Positions 1-64,000 of a stretch of DNA of 64,000 nt are shown here, in pieces. Positions within the stretch are counted from its first letter, which is position 1. Each line of letters starts with the position of its first letter. The DNA lies in the NCBI RefSeq assembly GCF_035046485.1, contig NC_085136.1, positions 300,234,778 through 300,298,777 on the forward strand. Reading direction: 5' to 3'. The stretch is from Aedes albopictus. Its lineage: Eukaryota; Arthropoda; Insecta; Diptera; Culicidae. A model generated the notes under the pieces. The model searched no databases and was not told where the DNA came from. It worked only from the letters and a program-made list of their open reading frames with translations. The position numbers were made by a program, and so were the translations under genes.

Positions 1-396
1 AAGAAATGTTCATTCATTCATTTGGAATGAACACACAATGAACTTATGCACCGATGTACAGAATTCACTCGGTCTGAGAATTTCGACAGTAGAGCGGGGC
101 CATTTCTAATCGGAATCGGATGATTCAGTTTGGAATTCCTCGCTCTATGGACTTATTCACCGATGAACTGAATTCATCGTGATCCGACAATCGTGACACT
201 AGAGTAAGGCCGTTTCCAATCAGAATTGAACGATTTCCAATCAGAATTGAACAATTCTGATTGGGAAAGTCCATTGTCTAAATTCTGGACCGAGTGAATT
301 CGGTTCACCGGTGGATAAGTCCAAAATTTATGAAAATTTTCATGAATTTACCCACCGATGAACCGAATTCACTCGGTCCGAGAATTTTGACGCTAT

Positions 397-1204
397 CATT
401 ATATTTATTAGATTTCGAGCAACAAATCAATAACTTTTAGATATAGTTTCTCATTCGGAGCAAACAAAAACAACCTTGAATGACAGGACCAATTCGTGGA
501 AACTACCCACTACCGTTGGGCGCCACTGAACTGAACGCGATTTCCTCATCGTCATTAGTCAGCCAAAGTTCGCACACAAGTTTTGCGCTCTATTTTGTTA
601 GCAGCGCCCAAACTGACTGACTGCTGACGACGGCTTGTCCAAACAACTAGTTTGTTATGCTTACAGAAGGAACGAGAATCCCATGGAGAGGCAGCGAGTT
701 AGTAAGCAATGATGATGCATGTTTTACAACCTATAGCGATCAATCGAACGGGCCTCCCTTTTCGACCGAGGTGGGGTGATGGATCTAAAAATAACTGCGT
801 CCGAATTTGATCACTCCTTCTGGCGATCGATCATTCTCCTATAGTACGATTAATGATAAATAGGCGAGTGACCTAGAACTGTCACGTTCTCAGCTACTTG
901 GAAGAGTTGAAACGGGTTCATTTGTTTACCTTCTAGAGAGGTTAAGAATAGAACTTCGTGACGCCTGGTGGCTGCTGTTCTGCGATGGAAAAAAAGAAGA
1001 ATGCTATTCAAAACTCAATCGATTGAATTTTACGTTCACGACTTTTTGACCTCACCTCGCCTGATAGAGAGTACGATTGCTATAAATATACAATAGTCAG
1101 CCATCTATCAGCAATTTCATGATCTATAGAACCTTTTGTATAGCATTCTGTACATCAATCAACAATTTCATAACGTCTTTCGATTAATCGAGTGAATACT
1201 ATTA
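397..1204. other. Spacer without recognisable gene
   Basis: No long open frame, splice-bounded exon or inverted repeat was found here. Part of the stretch (480-760) is more GC-balanced than the surrounding repeats and could be ordinary intron or intergenic host DNA. Confidence 0.5.
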
Positions 1205-2415
1205 TGGACTTATCCACCGATGAATAAAATTCACTCGGTCCGAGAATTTTGACGCTAAAGCGGGGCAATTTCCAATCAGAATCGTCCAATTCTTGTTGGA
1301 AACGACCTGACTCTAGTGTCAACATTCTCGGACCGAGGGAATTCGGTTCATCGGTGCATATGTAAGAAATGTATCAATAGACGAGTGCACCTATGAACTG
1401 AATTCATCGCGGTCCGAGAATTTTGACACTAGAGCGGGGCCATTCCCAATCAGAATTGTTCAATTCTGATTGGAAATCGTTCACTTCTGATTGAAAGTGG
1501 CTCCGGTCTAGTGTCAAAACTTTCAGATCGCGATGAATTCAGTTCATCGATGAACTCGTCTATGCACTCATCCACCGATGAACCGAATTCACTCGGTCTG
1601 AGAGTTTTGACACTAGAGTGAAGCCGTTTCTTATCAGAATGGGACGATCCTCAAAATATTTACTCCAGATTCACTAAAAATAACCCTTAAAATAATATGT
1701 AATATTACTTGACGATCATGTTTTGGCACATATTTCCCAAATGTGGCAGAACGTGCCTCTGGAGCCGATCTACTGATACCTGACGATCATGTTCATGATC
1801 ACATGCTCTGAAAAATATGTGTATAGACGTATGCACCGATGAACAGAATTCACTCCGTCCGAGAATTTCGACACTAGAGCGGGGTCGTTTCTCATCAGAA
1901 TTGGATGATTTTGATTGAAATTGGTCCCGCTCTAGTGTTAAAATTCTTGGACCGAGTGAATTTTGTTCATCGGTGGATAAGTTAATAGGCCAGGGTAAGT
2001 AGTTTACCAAACGTTCATCCATTTTTTCTTAGCATTTATGAAAAGAAAAGTGGTTTTGACATTTGATTCATGCAAGGGCACTCCTCTACGGACTTATCCA
2101 CCGATGAACAAAATTCACTCGGTCCGATAATTTTGACCCTAGAGTGGAGTCAATTCCAATCAGAATCATCTGATTAGAAACCCTGCTCTACTGTCAAAAT
2201 TCTCGAACCGAGTGAATTCTGTTCATCGATGGATAAATTCATTGTTATGGAATAGATGAGTGCACCGATGAACTGAATTCATCGCGTTCCAAGAATTTTG
2301 ACACTAGAGCGGGGCCGCTTCCAATCAGAATTGAACAATTCTGATTGGGAATGGCCCCGCTCTAATTCAAAATTCTCGGACCACGATGAATTCAATTCAT
2401 CGATGCACTAGGCTA

Positions 2416-3170
2416 TCTGTATCGAACATGATCTAAAATTTTATTTGTTTAATACATCTCTTCACTCGTGGACCATTTCAAATGAAATCTCACCGTAAAT
2501 TTTCCACAATAATTCCCACAGTAATCAACGAAACGTCATCCCGCAGCAACTTCGTAGCTTTGCTTCAAATTCGTGGCGCCTTGCCTCGTTGGTGACGTGT
2601 ACTAATCGCCTCGTTCGGGTTAACCTTATCAGTGTAGCCGAACGACCCGCTGCTGCGATGGACGACGCAGCTGATTACGCGGCGTTTACATAATCCGCTC
2701 CATCTCGCATGCTGCTCGTTCGGATGATAATCGCTCGCCAAAATAAACTTGCTCTTTTAGACTCATGGTGGCCACGAGGCCACCATCAGACAGCGGTAAC
2801 TTACCTGATTGTGACTGCTACTAAAACTATGATGAGGCCCACGAGGAGCATGGCAATGACAACTCCACAAACCATATACAGGACATCGTTGGGAGCATCT
2901 GAAAGGTGGATGAGAAAAAGTAAAGTAAATAAATCAATCGAGAGGCAATCAATCATGATCAACTACTGTAGGTATAGAGGTAGAAAGACTAGAGATTGAC
3001 AGGGAACGTGTCGACCGACGACACGATGGCGAGGTTTGTGCTAACAAGATGACGATTCAAAACAATAATGCGAAATTGTTTTGACTGGTTGTTGGCTGAT
3101 GGTGGCAGTTGAAAGCCCGTGAAATGAAGGAAAAATGCTGATGATCATCGTCTAGGGTTTTTCTCCTCCC
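2416..3170 (-). other. Intron-like DNA flanking the transmembrane exon
   Basis: The stretch surrounds the 2805-2898 exon. It is free of foldback copies, while both sides are densely occupied. The GC-balanced part (2540-2720) may include conserved intron sequence. No second exon with matching splice signals was seen. Confidence 0.4.
2805..2898 (-). CDS. Internal exon of a host gene encoding a single transmembrane helix
   Basis: On the minus strand a 94-bp segment is bounded by strong splice signals. Upstream is a pyrimidine-rich tract ending tcatccacctttcag, and downstream is the donor gtaagt. The reading frame enters with two bases of a split codon, has no stop over 30 full codons, and leaves with two bases (AG) of the next codon. 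The peptide begins APNDVLYMVCG and continues as about 22 hydrophobic residues (V, I, A, L, M, G), ending in VTI plus an Arg or Ser completed by the next exon. This is the shape of a type I membrane-protein helix followed by a basic stop-transfer residue. Flanking exons were not found, so the gene cannot be named. A cell-surface receptor or adhesion molecule is the natural guess. The exon sits in a gap of the foldback cluster, which is what purifying selection against insertion would leave. Confidence 0.7.
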
Positions 3171-3335
3171 ATGGACTTATCCACCGATGAATCGAATTCA
3201 TCGCGGCCCGAGAATTTTGACACTAGAGCGGGGTCTTTCCAATTAGAATTGGACGATTCTGATTGGAACAGACCCCGCTCTAGTGTCAAAATTCTCGGAC
3301 CGCGATGAATTCGGTTCATCGGTGGATAAGTCCAT
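3171..3335. repeat. Best-preserved single foldback copy
   Basis: Both arms run for about 75 bp with very few mismatches, from atggacttatccaccgatga to its complement ending in gtggataagtccat, around a small centre near ttagaattggacgattctga. A transcript would fold into one long hairpin. The high arm identity suggests a young copy or ongoing arm homogenisation. Confidence 0.85.
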
Positions 3336-3500
3336 ATCTACCTCTGTTTCCAATGTTGGTTTTTGAAATACAAAAAAACGGCACTTTATTGTGATCCATG
3401 GCTGTTAATCTTCATGAACTCCTGATTTCCTTTTCAAACACATGATATACATTCACGGTTTTTGTTTTTTTTTTAACCTTTCGAACAAACTGCATACCAA

Positions 3501-4033
3501 TAGACGAGTGCACCGATGAACTGAATTCATCGCGGTCCGAGAATTTTGACACAAGAGCGGGGTCGCTTCCAATCAGAAGTGAAAGATTTCCAATCAGAAT
3601 TGAACAATTCTGATCGGGAACGACCCCGATGTAGTGTCAAAATTCTCGGACCGCGATGAATTCAGTTCATCGGTGCACTCGTCTATAGACGAGTACACCG
3701 GTGAACTGTATTCATCGCGGTCCGAGAATTTTGACACTAGAGCGAGGTCGCTTCCAATCAGAAGTGAAAGATTTCCAATCAGAATCGAACAATTCTGATT
3801 GGGAACGACCCCGCTGTAGTGTCAAAATTCTCGGACCGCGATGAATTCAGTTCATCGGTGCATTCGTCTATGGACTTATCCACCGATGAACCAAATTCAT
3901 CGCGGTCCGAGAATTTTGACACTAGAGCGGGGCCGTTCCAATCAGAATATAACGATTCTGATTGGGAATGGCCCCGCTCTAGTGTCAAAATTCTCGGTCC
4001 GCGATGAATTCGGTTCATCGGTGGATAAGTCCA
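3501..4033. repeat. Three foldback copies abutting end to end
   Basis: Copies 3501-3685, 3686-3870 and 3871-4033 follow each other with no spacer. The joints read gtcta|tagac and gtcta|tggac. The first two carry tagacgag-type ends and share an extra internal duplicate (agtgaaagatttccaatcag). The third carries tggactta-type ends. This suggests either preferential insertion at the ends of existing copies or tandem amplification. Confidence 0.85.
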
Positions 4034-4323
4034 TTGTGATCAATTGTTTTTTTTTGCCGATTTACTAGAAATGAACTCATGAGATGTTCATGTTTGTAAA
4101 TAATAATGATCTAATCACCGGTGATTAGAATTCACTCGAATCTTCCAATTTCGGTGGGCTTATGAACTTATGAACCGAATTCACTCGGTACGAGAATTTT
4201 GACACTAGTGGGGCCGTTTCCTATCAGAATTAGACGGTTCTAACGAGAAATGACCCCGCTCTAGTGTCAAAATTCTCGGACCAAGTGAATTCGGTTCATC
4301 GGTAGATAAGCCCATGATAGAGA

Positions 4324-4446
4324 ACTACAAAGGCGATGATTTTGTTTGCGGTTTTCTGTGAGAAAGTGAAGGAGGGATGATTTTTTTATTTCCTCGCACT
4401 TCCCTCACACAGAAACAGTTTTTCCCGGCTTATCAATATTCGTAGT
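4324..4446. repeat. Small inverted-repeat element (actacaaaggcgatgatttt family)
   Basis: The terminal sequence actacaaaggcgatga is matched in inverted orientation by tatcaatattcgtagt, with internal tgtttgcggtttt and gagaaagtgaag. A related copy in the opposite orientation lies at 37219-37355. It has no coding capacity. Confidence 0.6.
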
Positions 4447-5084
4447 TGCGAAAAGACGAGTGCACCGATGAACTGAATTCATCGCGGTCCGAGAATTTTG
4501 ACACTAGAGCGGGGTCACTTCCAATCAGAATTGAACAATTCTGATTGGAAGCGGCCTCGCTCTAGTGCCAAAATTCTCGGACCGCGATGAATTCAGTTCA
4601 TCGGTGCACTCGTCTATAGATGAATGCACCTACAGCTGTGAGTTCACTCGGTTAGCAAAATTTGACACCACAGTGGGGTCCACGTTTATCAAATGCTACC
4701 CAGTTGGATTTTTTTTTTTAAATTTACTTCACCTGATTATCTCGATTAAATTGTGAAAATATGGACTAGTGCATCAACTATATGCGTATACATCACCTAA
4801 ATGAATATTCATGTAAGAAAAAACAAAAAGAAAAGATTGAGCAGTACTCTACGAGGTTAGTCATCACTAAGCAGAAGTTGTTTAGAGTAGAAACCAGTAG
4901 TGTGTAAAAATTCATCAGGTGAGTGAACTCAACGTTCATCGGTGCACTCGTCTTTGGACGTATCCACCGATGAACTGAATTCAGTCGGTCCGAGAATTTT
5001 GACACTAGAGCGGGGCCATTTCCAATCAGAATCGTCCAATTCTGATGAATTCTGGTGAATTCGGTTCATCGGTGGATAAGTCCA

Positions 5085-5943
5085 TTTATCAGAGGATTTT
5101 CCACCTAGTTACAAGAAATGAAATAATATTCATTATCGCAAACATCAATAAAAATCAGCTGATCATGGTAGCAGGTCTGACACTGGTATTCACCCAGCCA
5201 CGAGTGATTTCATGCACTGGTTTTTATTGATATGATGCACCACAAAACATCTGTACTCAAGTTGATAAGAGATGCTCATAGGGCAAATGAAGTGCCAATT
5301 TTCTGTAAATTTGTCGGGACTTCTCCCTAAATTTTTCATAATCATGTTTTCGTAGTTACTTGCGTAGATCCTCCAGTAATTACCCAATTGTGACTTTCCT
5401 AGATTTTCCAATTTTCCAATATTTAATTGTTCTTTTCAAAGAACTCCTAAAAGACTTCATCCACGATGTTGTTCAAAACCTGGAGCAGAAATTTACTGAA
5501 AGTGTGAAGATCCTGCAGGAACTCTCGCTGAAACCCACGGTTAGAAATATCGGACTTCTGGACCTCGAGAGGTTTTACTTCTATTTTTACTGGATATTTT
5601 TCTGAACGACCACCTAAACTATAAGAGGGTTAACTCTACGGCGTTTCGTAAAAAATCGAAAATTTTGGAGGTTCCATCCTGCACCTTGAACTCATATAGT
5701 TAGAATTTAAAATTATTTTCAAATAACTCAGCAATAGTATGCTTTTTCTTTGTAAAAAATTGGTATTGTTCTAGTGTTACGTGAGAATGTAGCTTGCGAA
5801 CCCCTGTGCAGTGTCGGAGTTGGTTGTCTATACATGTGTATTGTTTTATACTTCGTGTTTTCTGTCAGTCCCGTTCTGTCAAATATGACACACAATAGAA
5901 TCAGTGTAAACAAGGCACAGAATGGGCGCGTATAGATTGTTAG
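5085..5943. other. AT-rich spacer
   Basis: No supported gene. Short open frames here lack splice context, domains or any recognisable family. Confidence 0.5.
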
Positions 5944-6183
5944 AATTCTGGAGCAACATTTGAAAAGGGCCCAAGAGGTCTTGTGTCTTTTTTCTAAAAC
6001 GCTCCGTAGGGCATAACAGCAGCCCGCCCACGCAAATGAACACCGTTATCCGAATAATCGATGTTTGCTCTATCTGATAACGGTCTTAGTTTTTGTGAAT
6101 AACCTGAGGGGGGCTCAGGAGCGACGTGTGAAGTCATTGTTTACCAATGCTTGTATGCCCTTTTCAAATGTTGCTCCAGAATT
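5944..6183. repeat. MITE with about 28-bp terminal inverted repeats
   Basis: The left end aattctggagcaacatttga (continuing aaagggc) is exactly complemented by the right end gcccttttcaaatgttgctc (continuing cagaatt). The 240-bp element lies in AT-rich DNA, with ta/tta at both borders as a possible target duplication. No transposase. Confidence 0.75.
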
Positions 6184-6534
6184 TATATGTGGAGAAATCA
6201 CCGAAGTTGTAAGTGTTTTAGATGTTTTTATGTTTTAAGACAATAATAAAACATCATTACAGCGTTGTAGCATGTGGCAAATGGTACAACTTAGCGTTTT
6301 ATTTGCCCTGCTGAAAGGTCGGTGCCCATACATGCTCTGTTCTCAACATCTAGGATTACGAAGGGGAATACGAGGAAAAACTTCGAATAATTTATCAGAA
6401 TAACACTTGCAAAAGATACTGATGAAATGGCGGCAGAAGCTATCAAATAATTTGCAGGAATGTCCTTTTTTGATTTTTGTGCGATTTTCAGTAAAAAACA
6501 ACAGCTTTGTATGTATTCTCTTTTCAATGCTCAT
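6184..6534. other. Spacer without recognisable gene
   Basis: Overlapping short frames on both strands are present, but none shows a domain or splice support. Confidence 0.4.
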
Positions 6535-7275
6535 ACCTGCACCCACTCATAATTCCTCACTCTTCACTGCTCAATTCTTACTCCTCACTTCATCACACTC
6601 CTCATACTTCACTTTTCACTGCACATTGCTTACAGTTCGCTTATCACTTTTTATTGATCATTCCTTACCTCTCACTTCCTCTCACTACCAGACTCCTCAT
6701 GACAATGCTTAGTCTACACTACTCTATTCTCACTCTTCATTGCTCACTCCCCAGTCCACAACACATACTTCCCATACATCCCTTATTCACGGCTCACTCA
6801 TTATTACCTAATTTTTATTCCTCACTTCTCACTCGTCACTCCTTTATTGCCTTTACAGATCATTTCTTCAGTTTTCACTCCTCACTTTTCACTGCTCTCT
6901 ACTTACTTGTCACTACTCACTCTCCATTGCTTACTTATCATCCCCAATTGTTCACATCTCACTCCTCACTCTTCACTGCTCAATAATTAGTAATTACTGC
7001 TCAGTGAGTAAAAGACTGCTCACTCCTCGATTCTCACTACCTCACACATCTCACTGCTTCACAGCCCTTACTTCACGCTCTTCATTATTCCCTGCTCAGC
7101 CCTTACTAATCACAGCTCTCTCTTCACTTATCACGCCAAACTTCTCACTCCTCACTCGTCACTGCTCAAATGCTACTCCTCACTCACAGCCCTAACACTC
7201 TGCACCCTTCACAGGATGCTTCTCACAGCTTACTCAAACTTCTCACTGAACATTCTACATTGCTCATTTCTCACG
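6535..7275. repeat. Degenerate CT-rich minisatellite (tcactcctcacttctcactgct-like)
   Basis: About 740 bp are built from the words tcactcctcact, ttcactgctca and cttctcact in irregular order. The pyrimidine bias leaves long stop-free plus-strand frames rich in S, H, L and T, which are not genes. Confidence 0.85.
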
Positions 7276-8125
7276 CTTCATCATTTGTGGTGCAGTTATT
7301 TATACGCATAAACCGAAAATAGGATACGTTTTAAGAACAAACAAATGAACATGGGAAGCCTTCACGTTTGAGATTTCGGCATAAGCTGTCCCATGTTCAT
7401 ATCATGATGAAGCAGGTTATGATGACAAAACTGAACATGAGACAAATTTACTTGGTGTTGTTTCAGTACAGTTTCCATACAAAGTATACTAACGGAGAGT
7501 GATTTCTAAAAGTTATATGTGAAAATAGACCATTTGGTAATCAAAGTCAAAATTGTTAAAAAGTAACATGGGACAACTATGCTGCGCATTGCAGCTAATC
7601 ATTTTGATTTTTTTTATGATAATGCAGTATTTCAGTAATGATTTTAATTTGTTTCAAAGGTTTCGTTTTTTCCCTATTTTTTTACATCTAAAAGCAATTT
7701 CTAAGAGACGTTTCGATTTCACCTTTTTACAACTGCTCAACTGCTTGAAAGTTGATTTTTAAATTTGTTGTAGGTCATCGACAACTATTAAAATTTGGAT
7801 TGTGACTCAGTTTTGCATGCAGACTCCGCAAATGCGATTGTAAATTGGGGTATTGGGAACTTCAATGGACCAATGAAGCAAAATTTTCCCGTGTTCACCG
7901 CATGTAAACAAAGGCGCCACCGTATATGGACATGACCATTGTGACAAAATTGGAGTTATGTCAAACACACAAGACTACGGTGGCGCTATCAATTCGCTTC
8001 TTAGCGGCCGTTTTAGCTATTTTAGTGATCCATTCTAATTGACATCTAAGCTTTCTCTATCAACTTGGTTGTCTCGGTTGTTCAAAATCTTATAATCACT
8101 AAGTGTTTTAAGTGACATTTAGTGA
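7276..8125. other. Spacer with small inverted-repeat remnants
   Basis: Contains repeated aacatggga/tcccatgtt words (7350-7440, 7568) and a short gcgccaccgta...tacggtggcgc inverted pair (about 7911-7991), probably MITE debris. No gene seen. Confidence 0.4.
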
Positions 8126-8221
8126 CTTCCTTTCAATTCCACTACTTATGCTTATCTTCGGAAAGATAGACCTATTAGGTCTGTGACTTACTGTGGTTTT
8201 CAGTGTTGAATGCTCGACTTA

Positions 8222-8389
8222 GGGGCTGTTCATAAACCACGTAGACCAAAATATGGCCATGTCAGACCCCCCCCCCCTACCCCCTCGTAGACTTTTGTCC
8301 ATACAAAAATTTTGAAATTTGTATGGAGCGTAGACTTTGGCCAGACCCCCTCTCCCCCCAAAAAGTCTACGTGATTTATGAACGGCCCC
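8222..8389. mobile_element. MITE with TTA target duplication
   Basis: 168 bp with inverted ends ggggctgttcataaaccacg / cgtgatttatgaacggcccc. The target TTA is present at 8219-8221 and 8390-8392. The uninterrupted third tandem unit reads cgacttaatagc, so removing the element and one TTA restores the repeat exactly. A 3-bp TTA duplication fits a PIF/Harbinger-type non-autonomous element. It contains a run of C and tgtatggac words. A truncated relative lies at 24463-24555. Confidence 0.85.
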
Positions 8390-8759
8390 TTAATAGCTTT
8401 CCTTATTTTGAAGTATTTCATTTTTATTTTATTTTTTTACTTTTGCAAAAACAGTGTTTTTATTTTTATTTTTTTAACAATTGAGACAGTAAAACAAAAT
8501 TTACTGAATAGCTTAGAATGTGATAATTTAGTTATCTTTACTATTAATAGTTATTGAGGTTTACAAAGTTATCGCAATAATTGAAAAAAATAAAAAAAAA
8601 ATAAAATATAAAAAGATAAAAATATAAATTGTTTAAAAAAAGAAAAAAAAACTAAGGACGAGCCAAATTCTTTCAATTCCACTACTTATGCTTATCTTTG
8701 AACAGATAGGCCTATTAGGTCTGCGACTTACAGTGGTTTTCAGTGTTGAGTGCTCGACT

Positions 8760-8980
8760 GGGCTTCGTGGCCGTGCGGTTAGCGGCGGCAGTCGTCTAGG
8801 CGTATCGTAAGCCTCCGAGTGTGGGTTCGATTCCCGCTCCAGTCGGTGGAAACTTTTCGTCAAACGGAAAATTCATCACTGGGCCACAGGGTGTTCTGCG
8901 TGTTGTCCGTTGTCTAGTGTAAGTAATGTGTTCAGTCTGTGCAGCTTCTGGCTGAAGACGGTGTGAATTGTCTTTCTTTT
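8760..8980 (+). mobile_element. tRNA-derived SINE inserted in tandem unit 2
   Basis: The head gggcttcgtggccgtgcggt followed by tagcggc resembles a pol III A box, and gggttcgattcccgctcc is a clear B box. The body has acttttcgtcaaacggaaaa, tgggccacagggtg and gttgtccgttgtctagtgta, ending in a T-rich tail. The architecture resembles the Feilai class of mosquito SINEs (name inferred). A diverged minus-strand copy of the same family is at 20329-20540. Confidence 0.85.
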
Positions 8981-9816
8981 TAAAAGCTCTCCTTATTTTG
9001 AAGTATTTCATTTTTCTTTTTTTTTTCTTTTGCAAAAAAAGTGTGAGGTTTTTATTTTTATTTTTTTAACAATTGTCTTAAGTTAAACCAAATTTACTAA
9101 ATAGCTTAGAATGTGATAATTTAGCTATCTTTACTGTCAAAGTTATTGAGGTTTACAAAAGTATCGCAATACTTGAAAAATATGAAAAATACTTAACTTC
9201 AGTTCACCTATGAAAAATATAAAAATATAAATTGTTTTAAAAAGAAAAGCTACTAAGGACGAGCAAATTCCTTTCAATTGTACTACTTATGCTTATTTTT
9301 GGACAGATGAGCCTGTTAGGTCTGCGACTTACAGTGCTTTTCGATGAGGAGTGCTCGACTTAATAGCTCTCCTTATTTTAAAATATTTCATTTTATTATA
9401 TTTTTTTTCTTTTGCGAAAGAAAAGTGTGAGGTTTTTTTATTTTTTTAACCAGTGTCTCAAATTGAACAAAATCTTTTGAATAGCTAAGAAAGTGAGAAT
9501 AATATAGTCAATATAGTCATCACTGCAAAACACTCGATCGCTGTCTCGGATGTCCCAGCTGTCCCAGTTTTGGTCATTTGAGTCACTACTGATGGTTGTC
9601 TCGACTGTATCGGTTGTCTGAGCGTTTTCATTTGTTCTTAATATATCAGTTTTCGTTCCAGCAACGAATTTTTGAAAACTTTCAATACATTTTCCATAGC
9701 TTCTATCATTTTGTAAGTCTTTTTCGTTTGCTTTTTTATTTTCCGAACAGTTCTAGCTACATTTGTGTAGCTAGCACATATTTGTATTTTTTTTAATTAT
9801 CGTTCACGTGATTCTA

Positions 9817-11417
9817 CAGTGATAGACATTCGTTTAGCCGAGGCTAAAAAAATTTCAAAAAAGTGCCAGGAAACTCATACAAAAGATTTTATGATAAAAC
9901 TTTTTTATCGTAGTGATAGTATATCTAGTACTGTTTTATAAAAATGTGATACATCACACTTACATATACACTGAAACAAAAACGAGGGTAAAAACCCTTC
10001 AAATGTCATTTTTTGCCTAGACATTCGTTTAGCCGAATTGTACAATTTCTAGAATTCCATAATAAAAAAACTATCAAATTTCGAAAAATATCCAACAAAG
10101 TCATTTTGTATGGTTTGCATTATAGATCGACTTGTAAATCATGAACTTGATCGTTTTTGGAAGTGTTGCCATACTAATTTTCCATGCATCTCATATAAAT
10201 ATGTCATAATATTTTAAATGTTTCTCAATTGAGATTTGATGTAGTTATTTTTATCGGAAGTGTTTCAAAAGAATCTAATGAAAGTTTCATGACCAAAGCA
10301 GGTTGAAATTTTGCAAAAAACAACGTTTTTAACAGAAAAAAATAACACCAACAATCAAAAAATCACGTATTTAAGTATTGTTTTGATGAAATATGATGGT
10401 TTCACTAGCATAAATCACAGCGTTTATTATTATTACGTCTTCTAATAGCTCCCAATATCTTCTAGACTGTATTCTGGCTGAAATAATATACATTGGACGG
10501 CTCATATTTCGAGAAATGGCACCGAAAGTATTCAAATTTCTAGCATGAACTACTTGTTTCATAATTTAGACATTCTTTCAAATAAATCAAGTTGAAAATG
10601 AATGTGGTTAACAACTAAGACTCATTTATAATATATTTCTTCAGATTGAATGAAATAAGCCAATTATTTAACCAAATCTTGCATTTTTGTATGAGCATCT
10701 GCTTTTGAATAAACAGGGTACACAAAATCTGCCACTTCTTGCAGTTCTTTCACTTTGCAGTCTTTTAACTCATTTAGTAATGGTAGTATCAAACAGGTTT
10801 ACTCCACAGGCATTAGGGCACGTATTTATTTCAATGCAGAACTATTTATTTTAGCTTTTATCAATCCCATTTTAAAGTTTAACCTACCAAAAACCAATAT
10901 ACTTATTTTTTTCATGACATTTTATGCAATAATTTGAACATTTCTGACAATAATTCTGTGCCATATTTTCAAAACTGCTAATCTAGCTTACGTTTGAGTG
11001 TTTACAGAAATCAGTTTTCTTAAATAAATTTGTTTATCGTCGCTTCTCCTTATCGGGACATATTTTATAATATTTCTTTGAATTTCACAAATAAATAAAC
11101 TTTCAAGGTCAAATATCTTGCGTCATAAACTAAATGCCTTGGAGTATATTCTCGAAATATACTCACGAAATTGCAAAAAATCTATTGAAAACCAATTTTT
11201 CATTTACCTTGGCTAAACGAATGTCTAGGCAAAAAATGAAATTTGAAGTGTTTTTACCCTCGGTTTTGTTTCAGTGTATATATAAGTTTAATGTATGACA
11301 TTTTTATAAAACTGTACTAGATATACTATTACTACGATAAAATAGTTTTATCATAAAATCTTCTGTATGAGTTTCCTGACACTTTTTTGTTCTCGGCTAA
11401 ACGAATGTCTATCACTG
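9817..11417. mobile_element. Tc1/mariner-like element, 1.6 kb, about 205-bp inverted repeats, TA target duplication
   Basis: The left end cagtgatagacattcgttta and its exact complement at the right end are flanked by TA (9815-9816 and 11418-11419), the target site of this superfamily. Arms 9817-10037 and 11211-11417 are inverted copies of each other. Within each arm the motif tagacattcgtttagccga occurs twice, once at the outer and once at the inner boundary. The centre contains a decayed transposase segment on the minus strand. No intact transposase frame remains, so the copy is dead or mobilised in trans. Confidence 0.8.
10371..10562 (-). pseudogene. Remnant of Tc1-type transposase catalytic core
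   Basis: The minus-strand frame reads FGAISRNMSRP, then IQSRRYWELLED, then IIFHQNNT before a stop. In Tc1 transposases the same order is WGAFS/WGAIS, a G-x-M-S-x-x-Y-x-x-x-L segment, and FQQDNAP, where D is the second catalytic aspartate. Here the position reads N (HQNN rather than QQDN) and the frame stops directly after. The location between two long inverted repeats with TA duplications supports the call. The match is by eye, so confidence is moderate. Confidence 0.5.
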
Positions 11418-12600
11418 TAGTCATTTGTATCAGCTGTGCTCCCATTCATGTTGATTGTTTCGATTGTATCGTTTGTCTAAATTATTTTAAAATTCCTATC
11501 GTTTTGCATATCTTTCTACAAATATGCTGAGAAATTAAACAACAAACGTTTTTTATTGTGTCTCATTCTGTGTCAAAAGACACGACTATCTCACTGTCTT
11601 TTATCTATATCAGTTAATTCAGATATTTTCCAAAACTATCATCAGATAATTCGCTTCTCTCATCGCTCTCTGTTTCAATTATCCAGTTTGTGGTTATTTT
11701 TAAAGGATTTTGTGGAGACAAATATGCATTTCAATAGTTTTGGTTGTTCCAGTTGGTTCGGTGTCCCAGTTGGACATGTGTCCCATGGCTGTCCCATTTA
11801 GGTCAAGTCTATGGGCTCCCTCGAATACTTCGATTGTCCCAACTCTATTGAATTGCATTCCTTCCCATACAAAGCCCCATACGAAAGTTTTAGAAATCTC
11901 AAAAGTGTTCTCATCAAAAAGACTCATCTTTTTGGAAATCATTCTAATTGTATTTGTAGATAGTAGCTGTCCCGTCCCACTGGCTTGATTTTAAGAGTTG
12001 ATGTTTGATAATCCCATTTTTCTCTATTCTAAGATAAGTTGAAATATCTCTTGCCCCTGATCACTGATGACCTCCAGGCGTTGTATTTGTTCTTCTTCAT
12101 ACATTCTTTTGGCTGACCCAGTTATTTTCTCAATTGAATCGGCTGTCCCAATTGTTAAGAGCTACTTAACTGTCCCAAGTTATCCGATTCGATGTCACCG
12201 CATCAATTACATACTTGGCCAAGTCAAGTGCTTGGGAGTGCCATCTATCAGAATAAGATATGTTCCTGATGTCCCTGATCTTGGTTTTGTGAGCCATATC
12301 GGTTTGTTTTCGATGTCTGTCTCAGAGGTTCCCATATGTCCAGTTGTTTTTACTGTTTCAACTGTTGTGTTTATCATGATCATTTTTTTAATACTTATTA
12401 ACATGTCTTGTGTCCTTCTGAACACTTTCTCTACTCCGTTAGATGTTCTCGGTTGTTTCATTCTACAAGTTGTCTCGGATGTCCCTGTCGATTGGCATAG
12501 TCCTCTACCTTATCCCAGTTGATTAATTTATCTCAATTGTATCTGCTGTATCAGTTGTTTAATCTAACTCGTCTGTCCCAAATTTGTCAACCGTCTTATT

Positions 12601-13080
12601 TTTCTTAATTTTTCTGTACCTAATAAGAAGTCCTCTCATCGCACCCACCGGTCAAACACCACTTAACATACGAGCTCACCACACGTCGGATTATACCCCC
12701 ACCCAGGCTCGGTTTAGGTTGGAGGTGACCAAAACAGAATAAGACTGGTTCACGACGATGACGTCATCGACGTCGACACCGACAAGCAAAGCAACGCGAA
12801 CGATTGCCAAACGCTGCTCTGTTGCTCGCGTTTCGTCAATCACACCTGTTGGGCTGTCGGGCCGTCATCGTTGGCGTCGTCGTCGTTGTTCAGAAATCTG
12901 TATAACGTTTTTACATAAGATAAAAAAAAAACAAAAAAAAAACGAAAAAATTTAAACAGTATGCTTTGGCTGAGGTAATGGTCTGTTTTTAAGATGATGT
13001 GTTTGGGTAAGATTTGCTTCTAGGTTTTTGATACATTGGAAGAGTCATTTTATTAAGAGTGATTAAAACATGGGTCTTCA
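12601..13080. other. GC-balanced spacer, possibly host regulatory or intronic DNA
   Basis: The segment 12640-12900 is less AT-rich than its neighbours and free of recognised repeats. No splice-bounded exon was found. It includes the CRE palindrome listed separately. Confidence 0.4.
12756..12769. promoter_or_regulatory. Extended CRE palindrome CGATGACGTCATCG
   Basis: A perfect 14-bp palindrome is centred on TGACGTCA, the consensus for CREB/ATF-type bZIP factors. It lies in the only GC-balanced, repeat-free part of the local region. Function is inferred from the motif alone. Confidence 0.35.
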
Positions 13081-13281
13081 GTTAGCTTAGTGTTTAAGGC
13101 TATGGATCGCCAATCTGGAGATGGCGCATTGTGCTTGCCTCACAATATACAAATTCATGCCATGGCAGGCAAAGAGCTTTCTTCAGATAATAACTGTAAA
13201 AGAGCTCAAAGAACACAAAGTTGAAGAGAGGCAGACTAGGTTCCAGTGGAAAAGTAGAGCCATAAAGGAGAAGAAGAAGGA
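13081..13281 (+). mobile_element. tRNA-derived SINE with internal deletion
   Basis: Shares tagtgtttaaggctatggat, cgccaatctggaga and the 3' block aactgtaaaagagctcaaag through ccataaaggagaagaagaag with the minus-strand copy at 25628-25875. The B box and following part (gggttcgattcc region of the other copy) are missing, so this copy could not support pol III transcription. Confidence 0.8.
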
Positions 13282-15694
13282 GCATGGAAAATACGAAAAG
13301 AGCTAAAAATAAAAAATAAAAAATACTCAAAACTATTCAAAAACAGGTAAATGTGGGCTACACTTTATACAAGTTTTAAAACTAAAAAAAAATGTTTCCA
13401 AACTGTTGTTGTTTGGAATTACAGCTTCAGGAACATAGAAACACTAGAAATCCATTGGAAGCCAACATTCAAATTTGCAAATTTGAGTTTCAAGACTGTT
13501 TTTTTTTTATAAATTTTAGAATTCACTGAAACGTAGTTGGCATCCACCTGAAAGCACAATCGTGAATACGCTTGAAATTCTTTCCTACAAACTGGGATTC
13601 ATTTGTCGTTATCTCAAGAGGGAACGTGTTTCAAGGCGTTATCGTTTGATAAATTATGCCAGGAAAAAAACAATGATACGGATCACCGGTTTGAACCGAT
13701 TCGTATCGGTTATGACATTGCAAGTCTGTTCTCATCTTCCCTGACATTCTTGCAAGTGCGTGACATCGCACACTACACTATCATCAATTATGTAGTTACA
13801 AAGTCCACGTTGCGCTGCAGTTAGTGCAGTCTGAGTAGTGCTCTGTAACAGCCACCATGTAACCAGAACCAGGAAACGGCCAGCTTCGGTCAGAATTTTC
13901 AACCTCAAACCGGTTCGGTACCGATTCGAGACCTCCCGTTACTGGTTTCACCTGACCAGGCCCGGCTGACTGGCTTGTTGGTGACGACGATTCGCCAACA
14001 ATCCACCCGCTTTCATAGCTGGTTGTCTGCGAGATCTCATTAAGTTGCAAGCTTCTTGTCTGCATTGATTCGGGCCAGTTCGTTGAGGAAAGGTTGTCCG
14101 GTCAGTTTGAACATAGATTTTAGAAATTTGTTGAGGTTGAATAGGTAAATTCTGACCTTTTCAGGCGAATAATACAGATGGTTTTGATTGATTTTCAATA
14201 GAAAAAATTGAAAATTAATTCTAGTAGTTATAGTGAGCGTAATTACTAAAAGTAATAAGAATATTTTCTAACCCGAAAATTTATACAATGAAATTATAAA
14301 CTATTTAACAAAAATTTAAAAAAAAACGGTATTCAGAGAGGTGATTTAACTAAAAATTAAAATAAAAATGATTCAATATTTTCAGAGTACTTGTAGTCTA
14401 AAACGCTTGTTCATTCACTTAAAAACAAATGTGGAAATTTATGCTATGTAGTTTTTTGAGGTTGGTACACAGTTTATTTAAAAAACTCATGAATACAAAA
14501 AATAAAAAAAATAAACATTTACAAATATATTGGTAGCTATCAGTGAGTGTTTTTAATTAAAATAAAAAAGTATTGAATTAGTTATAAGTTAAAATACACA
14601 TTAATAAGAACAAAACAAAAATAAAAATAAAATATTTTGTAAATCCTGGTTGGTTTACGCAAATGTTTTACCGCTTTAAAAAAAAAAGAAAAAAATATAT
14701 ATTTTTAAAATCAAAGTTTTGCTGAGAGTTAAAATAAAATAGAAATCATATTTTTCGAATCCCAGTATATAATAAAAAGAGAGAAAAGTATACAAACAAT
14801 TTTATAAACAAATTTAAGAAAATTGAAAAAAAAATAGCAAAAACAAAAAAAAACACATTCTTTTTCGAGAATTTTTTTTTCTAATTTTAGACCTATCGAT
14901 TTTATCATCGCTAATTAACACCGAGTCCGTGAGATAATGTTGAGAGTAAGAGAAATTCCACCATTCCTCTAAGTGACTTCGATCATCGGTTTTTACTACA
15001 CAAAAAACCAGACGCAGTGAATGGTTAAATGAGCGTTTACGTTTTACGCGATAATGATCCGCGTCTCTCTCTCTATTTCTCTGGTGGGTGGGTGGTGGCG
15101 GTGGAACTGGTGATTGAAAGATTTTTTTTTGTCTACCCAATATTTGCATCGTAAAACAACCGGTAGGTAAACCCACGCAAGCAAGCAGCAGTGGTTCGCG
15201 GTATGATTAAAAAAAAAAACAAACGGAAGCGAAATAAAAATCTCGTTATTCTCGACTGGTGCGGTACTTCTCTGATTTGGCTTTTTTGTTTGGGTGTGCG
15301 GGAAACCGTTTCCGCAGAGGATTTCCTCTAACCGCAGTATTAGTTAGAGGAAAATTTTGGCAAAGGAGGTTTCACTCACTCATCACATGTTCAATAATAA
15401 GTGCACAATAAAAAAATCTAAGATTAGTGTTATAAAAACGAGAAAAGAACAACTGAGTGTAATTTTACCAAAATCGTGATAGACTGGCATGAATATCCTA
15501 ACAAACATTTTAATCTGAAATAGATATAAATAGAGTTCCTAAGTGCCCAAGCAACATTATAAGCCCAATTAGTTTTAGGAAGGTTCTGAGAGCCATGCTC
15601 CTGGAGTGTAATTGACTAAAAATGTTACTTGATATGCTGACTGTCGCTATAATAAAACTAAATTTAGCCATTCTGGATTTAATATGGTCTTCAA
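13282..15694. other. AT-rich spacer
   Basis: Dominated by A/T runs and aaaataaaa words (14200-14900). A short hairpin tttcctctaac/gttagaggaaa lies at about 15326-15353. Open frames at 13562-14065 have no domain or convincing splice support. No gene called. Confidence 0.45.
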
Positions 15695-16560
15695 TACTGA
15701 TTGGACTTCAGTTCGTTGCTTAAGTACAACTAAATAGAGTTTTTCTTCCACGATTACTTTAAAGCCGGTTGGCAGAACTTGTTTAAGATGGACACTGATT
15801 AAAAATAAAAAAAAAAAACGATTAAAAAGATTAAAAATGCAGTTCGCTCGTCCTTACCAGATTTTTTTTAAGTTTTTCATTTTTTATTTTCATAAGCTTG
15901 ATTTTTAACACGAGATTAGCTTTTATTTTAATTATTGTTCTGCAAAGTTGAAGTAAAGAGAAGTGTTTGTTTTATTTTCAACTTGTGTCCTAAATAAATG
16001 AAAAAAAACCTAAAAGCTTCGAAATTTCTAAAATTTTCAAGAAATGTGAAAATGTTTTGGTTTTGTGATGGTTCTAAAGACCTCCTGGATTCTTATTGAC
16101 TCAACAATGTATTTCAGAATTTTCTAGCCATCAGAATAACGAATCAAGCATTTTAGGTTTTGATAAGGTCTCCAAATTCACAAATACAAATAAATTAAAC
16201 AAAAACTCCAATGACTTCAGTTTGTTGCTTGACCACAGATACATAGAGGTTTTATTCTTTATTGCTCTATGCTTGTTAACAGTACTTATTTCTTTTGGGC
16301 ACTAATCTGAAATTATTTTAAAAAACACAAAAAAAAAACTAAAAACAGTCGCCCTTTTATGTTTTTTTTTAAATTTTCTTTTTATTTTTTTTTTATTTCT
16401 AATAACAAGATGTTTAACACGAGGCTATGTTTTCCTTCTTATTTTTTTGCCAAAGTGAAGTAAAGTGAAGAGTTTGTTTTGTAAATTTTCAACTAGTGTT
16501 CAAAGTAAATAGAGTTGTTTTGAAAATTTATAAATTTCTAAAATTTTCGAAAAATATGGA
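15695..16560. repeat. Diverged tandem duplication, about 510-bp period
   Basis: 15695-16052 and 16205-16560 share, in the same order, acttcagtt(c/t)gttgctt, a tttattttcat/tttttttattt block, aacacgag, agttgaagtaaagagaagtg / agtgaagtaaagtgaagagt, ttttcaac and tttctaaaattttc. Both are AT-rich and non-coding. Confidence 0.6.
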
Positions 16561-17060
16561 ATACTATTACCATGAGGTATTGAAACAACGCCTCCGCATC
16601 TGACTTCAGCACTAGTTATACCGCTGACCACAGCTGCTCTGTGATGACGTCTGGTTCATCTTCGCCATCGACGGACGGCTCACCGCCTGCCCGCCGGATA
16701 TTACTGACCGGGGGATTTTTGTCTAGTTAGGGGGAAAACATAAACGGATTTTTATGGGTGCACAAACTTGTTGGATGCCAGTCAAACGGCGGCTGATTTT
16801 ATAGTTCACCGAAAATACGATGCTGTTACGTTGGGTTCACGTGCAGCGTGCAAAGGCGAACTTAAGCAAACACAGATGTTGGAGTTGAAGAAAAACCGAA
16901 ACCGGGATTATAACTGGTTTCAGCGAAAAAGAGGTGGGAGTCTAAACAATCAATGTGAAATAGCACAAATGTATGTATCAACATTCTTAATTGATCGTTG
17001 GTGAAATATGAGATAGAAGCTAGAAAACAGTGCCGACATGGTTAAAATAGAGTCCGTTAA
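16561..17060. other. Spacer with a GC-balanced core
   Basis: 16580-16880 is more complex than its surroundings, but no exon with both splice signals was found. Confidence 0.4.
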
Positions 17061-20000
17061 ACACAATTTTGAAATGCTCTGAATAAATTTCTGAAGGACT
17101 CCTCGGAAGATTCTAAAAAAAAATCATGAAGGAATTTATGAAGAAATCTCTAGTCGGATTATTGTAGAAATTCTTGAGAGAATCTCTGAAAGAACAGCAA
17201 TAAACGACTTGAAGAGTAAACTCCTAAAGGATTACCTGTTGAAACCCCTTGAGAAACTCCTGGTGAAATTCTTAAAATAATCTCTTTAGATATTTTTAGA
17301 AGAATTACAGGAAAAAAGCCTTCTCCAAAATTACTGGACAATTTCCTTAGCGATTTACTTGAGAAATTTGTGAATGTATTTCTGAAGGAATTCCTGGAGG
17401 AATATCTGGAGATGCAAGTGGATAAACCTCTGTAAATATTCGTTTGAAACATCACTTGGGAAATTTCTCCGATAGACACTACGACACATGTTAAAGGTCT
17501 AAACCCATCAGTCGAAACTTCTGGAAATTATAAAACAACCGTTCTCGATTAAATGACTGAGAAAGCCATCCGAAACATCAATCAAACATCCAGTCGAAAC
17601 TCTCAACTGAATAAAATCCTGTATAAATTTCAAGATAATATTTTTTGAAAACCCTGAATGAACACCTGCAAGCATCCGTGGAAAAAATTCCGGAGGTATT
17701 CTTGGAAGAAATCCAGGAGAAATTTTTGAGAAAGAAAAATAAAAAAAAACACCAGGAGGATTTAATTCTGGAGCCACCATAAAAAAGCATGTGACAATCT
17801 CTTAAGGAATACCTAAAAAAATGTTTGGAGACATTCCTTTGGAGAATTCCTGGGGAAATTCCTGAAAGAGCCATCGAGAAAATCTGTGCCAATTTCTAGA
17901 GAAATTCATCGGGATCAGGAGATGCAAGTGGAAAAATCTCTGTTAATATTAAAATTTTAATAGAAATTTTAAAATAAACTGCTGTAAAATTCAGAAGGAA
18001 TTCCTGTATTAATCTGTGGAAAAATTCCTAAATATATTCTTGGAGGAAATCCAGGAGCAATTTCTGCGAGAAAAAAAAAAACAGAAACACCAGGAGGAAT
18101 TCATAACGGAGCCACCATTAAAATCATGTGAGAATCTCCTAAGGTGATGCTAGGAAGGAAATGCTTTGGAGGTAGTTCTTATGGAATCCCTGGAGAAATT
18201 CCTGGTGAACCCTTAGGGACAATCTGCATGAATTTTCAAATTAAATCTCTGGAGAAAATATCTGAATTAATTCCTGAATGAGTTTCTGAAAGAGTCCTTG
18301 AAATAAACTCTCGAGGCATCTCTGGAAACATTGTAGAAGAATCTATGCAGAAAGTTCTAGAATAATACATCGCAGATTTTCTGAAAATTTCGGGAGGGAT
18401 TTCAAGACAAATGTTTAAGGAAATCCCCAGAAGACTTTCTGTAAACTCCTGTCGAAAAAAAAAAATTAATTTGCATTTTGTAGGATTTTGTAAAAGAATC
18501 CATGGAGGAAATTCTGAATATACATGAAGGACATTTCGAAGCAACTCTTTATGTAATTTTCAGATATCTCCAGAGAATTTCTAAGGACATTCCTGAAGCA
18601 AATTTCCGAATGATTCCTTGGAAGATTTTTTGAAAGTCTGTAAATGAATTTCTGTAAGATTCTTGTAAAAAAATTCTGGAAGGTTTTCTTAAAATATCCG
18701 AAGAATTTCTAAGAATTTTTCTAAAGAAATGGAAAATTTCTGTGTAAATATTTAGAGGAATTTTCGAAGGTATTCAAGGGTGAATTTCTGAAGAACTTTT
18801 TGAATGGACCTCTAGAATAATTTCTGAGAAAAGCTCTGAAAAACTTACTGAAAGTCTCTATGGAGAAACTTATGGAGATATCCATGTAGGATGTTGTAGA
18901 AAAATTCTTAGGAAAGAATGTTGTAGAAAGAATGAATTCTTAGGAAAGGATATTTTAGAAAAACTTATGGAGATATCCATGTAGGATGTTGTAGAAAAAT
19001 TCTTAGATGAATTTCTGAAAATATTTTTGGATGACTTTCTGAAGCAATCCTTGCATCATTTTCTAAAATATTTATTATGATTTTTTCGGGAAATCTCTAG
19101 TGAAATTTCTGAAGGAATCCCTAGAGCAATTTCTAAAAAAATTATGAAGCAAATTTCGGAATGAATCCTTGGAAGATTTGTTGAAAGTCTACTGAGGAAT
19201 TTCTGGAGGAATCTTGGAAAAAATGTCGAAGGAATCTGCGGGAAAATTTCTGGAAGATTTTCTCAAAATACCTGAAAAATTTATGAAGAATTTTCGAAAG
19301 AAATGGAAAAAATTTGAGTAAATATCTTGAAAAATTTCCGAAGGAATTCGAGGATGAATTTCTAAAAAAAATTGTGTATGGAATCTAATTTCTAAAAAAA
19401 AATCTCTGAAAAACTTGCTGAATTCCTCTGTGGAGAAACTTATGAAACAATCCCCGTACGATTTCCATAAAGAATCCGTGTATGAATTTCTGAAGATATT
19501 TATCCTTCTAAGATGCTAGGCTTCACGTATCACAATGGCATAGTGCACGTTCACTTGAATTTATGGAGGACTTTCTGGAGCAATCCATGCAAAGTTTTCT
19601 AAAAAAATCTTTATGAAACTTTCTGGAAATCGCCAGTGAAATTTTCTCAAGCAATTTCTGTAGAAATTACTCTAGAAGTTTCTTCTAGAGGAATTTATGT
19701 AGATATTCCTTAAGAAAATTTTCAAAAGAATACTGAAAATTTGTAAGAGTCTGAAGGTAATTTCCGGAAGTTTTCTCAAAAAAAAACTTGAGAAATTTTT
19801 GAGCGGTCATCTACAGGAACCGCCGGAGAAATTTCTGAATAAATATTTAGAAGAATTTCTGAAGGAATATCAGGAAGAATTTCTGAAGCAATTCTTATAG
19901 GAATTTCCGAAACATTTTAGTGAGGACTTGTGAATTCTCCAGTGAAATTTATGAAGGAATCCCTAGAGGATCTTTTAAATAAATCCCTGAAGAAACTTCC

Positions 20001-20310
20001 GAGCGAATCCTTGGAATATTTTTGAAAGAGTCTGTGGAGGAATTTCTTAACGAATCTTGGAAAAAAATCCGAGGGATTCCCTTGAAGAATTTTCGAATGA
20101 TTTTGTAAAAAAAAATCATAAGGATTACTTAATGCATTGCTGGCGAAATTTCTGAGTAAATATCTAGAGGATTTCCCAAGAAAATGCAGAATAAATGTTT
20201 GAAAAAATTCCTTTAGGAATTTCTGTATACATTAAGAGAGAGTCCTGGGAAGATTTTTTTGAAAGAATCCTTGAGGAAATATTTGGAGAAATCCTTGAAG
20301 AAATTTCCGA
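17061..20310. repeat. Degenerate minisatellite of aaggaatttctggagaa-type words
   Basis: More than 3 kb consist of approximate repeats of ttcctggaggaatttctgaa, with period about 18-24 bp, many indels and local unique islands (for example 19500-19560). Many short stop-free frames on both strands arise from it and are not genes. Other blocks lie at 26980-27965 and 56330-58035. Confidence 0.85.
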
Positions 20311-20328
20311 TTTTTTTATAGTAAAACA

Positions 20329-20540
20329 CAATTACATCGTCTTCGACCTTGCGGCCTCCACAGCCTGGACATTACTAGCATTCGACAACGCACAACACTT
20401 GTAAAAACCCAGTGGCCCAGTGGAGAATTTTCCGTTAAGCGAAAAGTTTCCCCCGACTGAAGCGGGAATCGAACCCACACTCCGAGGCTTATGAGACACC
20501 TAAACAACTGACGCTGCTAACCGCTCGGCCACGAAGCCCA
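20329..20540 (-). mobile_element. tRNA-derived SINE
   Basis: Read on the minus strand: tggcttcgtggccgagcggt (A box), gtgggttcgattcccgcttc (B box), acttttcgcttaacggaaaa, and a 3' end near gtcgaagacgatgtaattgt. Same family as 8760-8980 in the opposite orientation. Inserted at the end of the minisatellite. Confidence 0.85.
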
Positions 20541-20597
20541 CATGGATGATTTATTAAAAAACTTCTGAGAGAATGTTTTGGGAAGCTACCCATACTG

Positions 20598-21672
20598 GGG
20601 GCAAAAGTTCGCACATTGTGAAGGATAGTTTATTGGTGTGAAGTTCATTTATTTTATGGTAATTTATGTTCACCCTTTCACTCTAGGCACGAAATGTGTT
20701 TCCTTTTATTCATGGCATTACATATCAACTGGAACACGGCCTGGTTCTCAGCTTAAAGTATACAGGGTATATTATGAACACTTCCACAACTTTCAACTTT
20801 TAAGAGCTTTCCTTTCCAGCGTTATTGAAGTTGTCAAAATACATTGTGGACTAATTATAGTTGTACGTGTTACACAAAATACTTGAAAAAAATCAAATAT
20901 GGTGCAAAACTATTGAACGGGACCGTAATTTTAATCTACCCTTCGTCAGTATAAGTATAAGTATGAATTTACAGAATAAGCTATGAAAGACCCCAAAAAA
21001 GTAGAATAACACCATACTCCCAAAAACTTTCAAAGTATGGTAAAAAAATGTTCCAAAATGTTTTTTCAGCCATTTCACATTTTTTTTTGTTTGAAATAGT
21101 CGAATACACTGATTGCCTTATAGATCTTCTTCCAAAAATAAGTTCAAACCCTCAGTCAGAACGATTTGAGGATGTATACTACAACTATTATACATCATAT
21201 AGTAGTTTCTATACGAAATCGTCATTGCTTCAAATATTTTGTAACTATATTGATGCTCTAGATTCAGAAATATAGTGCGAACTTTTGCCCCACAGCTACT
21301 GCAAACTTTTGCTCCACTGTCGAGGCTTTAACAATGTTCTTTCCTACAAGAAGCACTGGAGGATTTTTGTTTATTCGAGTGCACCTCTCGAAGTACTATG
21401 GAATGACGATTCTTCGACACAAAGAGGTTATGTAGTTTTTCTACTTTCACTCATTACAAATTCATATTCCAAAAGGTCCAAAAATTACATCAAAACAGCC
21501 AAAAAAACACTTTTTCCATTACTCTGCTACTGCATAATGAAATCGTTCCAATTTTTATTGACGAGCATCTGGGCTGATAATGTGTCGAACCCATACAAGT
21601 TTGCCTTGGTTCTTAACTCGTGCGCAGAGAAAGACCCACTGCGAACTTTTGTCCCGTGCGAACTTTTGCCCC
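20598..21672. mobile_element. Inverted-repeat element with GGGGCAAAAGTTCGCAC ends
   Basis: The 17-bp sequence at 20598-20614 is exactly complemented at 21656-21672. A third exact copy in the right-end orientation lies inside at 21275-21291, and diverged copies lie at 21300 and 21640. No transposase is recognisable and no clear target duplication was seen, so the class is unknown. Confidence 0.6.
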
Positions 21673-21726
21673 GCATTACTCTACCTGAGAGACAAAATAG
21701 AAAAACACCAGGAGTCGCTACAAAGA

Positions 21727-23509
21727 AGATCAGAATATCAGAAGACCAGAAGACCAAAAGACCAGAATACCAGTAGACCAGAAGACCAGAATACCAGAAG
21801 ACCAGAAGACAAGAAGGCCAGTAGACCAGAAGACCAAAAGACCAGTAGACCAGAAGACCAGAAGACCAGAAGACCAGAAAACAAGAAGACCAGAAGACCA
21901 GAAGACCAGAATACCAGTAAACCAGAAGACTAGAAGACCAGAATACCACAATACCAGAAGACCAGAAGACTAGCAGACTGGTAGACTAAAAGATAAGAAA
22001 ACCAGACGACCAGAAGATCAGAAGACCAGAACACCAGAAGACCAGAATACTAGAATACCAGAAGACCAAAAGACCAGAAGACTAGCAGACTGGTAGACTA
22101 GAAGATCAGAAGATCACAATACCAGAATACCAGAAGGCCAGAAGACCAGAATACTAGAATACCAGAAGACCAGAAGACCAGAAGACCTGAAAACCAGAAG
22201 ACCAGAATACCAGAAGATCAGAAGATCAGAAGATCAGAAGACCAGAAGACCAGAATACCAGAAGACTAGCAGACCGGTAGACTAGATGATCAGAAGATCA
22301 GATGACCAGAAGATCAGAAGACCAAAAGAACAGAAGACCAAAAGACCAGAATACCAGAAGACCAGAATACTAGAATAACAGAAGACCAGAAGACCAGAAG
22401 ACTAGCAGACCAGAAGACCAGAAGACCAGAAGACCTGACGATCAGAAGACTAGCAGACCAGAAGACCAGAAGACCAGATGACCAGAAAACCAGAAAACCA
22501 GAAAACCAGAAGACCTGAAGACCAGAAGATCAGAAGACCAGAAGACCAGAAGACCAGAAAACAAGAAGACCAGGAGACAAGAATACCAGAAGACCAGAAG
22601 ACCTGAATACACGAAGGCCAGAAGACCAGAAGACCAGAAGACCAGAAGACCAGAAGACCAGAAGACCAGAATACCAGAAGACCAGAATACCAGAAGATCA
22701 GAAGATCTGAAGTCCAGAAGACCAGAAACCCAAAAGACCAGCAGAACAGAAGACCAAAAAACCACAAGACCAGAAAACCAGAAACCCAGAAGATCTGAAG
22801 ACCAGAAAACCAGAAGTCCAGAAGACCAGAGTACCAGAAGACCAGAATACCCAGAAGACTCAGAGACCCAGAGACCCAGAAGACCCAGAAGATCCAGAGA
22901 CCCAGAAGACCCAGAAGACCCTGAAGACCCAGAAGATCCAGAAGACCAGAAGACCAGAAAACCAGAAGATTTGAAGACCAGAGTACCAAAAGACCCAGAA
23001 GACCTAGAAGATCCAGAAGACCCAGAAGACCCAGAAGACCCAGAAGACCCAGAAGACCTAGAAGATCCACAAGACCCAGAAGACCAGTAGACCCAGAAGA
23101 CCAGTAGATCCAGAAGACCAGGAGATCAGAAGACCAGAAGACCAGAAGACCGGAAGACCTGAAGACCAGAAGACCAAAAAACCAGAATACCAGAAGACCA
23201 GAAGACCAGAAGACCCAGAAGACCCAGAAGCCCCAGAAGACCCAGATGACCCAGAAGACCAGTAGACCCAGAAGACCAGTAGATCCAGAAGACCAGGAGA
23301 TCAGAAGACCAGAAGACCAGAAGACCGGAAGACCGGAAGACCTGAAGACCAGAAGAACAGATGACCAGAAGACCAGAATACCAGAAGACAAGAAGACCAG
23401 AAAACCTGAAGACCAGAAGTCCAGAAGACGACAAGACCAGAAGAACACCAGAAGACCATAATACCAGAAGACCATAATACCAGAAGACCAGATGAACAGA
23501 AGACTAGGA
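21727..23509. repeat. Minisatellite of 8-bp unit cagaagac, part shifted to 9-bp cccagaaga
   Basis: About 1.8 kb of gaccagaagaccagaagacc. In 22845-23130 and 23205-23290 the unit gains a C and becomes 9 bp. Variants aatacc, agatc and actagc recur in higher-order blocks. An 8-bp unit repeats every 24 bp in frame, which yields long artefactual open frames on both strands. On the minus strand this gives an 8-residue repeat such as SGLLVFWS; in the 9-bp parts it becomes a 3-residue GLL repeat. Confidence 0.95.
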
Positions 23510-25627
23510 GAAACGGCGACGGGAAGACGGCGTTATCAAACAAAATCCTAATCATCGAGGAAACGAATAAATCAATTCATTCAGACTCTACTTCGTTTAG
23601 TGAAAATCAAAACAATGCTAACAGTGAATTATTTCTGTCGATAGCAACAAGCTAAATTAGGTACACACCCATAAGCCATTTGGCCAACGACGACGACGAC
23701 GGCGACAGGCCAGACTAAACATAGTCACTTTCTTCGCATGTATAGGAATTAGGAATCACCACCGTCCACCTGCATCGATCTCTTGAGCAAGTCAGCAATG
23801 TTTATATTTGGGATTTACATTTGACCATTCATACCCACCCCCAGCTGAAGTGAGGAAGTGATAATCGTGCATGTGATACTACGAAAACCACGAAAGGCAC
23901 GAGGGTGTATCTATTCGATTGAAATCGAGACACTTGCTGTGCTGCATCCGAACAGGAAGAACTAAGAGAATCGCGATGCGGTGGGGCGGGGTGCGATACG
24001 ATTTACAATTTTAATAAAGTTCACTTCTTAGACATTCATCACAACCACAGCCGGCCGCGAGCTTCCGAGCTGGTCTCGGCACTCAGCGGCAGTGAACCGC
24101 AACCGCAACCAAGGTAGCCGAGTTGTATGTAGCAGAGGGTGTCTACGATAAAATGTGAGGAAGGCGTCTTGTAGCCTGGTTGTGTTCTACCCAGCAAGTT
24201 CAGTTTTAAGCTCTTACTTTCTGGTCGTTCTAGAGTCCTTGTTTTTGGTCTTGAGATTTTTTTTAATTTTCTACTTTTAGTTTTGTAGTCTTGTTGTGTT
24301 TTTAACCTTATAGACTTGATGTATTCTAACCTTTTTTTTTTATTTTCAAGACTTTTAGTCTTTTGGTGTTTTAGTCTTTCGGTCTTCTAGTCGTTTAGTT
24401 ATCCAGTCTTCTAGTGGAGTTCTATAATGTTATAATTTCCTAGTGTGCTACCCCCACTTCTGAGGGTGATTGTGGACCTTCGTCCATACAAAAATGGTAG
24501 ACTTTGGCCATAACCCCTCTCCCCAAAAAGTCCACGTGGTTTTTGAACATTCTCTAGTCTACTAGTCATCTACTTAGTCGTTCTGTGTTATGGTCTAGTA
24601 ATCTAGTCTGCTAGTATATTTCTTCTGAGTATTGAAGTCTAGTATAATAGCCCTCTAGTTTTATCGTGTTCATCCACTGCTAGGTCGCTAGGTAAAGCAA
24701 TCAACCCGTGCAATGTCGAGCCCGTCCCAGTACTTGTCGGGCAGCCGCCGCCGCCGTCGCCATCATCGTCGCCAGACTACCTACCTACTTGCTACAAATA
24801 ACTACCCGAAGGTTACGGTGGCAATTATTTTAAGAATCGGATTTAATTAGATTTCGATAAATTTATTAACGGACGGAACAACTACGAGAGAGAACATTCA
24901 CGATATTCTTCTTCAACAGAAACATAAGGTACCCGTACCCGTAAAAGGCCAGAAGTTTGTTTATGCCTGAATCATTATCATTGGTCTACACATGAAGATT
25001 CACCGTACGTTTCCCGGCAAGACAAATGCATCTCTCACTTTCGCGCATATGAAAAGGTACCTCACCGGTACCGGCCGTGTTGGATACGGTCACTTTCCCC
25101 GCGTCGTCGTCGCCGGCTGTATTGTCATAGTGCCAAGGGACTGACGTCAAACGGCTACGGCTGGTGGTCGAAATCGCTGCGCTGCTCGGGAGGCAGAGAA
25201 TCGCAATAACCGCGCCAAGCCGAGAGGAGCATATGGTTTCAATTTCTAGCTTAGGGCATTCAATTTTGCGCTTCTGCCACGGCAATACATCTGCCTGCTA
25301 GCTCTTGTAAAATGCAAAAGTCATGGTCCCTAGCCTAGTGAAGACGACACAGCCGGGCACGTTTGCCCGCCACATCGGGTAGTTTTCCACTACTGGCTAC
25401 ACCTTTGCGGCGGCTATAACAACGGATAGTGCTGGTGAATGGTATCCGGTGGTGGTAGCTAGAGTAGTGCCGGAGGTTTGCGGGGATGGATCAGCTGCCG
25501 AAACGGTTGGCGCCGAAACTAGGTCAATTTAGCGGCGGCGACGCTGCATTTCTGGGATTAGGTAAAAGCTGGCAAATGATTAAAATTGTTGGGAGCGAAT
25601 TTAAATTGTAATGTCTCCCGGCTATAT
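23510..25627. other. Mixed spacer, partly GC-rich
   Basis: 24180-24680 is a degenerate gtcttctagt-type repeat, the complement orientation of the preceding minisatellite. 24000-24130, 24690-24800 and 25020-25560 are GC-rich and repeat-poor and could be host regulatory or untranslated sequence. No exon could be supported. Confidence 0.4.
24463..24555. repeat. Truncated relative of the 8222-8389 MITE
   Basis: Shares gtccatacaaaaat, gtagactttggcca, acccctctccccaaaaagtc and cacgtggtttttgaac with the 8.2-kb element, but lacks both complete ends. Confidence 0.6.
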
Positions 25628-25875
25628 TCCTTCTTCTTCTTCTTTATGGCTCGACGTTTGCATGGGAACTTGGCCTGCCTCTCTTCAACTTAGTGTTCTT
25701 TGAGCACTTTCACAGTTATTAATTGGAGGGCCTTTTGTAACATTGTGTGGCAAAAGTACAATGATACTCTATGCCCAGGGAGTCGAGAAAATTTTCTCGA
25801 CCGGAACGGGAATCGAACCCGCCGTCTCCGGATTGGCGATCCATAGCTTTAACCACTAGGCTATCTGGAGAGCCC
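25628..25875 (-). mobile_element. tRNA-derived SINE, full length
   Basis: On the minus strand: ctctccagatagcctagtgg (A-box region), gcgggttcgattcccgttcc (B box), ttctcgactccctgggcata, tgtgaaagtgctcaaagaac, and a 3' gccataaagaagaagaagaa repeat. It is the complete counterpart of the deleted copy at 13081-13281. Confidence 0.85.
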
Positions 25876-25984
25876 TGTAATCTAATATATTTTTTATTTG
25901 TTTTGACAATTTCTTAATTTATCCTAGGCTATCCCAGCTAAGTGAAAACTACAATGTTGAAATGCTGTGACATACATGTGCACA

Positions 25985-26117
25985 GCAGAAACAAGTATCC
26001 GATAAACAATTTTTTATTTTAAATTGCGGCAACACACTTCCGCGCTCCGGTGGGAATCGAACCCACGACTCCTTATTCGCTAGAAGGGCGATTCTATACC
26101 TCTATGCTATGGAGCCA
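25985..26117 (-). mobile_element. tRNA-like SINE head (tRNA-Ala-like)
   Basis: The minus strand shows a T arm with perfect stem GTGGG-TTCGATT-CCCAC, a loop containing CTAGCGA (AGC at the anticodon position), and five paired acceptor bases (GCTCC/GGAGC). The anticodon stem is bulged and the downstream sequence is not a normal tRNA trailer, so this is scored as SINE rather than a functional tRNA gene. Same family as 31011-31247. Confidence 0.6.
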
Positions 26118-26672
26118 CTTGACTGTCTCCGTCGCTTGATGGCGTTGAACTAAACTCGATTACACGCGGTAAGCAAGTTGAATCCAGAAAAAAAAAACTG
26201 AATATTCATTCTGGAGGAACAAGACGAGAGCTCACAAATAGGCAAATTTGACGGAAGCTACGATCACTCTTTTTTCTGGTGGCAGGAATGAGAACCGTAT
26301 GAAAAGAGTGACTCCGCCAAAATTTGCCATGGCGTAGCATAGGCAAAGTGCACTTTTTCACTGTTTTGTATCGAATTCCACATAAAAGAGAAACAAAAAA
26401 GAACTTTTGGGAAAGAAAATTTAACTCTCTTTCAGATGCGCTTAGACCCGGTAGATACTTAGGTACGAACAATTTATGTGATTAATTTGAGATCTCTTGC
26501 TATGCCTCCAGCGAGCGATCTTCCGGATTTTTTGTTAGCTGGCCAATCCGGTGTCTGTCGGCGTGGGCATCAAGAATGATGATACTGGAATCAATAACCA
26601 ATGGAAAATTGCAACTACCAAAGCAAAATATTAGTTAATTTTGAAGACGAAAATTTGAATTTTTAATGTAAA
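26118..26672. other. Spacer without recognisable gene
   Basis: A short minus-strand frame (26206-26472) has no domain and no splice support. Confidence 0.4.
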
Positions 26673-26935
26673 CTAGCTGTACCCGGCAAACTTTGTCTTG
26701 CCTACTGCGTTTTTTGACGTTTCAAGTTTCTAGCCAAGACCAAGTCCCCGGTCAAAATGTATGGAAGATCGATTTTCAAAAACTCTCAATTTTTACATGT
26801 TTTTTGCCTCATAAACCTTCCTTGGGTGATAACTAACAGAACAAAACTAAGACGATCAAAATCGGTCCTTCCGTTTGCAAGTTATGCGCGATCCCACGTA
26901 TGCCATTGCATTTTTATATATATAGATAGATAAAC
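26673..26935 (+). mobile_element. Retroelement 3' tail (RTE/SINE-like)
   Basis: Begins ctagctgtacccggcaaact, contains aaaatcggtccttccgtttg and aagttatgcgcgatccc, and ends in a tatatatagatagata microsatellite. This block is widespread in insect genomes as a retroelement tail. The precise family is not certain. Confidence 0.45.
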
Positions 26936-26979
26936 GATTTTTTCCTCATCTCTCCTAGCGCCTCTACAATTGGGGGTCA

Positions 26980-27965
26980 TTTGAATTCTTCTACAAAGCA
27001 GACTTTTCCAGCAAGCCCACCGCTCCAAGAAGAGGCTGGAGAGGATTTCACCGAAAATTCTATCAGTGATTCTTTCTGGAACTCTTATAGAGATACCTTT
27101 TGAAATGCATTACAGAATTTCTCAAAAAGTTGCTTCCTTTTACGACATTTTCTCAGCATTCCACATAAAAGTCCTCTCAGAGGTTCAGCCAGATTTCTAA
27201 TGGCATTTTCTAAAGATTTTAGCAATTCTTTACACATTTCCTCCGTACGAAGTTTCCAGTATTCCTGAATGCTGACTGATTATACCTGAAGTTTCTCTCG
27301 GAGAACCTACACGATTTCTTTCATATAGGTACAGTCCCTCGCGCGATTTCTCTCAGAGTTCCTCCAGCGTTTTCTCCAAGAAATTTTCATGGGATTTTTC
27401 TTAGGAATTCTACCGGAATGTCTCTCAGGATATTTCTCAAGTATCGTCGCGGGGTTTCTCTGAGAGTTTCTTCCGGTATTCTTCATGAATTCTTTTCTCA
27501 AACGTTTTCACCGGGATTTCTCCCAGAATTTCCACAGGCATTATTCCTGAGGTCTCCACTATAGTTCCTCCCAGGATTATTAGAAGTTCTTTCCTGTAGC
27601 TATTTATTCCGGAATTTCTTCCAAAGGTTTTTTTTGCGAATTGTTCATAGAATCCCTCATGGGATTGCTGGAGTTTTTCTTACAATTTATTCAAAAAACT
27701 ATCGTGAGCTTTCGCCTAGAATTTCTGCTGAGATGTTTCCTAAAGATTTCATTCGGAGTTTCTCCCGGAATTTAGAAGATTTCTTCCAGTACTGCTTCCG
27801 TAATGCCTCTCAGAGTGTTTCAGAATTTATGCTAGACTTTCTTTACAGGTTTCTCCCGGAGTTCATTCAGCGATCCTTTTGGTTTTTTCTACAGGAGTTA
27901 TTAGTAATATTTTTCTTGGAGATCTTCTCTCGATTTCATTCTTCGGTTTTTTCAGGCTAATCCTC
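26980..27965. repeat. Degenerate ttcctc(c/t)gga-type minisatellite, opposite orientation
   Basis: Words such as tttctcccggaatttcttcc are complements of the 17-20 kb repeat words. The stop-free frame at 27634-27960 is a product of the repeat. Confidence 0.75.
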
Positions 27966-29080
27966 GTAGTTATTCCCGAGACTTCTTACTGTTACCGTTC
28001 TGAAATATGCGTTCCAAATAGTTGAAGGGTCGTTTCAAAGCGATTCAGCACCTTCAACGTCGTACCTGAAACCCAAGTAACATTTTAAGTTTTGTTCGGC
28101 TCTACAAGTGATCTTCATGGCCAATTTTATAAAACTTGCAATAAAACTGATTTATACATCAAATCCTCTTGATAACCTCTTTAAGAGCATCTTCCGGCTA
28201 AGTGGACCACTCTCGGAGATGTTTTGCAAACCGCATAAAGAGTAGCAATAAACTCGTTTTAAAACCTAGTTGAAAAATTTCCCATTCTTGATTGCTGTTG
28301 TTTTTTTATCAACAAAAACTATGACAGCTCAAGATGCAGAGAAGCTTCTTCGATGGCACGTAAAGTTCAGGAGGATACATCATTCGTAAGTAGAAAGCGA
28401 TCATTTCAAGCTTATGCGCGTTCAATTTTACCGTGAATATTGGGGTTGCAGAAATATAAAATTAATGCGCTTCGAAAATAGTGAATATTATCATCTTGGA
28501 ATGAAATAAATCAATTTGTTAATTTAGTAAAACTATCTCGAACCACAAGAAAACTCAGCAGAGAGAGTTTATGTATGTGAGCATGCTATGGAAATAGTGG
28601 CAAACTATCAATTCATTGCTAATTTGAGCAAAATTAACTATTTTCCATTCACGTTAGCTAATTTTTCAATTTGGCGACGATCATAATCAGCGAAAATAAA
28701 ACGAAAGCAAGTTTACTTTTATGATGACCGCAATAAACCTAGCAGTGTCGTAGTTTCTGCTTTTCCACCAACAGATGTCGTTGCTAATCGAACGAACCGC
28801 CATCTGTTGAGAGTTTTAACAATTTTGTTATGGTAATATTGATTGCCAGAAGGTTTACATATCTAAAAGTTTTGTTTACTTTTATAATCTGTCTTTATGG
28901 ATATCTTCGAGTATACTATAAAACATTTTATCAATGGTTTTCATGAAAGCAATCATAACACTGTGAGTTTTAATTATTGCTGTAGTAAAACCCTAATAAA
29001 AATCAATCAAAACCAACCAGCAATGGAATTGTCACTTGGGAAACCCCCCTACAATCCCAACAAACATTTTTACTGTATAA
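27966..29080. other. Spacer without supported gene
   Basis: 28040-28300 (aacccaagtaacattttaag...) resembles dispersed repeat debris also glimpsed near 15550. A short ATG frame at 28321 followed by gtaagt was considered and not accepted. Confidence 0.4.
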
Positions 29081-29298
29081 AAATACACGGAAACCATCTT
29101 CAGCAAAGGGCTATACACACTGAACGAAACTTAACACTAGACAACGGTCACGGCATACATTACGAGCACCAGTGGATACGAGGAAGAAACATTTCTTTCG
29201 AAAAGTTTCATCACTCAGAGCGGGAATCGAACCCTCTCCCCTTGGCATGGTACGGCTATACGCTTGAATACGCCAACCACACGGCACGAAGCTCCACA
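29081..29298 (-). mobile_element. tRNA-derived SINE
   Basis: The minus strand reads ggagcttcgtgccgtgtggt (A-box region), gagggttcgattcccgctct (B box), gatgaaacttttcgaaagaa, and gttgtctagtgttaagtttc. It is related to the 8760-8980 family but diverged. Confidence 0.8.
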
Positions 29299-29379
29299 AA
29301 GTTGAGTAAACAACTCTTAAGCAAATTCTTAAGCTATTTCTGTTTCTTAGGATACAAAAAACACCTGAAACCCTCTAAA

Positions 29380-30070
29380 CTACTTACCCTAAATCCGCCT
29401 GCAATCCCCTGAAACCCCTGAATACACCGGAGACTCTGTGCAACGTTGACACCCATGGAACTCCCTGAAAGCCGCTTATACAACCTGAAATGCCCCCAAA
29501 AACTCCCTTGCCTTGAAATCTCTAGAAACCCCCTGAAATCCCCTGGAGTATCTTATAACGTCCCTAAGACCAAACTCCCCATGAGCCAAGAGACCTCCTC
29601 AGATACCCTTGAGACTTGCTGACTTCCTGAATTTCTTGAAATCCTCTAAAAGTTCTCTGAAAGCCCTTGTTTATTTTGGATTATCTTGAGAACACTTAAA
29701 CCCTCTTAGACTCCGTAAAATAACCCTGACAACCCCATGAAACAATCTGAGACCCCTGCAACTCCCTAAGACTTGATTTGATACCCTCGACACCACCCAA
29801 AACTCTCTGGAACCCCTCTAAATGTCCCTAAAAACCTCCTGGATGCTTCTGGGATCCCCTAAAACGCCATTGAAAACCTCTGAAATCCTCTCAACACTCC
29901 CGATAGTCCTTTCAAGGCTCTCAAACTTAATTATTGAAATTTCTTAAAATCATCGGAAACCCGTCCAGCCCATAACTTCCTTGAAACTCTCACAGAAAAT
30001 CCTATGAAATTCCTCTGGAACCTCCTGAGACCCCAAAAAGCTTATGGGCGTATTCCAAGACAATTATAAA
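29380..30070. repeat. Degenerate cccctgaaa-type minisatellite
   Basis: Repeated words cccctgaaacccc, ctctgaaa, ccctaaaa and ccctggaa occur with irregular spacing over about 700 bp. No coding support. Confidence 0.7.
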
Positions 30071-30853
30071 AGTTCTATGGAATCCCCTAAACTCCATTTA
30101 AACCCTCTGAAACAACTCTTAGAGATGTCGGGAAGAACGCCGAAAAATCGCAGATAGAACTCTGGGATCAAATCAAGAAAACCCCTTGGATGATATCTTG
30201 GGAGAAACTCTTGAACAAATCTAAAAAGAAACCAAAAAAAAAACATCCAGAAATTCAAGAAAAACGGCGGGACAAATCGCAGGAAGAACAAAGTAAGAAA
30301 CTGTGTAAGCACACAAACAAGAAACTGTGGTAGACACCCCGAAAGGAATACAAGGAAGAACGCTAGATAGAAGTTCGGGAGAAATCTACAAACGAATTAC
30401 GGAACGAGTTATGAATCGATTTTCAAAAAATCTCTAATGAAAATAGTAATCACTGAAAGATACCTTGAGATCACAAGTTTTCTTCAGAGTTTACTAGTAT
30501 CCATTGAACTACTCAAGATTATTACGGTTCCAGGTTGTAGTTCCACACAGTATTTGTGTACTACAAAAATATAGTAAGCTCAAGTTCACTTCTTTTTATT
30601 CATACGACCCATTGCCACATCAGCATGAACTTGTGAAGCTGTGCTATAAATATATGATCTTAGAATTGTACAAACACTTCCTTGACCAGCAATCTGACGT
30701 AGTAGACGCCATTCTCATCTGAAAATTGAATTTTACCAATACTTACAAACTGAAGATGCCCGTTAGTATCAAGCACTCATCTTTCTGGTTCCTTGTGTGA
30801 ATGTGGCGAAATTGAATAAGCAATAACGGGCAGTCCATCTAGCATCAGGTTCA
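30071..30853. other. Spacer without recognisable gene
   Basis: 30070-30420 continues a weak ggaagaac/gaaatc repeat. The rest is AT-rich and featureless. Confidence 0.4.
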
Positions 30854-31018
30854 GCGGGGCAAGTTGAAACGGATGGGGCAAGATGAAACGCGAAGTTTTG
30901 AAACCGTTTCCAGGACATTATTCTTTCGCCAAAAGATTGTTTGAATCAAAAATTATGTGTTATGTTGTCCACCATCATTGGATAACATCATGTAAACCCG
31001 CTCTTTCATCTTGCCCCG
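30854..31018. repeat. Small inverted-repeat element with cggggcaag(a/t)tgaaa ends
   Basis: cggggcaagttgaaac and a second tggggcaagatgaaac lie at the left, complemented by tttcatcttgccccg at the right, about 165 bp in all. The right end overlaps the SINE tail at 31011, so the border is ambiguous. Confidence 0.5.
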
Positions 31019-31247
31019 GTGCACCTTAGCTCATAATCTTTTAGACTACTAGGATTTTCGGTTGACAGGCATCCAGTGTTGCCTTTTAGTTCTAAAGACA
31101 GCTTGTTTTCTGGTCTTTCAGTCATATGGTTTCCTTATATTCTAGTTTTCTTATTTTGTTAAAAAAAATCGCGTTCTGGTGGGATTCGAACCCACGACTC
31201 CGTATTTGCTAGACCGGTGCCTTAACCAACTAAGCCGAGCTCTCGAC
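31011..31247 (-). mobile_element. tRNA-Ala-like SINE, copy 1 (intact reference)
   Basis: On the minus strand: gctcggcttagttggttaag (A box), a CTAGCAA loop, a perfect T arm GTGGG-TTCGAAT-CCCAC, then cagaacgcg, a T/A-rich link, aaagaccagaaaacaagctg, and gcaccggggcaa. It gives the uninterrupted sequence of the site where the 2684-bp element inserted in copy 2, namely aatacgg(a/t)gtcgtgggt. Confidence 0.8.
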
Positions 31248-31530
31248 GCATACCAAATTAGAAACCAGCAAACAAACTGCTGGCCACCAAGTATGCAGAG
31301 TGCGAGAGTAAGTCTCGGCTTTTATATAAAAATTCATATAAAATTCGCTCTCACTTGTTGTTATTGGCCACACACGCGGTTGTCTTGACATCTAAGCCGA
31401 AAGAGAGATGATTTGTCAAATAAGAAATGTTCATGGTGTGAGTTCGGGTTCAGTTCAGCTTTCTATTCCGCAGAATCATTACCTGTTCTGTGGCTAAGTT
31501 GGTTAAAGCGCTGGTCTAACGAATACGGTG

Positions 31531-31558
31531 CACAGTGGCCAGAAGCCGGACAAAACCT
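31531..31558 (+). promoter_or_regulatory. 12-RSS-like terminus
   Basis: Heptamer CACAGTG (31531-31537), 12-bp spacer GCCAGAAGCCGG, and nonamer-like ACAAAACCT (31550-31558). The heptamer is a perfect match to the V(D)J consensus. The nonamer keeps the ACAAAA core and CC. Confidence 0.8.
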
Positions 31559-32250
31559 CAAAAATCGACTTCAACTTTTTATTTTTACAATATTTTTCTT
31601 CCAATATAGATACTTCAACTATGAAAACCCCAAATTTTCAAGTCATTTGGTCAAAAATTGAGTCTTGTAGATTTTTTCAAAGTTGAGGTTTTGTGTGGTA
31701 CTTTGCTAGTGTTTATTGTTTTAATTTTATGAGCTTTCTTCATGAGCTCGTTGTAAAACTTAGGAAGCTTTGGATAATGTGACAATATTATTGTTGTTTT
31801 TGGGTATGGATGACCATCCTATTTCATGGTTTGTTTGGAATCCAATCACAAAATTATTATATTTTTACAACATGCAAAAATATGGTATTTTATGAAATTT
31901 TGGAGAAAAACTTCGTATTAAAAAGATCCAGTACTTGTTTAGGAAACATCAGAAAACAAGGCCGTATCCCGGATCTGACGTGCAATTTTGTCTAGTTTTT
32001 GGCTATATAGGTCACTGTTTGCGCATTTTTGCGCTAAGCGCGAAAAAAAAATTTTTTTTGCTATCATGTCACAATGGAGCCGCATGGTTGTAGAGGAAGT
32101 GATATTGTGTGAAGTTTATATTTAATCTTAACACAATCCAAATTATCCAAATTGCATTCGGAATACTGACAATTTAGTATAATTCTCATTCTAGTAAAAC
32201 TGGATGGGGGAGGTTGATAACTGGATGGCAACAGCTCAAAAAATTTTTAA

Positions 32251-32534
32251 TAGTTATTTATGTAACGAATTGCAAAATGTTGATTTTTCAGCACGAGTCG
32301 TACATTTATCCAACGAGGCTTGTCGAGTTGGATAAATACGAAGAGTGCTGAAAAAATCGAGTTTTGCAATGAGTTCCATACAAAATTTTATGCAATGATT
32401 TTTTTCATTATGCAACTATTTTTCATTATGCAACTCATTTCAGTTGCATAATGAACCGGTACGGAAAAGTAAGGCATTATGATACTGAAATGAGTAGTAT
32501 AAAATAGAAATTATAATACTGAATTGCATAAAAT
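32251..32534. repeat. Dispersed element (tatttatgtaacga...ttgcataa family), copy A
   Basis: Shares tatttatgtaacga, cgtacatttatccaacga-type sequence, tgctgaaaaaatcgagtttt, gcaatgagttccata and repeated gcaactcatttcagttgcat with copy B at 55879-56163. It lies inside the RSS-flanked element. Confidence 0.75.
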
Positions 32535-33063
32535 TTATTTCATTTATTTTTTTAAATTATTTAATTTTTTGACAGAAAACACAATAAGGTGGGCGATCCA
32601 GTTAAAAAGAGTAAGCTGGAGAGAAGGAGAGTGATGACTAAAAATGATTAAGCCTTTATTTACTTAGACGCTACACACCCCGCATTATTAAAGACCACCA
32701 AATACAACTAACTCTTTGATCCTTAAAATTAATAAAGGCGAAAAAAATTTAACAATAACCACAAACCATTGCTCATTGGTTTTCTTAAACTAATCATTTT
32801 TTCGATTCATCCTAATCGTTAGAATTGCCCAAAAAGCTTGGAAGCAATCTCTTCACGAACTTCAATCGTAGTTTCAAAATACAGTGACACAAATTCGTCG
32901 ACACCTTCGCGCTTCTTTTCTACACGCACAGTTTAAAGCAGAGTCATCTATACAATTTAAAAGAAATTCATTAAAGGGCGCAAAACGCTACGTTAAATAT
33001 TTTTCTGCGTATACGTCGGGATCACCATGGCAATCTTTGATTATTTTTCTCGATTTTTTTGAT

Positions 33064-33338
33064 GATTAACCTGGGCTTGTTAGGGGAATATCTGTAAATA
33101 AAAAGAAAATCGGGTTAAGTACGGTTCCTTTGAATTCCACTAAGAATTTGCATCCTTTGACAGATACGTATTTCGACCTCAACTGTAAGGTCGTCTTCAG
33201 TGTCTTGTACTTGACTTGAGTCGAGTCAAGTACAAGACACTGAAGACGACCTTACAGTTGAGGTCGAAATACGTATCTGTCAAAGGATGCAAATTCTTAG
33301 TGGAATTCAAAGGAACCGTACTTAACCCGATTTTCTTT
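33064..33338. repeat. 237-bp near-perfect palindrome with a 40-bp leader
   Basis: 33102-33338 is an inverted repeat with arms of about 115 bp and a loop of about 7 bp at ttgagtcg (around 33218). It includes cctttgacagatacgtattt, cgacctcaactgtaaggtcg and its complement. It is preceded by gattaacctgggcttgttag ... gtaaataaaaagaaa. The same leader plus a single arm occurs at 41761-41937. Confidence 0.9.
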
Positions 33339-34175
33339 CGATTTTTTTTGTTGTTTTTTTTATTCAAAAACTTGGAGTTTTATTGTATGTTATTCATGCG
33401 TTTTCTTAGAACACATTTCTACTGAACAACACACAGAGTGATATGGATTTTGGAAATATTTCCTGGAGCTTTATTGTTCATCAATATGATTACCGATCTC
33501 TAATTTAATCTCGTTTATCAATCAATTTTGCAAATATGTATTGCCAATTTTTTATATATAAGGTTATTTTGATTGCTTCGACAAGTGATAACAAAGATCA
33601 ATGTACATCACAACATGTACAACCTAAACTCGGACGAACATTTATGAAGTCGTTGAAATGAAATTTTCAAAAGTCGGTTCAAATTTGACGCAGTTTACTA
33701 TCTGAACCCATTTTAAATCGTTAATTCACCTCCGTGTATCCACCGTAAAGCATCACATGGTCTATAGAGGGTCCCTGAGAATATCTCACGTCTTGTCAGC
33801 CAACATTGTGTGTATCTGAATTGATCCATAGAAAGAAAACGTAGGTAATCGAATTTTTCTAATGATTTATGTAGTTTTTAAAATTTTGGACCACCCTAAC
33901 AGCAAATAATACACAATTACAGGTAATTTGAATGCCAATACATGATATAAGAACCCTCGCATAAAAAAATTGATCAATAGATACGTTCAAAAACGCATCG
34001 TGTTAGCTTATTATCGATAACTTTTCACATGCCTCCCATAATTAGCAGATTTCAAAATGTTGAACTACCCTAATAAAGTAAAATCAAAATAAATTAAAAG
34101 CCCCATGCCAGAAATAGGTTTAGGGCACTAAACTCATCTCAACCTGTGAATTTTAGCCATTTCGGTTAACATTTG

Positions 34176-34214
34176 AGGTTTTGTCCGACCTTTGTATGGA
34201 GACCCGCCACTGTG
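34176..34214 (-). promoter_or_regulatory. 23-RSS-like terminus
   Basis: Read on the minus strand from 34214: heptamer CACAGTG (34214-34208), 23-bp spacer (34207-34185), and nonamer-like ACAAAACCT (34184-34176). The last ten spacer bases (CAAAGGTCGG) align with the last ten of the other end (CAGAAGCCGG), so the 12-bp spacer differs by an 11-bp deletion, about one helical turn. Confidence 0.8.
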
Positions 34215-34401
34215 CGGTGTCGTGGGTTCGAAACCCACCAGAACGAGATTTTTTTAACAAAACAAGAAAACTGAAATATAAGGAGACTATATGGCCGAAA
34301 GACCAGAAAACAAGCTGTCTTTAGAACTAAAAGGCAACAATGGATGCCTGTCAACCGAAAATCCTAGTAGTCTAAAAGATTTTGAGCTAAGGTACACCGG
34401 G

Positions 34402-35820
34402 GCACAAATTCATCTCTCCAATTGTCAATTAGCAATATTCTGTGCTTTCTAGCTGTAAGTTTTTCTGTCGTAAGGACCTCTTTACACGTTTTTGATTTTC
34501 AACTTCTACTTGGGTTGTTTTTTGTGTTGTTTTGTTGCTGTAATCTTTTATTGTTCTGGTTATATACTCTAATTACCTTGTGTTGTGGCCTTCTTTATTT
34601 ATAATCTACTAGTCATCTTTATCCACAATTGTAAATTCTTCCCATTTGTTCGCATCGTTGAACATCGCATTTAAGATACAAACAGCAAACTCACACAACA
34701 ATACTCAAGGCGGTGTACCTTAGTTTACAAGTTTGGTCCTCCTCTCGATGTAAATTTTTGGTATTTTCATTTTTATTTTCAACAGGTCGACATAAGACTC
34801 TACGAGGACAAGACTCAATGGATGTGAGACTTGTAGCAAGTTCATCAATGACCCTATCTAAGTCAATATTACCTCTTGATTCGACAACATGGACCGTGCT
34901 CCAGAAATTCTCACCGACTTTCAAGTCATGGCAGATAACGCAACGAAAAAAATCGTACAATGGAACCCCAAGTGCGCACGCAAAAGCCACGCGCCATTCA
35001 TCGTTTCTTATCGCATCAAGCTGAGAAAAAGGAAGTATGAAGCCCCCAAATCTCCTGGTATTAAAAATTTCACGCCGAAAGCCCGATAACCTCTGGCCAA
35101 CCTAATTACATCGCTGCTGACAGGCTGGTCACACGGATTGACGTTCACCCGACTAATCGCTTTTTTTTACGTAAGCGAGCCAGCCAACGCTCATCGGCTT
35201 AGCCTATGTCGAATTTCGCTGACGTTGACATTTTCGTGGACTCCACATGTTGGCCTGTGGTGTGTCTCCGCTCTCCGGACCATCCGATTATGATGACGGA
35301 ACACGAATGTCAACGTCAACCCGGTCAGTTTCCTTAGAGGAGCTGAGTTGATGGAACTGCTGAATGGGCACCGCGTGTGGGGCTCCGATTTCCGCTGAAC
35401 TGTTTAGAACATCAAACTACCGCGCGCTCCGCCGATGCGATGGAACATAAACTGTTTGTCGTTCTTGACGCGATGGTACATTGCGGAACACCGAGTTACT
35501 GACCTAGCCCAACAAGGAACTCTTTGTGGGTTCTTGTTTTGTCACCAAGTGGTATCGAATGGCTAGTGTTTTGCTTTTTTTGCCTTGATGGATTTGTTTA
35601 GCGCGGAAAGGTAGTCAGAACCAGAAGAGTCATAGTATCACGTGTGGAAACAAGGTTTAGATTTAACGTTTGAGTATTCAATGTCCATGTCCTGTCCATC
35701 TATAATACTGTCAAAATGTTTAATTGTCGAGTTTTCATATACCTCGATAGAATTGTTTATACCGAATTCGTATCCGAATATGCAAATGCCGATTCAAACC
35801 AATGCTATTCAGAATTTATT
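34402..35820. other. Spacer with a stretch open in several frames
   Basis: 34690-35090 is open on both strands. The minus frame contains CVICHDLKVGENFWSTVHVV. The plus frame follows a good acceptor (tttttattttcaacag at about 34770-34785). Neither gives a recognisable family, so no gene is called. 35100-35560 is GC-balanced and may be host regulatory or intronic DNA. Confidence 0.35.
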
Positions 35821-37022
35821 GTACTAAAACTTGTTTATCTGGTAAAACGTTTTGTTTTCTAATTTTAAAAAGATTTCTCGAGATTAGTTGGACAAAGGTA
35901 TGAACCTTACAAACTAGCCGAGCATATTTAGTACAACGCATTTTATGGATCAATTTTAGTACATACAATGTGTGGTACATTGTTTCCTTCCAAAATCAAT
36001 CGTTTATCTTTTCGTGTGCAGAATATAAACAATTGCACAAGTTTGTGTTTTAGTACAAAAAGTACAGTTTATCCAAGACATAATAAACTACAAAATAATG
36101 ACCATCGCAAATGATCTTCCTCAGGTGGATTCGCCCATTTTTCATGTCGTTTACATTCAACAAATTAAAGCACATTTTCATGGGAAACGGCACAACCAAC
36201 GACCACCTCACCACTCTAACCAACCAGGCCGTTCCTCCTCCCAACACTGGGGACCAAAGGTGCTGCTCATAAATTGCAACTGATGGAAAACTTTGCCCCT
36301 CACCTTGTCGGTTGTCGGTGGTTTGCGATTATTGCACTGATAAGGCAAATTCGAAGGCTTAGCAACACTAATCGCCTCCGACACAAAGTTCGACCGCGCG
36401 AGCCGGACCATCGAACAAGGATCGTCGATTGATTGAGGAGGGACGCTATTTTTAGTACAGTGGAAAAACATTATTGGTGTTCCACCGCGTCGTCGTCCGT
36501 CGTTGCCGTCACGCGGCCCTGGCTGGGGAGATGACCTGCTTCTCCCGTCTTGGTCTCAGCATGATGGGGCTTATCAGTGCTCGGAGGGAGAGAGTAATTG
36601 AGCCACAGTTAATGCCGCTAGGCTGCTGGGCTGGGCTGGGCTCATACGGGTCGCGGTAAATCCGCTGTCGTTTCCAAAAATAGATCGCAGTTGATAGGAA
36701 TGGGGGCTGGCTGGAGGAACGGATGTTGAGCTTAGAGTTATTTTCGAGACATTAGATTGGGTTCATAATTCAACGGGTGGTACGTGTTAGATTGCTGATG
36801 TGTGCTAAAAATGTCTATCAGGCACAATATTGAAGCTGATAGTGTCATTGAAGTCATTGCCATTTATTCAAATAGTCGTGTATTAAATCAGATTCTTTAA
36901 AATCTGAATGCAACTGGTGATTGTAATTTTGTGTGAATCATCATCGGTTAAAGATTGTACTAAATCGCTCGAATATGTTGAACAAAGAGAAGTATTAACA
37001 TTTTAGTACTTTTTAGAACTAG

Positions 37023-37208
37023 AACTAACTTATGTCGTTTTTCTTTTTTAACCTGGGTTGAAACTGGATTGGCGGAAAATGTGTAAACAAACAATGTCAA
37101 ACGAACTTTAGTACAAGCGAAATCGAATTCGGGTTGGGGTTGAAACTGTGATCTCATCCAGTTCCAACCCAGGTTGGAACTGGATCAAAAAGAAAAACGG
37201 CATTAGTT
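37023..37208. repeat. Small inverted-repeat element (aactaa...gtcgtttttctttt)
   Basis: Left gtcgtttttctttttttaac followed by ctgggttgaaactgga is complemented at the right by tccaacccaggttggaactg followed by gatcaaaaagaaaaacggca ttagtt. It contains one of the TTTAGTAC octamers (37107). Confidence 0.65.
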
Positions 37209-37218
37209 CATTATTCGC

Positions 37219-37355
37219 GACTACGAAGGTTGATGATCCGGGAAACACTCTTCCCACGGGGTTTCTTATGGGAGTATGAGTGAAAAAAAGCAAAAAATCT
37301 TCCCTTCTTCACTTTCTCACTAAAAACCGCAAACAAAATCATCACCTTCGTAGTC
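37219..37355. repeat. Small inverted-repeat element (gactacgaagg ends)
   Basis: gactacgaaggttgatgat at the left is complemented by aatcatcaccttcgtagtc at the right. The internal part matches the element at 4324-4446 in the opposite orientation (tgtttgcggttttt, gagaaagtgaag). Confidence 0.75.
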
Positions 37356-37564
37356 CCCAATTACAATAACGCTTTTAATCTCGAATCTTCTTTAGTACGT
37401 TATCGTTGTGTAAATCATGAGTGAATTTTAGTTGTGTAAATCATGAGTGAAAATTTTAGTACACGTTGTTCTGATTTGACTCAATGTTCATAAGTTCCCA
37501 CCCAATGTTCAAAAGGAAAACCGGCATCAAAATTGAAAGTCGCCTGAGGAAAGCTTGTACTAAA

Positions 37565-40500
37565 TAAAACACATGTATCAATTAAAAACATAACCTCATC
37601 GAACTTTCATCGTCTCAATCAAATCAATCGAAAACAAAACACACTCACACCCACCGATTTCGAAACGAATTGAAGACACTCTATCAACGTGAAAAGTTTA
37701 GAATACCCACTTCGTTGCCACGACCATCACATTTCCACTTATTTGTCAACTCTGTAGCATCAGTCCGTCCAACAAATTGGGCGGAATTGATTTTAATTGA
37801 TTTGTGGGACAAATTGTGGGAAAGGTCTCCGATGATTGCGGCGTGACTGCCATCCCACCCGACGACGCCGAAGACGACGACAACAGCTTTGTACATAAAT
37901 ATTCAAATGTTTGGGCCGGCCGGTCTGTCGGGAGCCAGTCTCGAAAACAAGACATAATTTGAGCAATCAAGATCTGGGTGCGTAATTATTGGCGCTGGGG
38001 TGTGGTGAAGAAAATTTCCTAGGAGAAGGATGTTTTTGTGCATGGAGTATGATCGAATGAGGTCAATGGCACGGTTCTTGGAAATCGTTTTGAGGAATTA
38101 AGATTTCCAAGATTCGTTTAGGTTATGCCTCCTTGTTTGAGTTTTATCTCATTGTCCTAATTATACGCCAGTGTAGGATCGCAGCAGTCTGTGAGCGCGT
38201 ACGGTCGCAAAAAAAAATCTGGCTGTCATTTTTATCATCCTTCAATTTTTTAATTTGCTCGATCTATTTCAAACTAACATTTGTAGAATTTGCATAGTGA
38301 TTTAGTGAATTTGTTTAGTGCTACGGAAGATGAAACAAATAAAGTGTTTTTTTACGAGCGCTAAAGTTCGGTCGCACGTGGATTGAAAAATGTCAAAATT
38401 TTCGTAAAATCCGTTCTGACGAGCGACTGGCAAATGTGAAAACTTCAACCTCATAGCCGCCCATCATGGATTCGGCACCATTGTTACCTCCTGATTCATC
38501 ATCTGGATCTAGCGAACTCGGTGCTATTTCGGTCAAATGATGTCCCACGGGAGGATTGAAGGCTACAACTGCTAGTTGCTACATCCAACAATCATCGGAT
38601 GGTAGGATTATTATTCCGCCGGGAGGAATAATCGGAAGGCGGAGAAACACCAGACACGATCGCACTTATTCCCTCAACTGAGGGGAATTGCTGAACGATT
38701 ACTGGGAGGAATTCGACAAAATATGGAACGTTTCGGAGGAACAGAGGATACCGGACATTGAATTTGGATGTTTTGGAAGGAAATTGTGCATGCTTTGGAC
38801 GATGTGCAACCAGATAATTTGGTGAGTTCGTTCCAATGTGGAACAGATTTTTAAGTGAGCCATTACCACACATTAGTTGTATATAGTTTTATAATAACTC
38901 AGTAGTTTGACTTAACCATACTGAATTCCAAACCATTCCCGTACCAACACCCCATCTCCTTTTTATTTACGAGGGCGTCGGTGAGTCGCTGGCATCTCGA
39001 TAAATAAATATCATCCACTCCATACTATCCCTTCCTATCCACATAACGCATTTCTTATCGTTTCAGAGAGCGATCAATGGCGCTTAAGCCTAGGCTTGTT
39101 AGCCAGGACACAGTGTAAATGCCTGTGCCCCATCCCTGGAACAAAAAGGCCCATGGAGTGACAAAATCTCTTAGCTTCGTCACTCCCAACGTTGGTGTTT
39201 AAATATACTGAAACACTTACACTCACACCAACACATCTACATGATCCACTCAAATACACTTACACAATCTGAATCTTGCCGCATCACTCGCTTATAGTGA
39301 TTCCCCAATCATCCCATTCCAAATATCCAACTCCTTGACACCTATGGGAGTGTCGGTGAGTCGCTGACCTTTTGTAAAGTAGGTGTCATATCATCACATC
39401 CTTTCCTATCCTCGTAACGGAGAAGATGGGCGTGGCCGGCAATGGAAGTTCTCATGTCTTTTTTACTTCAACCTCTGATTGGATAGCTGTTCCTTCCCAA
39501 ACAGCATTCCATAAGCAATTAGAATAGAAGTATTAAAGTTTTAACATGACAACTTTCAGTATGCAATCTACGAATTACTCCGTTACCACGCAACGCAACG
39601 CAACGCAACGCATTGTCCTAATTATACGCCAGTGTACTTAAATGACCACTTCGTCTTCAGTTCAGCTATAAGCAACTCGATGGGCTTGGCAACTGAACAG
39701 TCATGATTCGATTTAATTGTCGCATCATCATCATAACACGATATGGTTTCATTTCAATGCAGCGTCGTCGACACTTATCTTCGACTAGCCAAACAATGTC
39801 AAAGGACAGTTTGACAGGTTGATCATTGATTAATACCTAAAAATTTCCCATCGCTTGGAAGGCGTCCCATGGCTCGTTGGAAGGCGTTGTCAACCAATTA
39901 TTTGATAAGATCGCCATGCATATAAGGAAATGATCGGCAGTGTGTAGGTAGGCTTGCATGAGAAGCAAACGAGCAATCAACAAACGCAACCTAATAGCAC
40001 AGGTAGGTTGAGAGACGAAGGCGTGAACATTAGCTTAGCAGCTGGACCCTGTGACAGCTCGAAGTTCTTCAGAACTTGGCAGTGGGACTTTGGGAATTCG
40101 TTGGTTTGAATGGGTGCTTTTCAAAGTCGATTCCCCAGCCTTTCAAGTAGCCTTGTCAAGAGTAGCGATGATGAGAGGTGTACTACTATGTAGATGATCT
40201 GATAAGGCCACAACTCCGGTCAATCTTGTCCAGAGGATGTGTAAGGATGAGTTTGGCTAGAATGCCGTTTCAACGGCTATCACCCATATCGTCTGGGAGC
40301 TACAGAGGAGTTGGAGCGTTGACTCGGAGAATAGCTAGATCAGACGCTATAAAAGAGGTGGTTCAAGGGCTCGGAGTCGGCTTCGTAGGTCATGCCAGTG
40401 CCCTGCGGGCAAAATTGGCCCTTCCAGCGATTAAGTGGCCGCGGGAAGAACATCGTGGTAGCGTTGCTGGCGTGGCGTCGGTCTACTGGGTTTGATCTGA

Positions 40501-41230
40501 ACCCGCGGTTGAAAAGAGGTCCCCGGCAAGGTCGGGGCAGGTGAAGGCCCCATGTCGACACGTCCTCCTGAGCGCTGGCTGAGAGGGCCTTATTCGCGAG
40601 AAGTTAAACCGCAGTGCACGCGGAATCAGTTCTTGATACTTGCTGTGCAGTTGAAAGCAGGCGTGCTGTCGACCCTGCCTGCCTTCTGAGTACAAACGGA
40701 GTGGTAAGGACCAATCGGGAAACTGGCTAAGCGTGGTGAAGTCCTCAGTTAACCTTGAGGATGTGATATGCACTAGCCCTTCTCTGGAGCAATACTTTCT
40801 TGGTGGTTTCAGAGAGACGAAGGGTTTGGCGACCATGGCCATGCATGGGAATGTTGGTTAGTGGGTCGAGGGAAGAGTCCTGGCTTTATATTTTTTTAGA
40901 AGACGATCCTTAACCCCACACTACCTGGGTCTCCCTGTTCAGGTATCTGTTGTGCAGATTTTTCCCCCATGGTTTAGAAGAAAAGAATAACTGCCGGAAT
41001 CTACACGGGCATTAAAGATGTTATTTGGATTGGGAACTTGGGCCGACACTTAACGTGACGAATCATTCAATATTTGTTGGGAAATAATTTCAATAATTTG
41101 GAACAAGCTCACCGACATACTTCAAAGTGCCCAGTAAATATGTTCTTGATGAAATGATGTCTGTTTGTGTATACGCATAAATGTCTGTGCGCAAAATAGT
41201 TTACTCACTTTTGAGGCACTTCTCATTTGT
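37565..41230. other. Long spacer with a 26-bp direct repeat and decayed ORF debris
   Basis: A 26-bp sequence beginning cattgtcctaattatacgcc is identical at 38150-38175 and 39611-39636. Related blocks with gtgtcggtgagtcgctg lie at about 38970 and 39350, and a caacg microsatellite at 39588-39612. A short ATG frame at 38466 (MDSAPLLPPDSSSGSSE) and a later frame with NDYWEEFDKIWNVSEEQ (about 38695) look like decayed retroelement protein, family unknown. 40000-41000 is GC-balanced with no supported frame. Confidence 0.4.
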
Positions 41231-41243
41231 CGATTTTCGGATT

Positions 41244-41760
41244 TTAAACCGAATTGAACCGGAATTTTACCGCATTGTTTACTTTTGAAAATGACTGGGA
41301 TCGATCAAGGCGTTCTGGAGTTATGACCATTTCAGTAATCCGGACCAGACCAGCACTGGTAGAACTGGCCGTATGTACAACTGAATCAAGCCCCATCATG
41401 CGACACATCAAACTGCGGGGAATTTTGTAACCTTTGGCAAGGTAGACGATTTTGGTATGGAAATCAACACTGGAGACCAGAAATTCCACGATTTCAGCCC
41501 AAAATTCAAGATAGCAGCACAGATTTTTGAAAGATTCGCCTAACTTCTTCAGGTTCAGTACACCTCGTAGGTGGTTCTCGATTATGGGCCGGTGGTTTCC
41601 GTAGCGATCGATCAACGCTCTCCAAGTGTGGTCGTAGTTAGCTTCGATAATGATTTTGGCGTCGAGGATACCAGCCGCAGCTCGAACGAAGGCCTTGTCC
41701 AGATGGTACAGTTTTATTGCATCAGAGTCAGAGCCAGAACTTTCCATCAGGCCTTGGAAA
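41244..41760 (-). pseudogene. BEL/Pao-type retrotransposon gag fragment, downstream part
   Basis: The minus-strand frame contains SDAIKLYHLDKAFVRAAAGI, then a NYDHTWRALIDRYGNHRPII segment, then HLRGVLNLKKL. This is the order seen in the gag-like domain (DUF1759 type) of BEL/Pao elements: a short charged-leader helix, 'G-x-A-x-x-x-I', 'NY-x-x-x-W-x-x-L-x-x-R-Y', and 'I-x-x-H'. The frame ends in stops near 41244 and no protease, RT or integrase follows, so the copy is 3'-truncated or decayed. It is separated from its upstream half by the repeat at 41761-41937. Confidence 0.65.
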
Positions 41761-41937
41761 ATTAAATAAAAAGAAAATCGCGTTAAGTACTGTTCCTTTG
41801 AACTCCACTAAGAATTTGCATCCTTTGACAGATACGTATTTCGACCTCAACTGTAAGGTCGTCTTCAGTGTCTTGTACTTGACTCGACTCAAGTCGAGTT
41901 TCTTTTTATTTACAGATATTCCCCTAACAAGCCCAGG
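41761..41937. repeat. Half-palindrome insertion inside the gag remnant
   Basis: Read on the minus strand it has the leader gattaacctgggcttgttag ... gtaaataaaaagaaa, then ctcgacttgagtcgagtcaa and one arm of the palindrome seen at 33102-33338. It interrupts the BEL/Pao gag between the NYSNW and LYHLDKA blocks. Confidence 0.75.
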
Positions 41938-42466
41938 TTAATCATCATCATCTTGGAAAATTGTCTCGAACTTAAGCCAGTTGGAGTAGTTTCCGTTGAG
42001 TGTAGCAATCGTAACTTTTAGACCACTACGTGAGGTGTTCCCAGTCACAACTTGTGACAGTTGTTCATCCCAAGCGTCGATGGAAATAAGTGCAATGATC
42101 TCGCGTGCTAAACACCTTCTAATTTGTCGCTGCAAACGTTGAGCTGAGCCGGACTCATTTAGGCGTCTTTGGACTCGCAGGATGAACAGAACGCCACTCA
42201 CCTTCTGCTCAACCTGACTTCGTTGATGGAAAAGTCCATTCAGATTAGTCCATTCAGTCCGAGTCCACTTGGTTCTGTCCATGAAATCCATGGAAGGATG
42301 ATCCACTGCTTTATTGACCTGTATTCGAAGGTGGATCTGGCAATACCACAGAATTCATAGCTTTCTCTGGATTAGGAACTTCCATTGAATTTGGCACAGT
42401 TGCTGCTATTTGTTGCTCTTGCTGGATCCGAGAGGGTTTCTGGATCCGGGTGGACCACGGGATTAT
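41938..42466 (-). pseudogene. BEL/Pao-type gag fragment, upstream part
   Basis: The minus frame ending at 41938 contains VTIATLNGNYSNWLKFETIF. This corresponds to the 'LP-x-x-x-L-P-x-F-x-G-x-x-x-x-W-x-x-F' signature at the start of BEL/Pao gag-like domains. Upstream, the reading shifts frame near 42320 (a stop follows in the previous frame), so the copy is inactive. The sequence continues across the retrotransposon insertion into 51116-51291. Confidence 0.6.
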
Positions 42467-42479
42467 ACTAAGTGACAGG
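42467..42479 (+). repeat. Target-site duplication, left (ACTAAGTGACAGG)
   Basis: Identical to 51103-51115. The two copies directly flank the complete non-LTR element. Confidence 0.95.
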
Positions 42480-43497
42480 AGTTGACAGCCAGCTTCGAAC
42501 GAGTGCGGTTCGTCGTTTCGATTGCTCTTTAAAGGTTATTAAATTTGCCTCGGCGCGAGTTTTTTCGGAAGTGAATTTCGGAGTGGTTGGAGTCCGCGAG
42601 TGCCCGCAGACTGCGGAGAAGTGGCCGCAAGGCATTTTTTCGGGGATTTTTCTTCCCGCTCTCGATCACGAAACCGCCCCACAGGGGATCGTAAACACGC
42701 GCTTAATTCTCCCGTCGCCTAACGGTCCGTGTGTTTGGGAATTGAATCCGGGACGTGGCCAGGGCCACCCCGGACATTGCCTTTCCTCGCCTGAGGGTGG
42801 GGAAGGCCAAAAGTGCCCCACGGGGACAGTGGAAAAACAAAAATAGAAAAGAAAAGAAAGTGCCAAAAAGTGTTCCAAAAGTTTGGTTAGCGTGGGTGCT
42901 CCGAGAAGGGGCCCAACAGTGAAAAAATCTCCCGGACGCTCCGGAAGATTAATTAGCGTTGTGTAAAGGGGCCCAAGCCCACGGATTTATCTTCCTCCCC
43001 TGAGAGGAGTGTGCGGCCGTTGAAGTGGCCTTTTTCGGGCCCTACAGTGAGAACTCAGCCCAAGTAGGACACGTGTCACACACCTGACACCCCCCCCCCC
43101 CCCCAACCACCAAAGCACCCCACCCCCTTCCCCCTTCCCCCAATTTTTTTCCTCTTTTTCCTTTCTCCCCTTTCCACCAACCAACCTACCCCCCCTCACC
43201 ACCCCTCACCCCCCTTCACCACCCCCGCAAATTTTTTCTTCCTTCCGTTTTACCCATACCCCCCTTCAACCCCCGACCCATTAAAGACCCTTTCTCCTAC
43301 CCCTCCCCCTACGATCGGTAGTGCCGGTTAGACCATCGTAGGTCCTCCCTCTCGAGCCACCGTGGTAAGAGAGGCGAGTTTTTTGGAACAAATTCAGCAC
43401 TAGTGCCGCGGGTGTTAGTGTTTTTCACACCTGTCCCAGATAAAGGCCGGTCGACTGAGTGGCCCATTTACCACCACAGTCCCGGCCCGCCGGCACC
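42480..43497 (+). promoter_or_regulatory. 5' untranslated region of the I-like element
   Basis: About 1 kb from the target duplication to the ORF1 start. It presumably holds an internal promoter, since the element carries its own 5' end. 43085-43300 is extremely C-rich (a run of C at about 43089-43103). No other motif was assigned. Confidence 0.6.
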
Positions 43498-45240
43498 ATG
43501 TCGGCGAGTGGCCACCCCCCCACCCCCGGGGACCCAGGAGGACCCGGCGGAGGCACGAGAAATAGAATCAACGGTGAGTACACTGGTCGTCTTGTCCCTG
43601 AATTTTTGGACCCCCAAGGAAACTCCGGGGAACTACAATTCCTACGCATGCGGGTTGTCTCCGGCGCCATTCCCAATGACCCCTTCCTCCTCCGCCTGAG
43701 TGTGGAAAAGTTCATCGGCGGGCAGATCTACGGCGCGTTCAAGGAGAACAAGGGCATCTCCTACGTGCTGAAGATTCGCAGCCAGGCCCAGTTCGACAAG
43801 CTTCTGCGGATGAACAAGCTCGCTGACGGCACCGACATCGTAGTCGAGGAGCACACGACCCTCAATCAGGTAAAGTGTGTTGTTTCGAACGCTGACACCG
43901 TCGGCCTAGAAGAGCAGTACCTCGCGGAACAGCTCAACGGCCAACGCGTTAAGGAAGTTCGACGTATCAAGCGCAGGAATACCAACACCGGCACACTGGA
44001 GAATACCCCCACCCTCATCCTCACCATAAGCGGCACGGTAGTCCCGGAGCACATCGACTTCGGGTGGTCGAGATGTCGCACACGACCGTATTACCCGAAC
44101 CCGATGCAGTGCTTCCGGTGCTGGAGTTTCGGGCACACGGGAAAGCGCTGCACAGCGCCGGCCAAAATCTGTGGTAGGTGTAGCCAAATCCATGACGAGG
44201 ACCAAACGCCCAACCCAACAGAAGAAGCCAACGGACAGCAAACACCGAGAAGGACATGCAACCAACCCGTATGCTGCAGGACATGCAACAGCACCCAGCA
44301 CGCGCTCTCAAGCAGAGACTGCCCCGTCTACAAGCGAGAAAACGCCATTCAGGTGATTAGGGTAGACGAGGGAATTTCTTACCCGCAGGCACGGCGGGAA
44401 TTCGAAGCACGAGAAGCGGCCAAATCACCGGACAAGAGCAGCTATGCAGGAGTCGCGAGCAGCAGCAAGGACACGCAGATCGCCGAGCTAGAAGCCACCG
44501 TCAGAAAACTCCAAAATGACGCCGAAAGAAGAGAGAAGCGAATGGCCGACCTGGAGGCAGCTCTCCAGAACCGGCACGTCGGAGCGAGACTGGAGGCAGC
44601 CAAGGAGCACGGCCCAGTAGAAGAGCTGATCCGACAGGTGGCGGAGCTTACTGCCACCGTCAAACAGCTGCAATCCGATCTCAAGGCTAAGGACGCAATC
44701 ATTGCCGAGCTCCAACGGGACCAACGAGAACAGCTAACCCCGAAGAACTCCACTAACGTCGCCCAAAACCCGCAAACAGCAATGGACCTCTCCCCCAGCC
44801 ACTGCAGCAATGACAGCTTTACGATGACCATCCGGGACCCCAAGGTGGCCGCCCAGGTTGCCGCATGGATTGAGCCCAACGGCACCGGGCCAACAGCCGC
44901 AAAACCTAAGGACAGCAAAGGAGCCACCCCGAAGAAACCAAAGAAAACGAAGGCCAAGAAAAAGACCAGCAACGAATCACAAGAACAGGATCTATGCGCG
45001 ACCAAAACCCACTCCCTCCTGAGCCGCCAAGGCGATAGAGGTGAGCCCGCTAACCAAGACATGGAAGACAGCGACTATTCAATAGCCACTGTGGCGTCGT
45101 CCGCAGCTGGCTCCAAAAGATCGTATCCCATCTCCTCGTCAAGCGCCGGCTCCAATCATAACTCCGGCGATGATACTAAGATCACCCGGAGCCGGAAAAA
45201 GCTACCCCGGGACACCGAGCCAAAGACGACGACCCAATAA
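43498..45240 (+). CDS. ORF1, gag-like nucleic-acid-binding protein of the I-like element
   Basis: The 580-residue protein from ATG 43498 (context caccATGtc, a good initiator) probably coats the element RNA in the ribonucleoprotein. The frame is open upstream to a GTG, but the ATG is the natural start. An N-terminal globular part is followed by zinc knuckles: CFRCWSFGHTGKRC (C-x2-C-x4-H-x4-C), a variant CGRC...H, and CCRTCNSTQHALSSRDC, about residues 205-277. A long coiled-coil candidate follows (IAELEATVRKLQ ... VAELTATVKQLQ), then a lysine-rich stretch KPKKTKAKKKTS and a Ser-rich acidic end. It stops at TAA 45238, 46 bp before the ORF2 frame opens. Confidence 0.9.
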   Translation: MSASGHPPTPGDPGGPGGGTRNRINGEYTGRLVPEFLDPQGNSGELQFLRMRVVSGAIPNDPFLLRLSVEKFIGGQIYGAFKENKGISYVLKIRSQAQFDKLLRMNKLADGTDIVVEEHTTLNQVKCVVSNADTVGLEEQYLAEQLNGQRVKEVRRIKRRNTNTGTLENTPTLILTISGTVVPEHIDFGWSRCRTRPYYPNPMQCFRCWSFGHTGKRCTAPAKICGRCSQIHDEDQTPNPTEEANGQQTPRRTCNQPVCCRTCNSTQHALSSRDCPVYKRENAIQVIRVDEGISYPQARREFEAREAAKSPDKSSYAGVASSSKDTQIAELEATVRKLQNDAERREKRMADLEAALQNRHVGARLEAAKEHGPVEELIRQVAELTATVKQLQSDLKAKDAIIAELQRDQREQLTPKNSTNVAQNPQTAMDLSPSHCSNDSFTMTIRDPKVAAQVAAWIEPNGTGPTAAKPKDSKGATPKKPKKTKAKKKTSNESQEQDLCATKTHSLLSRQGDRGEPANQDMEDSDYSIATVASSAAGSKRSYPISSSSAGSNHNSGDDTKITRSRKKLPRDTEPKTTTQ

Positions 45241-45286
45241 AGGACCTGCTCACGTCGCTCAACAACATTTCCAAAGATCACCATAA

Positions 45287-46021
45287 CTTGTCCTCACCCC
45301 CTCTTTCCCCCTCTTCACTCCCTCAAAAACCCCCGTTAAAAACCCAGAAGCAGAACCAGTTGAGCGACCACCAACCAGCCCCAATAATCCCGGCCTCAAC
45401 GATAACCCCGCAACACCAAACACACCAGCGACGGCACCAACAAAGCCCGGCACACCCGAAAACGGCCTCCCCACACCGGAAAAAGTAGGCGACCAGCCGC
45501 GCCCCCCGCGGCGAAACCCCCCGCGGCGCAGGCTCCCACCGGAGCGCTACCGCAACGATGCGCCTCCCTCCCACAAACCACCTACAGCCGGAACCCCTGG
45601 CCGAAGTCGGAACCCTTCGGGAACCAACCTGGACCTCAAGCAGATCCTCTCTGGGTACCCCGGATCGGCAGTTCCGAGCGACCCGGATCCAATTCAGGAC
45701 CCCCCTGGGCACCTCGGACCTGCAGTTCCGAGTGGTAAGTCCCACCTCAAGCCACGCCCCCTCCCCCACAGGGACCATAAAGGGCCAATACCCAGCAATT
45801 CATCGACAGCGACACCGACAACAACAGCAGCCAAAACAACAACGGCCGAGCCGCCAAAGTGCGGCCCCTCGGCTTTACAGAACGCAGATCCCCAACCCTC
45901 GGCCCCGCGGCGGAACCCTGCGCGTCGCAGGCTCCAACCGGAGCGCTACCCCGGCAACCTATACAACTCGCACAAGCCACTCTCGGCCCAGGAAAGGAGA
46001 AACGCCGCTGCCTATGACAAA
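45287..46021 (+). other. AUG-less open extension upstream of ORF2
   Basis: The ORF2 frame is closed by TAA at 45284-45286 and then stays open for 245 codons before its first ATG at 46022. The predicted peptide is rich in P, T, R and N. It contains PGHLGPAVPSGKSH (45706-45747), a motif repeated twice after the ATG (PGHLGPVVPSGKSH, LGHLGTSLPSGKSH). Blocks RRNPPRRRLPPERY (about 45506) and RRNPARRRLQPERY (about 45914) show an internal duplication of roughly 400 bp. Absence of stops over 735 bp, conserved duplicated peptides and no ATG suggest translation by reinitiation or a non-AUG start. Alternatively it could be a GC-rich spacer that happens to be open. Confidence 0.5.
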
Positions 46022-49000
46022 ATGGTCGCTATCCGCGACCGAATGGCAACTCCTCCTACAGCTGGCCCATCCGGCCGGAATCACCCCCCACCACCTGCAT
46101 CAAACCCGGGTCCAACTCAGGACCCCCCTGGGCACCTCGGACCGGTAGTTCCGAGTGGTAAGTCCCACCCTATGATGCACCGCCGCCAGCCAGCAAGGAC
46201 GAAAAATACGACAGAGACCGCTAGCAGAAGACAGGGTCCGCTCGGGCACCTCGGGACTAGCCTCCCGAGCGGTAAGTCCCACCTCATCCAGGACCGCCAT
46301 CGAGCATCACCCACCTTCATTTTGCAGTGGAACATGAACGGTTTTTGGAACAACCTCCCCGACCTGGAACTCCTAGTTCACGACCAACTGCCCCTGGTAC
46401 TGGCACTCCAGGAGGTTCATCGAATCGAGGAAAGCGCCATGGACAATACCCTCAGGCAGCGCTACAAATGGTTCAAAACGGCCACCAATTCCATCTATCA
46501 CTCCGTAGCGATCGGCGTCTCTGCCGAAACCGCGGCTTCCCGACTGGACATCGACACGGACCTTCCAATTGTCGGTGTCCGACTTGACCTGCCATTCGCC
46601 GTATCCGTCCTGTCGGTCTACCTCCCCAACGGAAAGCTCCCCGATCTGCAAAACCGCCTCCAAGACGTTCTTCAGCAGGTTCCAGAACCGGTCATAATCG
46701 TCGGCGACGTTAACGGACATCACCGAGCTTGGGGTGGCAGCAAGAACAACATCCGTGGCAACTGCGTCATAGAGTTTGCCTGCGCCAACGACCTCGTTAT
46801 TCTGAACGATGGTTCGCCAACATTCCAGAGGGGAACGACCGAAACGGTGATAGACATCGCGCTAGCCTCATCGAGCATCTCGGCCCGCCTGCTGTGGCAC
46901 GCGGTAGAGGACCCCCACGGCAGCGACCACTCACCAATCATCATCACCCTGAACAACAGCAGCCCACCGGAAACAACCCGACGACCCCGGTGGCTCTACG
47001 AAAAAGCCGACTGGGCAGCGTTCCAAGCGGCCGTCGAAGAAGAGATCGGGACCGGAACGCACACCTCAATGGAGGAAATCACCTCAGCGATCATCCTGGC
47101 AGCCGGCCAGACCATCCCAAAAACCAGCCCCAAACCGGGGAAGCGCGCACTCCATTGGTGGGACGAAACCACCAAAGCGGCGGTGAAATTCCGAAGGAAG
47201 ACACTCCGAGCCTTCAAAAGGGCGAAAGACCGGCTCCCGCCGGACCACCCAGACATAGCGCTAGCGAATGAAAACTACAAAAACGCGCGGAACGCCTGTC
47301 GCCAGGAAATCCGCGAAGCCAAGGAGAAGTCGTGGAAGGAATTTTTAGACTCCATCAACGACCAGCAGTCGTCTGCCGAGCTATGGCAGAAAATAAACGG
47401 ATTGCAGGGCAAGCGAAGAGTTAAAGGCATGTGCCTAACGGTCAACGGCCAGCCTACTAGAGACCCCCAAATCATCGCGGAAACTCTGGCAGGGTACTTC
47501 TACGGACTCTCGTCCATCGAGAACTACCCCATCCCCTTCCTAAAAGCCCACCCATCTCCGCGCACCGCAGTCGCAAGATTCGCCGTCCCCCCTGATCGGG
47601 GCCAAAACTTCAACCTTCCGTTCCGCCTTCCCGAGCTGGAATTTGCCCTCAGCAAGGCAAAAGGGAAATCCTCAGGACCGGACGAGCTTGGTTACCCCAT
47701 GCTCAGAAATCTACCTCCCAGCTGTAAGCGCAGCCTGCTGCAAGCAGTAAACGACATTTGGGCTTCGGGCACGCTCCCGGCCGAATGGAAGCACAGCCTG
47801 GTGGTTCCGATCCCGAAAGGCACCGGACCAGCCAATAAGGCATCCAGCTACCGGCCGATCGCGCTAACCAGCTGCGCCTCCAAAATAATGGAGAAAATGG
47901 TGAACCGTCGACTAGTGGAGCACCTGGAGACCAACGGCCACCTAGACCACCGGCAGCACGCTTTCCGGGCCGGACGCGGCACCGGCACTTTTCTAGCAGA
48001 GCTAGGTCAGACCCTGGACGACGCGCTAGACAGCAACCTGCATATCGAGCTAATTTCCCTCGACCTGGCCAAGGCTTACAACCGGGCATGGACCCCCGAC
48101 GTCCTGGAGAGGTTGGCCCGATGGGGCATCACCGGGAATCTACTCCAGTTCCTGAAGGATTTCCTTGTCGGAAGGACGTTCCAGGTGATCGTCGGAAACA
48201 ACCGAAGCAGCCCACACGACGAAGAAACCGGAGTACCACAAGGATCGGTAATTGCGGTCACCATCTTCCTGGTGGCCATGAGCGGAATCTACCAGACCAT
48301 CCCAAGGGGCGTATTCCTCAAGGTGTACGCCGACGACATCACCCTGATTGTGGTCGGAATGCACCCGAAGGCCATAAGGAGGAAAGCCCAAGCAGCCACC
48401 ACCGCCGTCGGCAAATGGGCCGCCAAAGCCGGATTCGACATCTCCGCCGCCAAGTCTGGGAGGTTGCACATCTGCGCGGAAAACCACCAGCCGCCACGGA
48501 AACCCATCACCCTAAACCAGGAGACCATCCCCACCAAAAAGACTTTGAAGACCCTTGGCGTCACTCTGGACCGGCATCTCACCCTGCAGGCCCACTTCGA
48601 CCAGGTCAAGAAGAGCTGCAAGAGCCGTTTAAACCTTCTTCGGAGCATCTCGGGCAAACGAACCCGGAGCGACAGAGCCACCCATCTGAGGGTCGCCGAC
48701 GCCATCATTGGCAGCCGGATAACGTACGGCATCGAGCTAACCTGCCGAGCTCAAGACCGTTTAATCAGGACGCTAGCACCCATCCACAACCGGGCCATTA
48801 GAACCATTTCCGGCCTGCTCCCCTCAACCCCCGCAGACGCAGCATGCGCCGAAGCTGGCGTTCTGCCCTTTCGGCACAGAGTCGCGCTGACCACCTGCGA
48901 CCGAGCTATCGGTTTTTTGGAAAAAACCCGGGAGAACGGGCAAGGCTGCTTCCTCGCCGAGCAAGCAAACCTGGCCCTCCAAACCGCGGCCAACGCCACG

Positions 49001-49945
49001 CTTCCCCCGGTGGCTGGTCTCCACCGGCTTGGGCCGAGAAGCTGGTCGGCCAGGGCACCCGAAGTTGACAACACGATCAAGAAACGTTTCAGACGGCAGG
49101 CTCAACCTCAGCAAGTTCAGGCACATTTCCACGAAAGGATTAGGAAACGGTACCACAATTGGGCGATCCGGTACAGCGACGGCTCCAAGGTAGGCGAACG
49201 AGTGGGAGTGGGAGTTCACGGTACCGAACCTGAACAACACCACCGACTCCCGGCGGAATGTTCGGTCTTCTCGGCTGAAGCTGCAGGGATTTTCCAAGCA
49301 ATAACAGCCCCAAGAGACCGACCCGTACTTGTTGTGACTGACTCACAGAGCGCTATCTCAGCAATCGAGAGCCCAAAAGCGAAACATCCCTTCATTCAGG
49401 GCGTCCAGGCAGAATTAGATTCCGCCGAACACCTGACAGCTCTAATGTGGATCCCCGGGCACTGCGGAATTCGTGGAAACGAGCGAGCCGACGTGCTGGC
49501 TGGCATCGGCAGGAACAGCCTCCTCCTTACACCGAAAACCCCAGCAGACGACGTGAAAAAGTGGGTCAGGGACACCATATGGCGGTTCTGGTCCGACGAA
49601 TGGAGGCGGGACAGGATTCTGTTCCTACGAAAATCTAAACCATCCACGGGCCCCGGCGAAGACCTGCCAAACCGGCGGGAACAAACTGTCCTCTCTCGGC
49701 TCAGAACGGGACACACTCGGGTGTCTCATAGTATGACCACCAACAGCTCCGGCTTCCACCGACAATGCGAAATCTGTGTCACACCAAACACGGTCGAGCA
49801 CTTCTTGTGCACCTGCCCAGTTTACGAGGCCCTCCGTCAGATGCACCAGGTGACAGACGTCCCCAGGTCACTGGCCAACGACAAAGTCAACGAGCGCCAA
49901 GTAATCAACTACCTCAAGGAAGCTGGCCTCTTTGACAACATTTGA
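46022..49945 (+). CDS. ORF2 polyprotein: endonuclease, reverse transcriptase, RNase H
   Basis: 1307 residues from the first ATG. The AP-type endonuclease spans about residues 98-320: QWNMNG, LALQEVH, VGDVNGHHRAWG and GSDHSPI carry the expected N, E, D/N and D/H catalytic residues. RT spans about 500-850, with KSSGPDELGY, SYRPIALTS, SLDLAKAYNRAW, GVPQGSV and the catalytic VYADD (about residue 768). RNase H follows at about 1050-1160: YSDGSK, SAEAAGI, TDSQSAI and GHCGIRGNERAD preserve the D-E-D-D set. A C-terminal C-x2-C...H...C-x-C finger (CEICVTPNTVEHFLCTC) lies at about residue 1246. It would nick target DNA and reverse-transcribe the element RNA. All motifs are intact and no stop interrupts them. 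The N-terminal 90 residues carry two GHLG(P/T)xxPSGKSH repeats. Confidence 0.93.
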   Translation: MVAIRDRMATPPTAGPSGRNHPPPPASNPGPTQDPPGHLGPVVPSGKSHPMMHRRQPARTKNTTETASRRQGPLGHLGTSLPSGKSHLIQDRHRASPTFILQWNMNGFWNNLPDLELLVHDQLPLVLALQEVHRIEESAMDNTLRQRYKWFKTATNSIYHSVAIGVSAETAASRLDIDTDLPIVGVRLDLPFAVSVLSVYLPNGKLPDLQNRLQDVLQQVPEPVIIVGDVNGHHRAWGGSKNNIRGNCVIEFACANDLVILNDGSPTFQRGTTETVIDIALASSSISARLLWHAVEDPHGSDHSPIIITLNNSSPPETTRRPRWLYEKADWAAFQAAVEEEIGTGTHTSMEEITSAIILAAGQTIPKTSPKPGKRALHWWDETTKAAVKFRRKTLRAFKRAKDRLPPDHPDIALANENYKNARNACRQEIREAKEKSWKEFLDSINDQQSSAELWQKINGLQGKRRVKGMCLTVNGQPTRDPQIIAETLAGYFYGLSSIENYPIPFLKAHPSPRTAVARFAVPPDRGQNFNLPFRLPELEFALSKAKGKSSGPDELGYPMLRNLPPSCKRSLLQAVNDIWASGTLPAEWKHSLVVPIPKGTGPANKASSYRPIALTSCASKIMEKMVNRRLVEHLETNGHLDHRQHAFRAGRGTGTFLAELGQTLDDALDSNLHIELISLDLAKAYNRAWTPDVLERLARWGITGNLLQFLKDFLVGRTFQVIVGNNRSSPHDEETGVPQGSVIAVTIFLVAMSGIYQTIPRGVFLKVYADDITLIVVGMHPKAIRRKAQAATTAVGKWAAKAGFDISAAKSGRLHICAENHQPPRKPITLNQETIPTKKTLKTLGVTLDRHLTLQAHFDQVKKSCKSRLNLLRSISGKRTRSDRATHLRVADAIIGSRITYGIELTCRAQDRLIRTLAPIHNRAIRTISGLLPSTPADAACAEAGVLPFRHRVALTTCDRAIGFLEKTRENGQGCFLAEQANLALQTAANATLPPVAGLHRLGPRSWSARAPEVDNTIKKRFRRQAQPQQVQAHFHERIRKRYHNWAIRYSDGSKVGERVGVGVHGTEPEQHHRLPAECSVFSAEAAGIFQAITAPRDRPVLVVTDSQSAISAIESPKAKHPFIQGVQAELDSAEHLTALMWIPGHCGIRGNERADVLAGIGRNSLLLTPKTPADDVKKWVRDTIWRFWSDEWRRDRILFLRKSKPSTGPGEDLPNRREQTVLSRLRTGHTRVSHSMTTNSSGFHRQCEICVTPNTVEHFLCTCPVYEALRQMHQVTDVPRSLANDKVNERQVINYLKEAGLFDNI

Positions 49946-50908
49946 GCGATCGGCGTAAGAACCCTGGTCGTGGGCACCTCGGACCTCTCGGTCTCTCCGG
50001 GATCCGAGTGGTAAGTCCCACCCCAAACAACCCACCCCTCCACCACGACACCACGATCAATCCGATCGTCAAGGAGGAAAGAATGTCCCCGTCACGGGCA
50101 CTCACACAACATACAACCGAAGGAGAACATCAATGGTTAACCTCCTGCAACAGTCGGGGCGCCGTCCAACCGGAAGTCGGAAGGGGACCGGCATGGACGG
50201 GCCGACCTCGGCGTTGTAGGGAAGAAACCGGCGATACGGAGCATACCCTCCGGCAGTCGGGGCGCCGTCCAACCGGAAGCCGGCAGGGGACCGGCATGGA
50301 CGGGTCGACCTCGGCGCCGGCAGGACGATGGAAGCAGCAGAAACCGAAATCCAAAAACTACCGGGAACGGTGGGCACCTCGGACCTCTCGGGTTCCCGGG
50401 ATCCGAGCGGTAAGTCCCATCCCCACTCAACCTGAAGGCCTACCCCAACGAACCTCGAACCAGAACCCCCGGTGGCCCCCCTCGGGCTTCCCTGGGACCC
50501 AAGTGACAATTCGTACCACAAAACGATCCTCCAAACCACCACGAACCACCGGCGGGCAGAGCCCCACCACCACGGAACCACCAAACCACAAAACCATCAA
50601 TACCCCGGACCCCCCGGCCTCGCCGGGACCACATCGACCCTCAAGGTCATTGAACCCGGTCGTGGGCACCTCGGCCCTCTCGGATTCCCCGGGACCCGAG
50701 TGGTAAGCCCCACCCCAAGCGACCCCCACCAACACGCCCACAACCACCAGCCTGGTCGGAAGAGCCCGCACCTCGGACCCCCGTTTCCGGAACCCGAGCG
50801 GTAAGCCGCACCCCGCTCCAAACAAGCGAAGGAACAGACCCCCTGCGACCAACCCGACCGACAAGAAGAGGCACGAAAGAAGCCGCAGGCCCCTGGACCC
50901 CGGACCCG

Positions 50909-50954
<46 letters not shown>

Positions 50955-51102
50955 AAAATTGAAATGTAAAAATTTATATTAATTTGTAAAAATATTGTAT
51001 TTTCCCGGGTGAGCCCTTCTGGCTCACCTCTTGTTTAGGATAGAGACGAACCAGCCAAGGGCTGAAAGTCTCTTTAATAAAGACAAATCAATCAATCAAT
51101 CA
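49946..51102 (+). other. 3' region of the I-like element
   Basis: It contains four copies of the hairpin/GGTAAG motif, a direct duplication (50151-50318), and a run of 44 A at 50909-50952. A further 150 bp follows, with gtgagccc/ggctcacc (51009-51028) and gtctcttta/ataaagac hairpins and a terminal aatc repeat. The open frame at 49946-50706 lacks an ATG at its start and is made of the repeats, so it is not called as a gene. Confidence 0.75.
50151..50318 (+). repeat. Direct duplication, two about 65-bp copies, 103-bp spacing
   Basis: cagtcggggcgccgtccaac through gaccggcatggacggg is repeated at 50151-50215 and 50254-50318 with few differences (gtcgg/gccgg, gccga/gtcga). It is located in the 3' untranslated region. 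Confidence 0.85.
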
Positions 51103-51115
51103 ACTAAGTGACAGG
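51103..51115 (+). repeat. Target-site duplication, right (ACTAAGTGACAGG)
   Basis: Perfect 13-bp match to 42467-42479. It follows the aatcaatcaatca tail of the element. Confidence 0.95.
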
Positions 51116-51291
51116 CTTGATCGAAGAGTACGGCACTGGTGACATTTTGGAAATTGCAATTCACTGCAAATGGAAACGGGTACTTCGTAGTGTTTCGCTA
51201 GATTTAAAGAGTGAAACGTTAGAACTGGAAACTGGAATTGTTGAGTCGATATCCGGATGGAAAGCTTGATATCCGGGCTCGACAGACTCAA
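51116..51291 (-). pseudogene. BEL/Pao-type gag fragment beyond the insertion
   Basis: If the 8.6-kb element and one 13-bp target copy are removed, the minus-strand frame reads straight from ...CHQCRTLRSSLSLS into IIPWSTRIQKPSRIQQEQQ. This confirms that a single older sequence was split. The similarity of this N-terminal part to BEL/Pao gag is weaker than for the two other pieces. Confidence 0.45.
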
Positions 51292-52287
51292 TTATGTACC
51301 ACACTAGCTGGTGGAGCCCGAGAGAGGAACTCGTTGGAATGAGGAGAACTATGTAGACTTGATGGACGACTCCCTTCTTGACAGTGCCGCAGTGGAGGGA
51401 ACTGCATAGTTCGAAATTTGAGATGTAAGGAAATCGTTGGAAAGCAGACTTCTTGAATGCGTGGGACGATTTCCTTACTGGAGAACACTTTAACACTTGT
51501 AGTACTTGGATCTTGGAACAATGAACTTGGCATTTAGATTGGAACACTACTTTCTTTTTATTTCAATTTTACTTTAGATTTTCGAAAAAAAAGAACTCAA
51601 ATTTGGCTAGTTTGGCGGTTACGTGTAAATACTCATTTTGGGTACTTCCAGAACTTTCGGGCAATTTCCAGTAATTCGTGCACTCAGAGATTTCGTGGTT
51701 GGTGCTTACCATCCCCTACTGTCATATCGGTGTTATGAAATAATCGAAAAGGACCTTGGATTAGATTAATAATATAGGACTTAATACAAACCTATGATTC
51801 AAATTTAATTTGGTGCTATTTATTTCCGCTTTGATTTCAGCGATAGAAACTCCTTCCGGTACGAAAGATTTGGTAACCTTCCGTAACTATCGCGGTTTGT
51901 GACCATCGCCAGCCCCACGCTAATACTGAGTACGAAAAGCGAGGTTTTTCAACGTGTTGTACAAAGAATAACAGCGCGATCCTCCAAGTTAGAGAAAGTT
52001 CGATCAAAAAATATCTCGACCCTTGAAAAATGCCTAATTCCAAGGCTGAAACGTCGGTAATGTAGATAAAACTTGTTCTCAATTGTAAAGACTGAGAAAG
52101 CCATTTTACTTTTTCATCAAGTTTCCAGTAGTAAAACTCCATACAAAATCAATCCCTACTTGAGCCTTAGTAGCTACTCCGGAACAGATGACACAGGTGC
52201 AACTAAGCACTGGTGATCATAAACACCAGGGCCAGATCCCACCACAGCCTTGTTGGAGACCTTCCTGAATCCAATATCCAAACATGA
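51292..52287. other. Spacer, possibly older retroelement flank
   Basis: 51292-51550 is open on the minus strand and adjoins the BEL/Pao remnant, but no motif is recognisable. The rest is unremarkable. Confidence 0.35.
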
Positions 52288-52500
52288 CGTGTCGCAGCTC
52301 GTGGCGCAGTGGTCACACATTCGCTTTATAAGCGAATAGTCATAGGTTCGATTCCCAGTTCCGGCACTTCGAAACATTCATAAGTTGCTTTTCCCCCCGA
52401 TAGTGGCTGACACTGACCCTCTTCTGAGCCCATAGCTCTTAGGGATAGGTTAACTGGATAACGGAAAACGGCAACTCATAATGGACCCTCAATCGGACTA
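52288..52500 (+). mobile_element. tRNA-Ile(UAU)-like SINE
   Basis: Contains gctcgtggcgcagtggtcac (A box), a perfect anticodon arm TTCGC-TTTATAA-GCGAA with TAT at the anticodon position, and ggttcgattcc (B box). The T stem and acceptor stem do not pair well, and a non-tRNA body (gatagtggctgacactgacc ... cggaaaacggcaac) follows. This makes it a SINE rather than a tRNA gene. Confidence 0.7.
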
Positions 52501-52849
52501 CAAAACAAACAACAGCCACACATCAACAGCATCATTCTACCATGAACAGAGTAGAAATTTAAGACAATCAGTTCGATATCGTAGAATAGAATATAAGGGA
52601 CTGTAGAAAGTGCAGCTATCATTTGCAATCGCTCACGTCGTGGAGTGTGAGTGGATAATAGAGCTGTAAATAAGGTTAAGCGATTAAGAATAAAAATAAA
52701 ATGCATTGTCCAGCGTTCGACTAGCACGGTACAATGTAACGTTAGCATTGGTGAGCTCGTTCCATGCTATTATTTTATTTTGAAGGTTCTGTAAAATGTG
52801 TTAATATGTGATTATAAAGGTGGATTATGTTGAGAAAAAGAGCAGAAAA

Positions 52850-53058
52850 GTAACGTATATTTTTATTTTTTATTCAACAGAAGCTTTCGTTCGTAAAATT
52901 ATTTTCATCATCTGTCATCATCCGTGACGTCCATCGAATTTATGTAGTCATTGAAATCTATGTGTTCAATGAAAACAGCATCCAACAGCATCGTCGTCAT
53001 CGTTTTCGACGTCGTAGCCACAATCTTCGTCACCATCATCATGTGGGTGCTGCTGAGC
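52850..53058 (-). CDS. Candidate 3'-terminal exon of a host gene
   Basis: On the minus strand a strong polypyrimidine tract and acceptor (tttttcctcgtttctgtcag) precede gctcagcagcacccac. In the first frame an acidic peptide (AQQHPHDDGDEDCGYDVEND, ending DDDDAVGCCFH) runs to TGA at 52968-52966. AATAAA polyadenylation signals lie about 95 bp further (52874-52869 and 52867-52862). A second frame stays open slightly longer. Codon-level evidence is thin because of gac/gat repeats, and no upstream exon was established, so this remains a candidate. It would belong to a minus-strand gene extending to higher coordinates. Confidence 0.35.
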
Positions 53059-53065
53059 CTGACAG

Positions 53066-54580
53066 AAACGAGGAAAAAAAATCGACCAAAATATATAACA
53101 CAAACCTGCTCTGCTCAGGCATAGTCAAGCCAAAACAAATCCCGTGATACTTGGACGCTTCGGCGCGGCGTGGAAAGTACCATTGACTGCTGCCTGCCAC
53201 TGAACTGACTGCCAGAGATTGCACTAATTTTAGACGATGTTCATCCAAAATAGTGAGAGTAACCTTGAAAGCGAAGTGGCATCCCACCCAACCCAACTGT
53301 CACTGACGATGGGCAGCCTCCGCCCGCGCCGCTGTTGAGATGAGGTGAGAGGTGGGTCCGGTCGACCCGGTCAACGTCGTCGTCGTTGTCGCTATTGTTA
53401 GTAGTGGGTGACTGAATGGGCGGTATCCCGTTTGAAAACGGGAGAAGCGTGTGTTTGAATGATGATGGATGATGGCGGCGCGATCTGATAATGGTCAATC
53501 ACAGGGCATCGAAACAACATGGGTAGGGGGATGTCTCAATCCGAATTTCGGGGTGGATTGTCAGATGATTTCAGATGATTGGGCCTAATGTATTATTACA
53601 GTTCAACCAAACAATAAGAAGTATATTGTTCTAGTTTTGCTGGTAACCATGGACTACGAGAATTATCCCATGCTGAAAATGACCACGATGATGGCGAGTT
53701 GATTTTAGATGAAACGACGATGATTGATGTCGAGATCGTTTCTGTTTGCTTTTATTGTCATAAACCAAATTATTTATGGAAGTAGTAGAAAATTATGTTT
53801 TTTTTTATTTGAAATCCTATTCTTCTGTTTTACCTACTTCAAATCACTCATAATGAACTGGCATCGTCTTTTCAACACATAACTTCCCGCGCTAGATCTA
53901 GACCTAATCATATGACTAGATTTTCCTGCGCTCAGAAAATAATGCAAATCTCAAAATAAACTGCCACCGTCTAATGGACGGACGGGTATAGTCGCCTAGT
54001 AGCACTGTAGTTTTTCACTACCACCGCATCGTGTGGCGAAGATATTTTTGTTGCCTAGTGAAAACCGCATGCCGTCGCTTCGAAGAGAGTATTTATTAGC
54101 CAAAACAGCTTCAGTTTGGGCGAATATATCGTGCGTTCAACTCCTCTCCAAATATGAAGACTAACATTTGAATTGGGAGTAATAGCTATTGTCAACTGTC
54201 AGGTTTAAACGATTGTTGAAAATCGTTTCAAAAACTCTGGTGAGATCAAAATTGAATTCAGACAGAACCTGCTATGAATATTCTCAGAATACCAATGCCT
54301 TTCTTTGACTGAAAGTCGCAATCCCCCGGGAAAGAAGTCAACTTCCCAGTCGAGTCTCTTAGGAGCATTATTTAGTTAACTTTAACAAAAGTAAACTGAA
54401 TAATTTGAACCCAGAAACCTACTCATTGCCGCAAGTGTTAGGGTGGAAAATGGAACTAAACACTGCCACATGGATGCTAAATACATGATTTGAAATGGTG
54501 CTTTTCACAGTAAGGACCAAGGTGAAAAAAAAGAAAGCAGAAAATTGAAATGTAAGGATTGCAGACGTAATTGTAAGTAC
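53066..54580. other. Spacer, partly GC-balanced, without supported gene
   Basis: 53240-53520 is open on the minus strand with DDDVDRVDR-type low complexity. No domain. The remainder is ordinary intron-like sequence. Confidence 0.4.
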
Positions 54581-54692
54581 AACTTTTGGGATGTAAAAAA
54601 AAAGTTGTTGAAATGCGTACCCGGCAGATGAATTGTCCCCCATTCATCTGCCGGGTACGCATTTCAACAACTTTTTCACATCCCAAAAGTTT
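54581..54692. repeat. Long hairpin: about 52-bp arms, 8-nt loop
   Basis: aacttttgggatgtaaaaaa through cgtacccggcagatgaat is complemented almost perfectly by attcatctgccgggtacgca through catcccaaaagttt. The loop is tgtccccc. The only disagreements are in the A run. It could be a short foldback element or a hairpin-RNA source. Confidence 0.85.
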
Positions 54693-55657
54693 TACTTTTA
54701 GTAACGACTGCAATTCAAAATAATTACAGGTAGGATTTCTACCAACGTGGTTTCGCCCTAGATTTCCACAAGTTCCACGGTCCATGGGAAATTTCTAGTA
54801 GGTCATTATTGGTATCTTCGCCAACCGTTCGCGCTGGCTGCTGACCGCCAGAGCTTATCGAACGTGTTTTGAACAGCAGATTTCGTGACGAAATGTATCA
54901 ACAAATGCGAAGTTTGTCTGATCGCCACCCGCGCGCATACAGTTCTGGTTCTCGAAACAAAACACCGCCTATTTGTTAGAGAAAGAAGTTTGTTCAGAAG
55001 TAGGTATATGTACTTGCTATGACGTCAAACGACCAGTCAGTCAGCAGCAGCCGCGTGTCGTCGCGTTGCTCGATTTTACGTTTTCGTACGTGTCAAACAG
55101 TTGCGTGGTGCTCGTTTTGTTGTTGTTTGTGTTTGGCTTCGCGTGTTTTTGGGGCCAGATGAAATACGTTTCATGTTCTTACGAAGGTTGTACGGGAGAG
55201 CGCAGCGTGGGGAGGATTTCGTAACCGGCTCGGCCAGGGTTCTCGTTTTGTTCTGCTGAGACGCAAAATGCAACTGGTGTGTAACGTTTTACCGGGAGCA
55301 AAGGTCAGGTTTTGTGTTTTTTTTACTGCGAAAGCGTTTTACGACTGTAAAAAGGAATCGAATATACAACCAATGCGAAAGACGTGTCAAAAATAGGATG
55401 TGGCGCACAACAACCATATGTAGAAGTAGACTACGCACAAATGATTCAAAGATACAGGAAAGCAAGAAGTTCTTCAATATCAACGTCTAACAATGCGTGT
55501 TGTTGACAAGATGAACATAGTTACTGAGTAGGTTGCAGGTGAGCTCGTTCCAAATTATTAAAATTATTACTCAACAAATATGGAATAATTCGTCACGTCA
55601 AGTGTCGGCCCAAAGCTCCCAAGTCCTTTTAGTTTCAAAGTTTTTTGTTTTCTTTAA
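54693..55657. other. GC-balanced spacer, possible promoter-like region
   Basis: 54800-55260 is GC-balanced and includes tgacgtcaaacgaccagtca gtcagcag (insect initiator-like TCAGT words at about 55035-55048). No start codon plus splice donor combination could be supported. Confidence 0.3.
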
Positions 55658-55858
55658 GGACAAGATATTTGGAGTACATAGCTCACAATTTCTAGAGCAC
55701 CGTTTTTTAGAACCGTTGAACGGATTTGGATGAAAATGCATCACGCTAATTGTTCAGTGGTTGTCAACAGCGTGATGCATTTTAATCCAAATCCGTTCAA
55801 TGGTTCTAAAAAACGGTGCTCTAGAAATTTTGAGCAATGTACTCTAAATACCTTGTCC
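55658..55858. mobile_element. Foldback MITE with TTAA target
   Basis: Arms of about 90 bp (ggacaagatatttggagtac ... ccgttttttagaaccgttga) are complemented at the right. TTAA is present immediately outside both ends (55654-55657 and 55859-55862). This is the duplication typical of piggyBac-type elements, although the fully palindromic structure makes the border less certain. Confidence 0.7.
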
Positions 55859-55878
55859 TTAATTTCTGCATTTATAAT

Positions 55879-56163
55879 AGTTATGTATTTATGTAACGAG
55901 TTGCAAAAAGCCTCGTTGGATAAATTTACGACTCGTGCTGAAAAAATCGAGTTTTGCAATGAGTTCCATAGAAAATTTTATGCAATGATTTTTTTTTCAT
56001 AATGCAACTCATTTGAGTTGCGTAACGTTCATAATGCTACTCAAAAGAGTTGCATTATGCAACTCATTTCAGTTGCATAATGAACCAGTTCGGAAAATTG
56101 AACATTATGATACCAAAATGAGTTAGATAAAATATAAATTAAGATACTGAATTGCATAAAATA
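55879..56163. repeat. Dispersed element (tatttatgtaacga...ttgcataa family), copy B
   Basis: Collinear with 32251-32534: tatttatgtaacgagttgca, gataaatttacgactcgtgc, tgctgaaaaaatcgagtttt, and several (a/g)ttgcataatg / gcaactcatt words, ending gaattgcataaaat. Confidence 0.75.
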
Positions 56164-56329
56164 ATTTGAATGTTTTGTCGTTTTCGGTTTCGACATACTT
56201 GTTGTCCGCAGACTCATTTTTGGCCATCTCAAATCCACCATCTCCCCCTCGTAGAAATTTCGCATCATTTACCAAAATTTCTGAATTTTCATCGTCAGTA
56301 ATTAGTAATCAATAATTCTAGCAAGGATT

Positions 56330-58035
56330 CTCATAGCCTTCCTAGAGAGATTGCCCTAGACGTTCCTTAAAATTTGCTCCAGAAAATCATCAAGTAAAAT
56401 ATTCTGGAGCTCATACGTGCATCAGAAGTAGCTAGCTTTTAAGGGCTTCCAGGATACCTTCAGGTTTTATTTTTTCGAGATTTTCTCCAGGAGCCCCATC
56501 GCAAAATATCCAAGGCATTCTTTCAAGGATTCGCCAATCAATAAATTCAAGAATTTTCCCCAGATTAATCCAGGATTTTTTTTTCTAGGATATCTCCACA
56601 AAGTCTTTTGTAAATTTTGCTCAGAAATTACGAAGAACTACGAAAAACAAACAATTCAAACACTGTTTGTTTTTTTTTTTTTTGTATTTTTTGTTAGAAA
56701 TGAGCATGCATGAAAACATTTTTTTTTTCTTTTTATTATGGAATTTTAACTTATGCTAATTCTTCCCCCCAGCATGAAAACAAAAAAAAACGAAATCAAT
56801 CGGTGCTGCAATCCCTTGTTTTCGAATATGTTGAATTTGGGAGCGTGAGATTACTTATGGCACTTATACCCTATACAATATTTCATTGGAACGTCAGACA
56901 GGGATTCCTTAGGGGTTTCCTCCAGGAATTGCTCCAGAAGTTTCATCAGGAATTATTCCAGAAATTCCCACAAAAAATCCTCCACAAATTGTTCCAGAAA
57001 TTCCTCCAGAAAAAAACTTAAGAATTTCCTCTAGAAATTCCACTAGGAATTTCTCCAAAACAATCTTCAGGATTCATCCTAGTATTCATCCAAAAATTCC
57101 ATCAGCAATTGCTGTACAAATTCTTCCAGGAATTTCTTCATATCGCCCCCTTAATGCTAGATCTAGGTAACTCGTTTTGGGAAGTATGGGTAAAAATGGC
57201 TGGTAAAACTTATCCTGCTATAAAACAAACACTTTGTTGATCTTAAAAGAAGAATCATTATGTGTTTTTGCAGTTTCAATCGACAAACTTTTGTTTATTG
57301 TGGTGAACGTTCAGATGTAAACAAATTGCTCGAGATTTCGTAAAACCAGTTACCTAGTTCTAGCATTAAGGGGACGATATATTTCTCGAGGATTTCCTTC
57401 ACATATTTTCCCGGAGATTCCTCTAGCAATTACTCTAGAAATTTCTGCAGGAATTCCACCGGGAAGTTGTCCAGAAACTCCCCCATGGTTTTCTAGAGAA
57501 ATTTCTTCACAAGTTTCACAAGACATTTCTCCATAAACCCCTCCAGAGATTCTCCTAAAAATTGGTCCAAAAATGCATTCGAGTACTCCTCCAGAAACTC
57601 TCCCAGCGATTCCTCTGGAAATTCCTCCGAAATTTCCTCTAGGAGTTCCGACAAAAATTTCTGCAGAAATTCCTCGAGGAATTTCTCCAAGAGCTCCTTC
57701 AGAAATTTCTCCATAAATACGTCCAGGAATTCCACTAGGAATTCCTCCAAAAAATCAACAAGAAGTTCTTAAAAAAAATTAAAAGAAGTTCCTCCAGGAA
57801 TTCCTCTGGGAATAAGGAATTCCGCAGAGAATCAGGAACTCGTATAACAATCCTTATGGGTGGAGTTTTCAGAAAAATCCCTAGATAGAAGAATACAGAT
57901 GAAATTCTGGAGGAATTCCCCAAGGAAATCCCCAAGGGTATGCTCAATGAAATTACTGGTGTTTTTTTCCAAAGGGATTCCTGTGCAAACTACTGAAGGA
58001 ATCTCCGAATGAATTCCTGAAGAAAATCCATGCAA
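56330..58035. repeat. Degenerate gaattcctccagaaattcc-type minisatellite
   Basis: Same word family as 17-20 kb in the complementary sense, with long runs of ttcctccagaaattcc. It is interrupted by a MITE at 57141-57379. Low-complexity frames rich in L, E, F and K on the minus strand are artefacts. Confidence 0.8.
57141..57379. mobile_element. MITE inserted in the minisatellite
   Basis: 239 bp with inverted ends tatcg(c/t)ccccttaatgc continuing taga(t/a)ctaggtaact. The flanking minisatellite words resume on both sides. Target duplication is probably TA. Confidence 0.75.
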
Positions 58036-59814
58036 TGTCTAATTTTCTTTCGAATGAATGAATGAATGAATGGATGTTTGCTCACACTTGTATTCGCCTA
58101 TGGAGGAGGCTATGAAATGCATGCGGGGATTTTCTGCATACGAAACCTCTCATTTCACAACCGCAGAGAAAGATTTCTTCGTTGCACTATGAAGGCGTTT
58201 CATGATCTGGTGGGCAAAAGTATGAATTGAAATATATTGGTCGATATCAAAAGCTTTAAAGATCTAAAGCTAGATCCATTTCAACTCAAAAGTTTCTGCT
58301 CAATCAAACTTTGAACAAATAAATTGATTTGGACGAAGAATTTAATCGATTTTTTTTAATAAATTATGTGCCATAGTATCACGCTGAAAGTGTGCCAAAA
58401 ATTGAATTCAAGTTGTGCCCAAAATAGACGTGGACTGGACGAAAACAGAACGCGAGGGACAATTATTCAATCTTAATATTTTGAGTAAATTGTAATTCTT
58501 TTACAATAGTTTTTACATGATATGAAAGCTAATTTATAAATTAGTAATTTAAACCAAATTAGCCAAGATGCGTTAGGCGAAAGGCAATAATAAAATCGAT
58601 CATTACACGGTCGATCGGTGCTTACACAGACGGAAATTAGATGAAAACCCTAGTTCAGTACATCACTAGAAGATGATTAGAAAGTTCTAGTAATTGACTG
58701 ATACTGAGACTGATACCTTGTATTCCTGCAACTTTGACCCACTGACAGCAATTAGTACCCGACTAGCAAAAACAAAATCCTCAACCGCGGGTAAACAAAA
58801 CTGCATCACATTGTTTCAAATGGCCGGGTTAACCCACTGGAGCAAGGAGAGCAAATACACAGAGATATGTTAATCCCATTTTACGACCAACAACCCCCCG
58901 AGATAAAGCGTGGATCGCAACAAAAAAAATAAAACCGTATGTACTATGCACTGTTAAGTTCACTGCTGTTTACACCTGTTGCACTGCCGCGCACTGTACG
59001 ACGACCAGTTAAAGTTGACTTCAACATCGCTACGACGACGGGTGAGATTTACCAAGCCCGATCACCAATTCTCCTGGTAACAGTGGAATGTGATTTTCTT
59101 TTTGTCTTTTGGCATTACGGTCTAGCCGAATTAGAGACTGTTCCTCAGCTTTTCAAAAGCTATCCGTAGATAGCGTTTTTTTTCTGACAAAATTACGGTT
59201 TTTGCATTCTAAGTCCTAGATCGTGTGGCAGGCTGGAAGGTTGATGACCATTTCATTTGTCAAACCCTCGGCTGGAAAATACTTGTCAGTATGAGAAGAC
59301 TCCAGACCTTTTCGGCATACATTCGCTTCGTAGCCATGTGATACCTCTCTAAGCTAGCAAGGCAAAGGCAATTAATCTTGTACGCGAAAAAAAAGTAGAT
59401 AACTCTCAGGAATGAAATAAGGTCCATTGGGGACGACAGGTTGTATAAACATGGGCAATAAATTACGACAATTAGACTTGCTGCAGGATGTTTCACACAT
59501 TGTGGGACCTTTCAAGTGGTTGTTTGAGTAAACAGTCATCAATACTAGAAGATAGCCACATCCCTTACCAAAGTGGACCACCCGATTTCAATCGAATTGC
59601 GAGACACGTTTATCCCATGTGGTGTTCAATAAAAAAAATCAAGTTTAAATCTTAAAACAAACAATCAATTTTCGGGCCGCATTCAAAACGCATTCCCGTT
59701 TGATGCCTCATCAATAATTTCGCTGTGGATCATCTTCACACGAGACTAACGGTGGCCGCTCTTTTTTTTTTCTTCACCGGGATTCGTTCACTCAGCGAAG
59801 TAAACTACCGAAAT
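58036..59814. other. Spacer without supported gene
   Basis: Starts with a gaatgaatgaatg microsatellite (about 58050-58075). Short frames at 58939-59169 and 59260-59581 have no domain or splice support. Confidence 0.4.
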
Positions 59815-60175
59815 TCATCAAAATACCTTATGAAATTTAGCCTTAACTGTAAAGTATGGATGCCATAAGAATACCTTATGAAAATTGAACATGCTTATTA
59901 TGACCTAATTACATAAGATAAACTTATGAAAAGAGCAGAAAAATCACAAAATGATGCAGACTGGAATCGATCCATGAACGTCGAGATCACTGAGCTCGTA
60001 CCCAACCCACGCGGCTATCGACGCTTGAGAATATCGTGTTGCTAAATGTGTATAAAAGCCAAACTGTGAGTCGATTTTGCGGCATAGACCGACCTTATGA
60101 AAATCGTTCTAGCCGTTATGAATTGCTTAAAGGCCTTTTCATAAGTTAGACCTTATGATAATCTTAGGTTCATTT
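59815..60175. repeat. Element rich in ccttatga words with a tRNA-like core
   Basis: About ten copies of cttatga or its complement occur at both ends (59825-59935 and 60085-60170). On the minus strand between them, gcgtcgatagccgcgtgggt (A box) and ggatcgattcc (B box) suggest a tRNA-derived SINE. Confidence 0.5.
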
Positions 60176-61009
60176 GCCTGAGTGTTCGTTATGTTTATCA
60201 TAATCAATCAATGGTTAATGGTGGAAACGTGTGGAGTTTATTCCTGGAGGCGATTTCCCGGCTTCAAAGGTGTGCTATTTCCATCCCGCGTGCGGCAATC
60301 ATTTTTCCGACTAATGATTTCTTTTCTTTTTTTGACGGTCGGTGCCCCGTGTCCGTGTGTCGGATTTGGACTTCAAACGAATATTTATACTCGACACCCC
60401 CATCCACGTGCAGTAGTAATTGGCTTTTTTCGTTCCAGAATAACCCCTCCCTCAACCATACCTCTTTCGAACCGATCCGAATCAGTCAGTGTTTGTAGAA
60501 CAAATGGGTCTCTATTTTCGGAGCAGCTTGGTTGCTATCCGTTCCCATTATTCCATGCCACATATGAGTATGAGATATGGATTACCCAACACCTACCCCC
60601 GATTGAGGTGGGTGGATTGCGGGAAAAGGGAAAAGTCAGGCAGAGAGAAAATGAGAAAAATCGAGAATAAATCACCTGTTGCAGTTGGTGATAGGAGTCG
60701 TCGTCGTCGTCGCACGTTTGTTGGATGGCTCTTTTGTACTAGGTTGTCTGCTGGAAATAGGCGAATGCTGTCGTCAATGCCATCCCATCGAAGTTCAAGG
60801 TAAAAATATCTACCAATAGATTCACCACAGCAACAGAGTAGAACCGTTAGAGCTAGGCACGTTACGACATCGGAATAGAAAGAGTGCCTGTTGATATGCA
60901 ACGTTTATTCGAAATTGCAAGTGACGTAGATGGTAACTGGACATCTCCACAAGCGCCTAACAGGTTCACATATTTAGCAGAGTGCTTCTATTTGATTCAA
61001 CGATCGCCC
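60176..61009. other. Spacer without supported gene
   Basis: An open frame at 60182-60670 lacks any recognisable domain. The codon composition is unremarkable. Confidence 0.4.
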
Positions 61010-61208
61010 CCTCCAGTTCGTTCAAGCGACACGTGCGAACGTGTTTCTCGCTCGCTCTCGGCTACGGTTTGAAAAGAAGTGTTTTTTTCTCCCCGCGATT
61101 TCGGTTCCCCGCGACCTCTCCCCGGCGCTTGCCTGTTTGCTACGCTTGGCAAGAGGCAAAAAAGTGAAACGCCTGGCAACGAAAAGCCCGCGACCAGATC
61201 CACCTGCG

Positions 61209-62498
61209 ATGGGTCGCAACAGCAGGAAGGCATCCGCTTCCGAAGAATCCCCGGCGGCGTCCGGGTCTACCGATGGCGTGAAGCGAGCGCGTCATAGCGG
61301 AACCGCCCAGTCGGCTCAGTCGACACTGCTGGCGAATAACCAATTTGCCGTCCTCCCGGTGCAAGAAGTGCCAACGAAAGTGCGGGTTCCCCCGCTATTC
61401 ACATCCTCCAAGGATGTCGCTGCTCTCCGGGCTGCACTAGCGGTGAAACAAATTCATCCGCTGTTCAAGCTGTGCAGCACCGGGACCAAGATTATGTGCT
61501 CCACGATGGACGACTTCAACGAGGTGAGCGGCTATTTGGCTGCTTTCAAGCACGAGTTCTACACTCACGACACCCCTGGCAGTAAACCGATGAAAGTAAT
61601 CATCAGAGGACTTCCGGAATACTCGCCAGAGGCTATCATGAGTGAACTGAAGGCAGCCAAGCTAAAGCCACTGAAGGTGTTCCCAATCCGTCGAGGGGAA
61701 CCAGGAACGCATCGGGACAAGCTGTACCTGGTGCACATCGAGAAGGGCTCCGTTACCATGGCGGATCTGGTGAAAACCCGAGCCCTCTTCAGCATCATCA
61801 TCCAATGGGAGCGCTACCGCCCAAAGAAGAAGGACGTGACGCAGTGTGGGAACTGCATGGCGTTCGGTCACGGAACTCGGAACTGCCACATGCGATCCCG
61901 CTGTGGCAAGTGCGCCGGCCCGCACACCACTGCCGACTGCCAGCAGATGGATGAAGGAGTTGACCCCAAGTGCGCCAATTGTGGCGCGAACCACGAAGGT
62001 AACAACCGGGCCTGCCCCAAGCGTGCACAGTTCCTGGAAATCCGGAAGAGAGCTTCCACACAAAACCAGCGCGATCGGCGCCAGAAACCACCTCCCCCGA
62101 GGACTGAGGAGCACTTTCCGGCTCTCCGCTACCAGGTACCGAATCTCCCACCGCTCCAACCGCACCGCCAACAACCAAGCCACCAACCGAAGCCCTCCTA
62201 CCAAGCGAAATCGGTCCAACCCCGCCTCGCGGCGGCCGCTGCAGCTCCGCATGCTCAGCCCCCACCAACATCAGCCTGGGGAAACCCAGGTCGAAGTACC
62301 CCGCCACCCGGATGGGGAAGCACAGGGCTAAACAACACCACCGCCCCACTTGACGACGGCCCTCTGTTCACGCCTGAGCAAATGGTGGAGTACACGCGCG
62401 AGCTGTACACCAAGCTGCGATGCTGCCGCTCTCGGCAGGAACAATTAAAAGCCGCCACACTGGTGATGATGAACTTCCTCCACAAATATGGGCCCTGA
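61209..62498 (+). CDS. ORF1, gag-like protein of the Jockey-group element
   Basis: 429 residues from ATG 61209 (MGRNSRKASASEE). The frame is open further upstream only from a GTG. The Ser-rich basic N-terminus is followed by a PRE_C2HC-type domain at about residues 130-205 (KVIIRGLPEYSPEAIMSELK ... KLYLVHIEKG ... WERYRPKKK). Three zinc knuckles follow at about 212-265: CGNCMAFGHGTRNC, CGKCAGPHTTADC and CANCGANHEGNNRAC. The tail is Pro/Gln-rich (PPPPRTEEHFPALRY). It would bind element RNA and form the transposition particle, as Jockey gags do. It overlaps ORF2 by 11 bp. Confidence 0.9.
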   Translation: MGRNSRKASASEESPAASGSTDGVKRARHSGTAQSAQSTLLANNQFAVLPVQEVPTKVRVPPLFTSSKDVAALRAALAVKQIHPLFKLCSTGTKIMCSTMDDFNEVSGYLAAFKHEFYTHDTPGSKPMKVIIRGLPEYSPEAIMSELKAAKLKPLKVFPIRRGEPGTHRDKLYLVHIEKGSVTMADLVKTRALFSIIIQWERYRPKKKDVTQCGNCMAFGHGTRNCHMRSRCGKCAGPHTTADCQQMDEGVDPKCANCGANHEGNNRACPKRAQFLEIRKRASTQNQRDRRQKPPPPRTEEHFPALRYQVPNLPPLQPHRQQPSHQPKPSYQAKSVQPRLAAAAAAPHAQPPPTSAWGNPGRSTPPPGWGSTGLNNTTAPLDDGPLFTPEQMVEYTRELYTKLRCCRSRQEQLKAATLVMMNFLHKYGP

Positions 62499-64000
62499 GG
62501 AAATCATCAAAATCAGCAATTGGAATGCTTGTTCCATCCGGAACAAAAATCGTGAGTTGGTCAACTTCCTTAACGAGGAAGGGATCGACATTGCAATCAT
62601 CACGGAGACTCACCTTAAGCCCGAAGTGAATGTCTTCGTCCCAGGTTTCCGTCTCGTGAGGCTGGACCGGTGCGGCTCAAGCGGAGGAGGTGTTGCCATT
62701 GCCCTGCGGTCCAACATCAACTGCCACCTGCTGCCGAGCTTCCAACTCAAACTCATCGAGGCCGTCGGTGTCGAAATAAGCACCACCGTAGGCCCAATCA
62801 CCATCGTCGGAGCCTACTGCCCCAAGCAAGCAAATCTAACCGACCAGTCATCGGCGGCCTTGAAACAAGATCTTCGCAAGCTCACTCGGCGGCGGGGGCA
62901 GTTCATCCTGGCAGGCGACCTGAACGCAAGGCATGAAGCGTGGGGAAACGCTCGCCGCAACCAAAACGGCATAATCCTCCAACAGGACCTGGAGGAAGGC
63001 GACTACACCATCCTATGCCCGGACGCTCCCACCCGGTTGAGCCGATCTGGGGGGCACTCCATCCTCGACGTGTTCCTCACGAACATGCCGAACAACATCT
63101 CCAAGCCGGTCGTCCACCAGGATCTCAGCTCGGACCACTTCCCGGTGGTGGCCGAAGTTGGGTCCCTGGTCAACCGGCATACGATCACCCGAAGGAACTA
63201 CCATCGAGTCGACTGGGGTCGGTTCCAACGGTGCGTCGATGGCAACGTCGACTACGAGGTGCACCCAGAAACGCCTGAAGACATCGACCGGCAGCTCCAC
63301 AACATCGAGGCGGCCATCTCCTTGGCGCGTGAGCAGCATGTCCCGAAGTCCCGTCCGGTGAGTAACACCCTACCAATTGATAGGCTTACCAAAGATCTCA
63401 TTCGTTTGCGCAACACCACTCGCAGGCAGTACCAACGCACTGGTCTGCCTGCTTTGAAAAGCGATGTAAATCGCATGAATAAACTTATTAAGGCCAGAAT
63501 GGTGGACCTTAGAAATAATGAATTTGCAAATAAGATCCGCTCTCTCCCAGACTGTGCTAAGCCGTTCTGGAAGTTGACGAAAATTTTAAAAACTAAATCT
63601 CGACCCATTCCACCGTTGCGTCCACTGGACAACACCAGCTCTGTGGATCGTTTGATAACCCCTGATGAGAAGGCTGCGGAGCTAGGCCGGCACTTCATCA
63701 GCTCCCACAATCTCGGGCAAGACATTGTCAGTCCGCATGAAGCTGTCGTCAATGAACATGCTTCAAATCTTCATCTGGTCCCCAACGACTTCTCGGAGGA
63801 GTTGGAGATCACAGCTGATGAACTGACGGCCTACATTAAAACATCGAAAAATATGAAGGCCCCAGGCTTCGACAACATCCTGAACTTGGAGCTCAAGAAC
63901 TTGAGCTCCCAGTTCTACCAACATCTGGCACTGATTTTCAATCAGTGCCTCAGACTTAGCTACTTTCCCTCGTCGTGGAAGTCAGCTAAAGTCATACCTA
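62488..64000 (+). CDS. ORF2 (partial): endonuclease and reverse transcriptase of the Jockey-group element
   Basis: Starts at ATG 62488, inside the end of ORF1 (ATGGGCCCTGA carries both the ORF2 start and the ORF1 stop). 504 codons are open to the window end. The endonuclease has ISNWNACSIRNK, IDIAIITETHL, LAGDLNARHEAWGN and SDHFPVV with the catalytic N, E, D-x-N and D-H residues (residues 1-230). A linker follows. The RT begins at about residue 440 with LTAYIKTSKNMKAPGFDNI and WKSAKVIP, so the YADD core lies beyond the window. The protein would perform target-primed reverse transcription. Base composition shifts from GC-rich to more AT-rich codons near 63360. Confidence 0.88.
   Translation, partial: MGPEEIIKISNWNACSIRNKNRELVNFLNEEGIDIAIITETHLKPEVNVFVPGFRLVRLDRCGSSGGGVAIALRSNINCHLLPSFQLKLIEAVGVEISTTVGPITIVGAYCPKQANLTDQSSAALKQDLRKLTRRRGQFILAGDLNARHEAWGNARRNQNGIILQQDLEEGDYTILCPDAPTRLSRSGGHSILDVFLTNMPNNISKPVVHQDLSSDHFPVVAEVGSLVNRHTITRRNYHRVDWGRFQRCVDGNVDYEVHPETPEDIDRQLHNIEAAISLAREQHVPKSRPVSNTLPIDRLTKDLIRLRNTTRRQYQRTGLPALKSDVNRMNKLIKARMVDLRNNEFANKIRSLPDCAKPFWKLTKILKTKSRPIPPLRPLDNTSSVDRLITPDEKAAELGRHFISSHNLGQDIVSPHEAVVNEHASNLHLVPNDFSEELEITADELTAYIKTSKNMKAPGFDNILNLELKNLSSQFYQHLALIFNQCLRLSYFPSSWKSAKVIP

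Follow-up and report, generated by a model that had tools for sequence, protein, structure and literature searches.

Insect DNA transposons whose ends carry a heptamer and a nonamer-like block spaced by 12 bp at one end and 23 bp at the other (±1) are already in print: Transib5 of Drosophila melanogaster and Transib2, N1, N2 and N3 of Anopheles gambiae are listed as such in PMC8355894, where the asymmetric ends are attributed to earlier work. Most Transib families are described as symmetric-ended (PMC8289069), which makes the 12/23 asymmetry a minority state; symmetric spacers of 20-22 bp are given for other Transib families (PMC8355894), and Transib spacers are reported to vary in length (PMC6941560). 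The duplications made by Transib-type insertions are 5 bp long, as recorded for 532 of 533 insertions of hopper and 7 of 7 of transib2 (PMC3276498), and a GC bias is reported for the target sites of both Transib and RAG (PMC8289069). Hztransib of Helicoverpa zea, which is 3518 bp long, encodes a transposase of 489 aa and duplicates GCTCG (PMC1852546), is reported to cut in a RAG-like manner, which leaves the signal end blunt and forms a hairpin in the flanking DNA (PMC6941560); its ends carry RSS-like heptamers and are cited as symmetric, with little or no nonamer similarity (PMC8289069). Aedes aegypti appears among the species abbreviations in the legend of a RAG1/Transib figure (PMC4411706), and it may be that Aedes Transib proteins are known already.

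The locus described here lies in what is probably a culicine mosquito, a host indicated by the protein matches of a single retrotransposon (open reading frame 45287-49945), within a window that comprises the whole stretch of 64,000 bases analysed. Its centre is an element of 2684 bp (31531-34214, plus strand), which is very probably a non-autonomous Transib cut-and-paste transposon inserted in a tRNA-type SINE. We infer its Transib membership, its mobilisation by a transposase supplied in trans, and the inheritance of its 12/23 spacing by the family, as opposed to an origin of that spacing in this copy. It resembles Transib5 and the Anopheles elements in being an insect DNA transposon with heptamer and nonamer-like ends spaced 12/23, a likeness of description and not of sequence identity, and differs from them in its host, probably culicine; with Hztransib it shares RSS-like heptamer ends and a GC-rich 5-bp duplication, and it differs in being shorter, in lacking a transposase and in having asymmetric ends.

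The element is flanked on both sides by CGGTG (31526-31530 and 34215-34219, plus strand), and on both sides by parts of a SINE, of which the aligned 5' part occupies 31492-31530 and the 3' part 34215-34404 (both plus strand). The 3' part shares 92.7% identity with the minus-strand sequence at 31012-31202, and when the two flanks are joined with the loss of one CGGTG, the product is a SINE that aligns to an uninterrupted paralog on the minus strand (31012-31236) over 225 columns, with 205 matches, 19 mismatches and a single gap column situated away from the joint. The target reads CGGAG in the paralog as against CGGTG in the filled site, which means that the empty site is recognised by homology and with one substitution. 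The presence of this empty site in the paralogous SINE fixes the borders of the element independently of any motif and demonstrates the 5-bp duplication, as a sequence-only reading of the same DNA had claimed. A screen for pairing among heptamer-like sites (starting with CAC and matching at least 6 of 7 positions; 38 left and 34 right) arrived at the same place: among the 38 x 34 combinations, just one pair at a distance of 150-6000 bp has identical 5-bp flanks, namely the ends of this element, against about 0.11 such pairs expected by chance.

At the left end (31531-31558, plus strand), CACAGTG is followed by a 12-bp spacer and then ACAAAACCT; at the right end (34176-34214, minus strand), read inward, CACAGTG is followed by a 23-bp spacer and again by ACAAAACCT. 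Both ends had been called correctly to the base in the sequence-only reading, and each is unique in the window: CACAGTG-N(11-13)-ACAAAACCT matches once in 64,000 bases, at 31531-31558 (plus strand), and CACAGTG-N(22-24)-ACAAAACCT once, at 34176-34214 (minus strand), with neither pattern occurring in any of 100 dinucleotide shuffles. The two ends constitute one terminal inverted repeat, in which the outer 9 of 9 bases are identical, an 11-bp gap follows, and then 20 of 23 bases are identical. There is some selection effect in that the pair was picked by its appearance in a large genome scan, which is the point in favour of a chance resemblance with no transposon at all; the probability of such a coincidence is negligible, however, given that the terminal inverted repeat, the 5-bp duplication and the empty site concur independently, and that the shuffles yielded neither end pattern.

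Measured against the V(D)J RSS consensus (heptamer CACAGTG and nonamer ACAAAAACC, both as in PMC8289069), the heptamers of both ends match at 7 of 7 positions and the nonamer-like block, the same at both ends, at 7 of 9, so that the heptamers are perfect and the blocks mutually identical as had been noted, with the reservation that the block is only a partial match to the RSS nonamer. A score of 7/9 is reached by random 9-mers of the window at a frequency of 0.004 (200,000 draws). Telling against the 12/23 reading, both ends have a further nonamer match, one of 7/9 at spacer 20 on the left and one of 6/9 at spacer 12 on the right. Across the whole window, the counts of CAC followed by a 7/9 nonamer run from 3 to 13 over spacers 8-30, with spacer 12 at the top (13) and spacer 23 at four; the nonamer score by itself is thus weak evidence. 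When a heptamer of at least 6/7 is demanded together with a nonamer of at least 7/9 at spacers 11-13 and 22-24, three sites are left in the window, these being both ends of the element and an unrelated site at 58858 with a spacer of 22. The 12/23 reading depends more on the inner block common to both ends than on the nonamer score.

The element is like the 12RSS and 23RSS of jawed vertebrates in that its heptamer is the consensus CACAGTG (PMC8289069) and its spacers are exactly 12 and 23 bp. It differs from them in that the nonamer matches at 7 of 9 positions, and in that the signals bound an insect transposon instead of receptor gene segments. The ends of an insect transposon are not expected to be RAG1/RAG2-recognised signals flanking receptor gene segments. 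An inverted copy of the nonamer-like block (TTGAGGTTTTGT; 31683-31694, minus strand), complementary at 12 of 12 positions to 31550-31561, is located 121 bp inward of the left-end copy. Judged by eye, the bases beside it match the heptamer at 4 of 7 positions at spacer 12 and at 1 of 7 at spacer 23, with no consensus heptamer at either spacing; this block may be a putative subterminal binding site, or it may have arisen by chance.

Because the aligned ends are separated by a single 11-bp gap, the difference between 12 and 23 amounts to one 11-bp length difference, and an alternative origin of the asymmetry has to be weighed, in which the family is symmetric-ended (for example 23/23) and the asymmetry stems from an 11-bp change private to this copy, whether a deletion at the 12-bp end or an insertion at the 23-bp end. 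Such an element would also be a Transib, and this alternative overlaps the preferred explanation, differing from it solely in the origin of the asymmetry. The single gap is what a private indel would leave, symmetric ends are the state of most Transib families (PMC8289069), and the ancestral state cannot be told from one copy. Against this, the SINE sets an upper limit on the age of the insertion, 19 of the 224 bases compared being different between that SINE and its paralog, and it seems unlikely, as a judgement and not a computed value, that a change of exactly 11 bp giving 12 and 23 would have occurred within that age; moreover, mosquito Transib families with 12/23 pairs have been reported (PMC8355894). 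A private indel is accordingly regarded as unlikely, and family-level inheritance of the 12/23 spacing is preferred.

The longest stop-to-stop stretch of the element in any frame is 78 aa, and with no open stretch longer than this the element is non-autonomous. The N in Transib family names stands for non-autonomous. Seven of the longer open stretches of the element were without a Pfam transposase match; one open stretch matched Tachystatin_A, an unrelated peptide family, below threshold (E 0.078; 13.5 bits, the cut-off being 25), and this was read as chance. Part of the length of the element is made up of two nested repeats: a hairpin-type repeat at 32259-32534, with a related copy at 55908-56162, and a near-perfect palindrome at 33060-33344, whose 124-nt arms are 98% complementary and which has a shorter related foldback copy at 41763-41947.

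A GC-rich 5-bp duplication and terminal inverted repeats starting with CAC and an RSS-like heptamer are taken here as the marks of Transib, along with a RAG1-like DDE transposase encoded by the element or by an autonomous partner that has the same ends, and spacers of 12 and 23 bp (±1), constant from copy to copy of a family, as those of its asymmetric members. The element has CGGTG on both sides together with an empty site, CACAGTG at both ends, and spacers of exactly 12 and 23 bp in this copy; what points to Transib is the perfect RSS heptamer, starting with CAC, at either end in combination with the GC-rich 5-bp duplication. The placement as Transib-type fits the ends and the duplication, as read from the sequence of one copy that contains no transposase. 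A Transib transposase from another genomic locus would find its recognition sites in the CACAGTG ends and cleave next to CAC at each of them, and the excised element would then be joined into a GC-rich 5-bp target.

With the superfamily named from the ends and the duplication of an element that has no transposase, there is room for a DNA transposon of a different superfamily that by chance starts with CACAGTG and makes 5-bp duplications. This is very unlikely, as RSS-like heptamer ends with a GC-rich 5-bp duplication typify Transib and RAG-like elements (PMC7204232, PMC3276498, PMC1852546, PMC8289069), and as the duplications differ in length for the remaining superfamilies in a table of MITEs from two moths, which gives 5 bp for Transib, 2-4 bp for CACTA, 8 bp for hAT, TTAA for piggyBac and 6 bp for Maverick (PMC9033116). 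The same two features are shared in part by RAG-like (RAG1L-RAG2L) transposons, which likewise carry CAC heptamers and duplicate 5 bp of target (PMC8355894, PMC7204232), and the element might be a derivative of one of these instead of a Transib. The ProtoRAG of amphioxus in particular is alike in having asymmetric terminal repeats and GC-biased 5-bp duplications (PMC8355894, PMC8289069), but differs in its 27/31 spacing (PMC8355894) and in its RAG1L and RAG2L genes (PMC7204232). Convergent RAG1-like and RAG2-like genes are not present in this copy, although a non-autonomous RAGL derivative would equally be without them. What makes a RAG-like origin extremely unlikely is the spacing: according to PMC8355894, no invertebrate RAG1/2L ends are spaced 12/23, whereas certain Transib ends are.

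With the element taken as a Transib, the sequence-only reading, which had pointed to a Transib/RAG-superfamily element with 12/23 ends, is upheld as to the borders, the duplication, the asymmetry and the Transib-type affinity, but the novelty that it implied for insects does not survive comparison with the families listed in PMC8355894: the element is a further example of an insect Transib asymmetry already in print, and not a new kind. What is added is an example from a probable culicine in which both heptamers are the consensus and the spacers measure exactly 12 and 23 bp. A description of this element in a culicine mosquito was not found among the titles and abstract beginnings of the open-licence papers surveyed. 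It is conceivable, though doubtful, that selection maintains a constant 12/23 pair in a culicine Transib family, whose RAG2-less transposase would need both types of end to synapse. Were this the case, the 12/23 rule would have evolved, or have been retained, outside the RAG lineage. A family with 12/23 ends throughout and an active transposase would furnish a consensus-heptamer substrate on which to test if the 12/23 restriction is older than RAG2; at present, one clean example is added to the known insect Transib asymmetry.

Self-comparison of the 64-kb window revealed no second copy of the whole element. A 500-aa open reading frame (60996-62498), similar in length to a Transib transposase, was considered as the partner transposase and rejected, being without a Pfam match, and the open reading frame at 45287-49945 was set aside as that of a non-LTR retrotransposon. 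Its matches in PDB are weak (E 0.27 or worse), three of the four being gag or nucleocapsid proteins, and with apparent zinc knuckles (by eye) it is probably ORF1 of a retrotransposon. Scans of viral contigs for other copies returned at least 120 stretches in one case and 11 and 7 in two others, and a scan of prokaryote-type contigs returned 17, all 17 titled as bacteria; none of 131 viral-contig loci had sites on both strands, a result of little weight for the family, since these collections hold no mosquito genomes. When the element was compared by BLAST with the 131 loci, and then with 155 viral and prokaryote loci, the same two short matches came up, of 26 and 19 bp, both falling in loci picked for containing part of that very stretch, and the matches to the element in viral and prokaryote contigs were read as chance.

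The remainder of the window is rich in features of other kinds. A repeat of about 160 bp forms a dense array over 1-5086, its copies lying in direct and inverted orientation (self-comparison), and 22450-23532 is an open frame of 360 aa composed of low-complexity repeat (LLVFWSSG-like), which by eye is a minisatellite and not a gene. A tRNA-Gly (gcc) was predicted on the minus strand at 25797-25871 by both ARAGORN and Rfam; SINE-like sequence is found close by (26041-26084), and the predicted tRNA may belong to a repeat of tRNA origin. The interval 43459-50706 is a non-LTR retrotransposon, whose open reading frame (45287-49945) encodes endonuclease, reverse transcriptase and RNase H domains. 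Among the best 120 of the 169 matches to its reverse transcriptase region, one is 99% identical over the queried region, those from Aedes albopictus are 69% and 53% identical, Ochlerotatus camptorhynchus, Armigeres subalbatus, Topomyia yanbarensis and Malaya genurostris are also represented, and Anopheles atroparvus is lower, at 35%.
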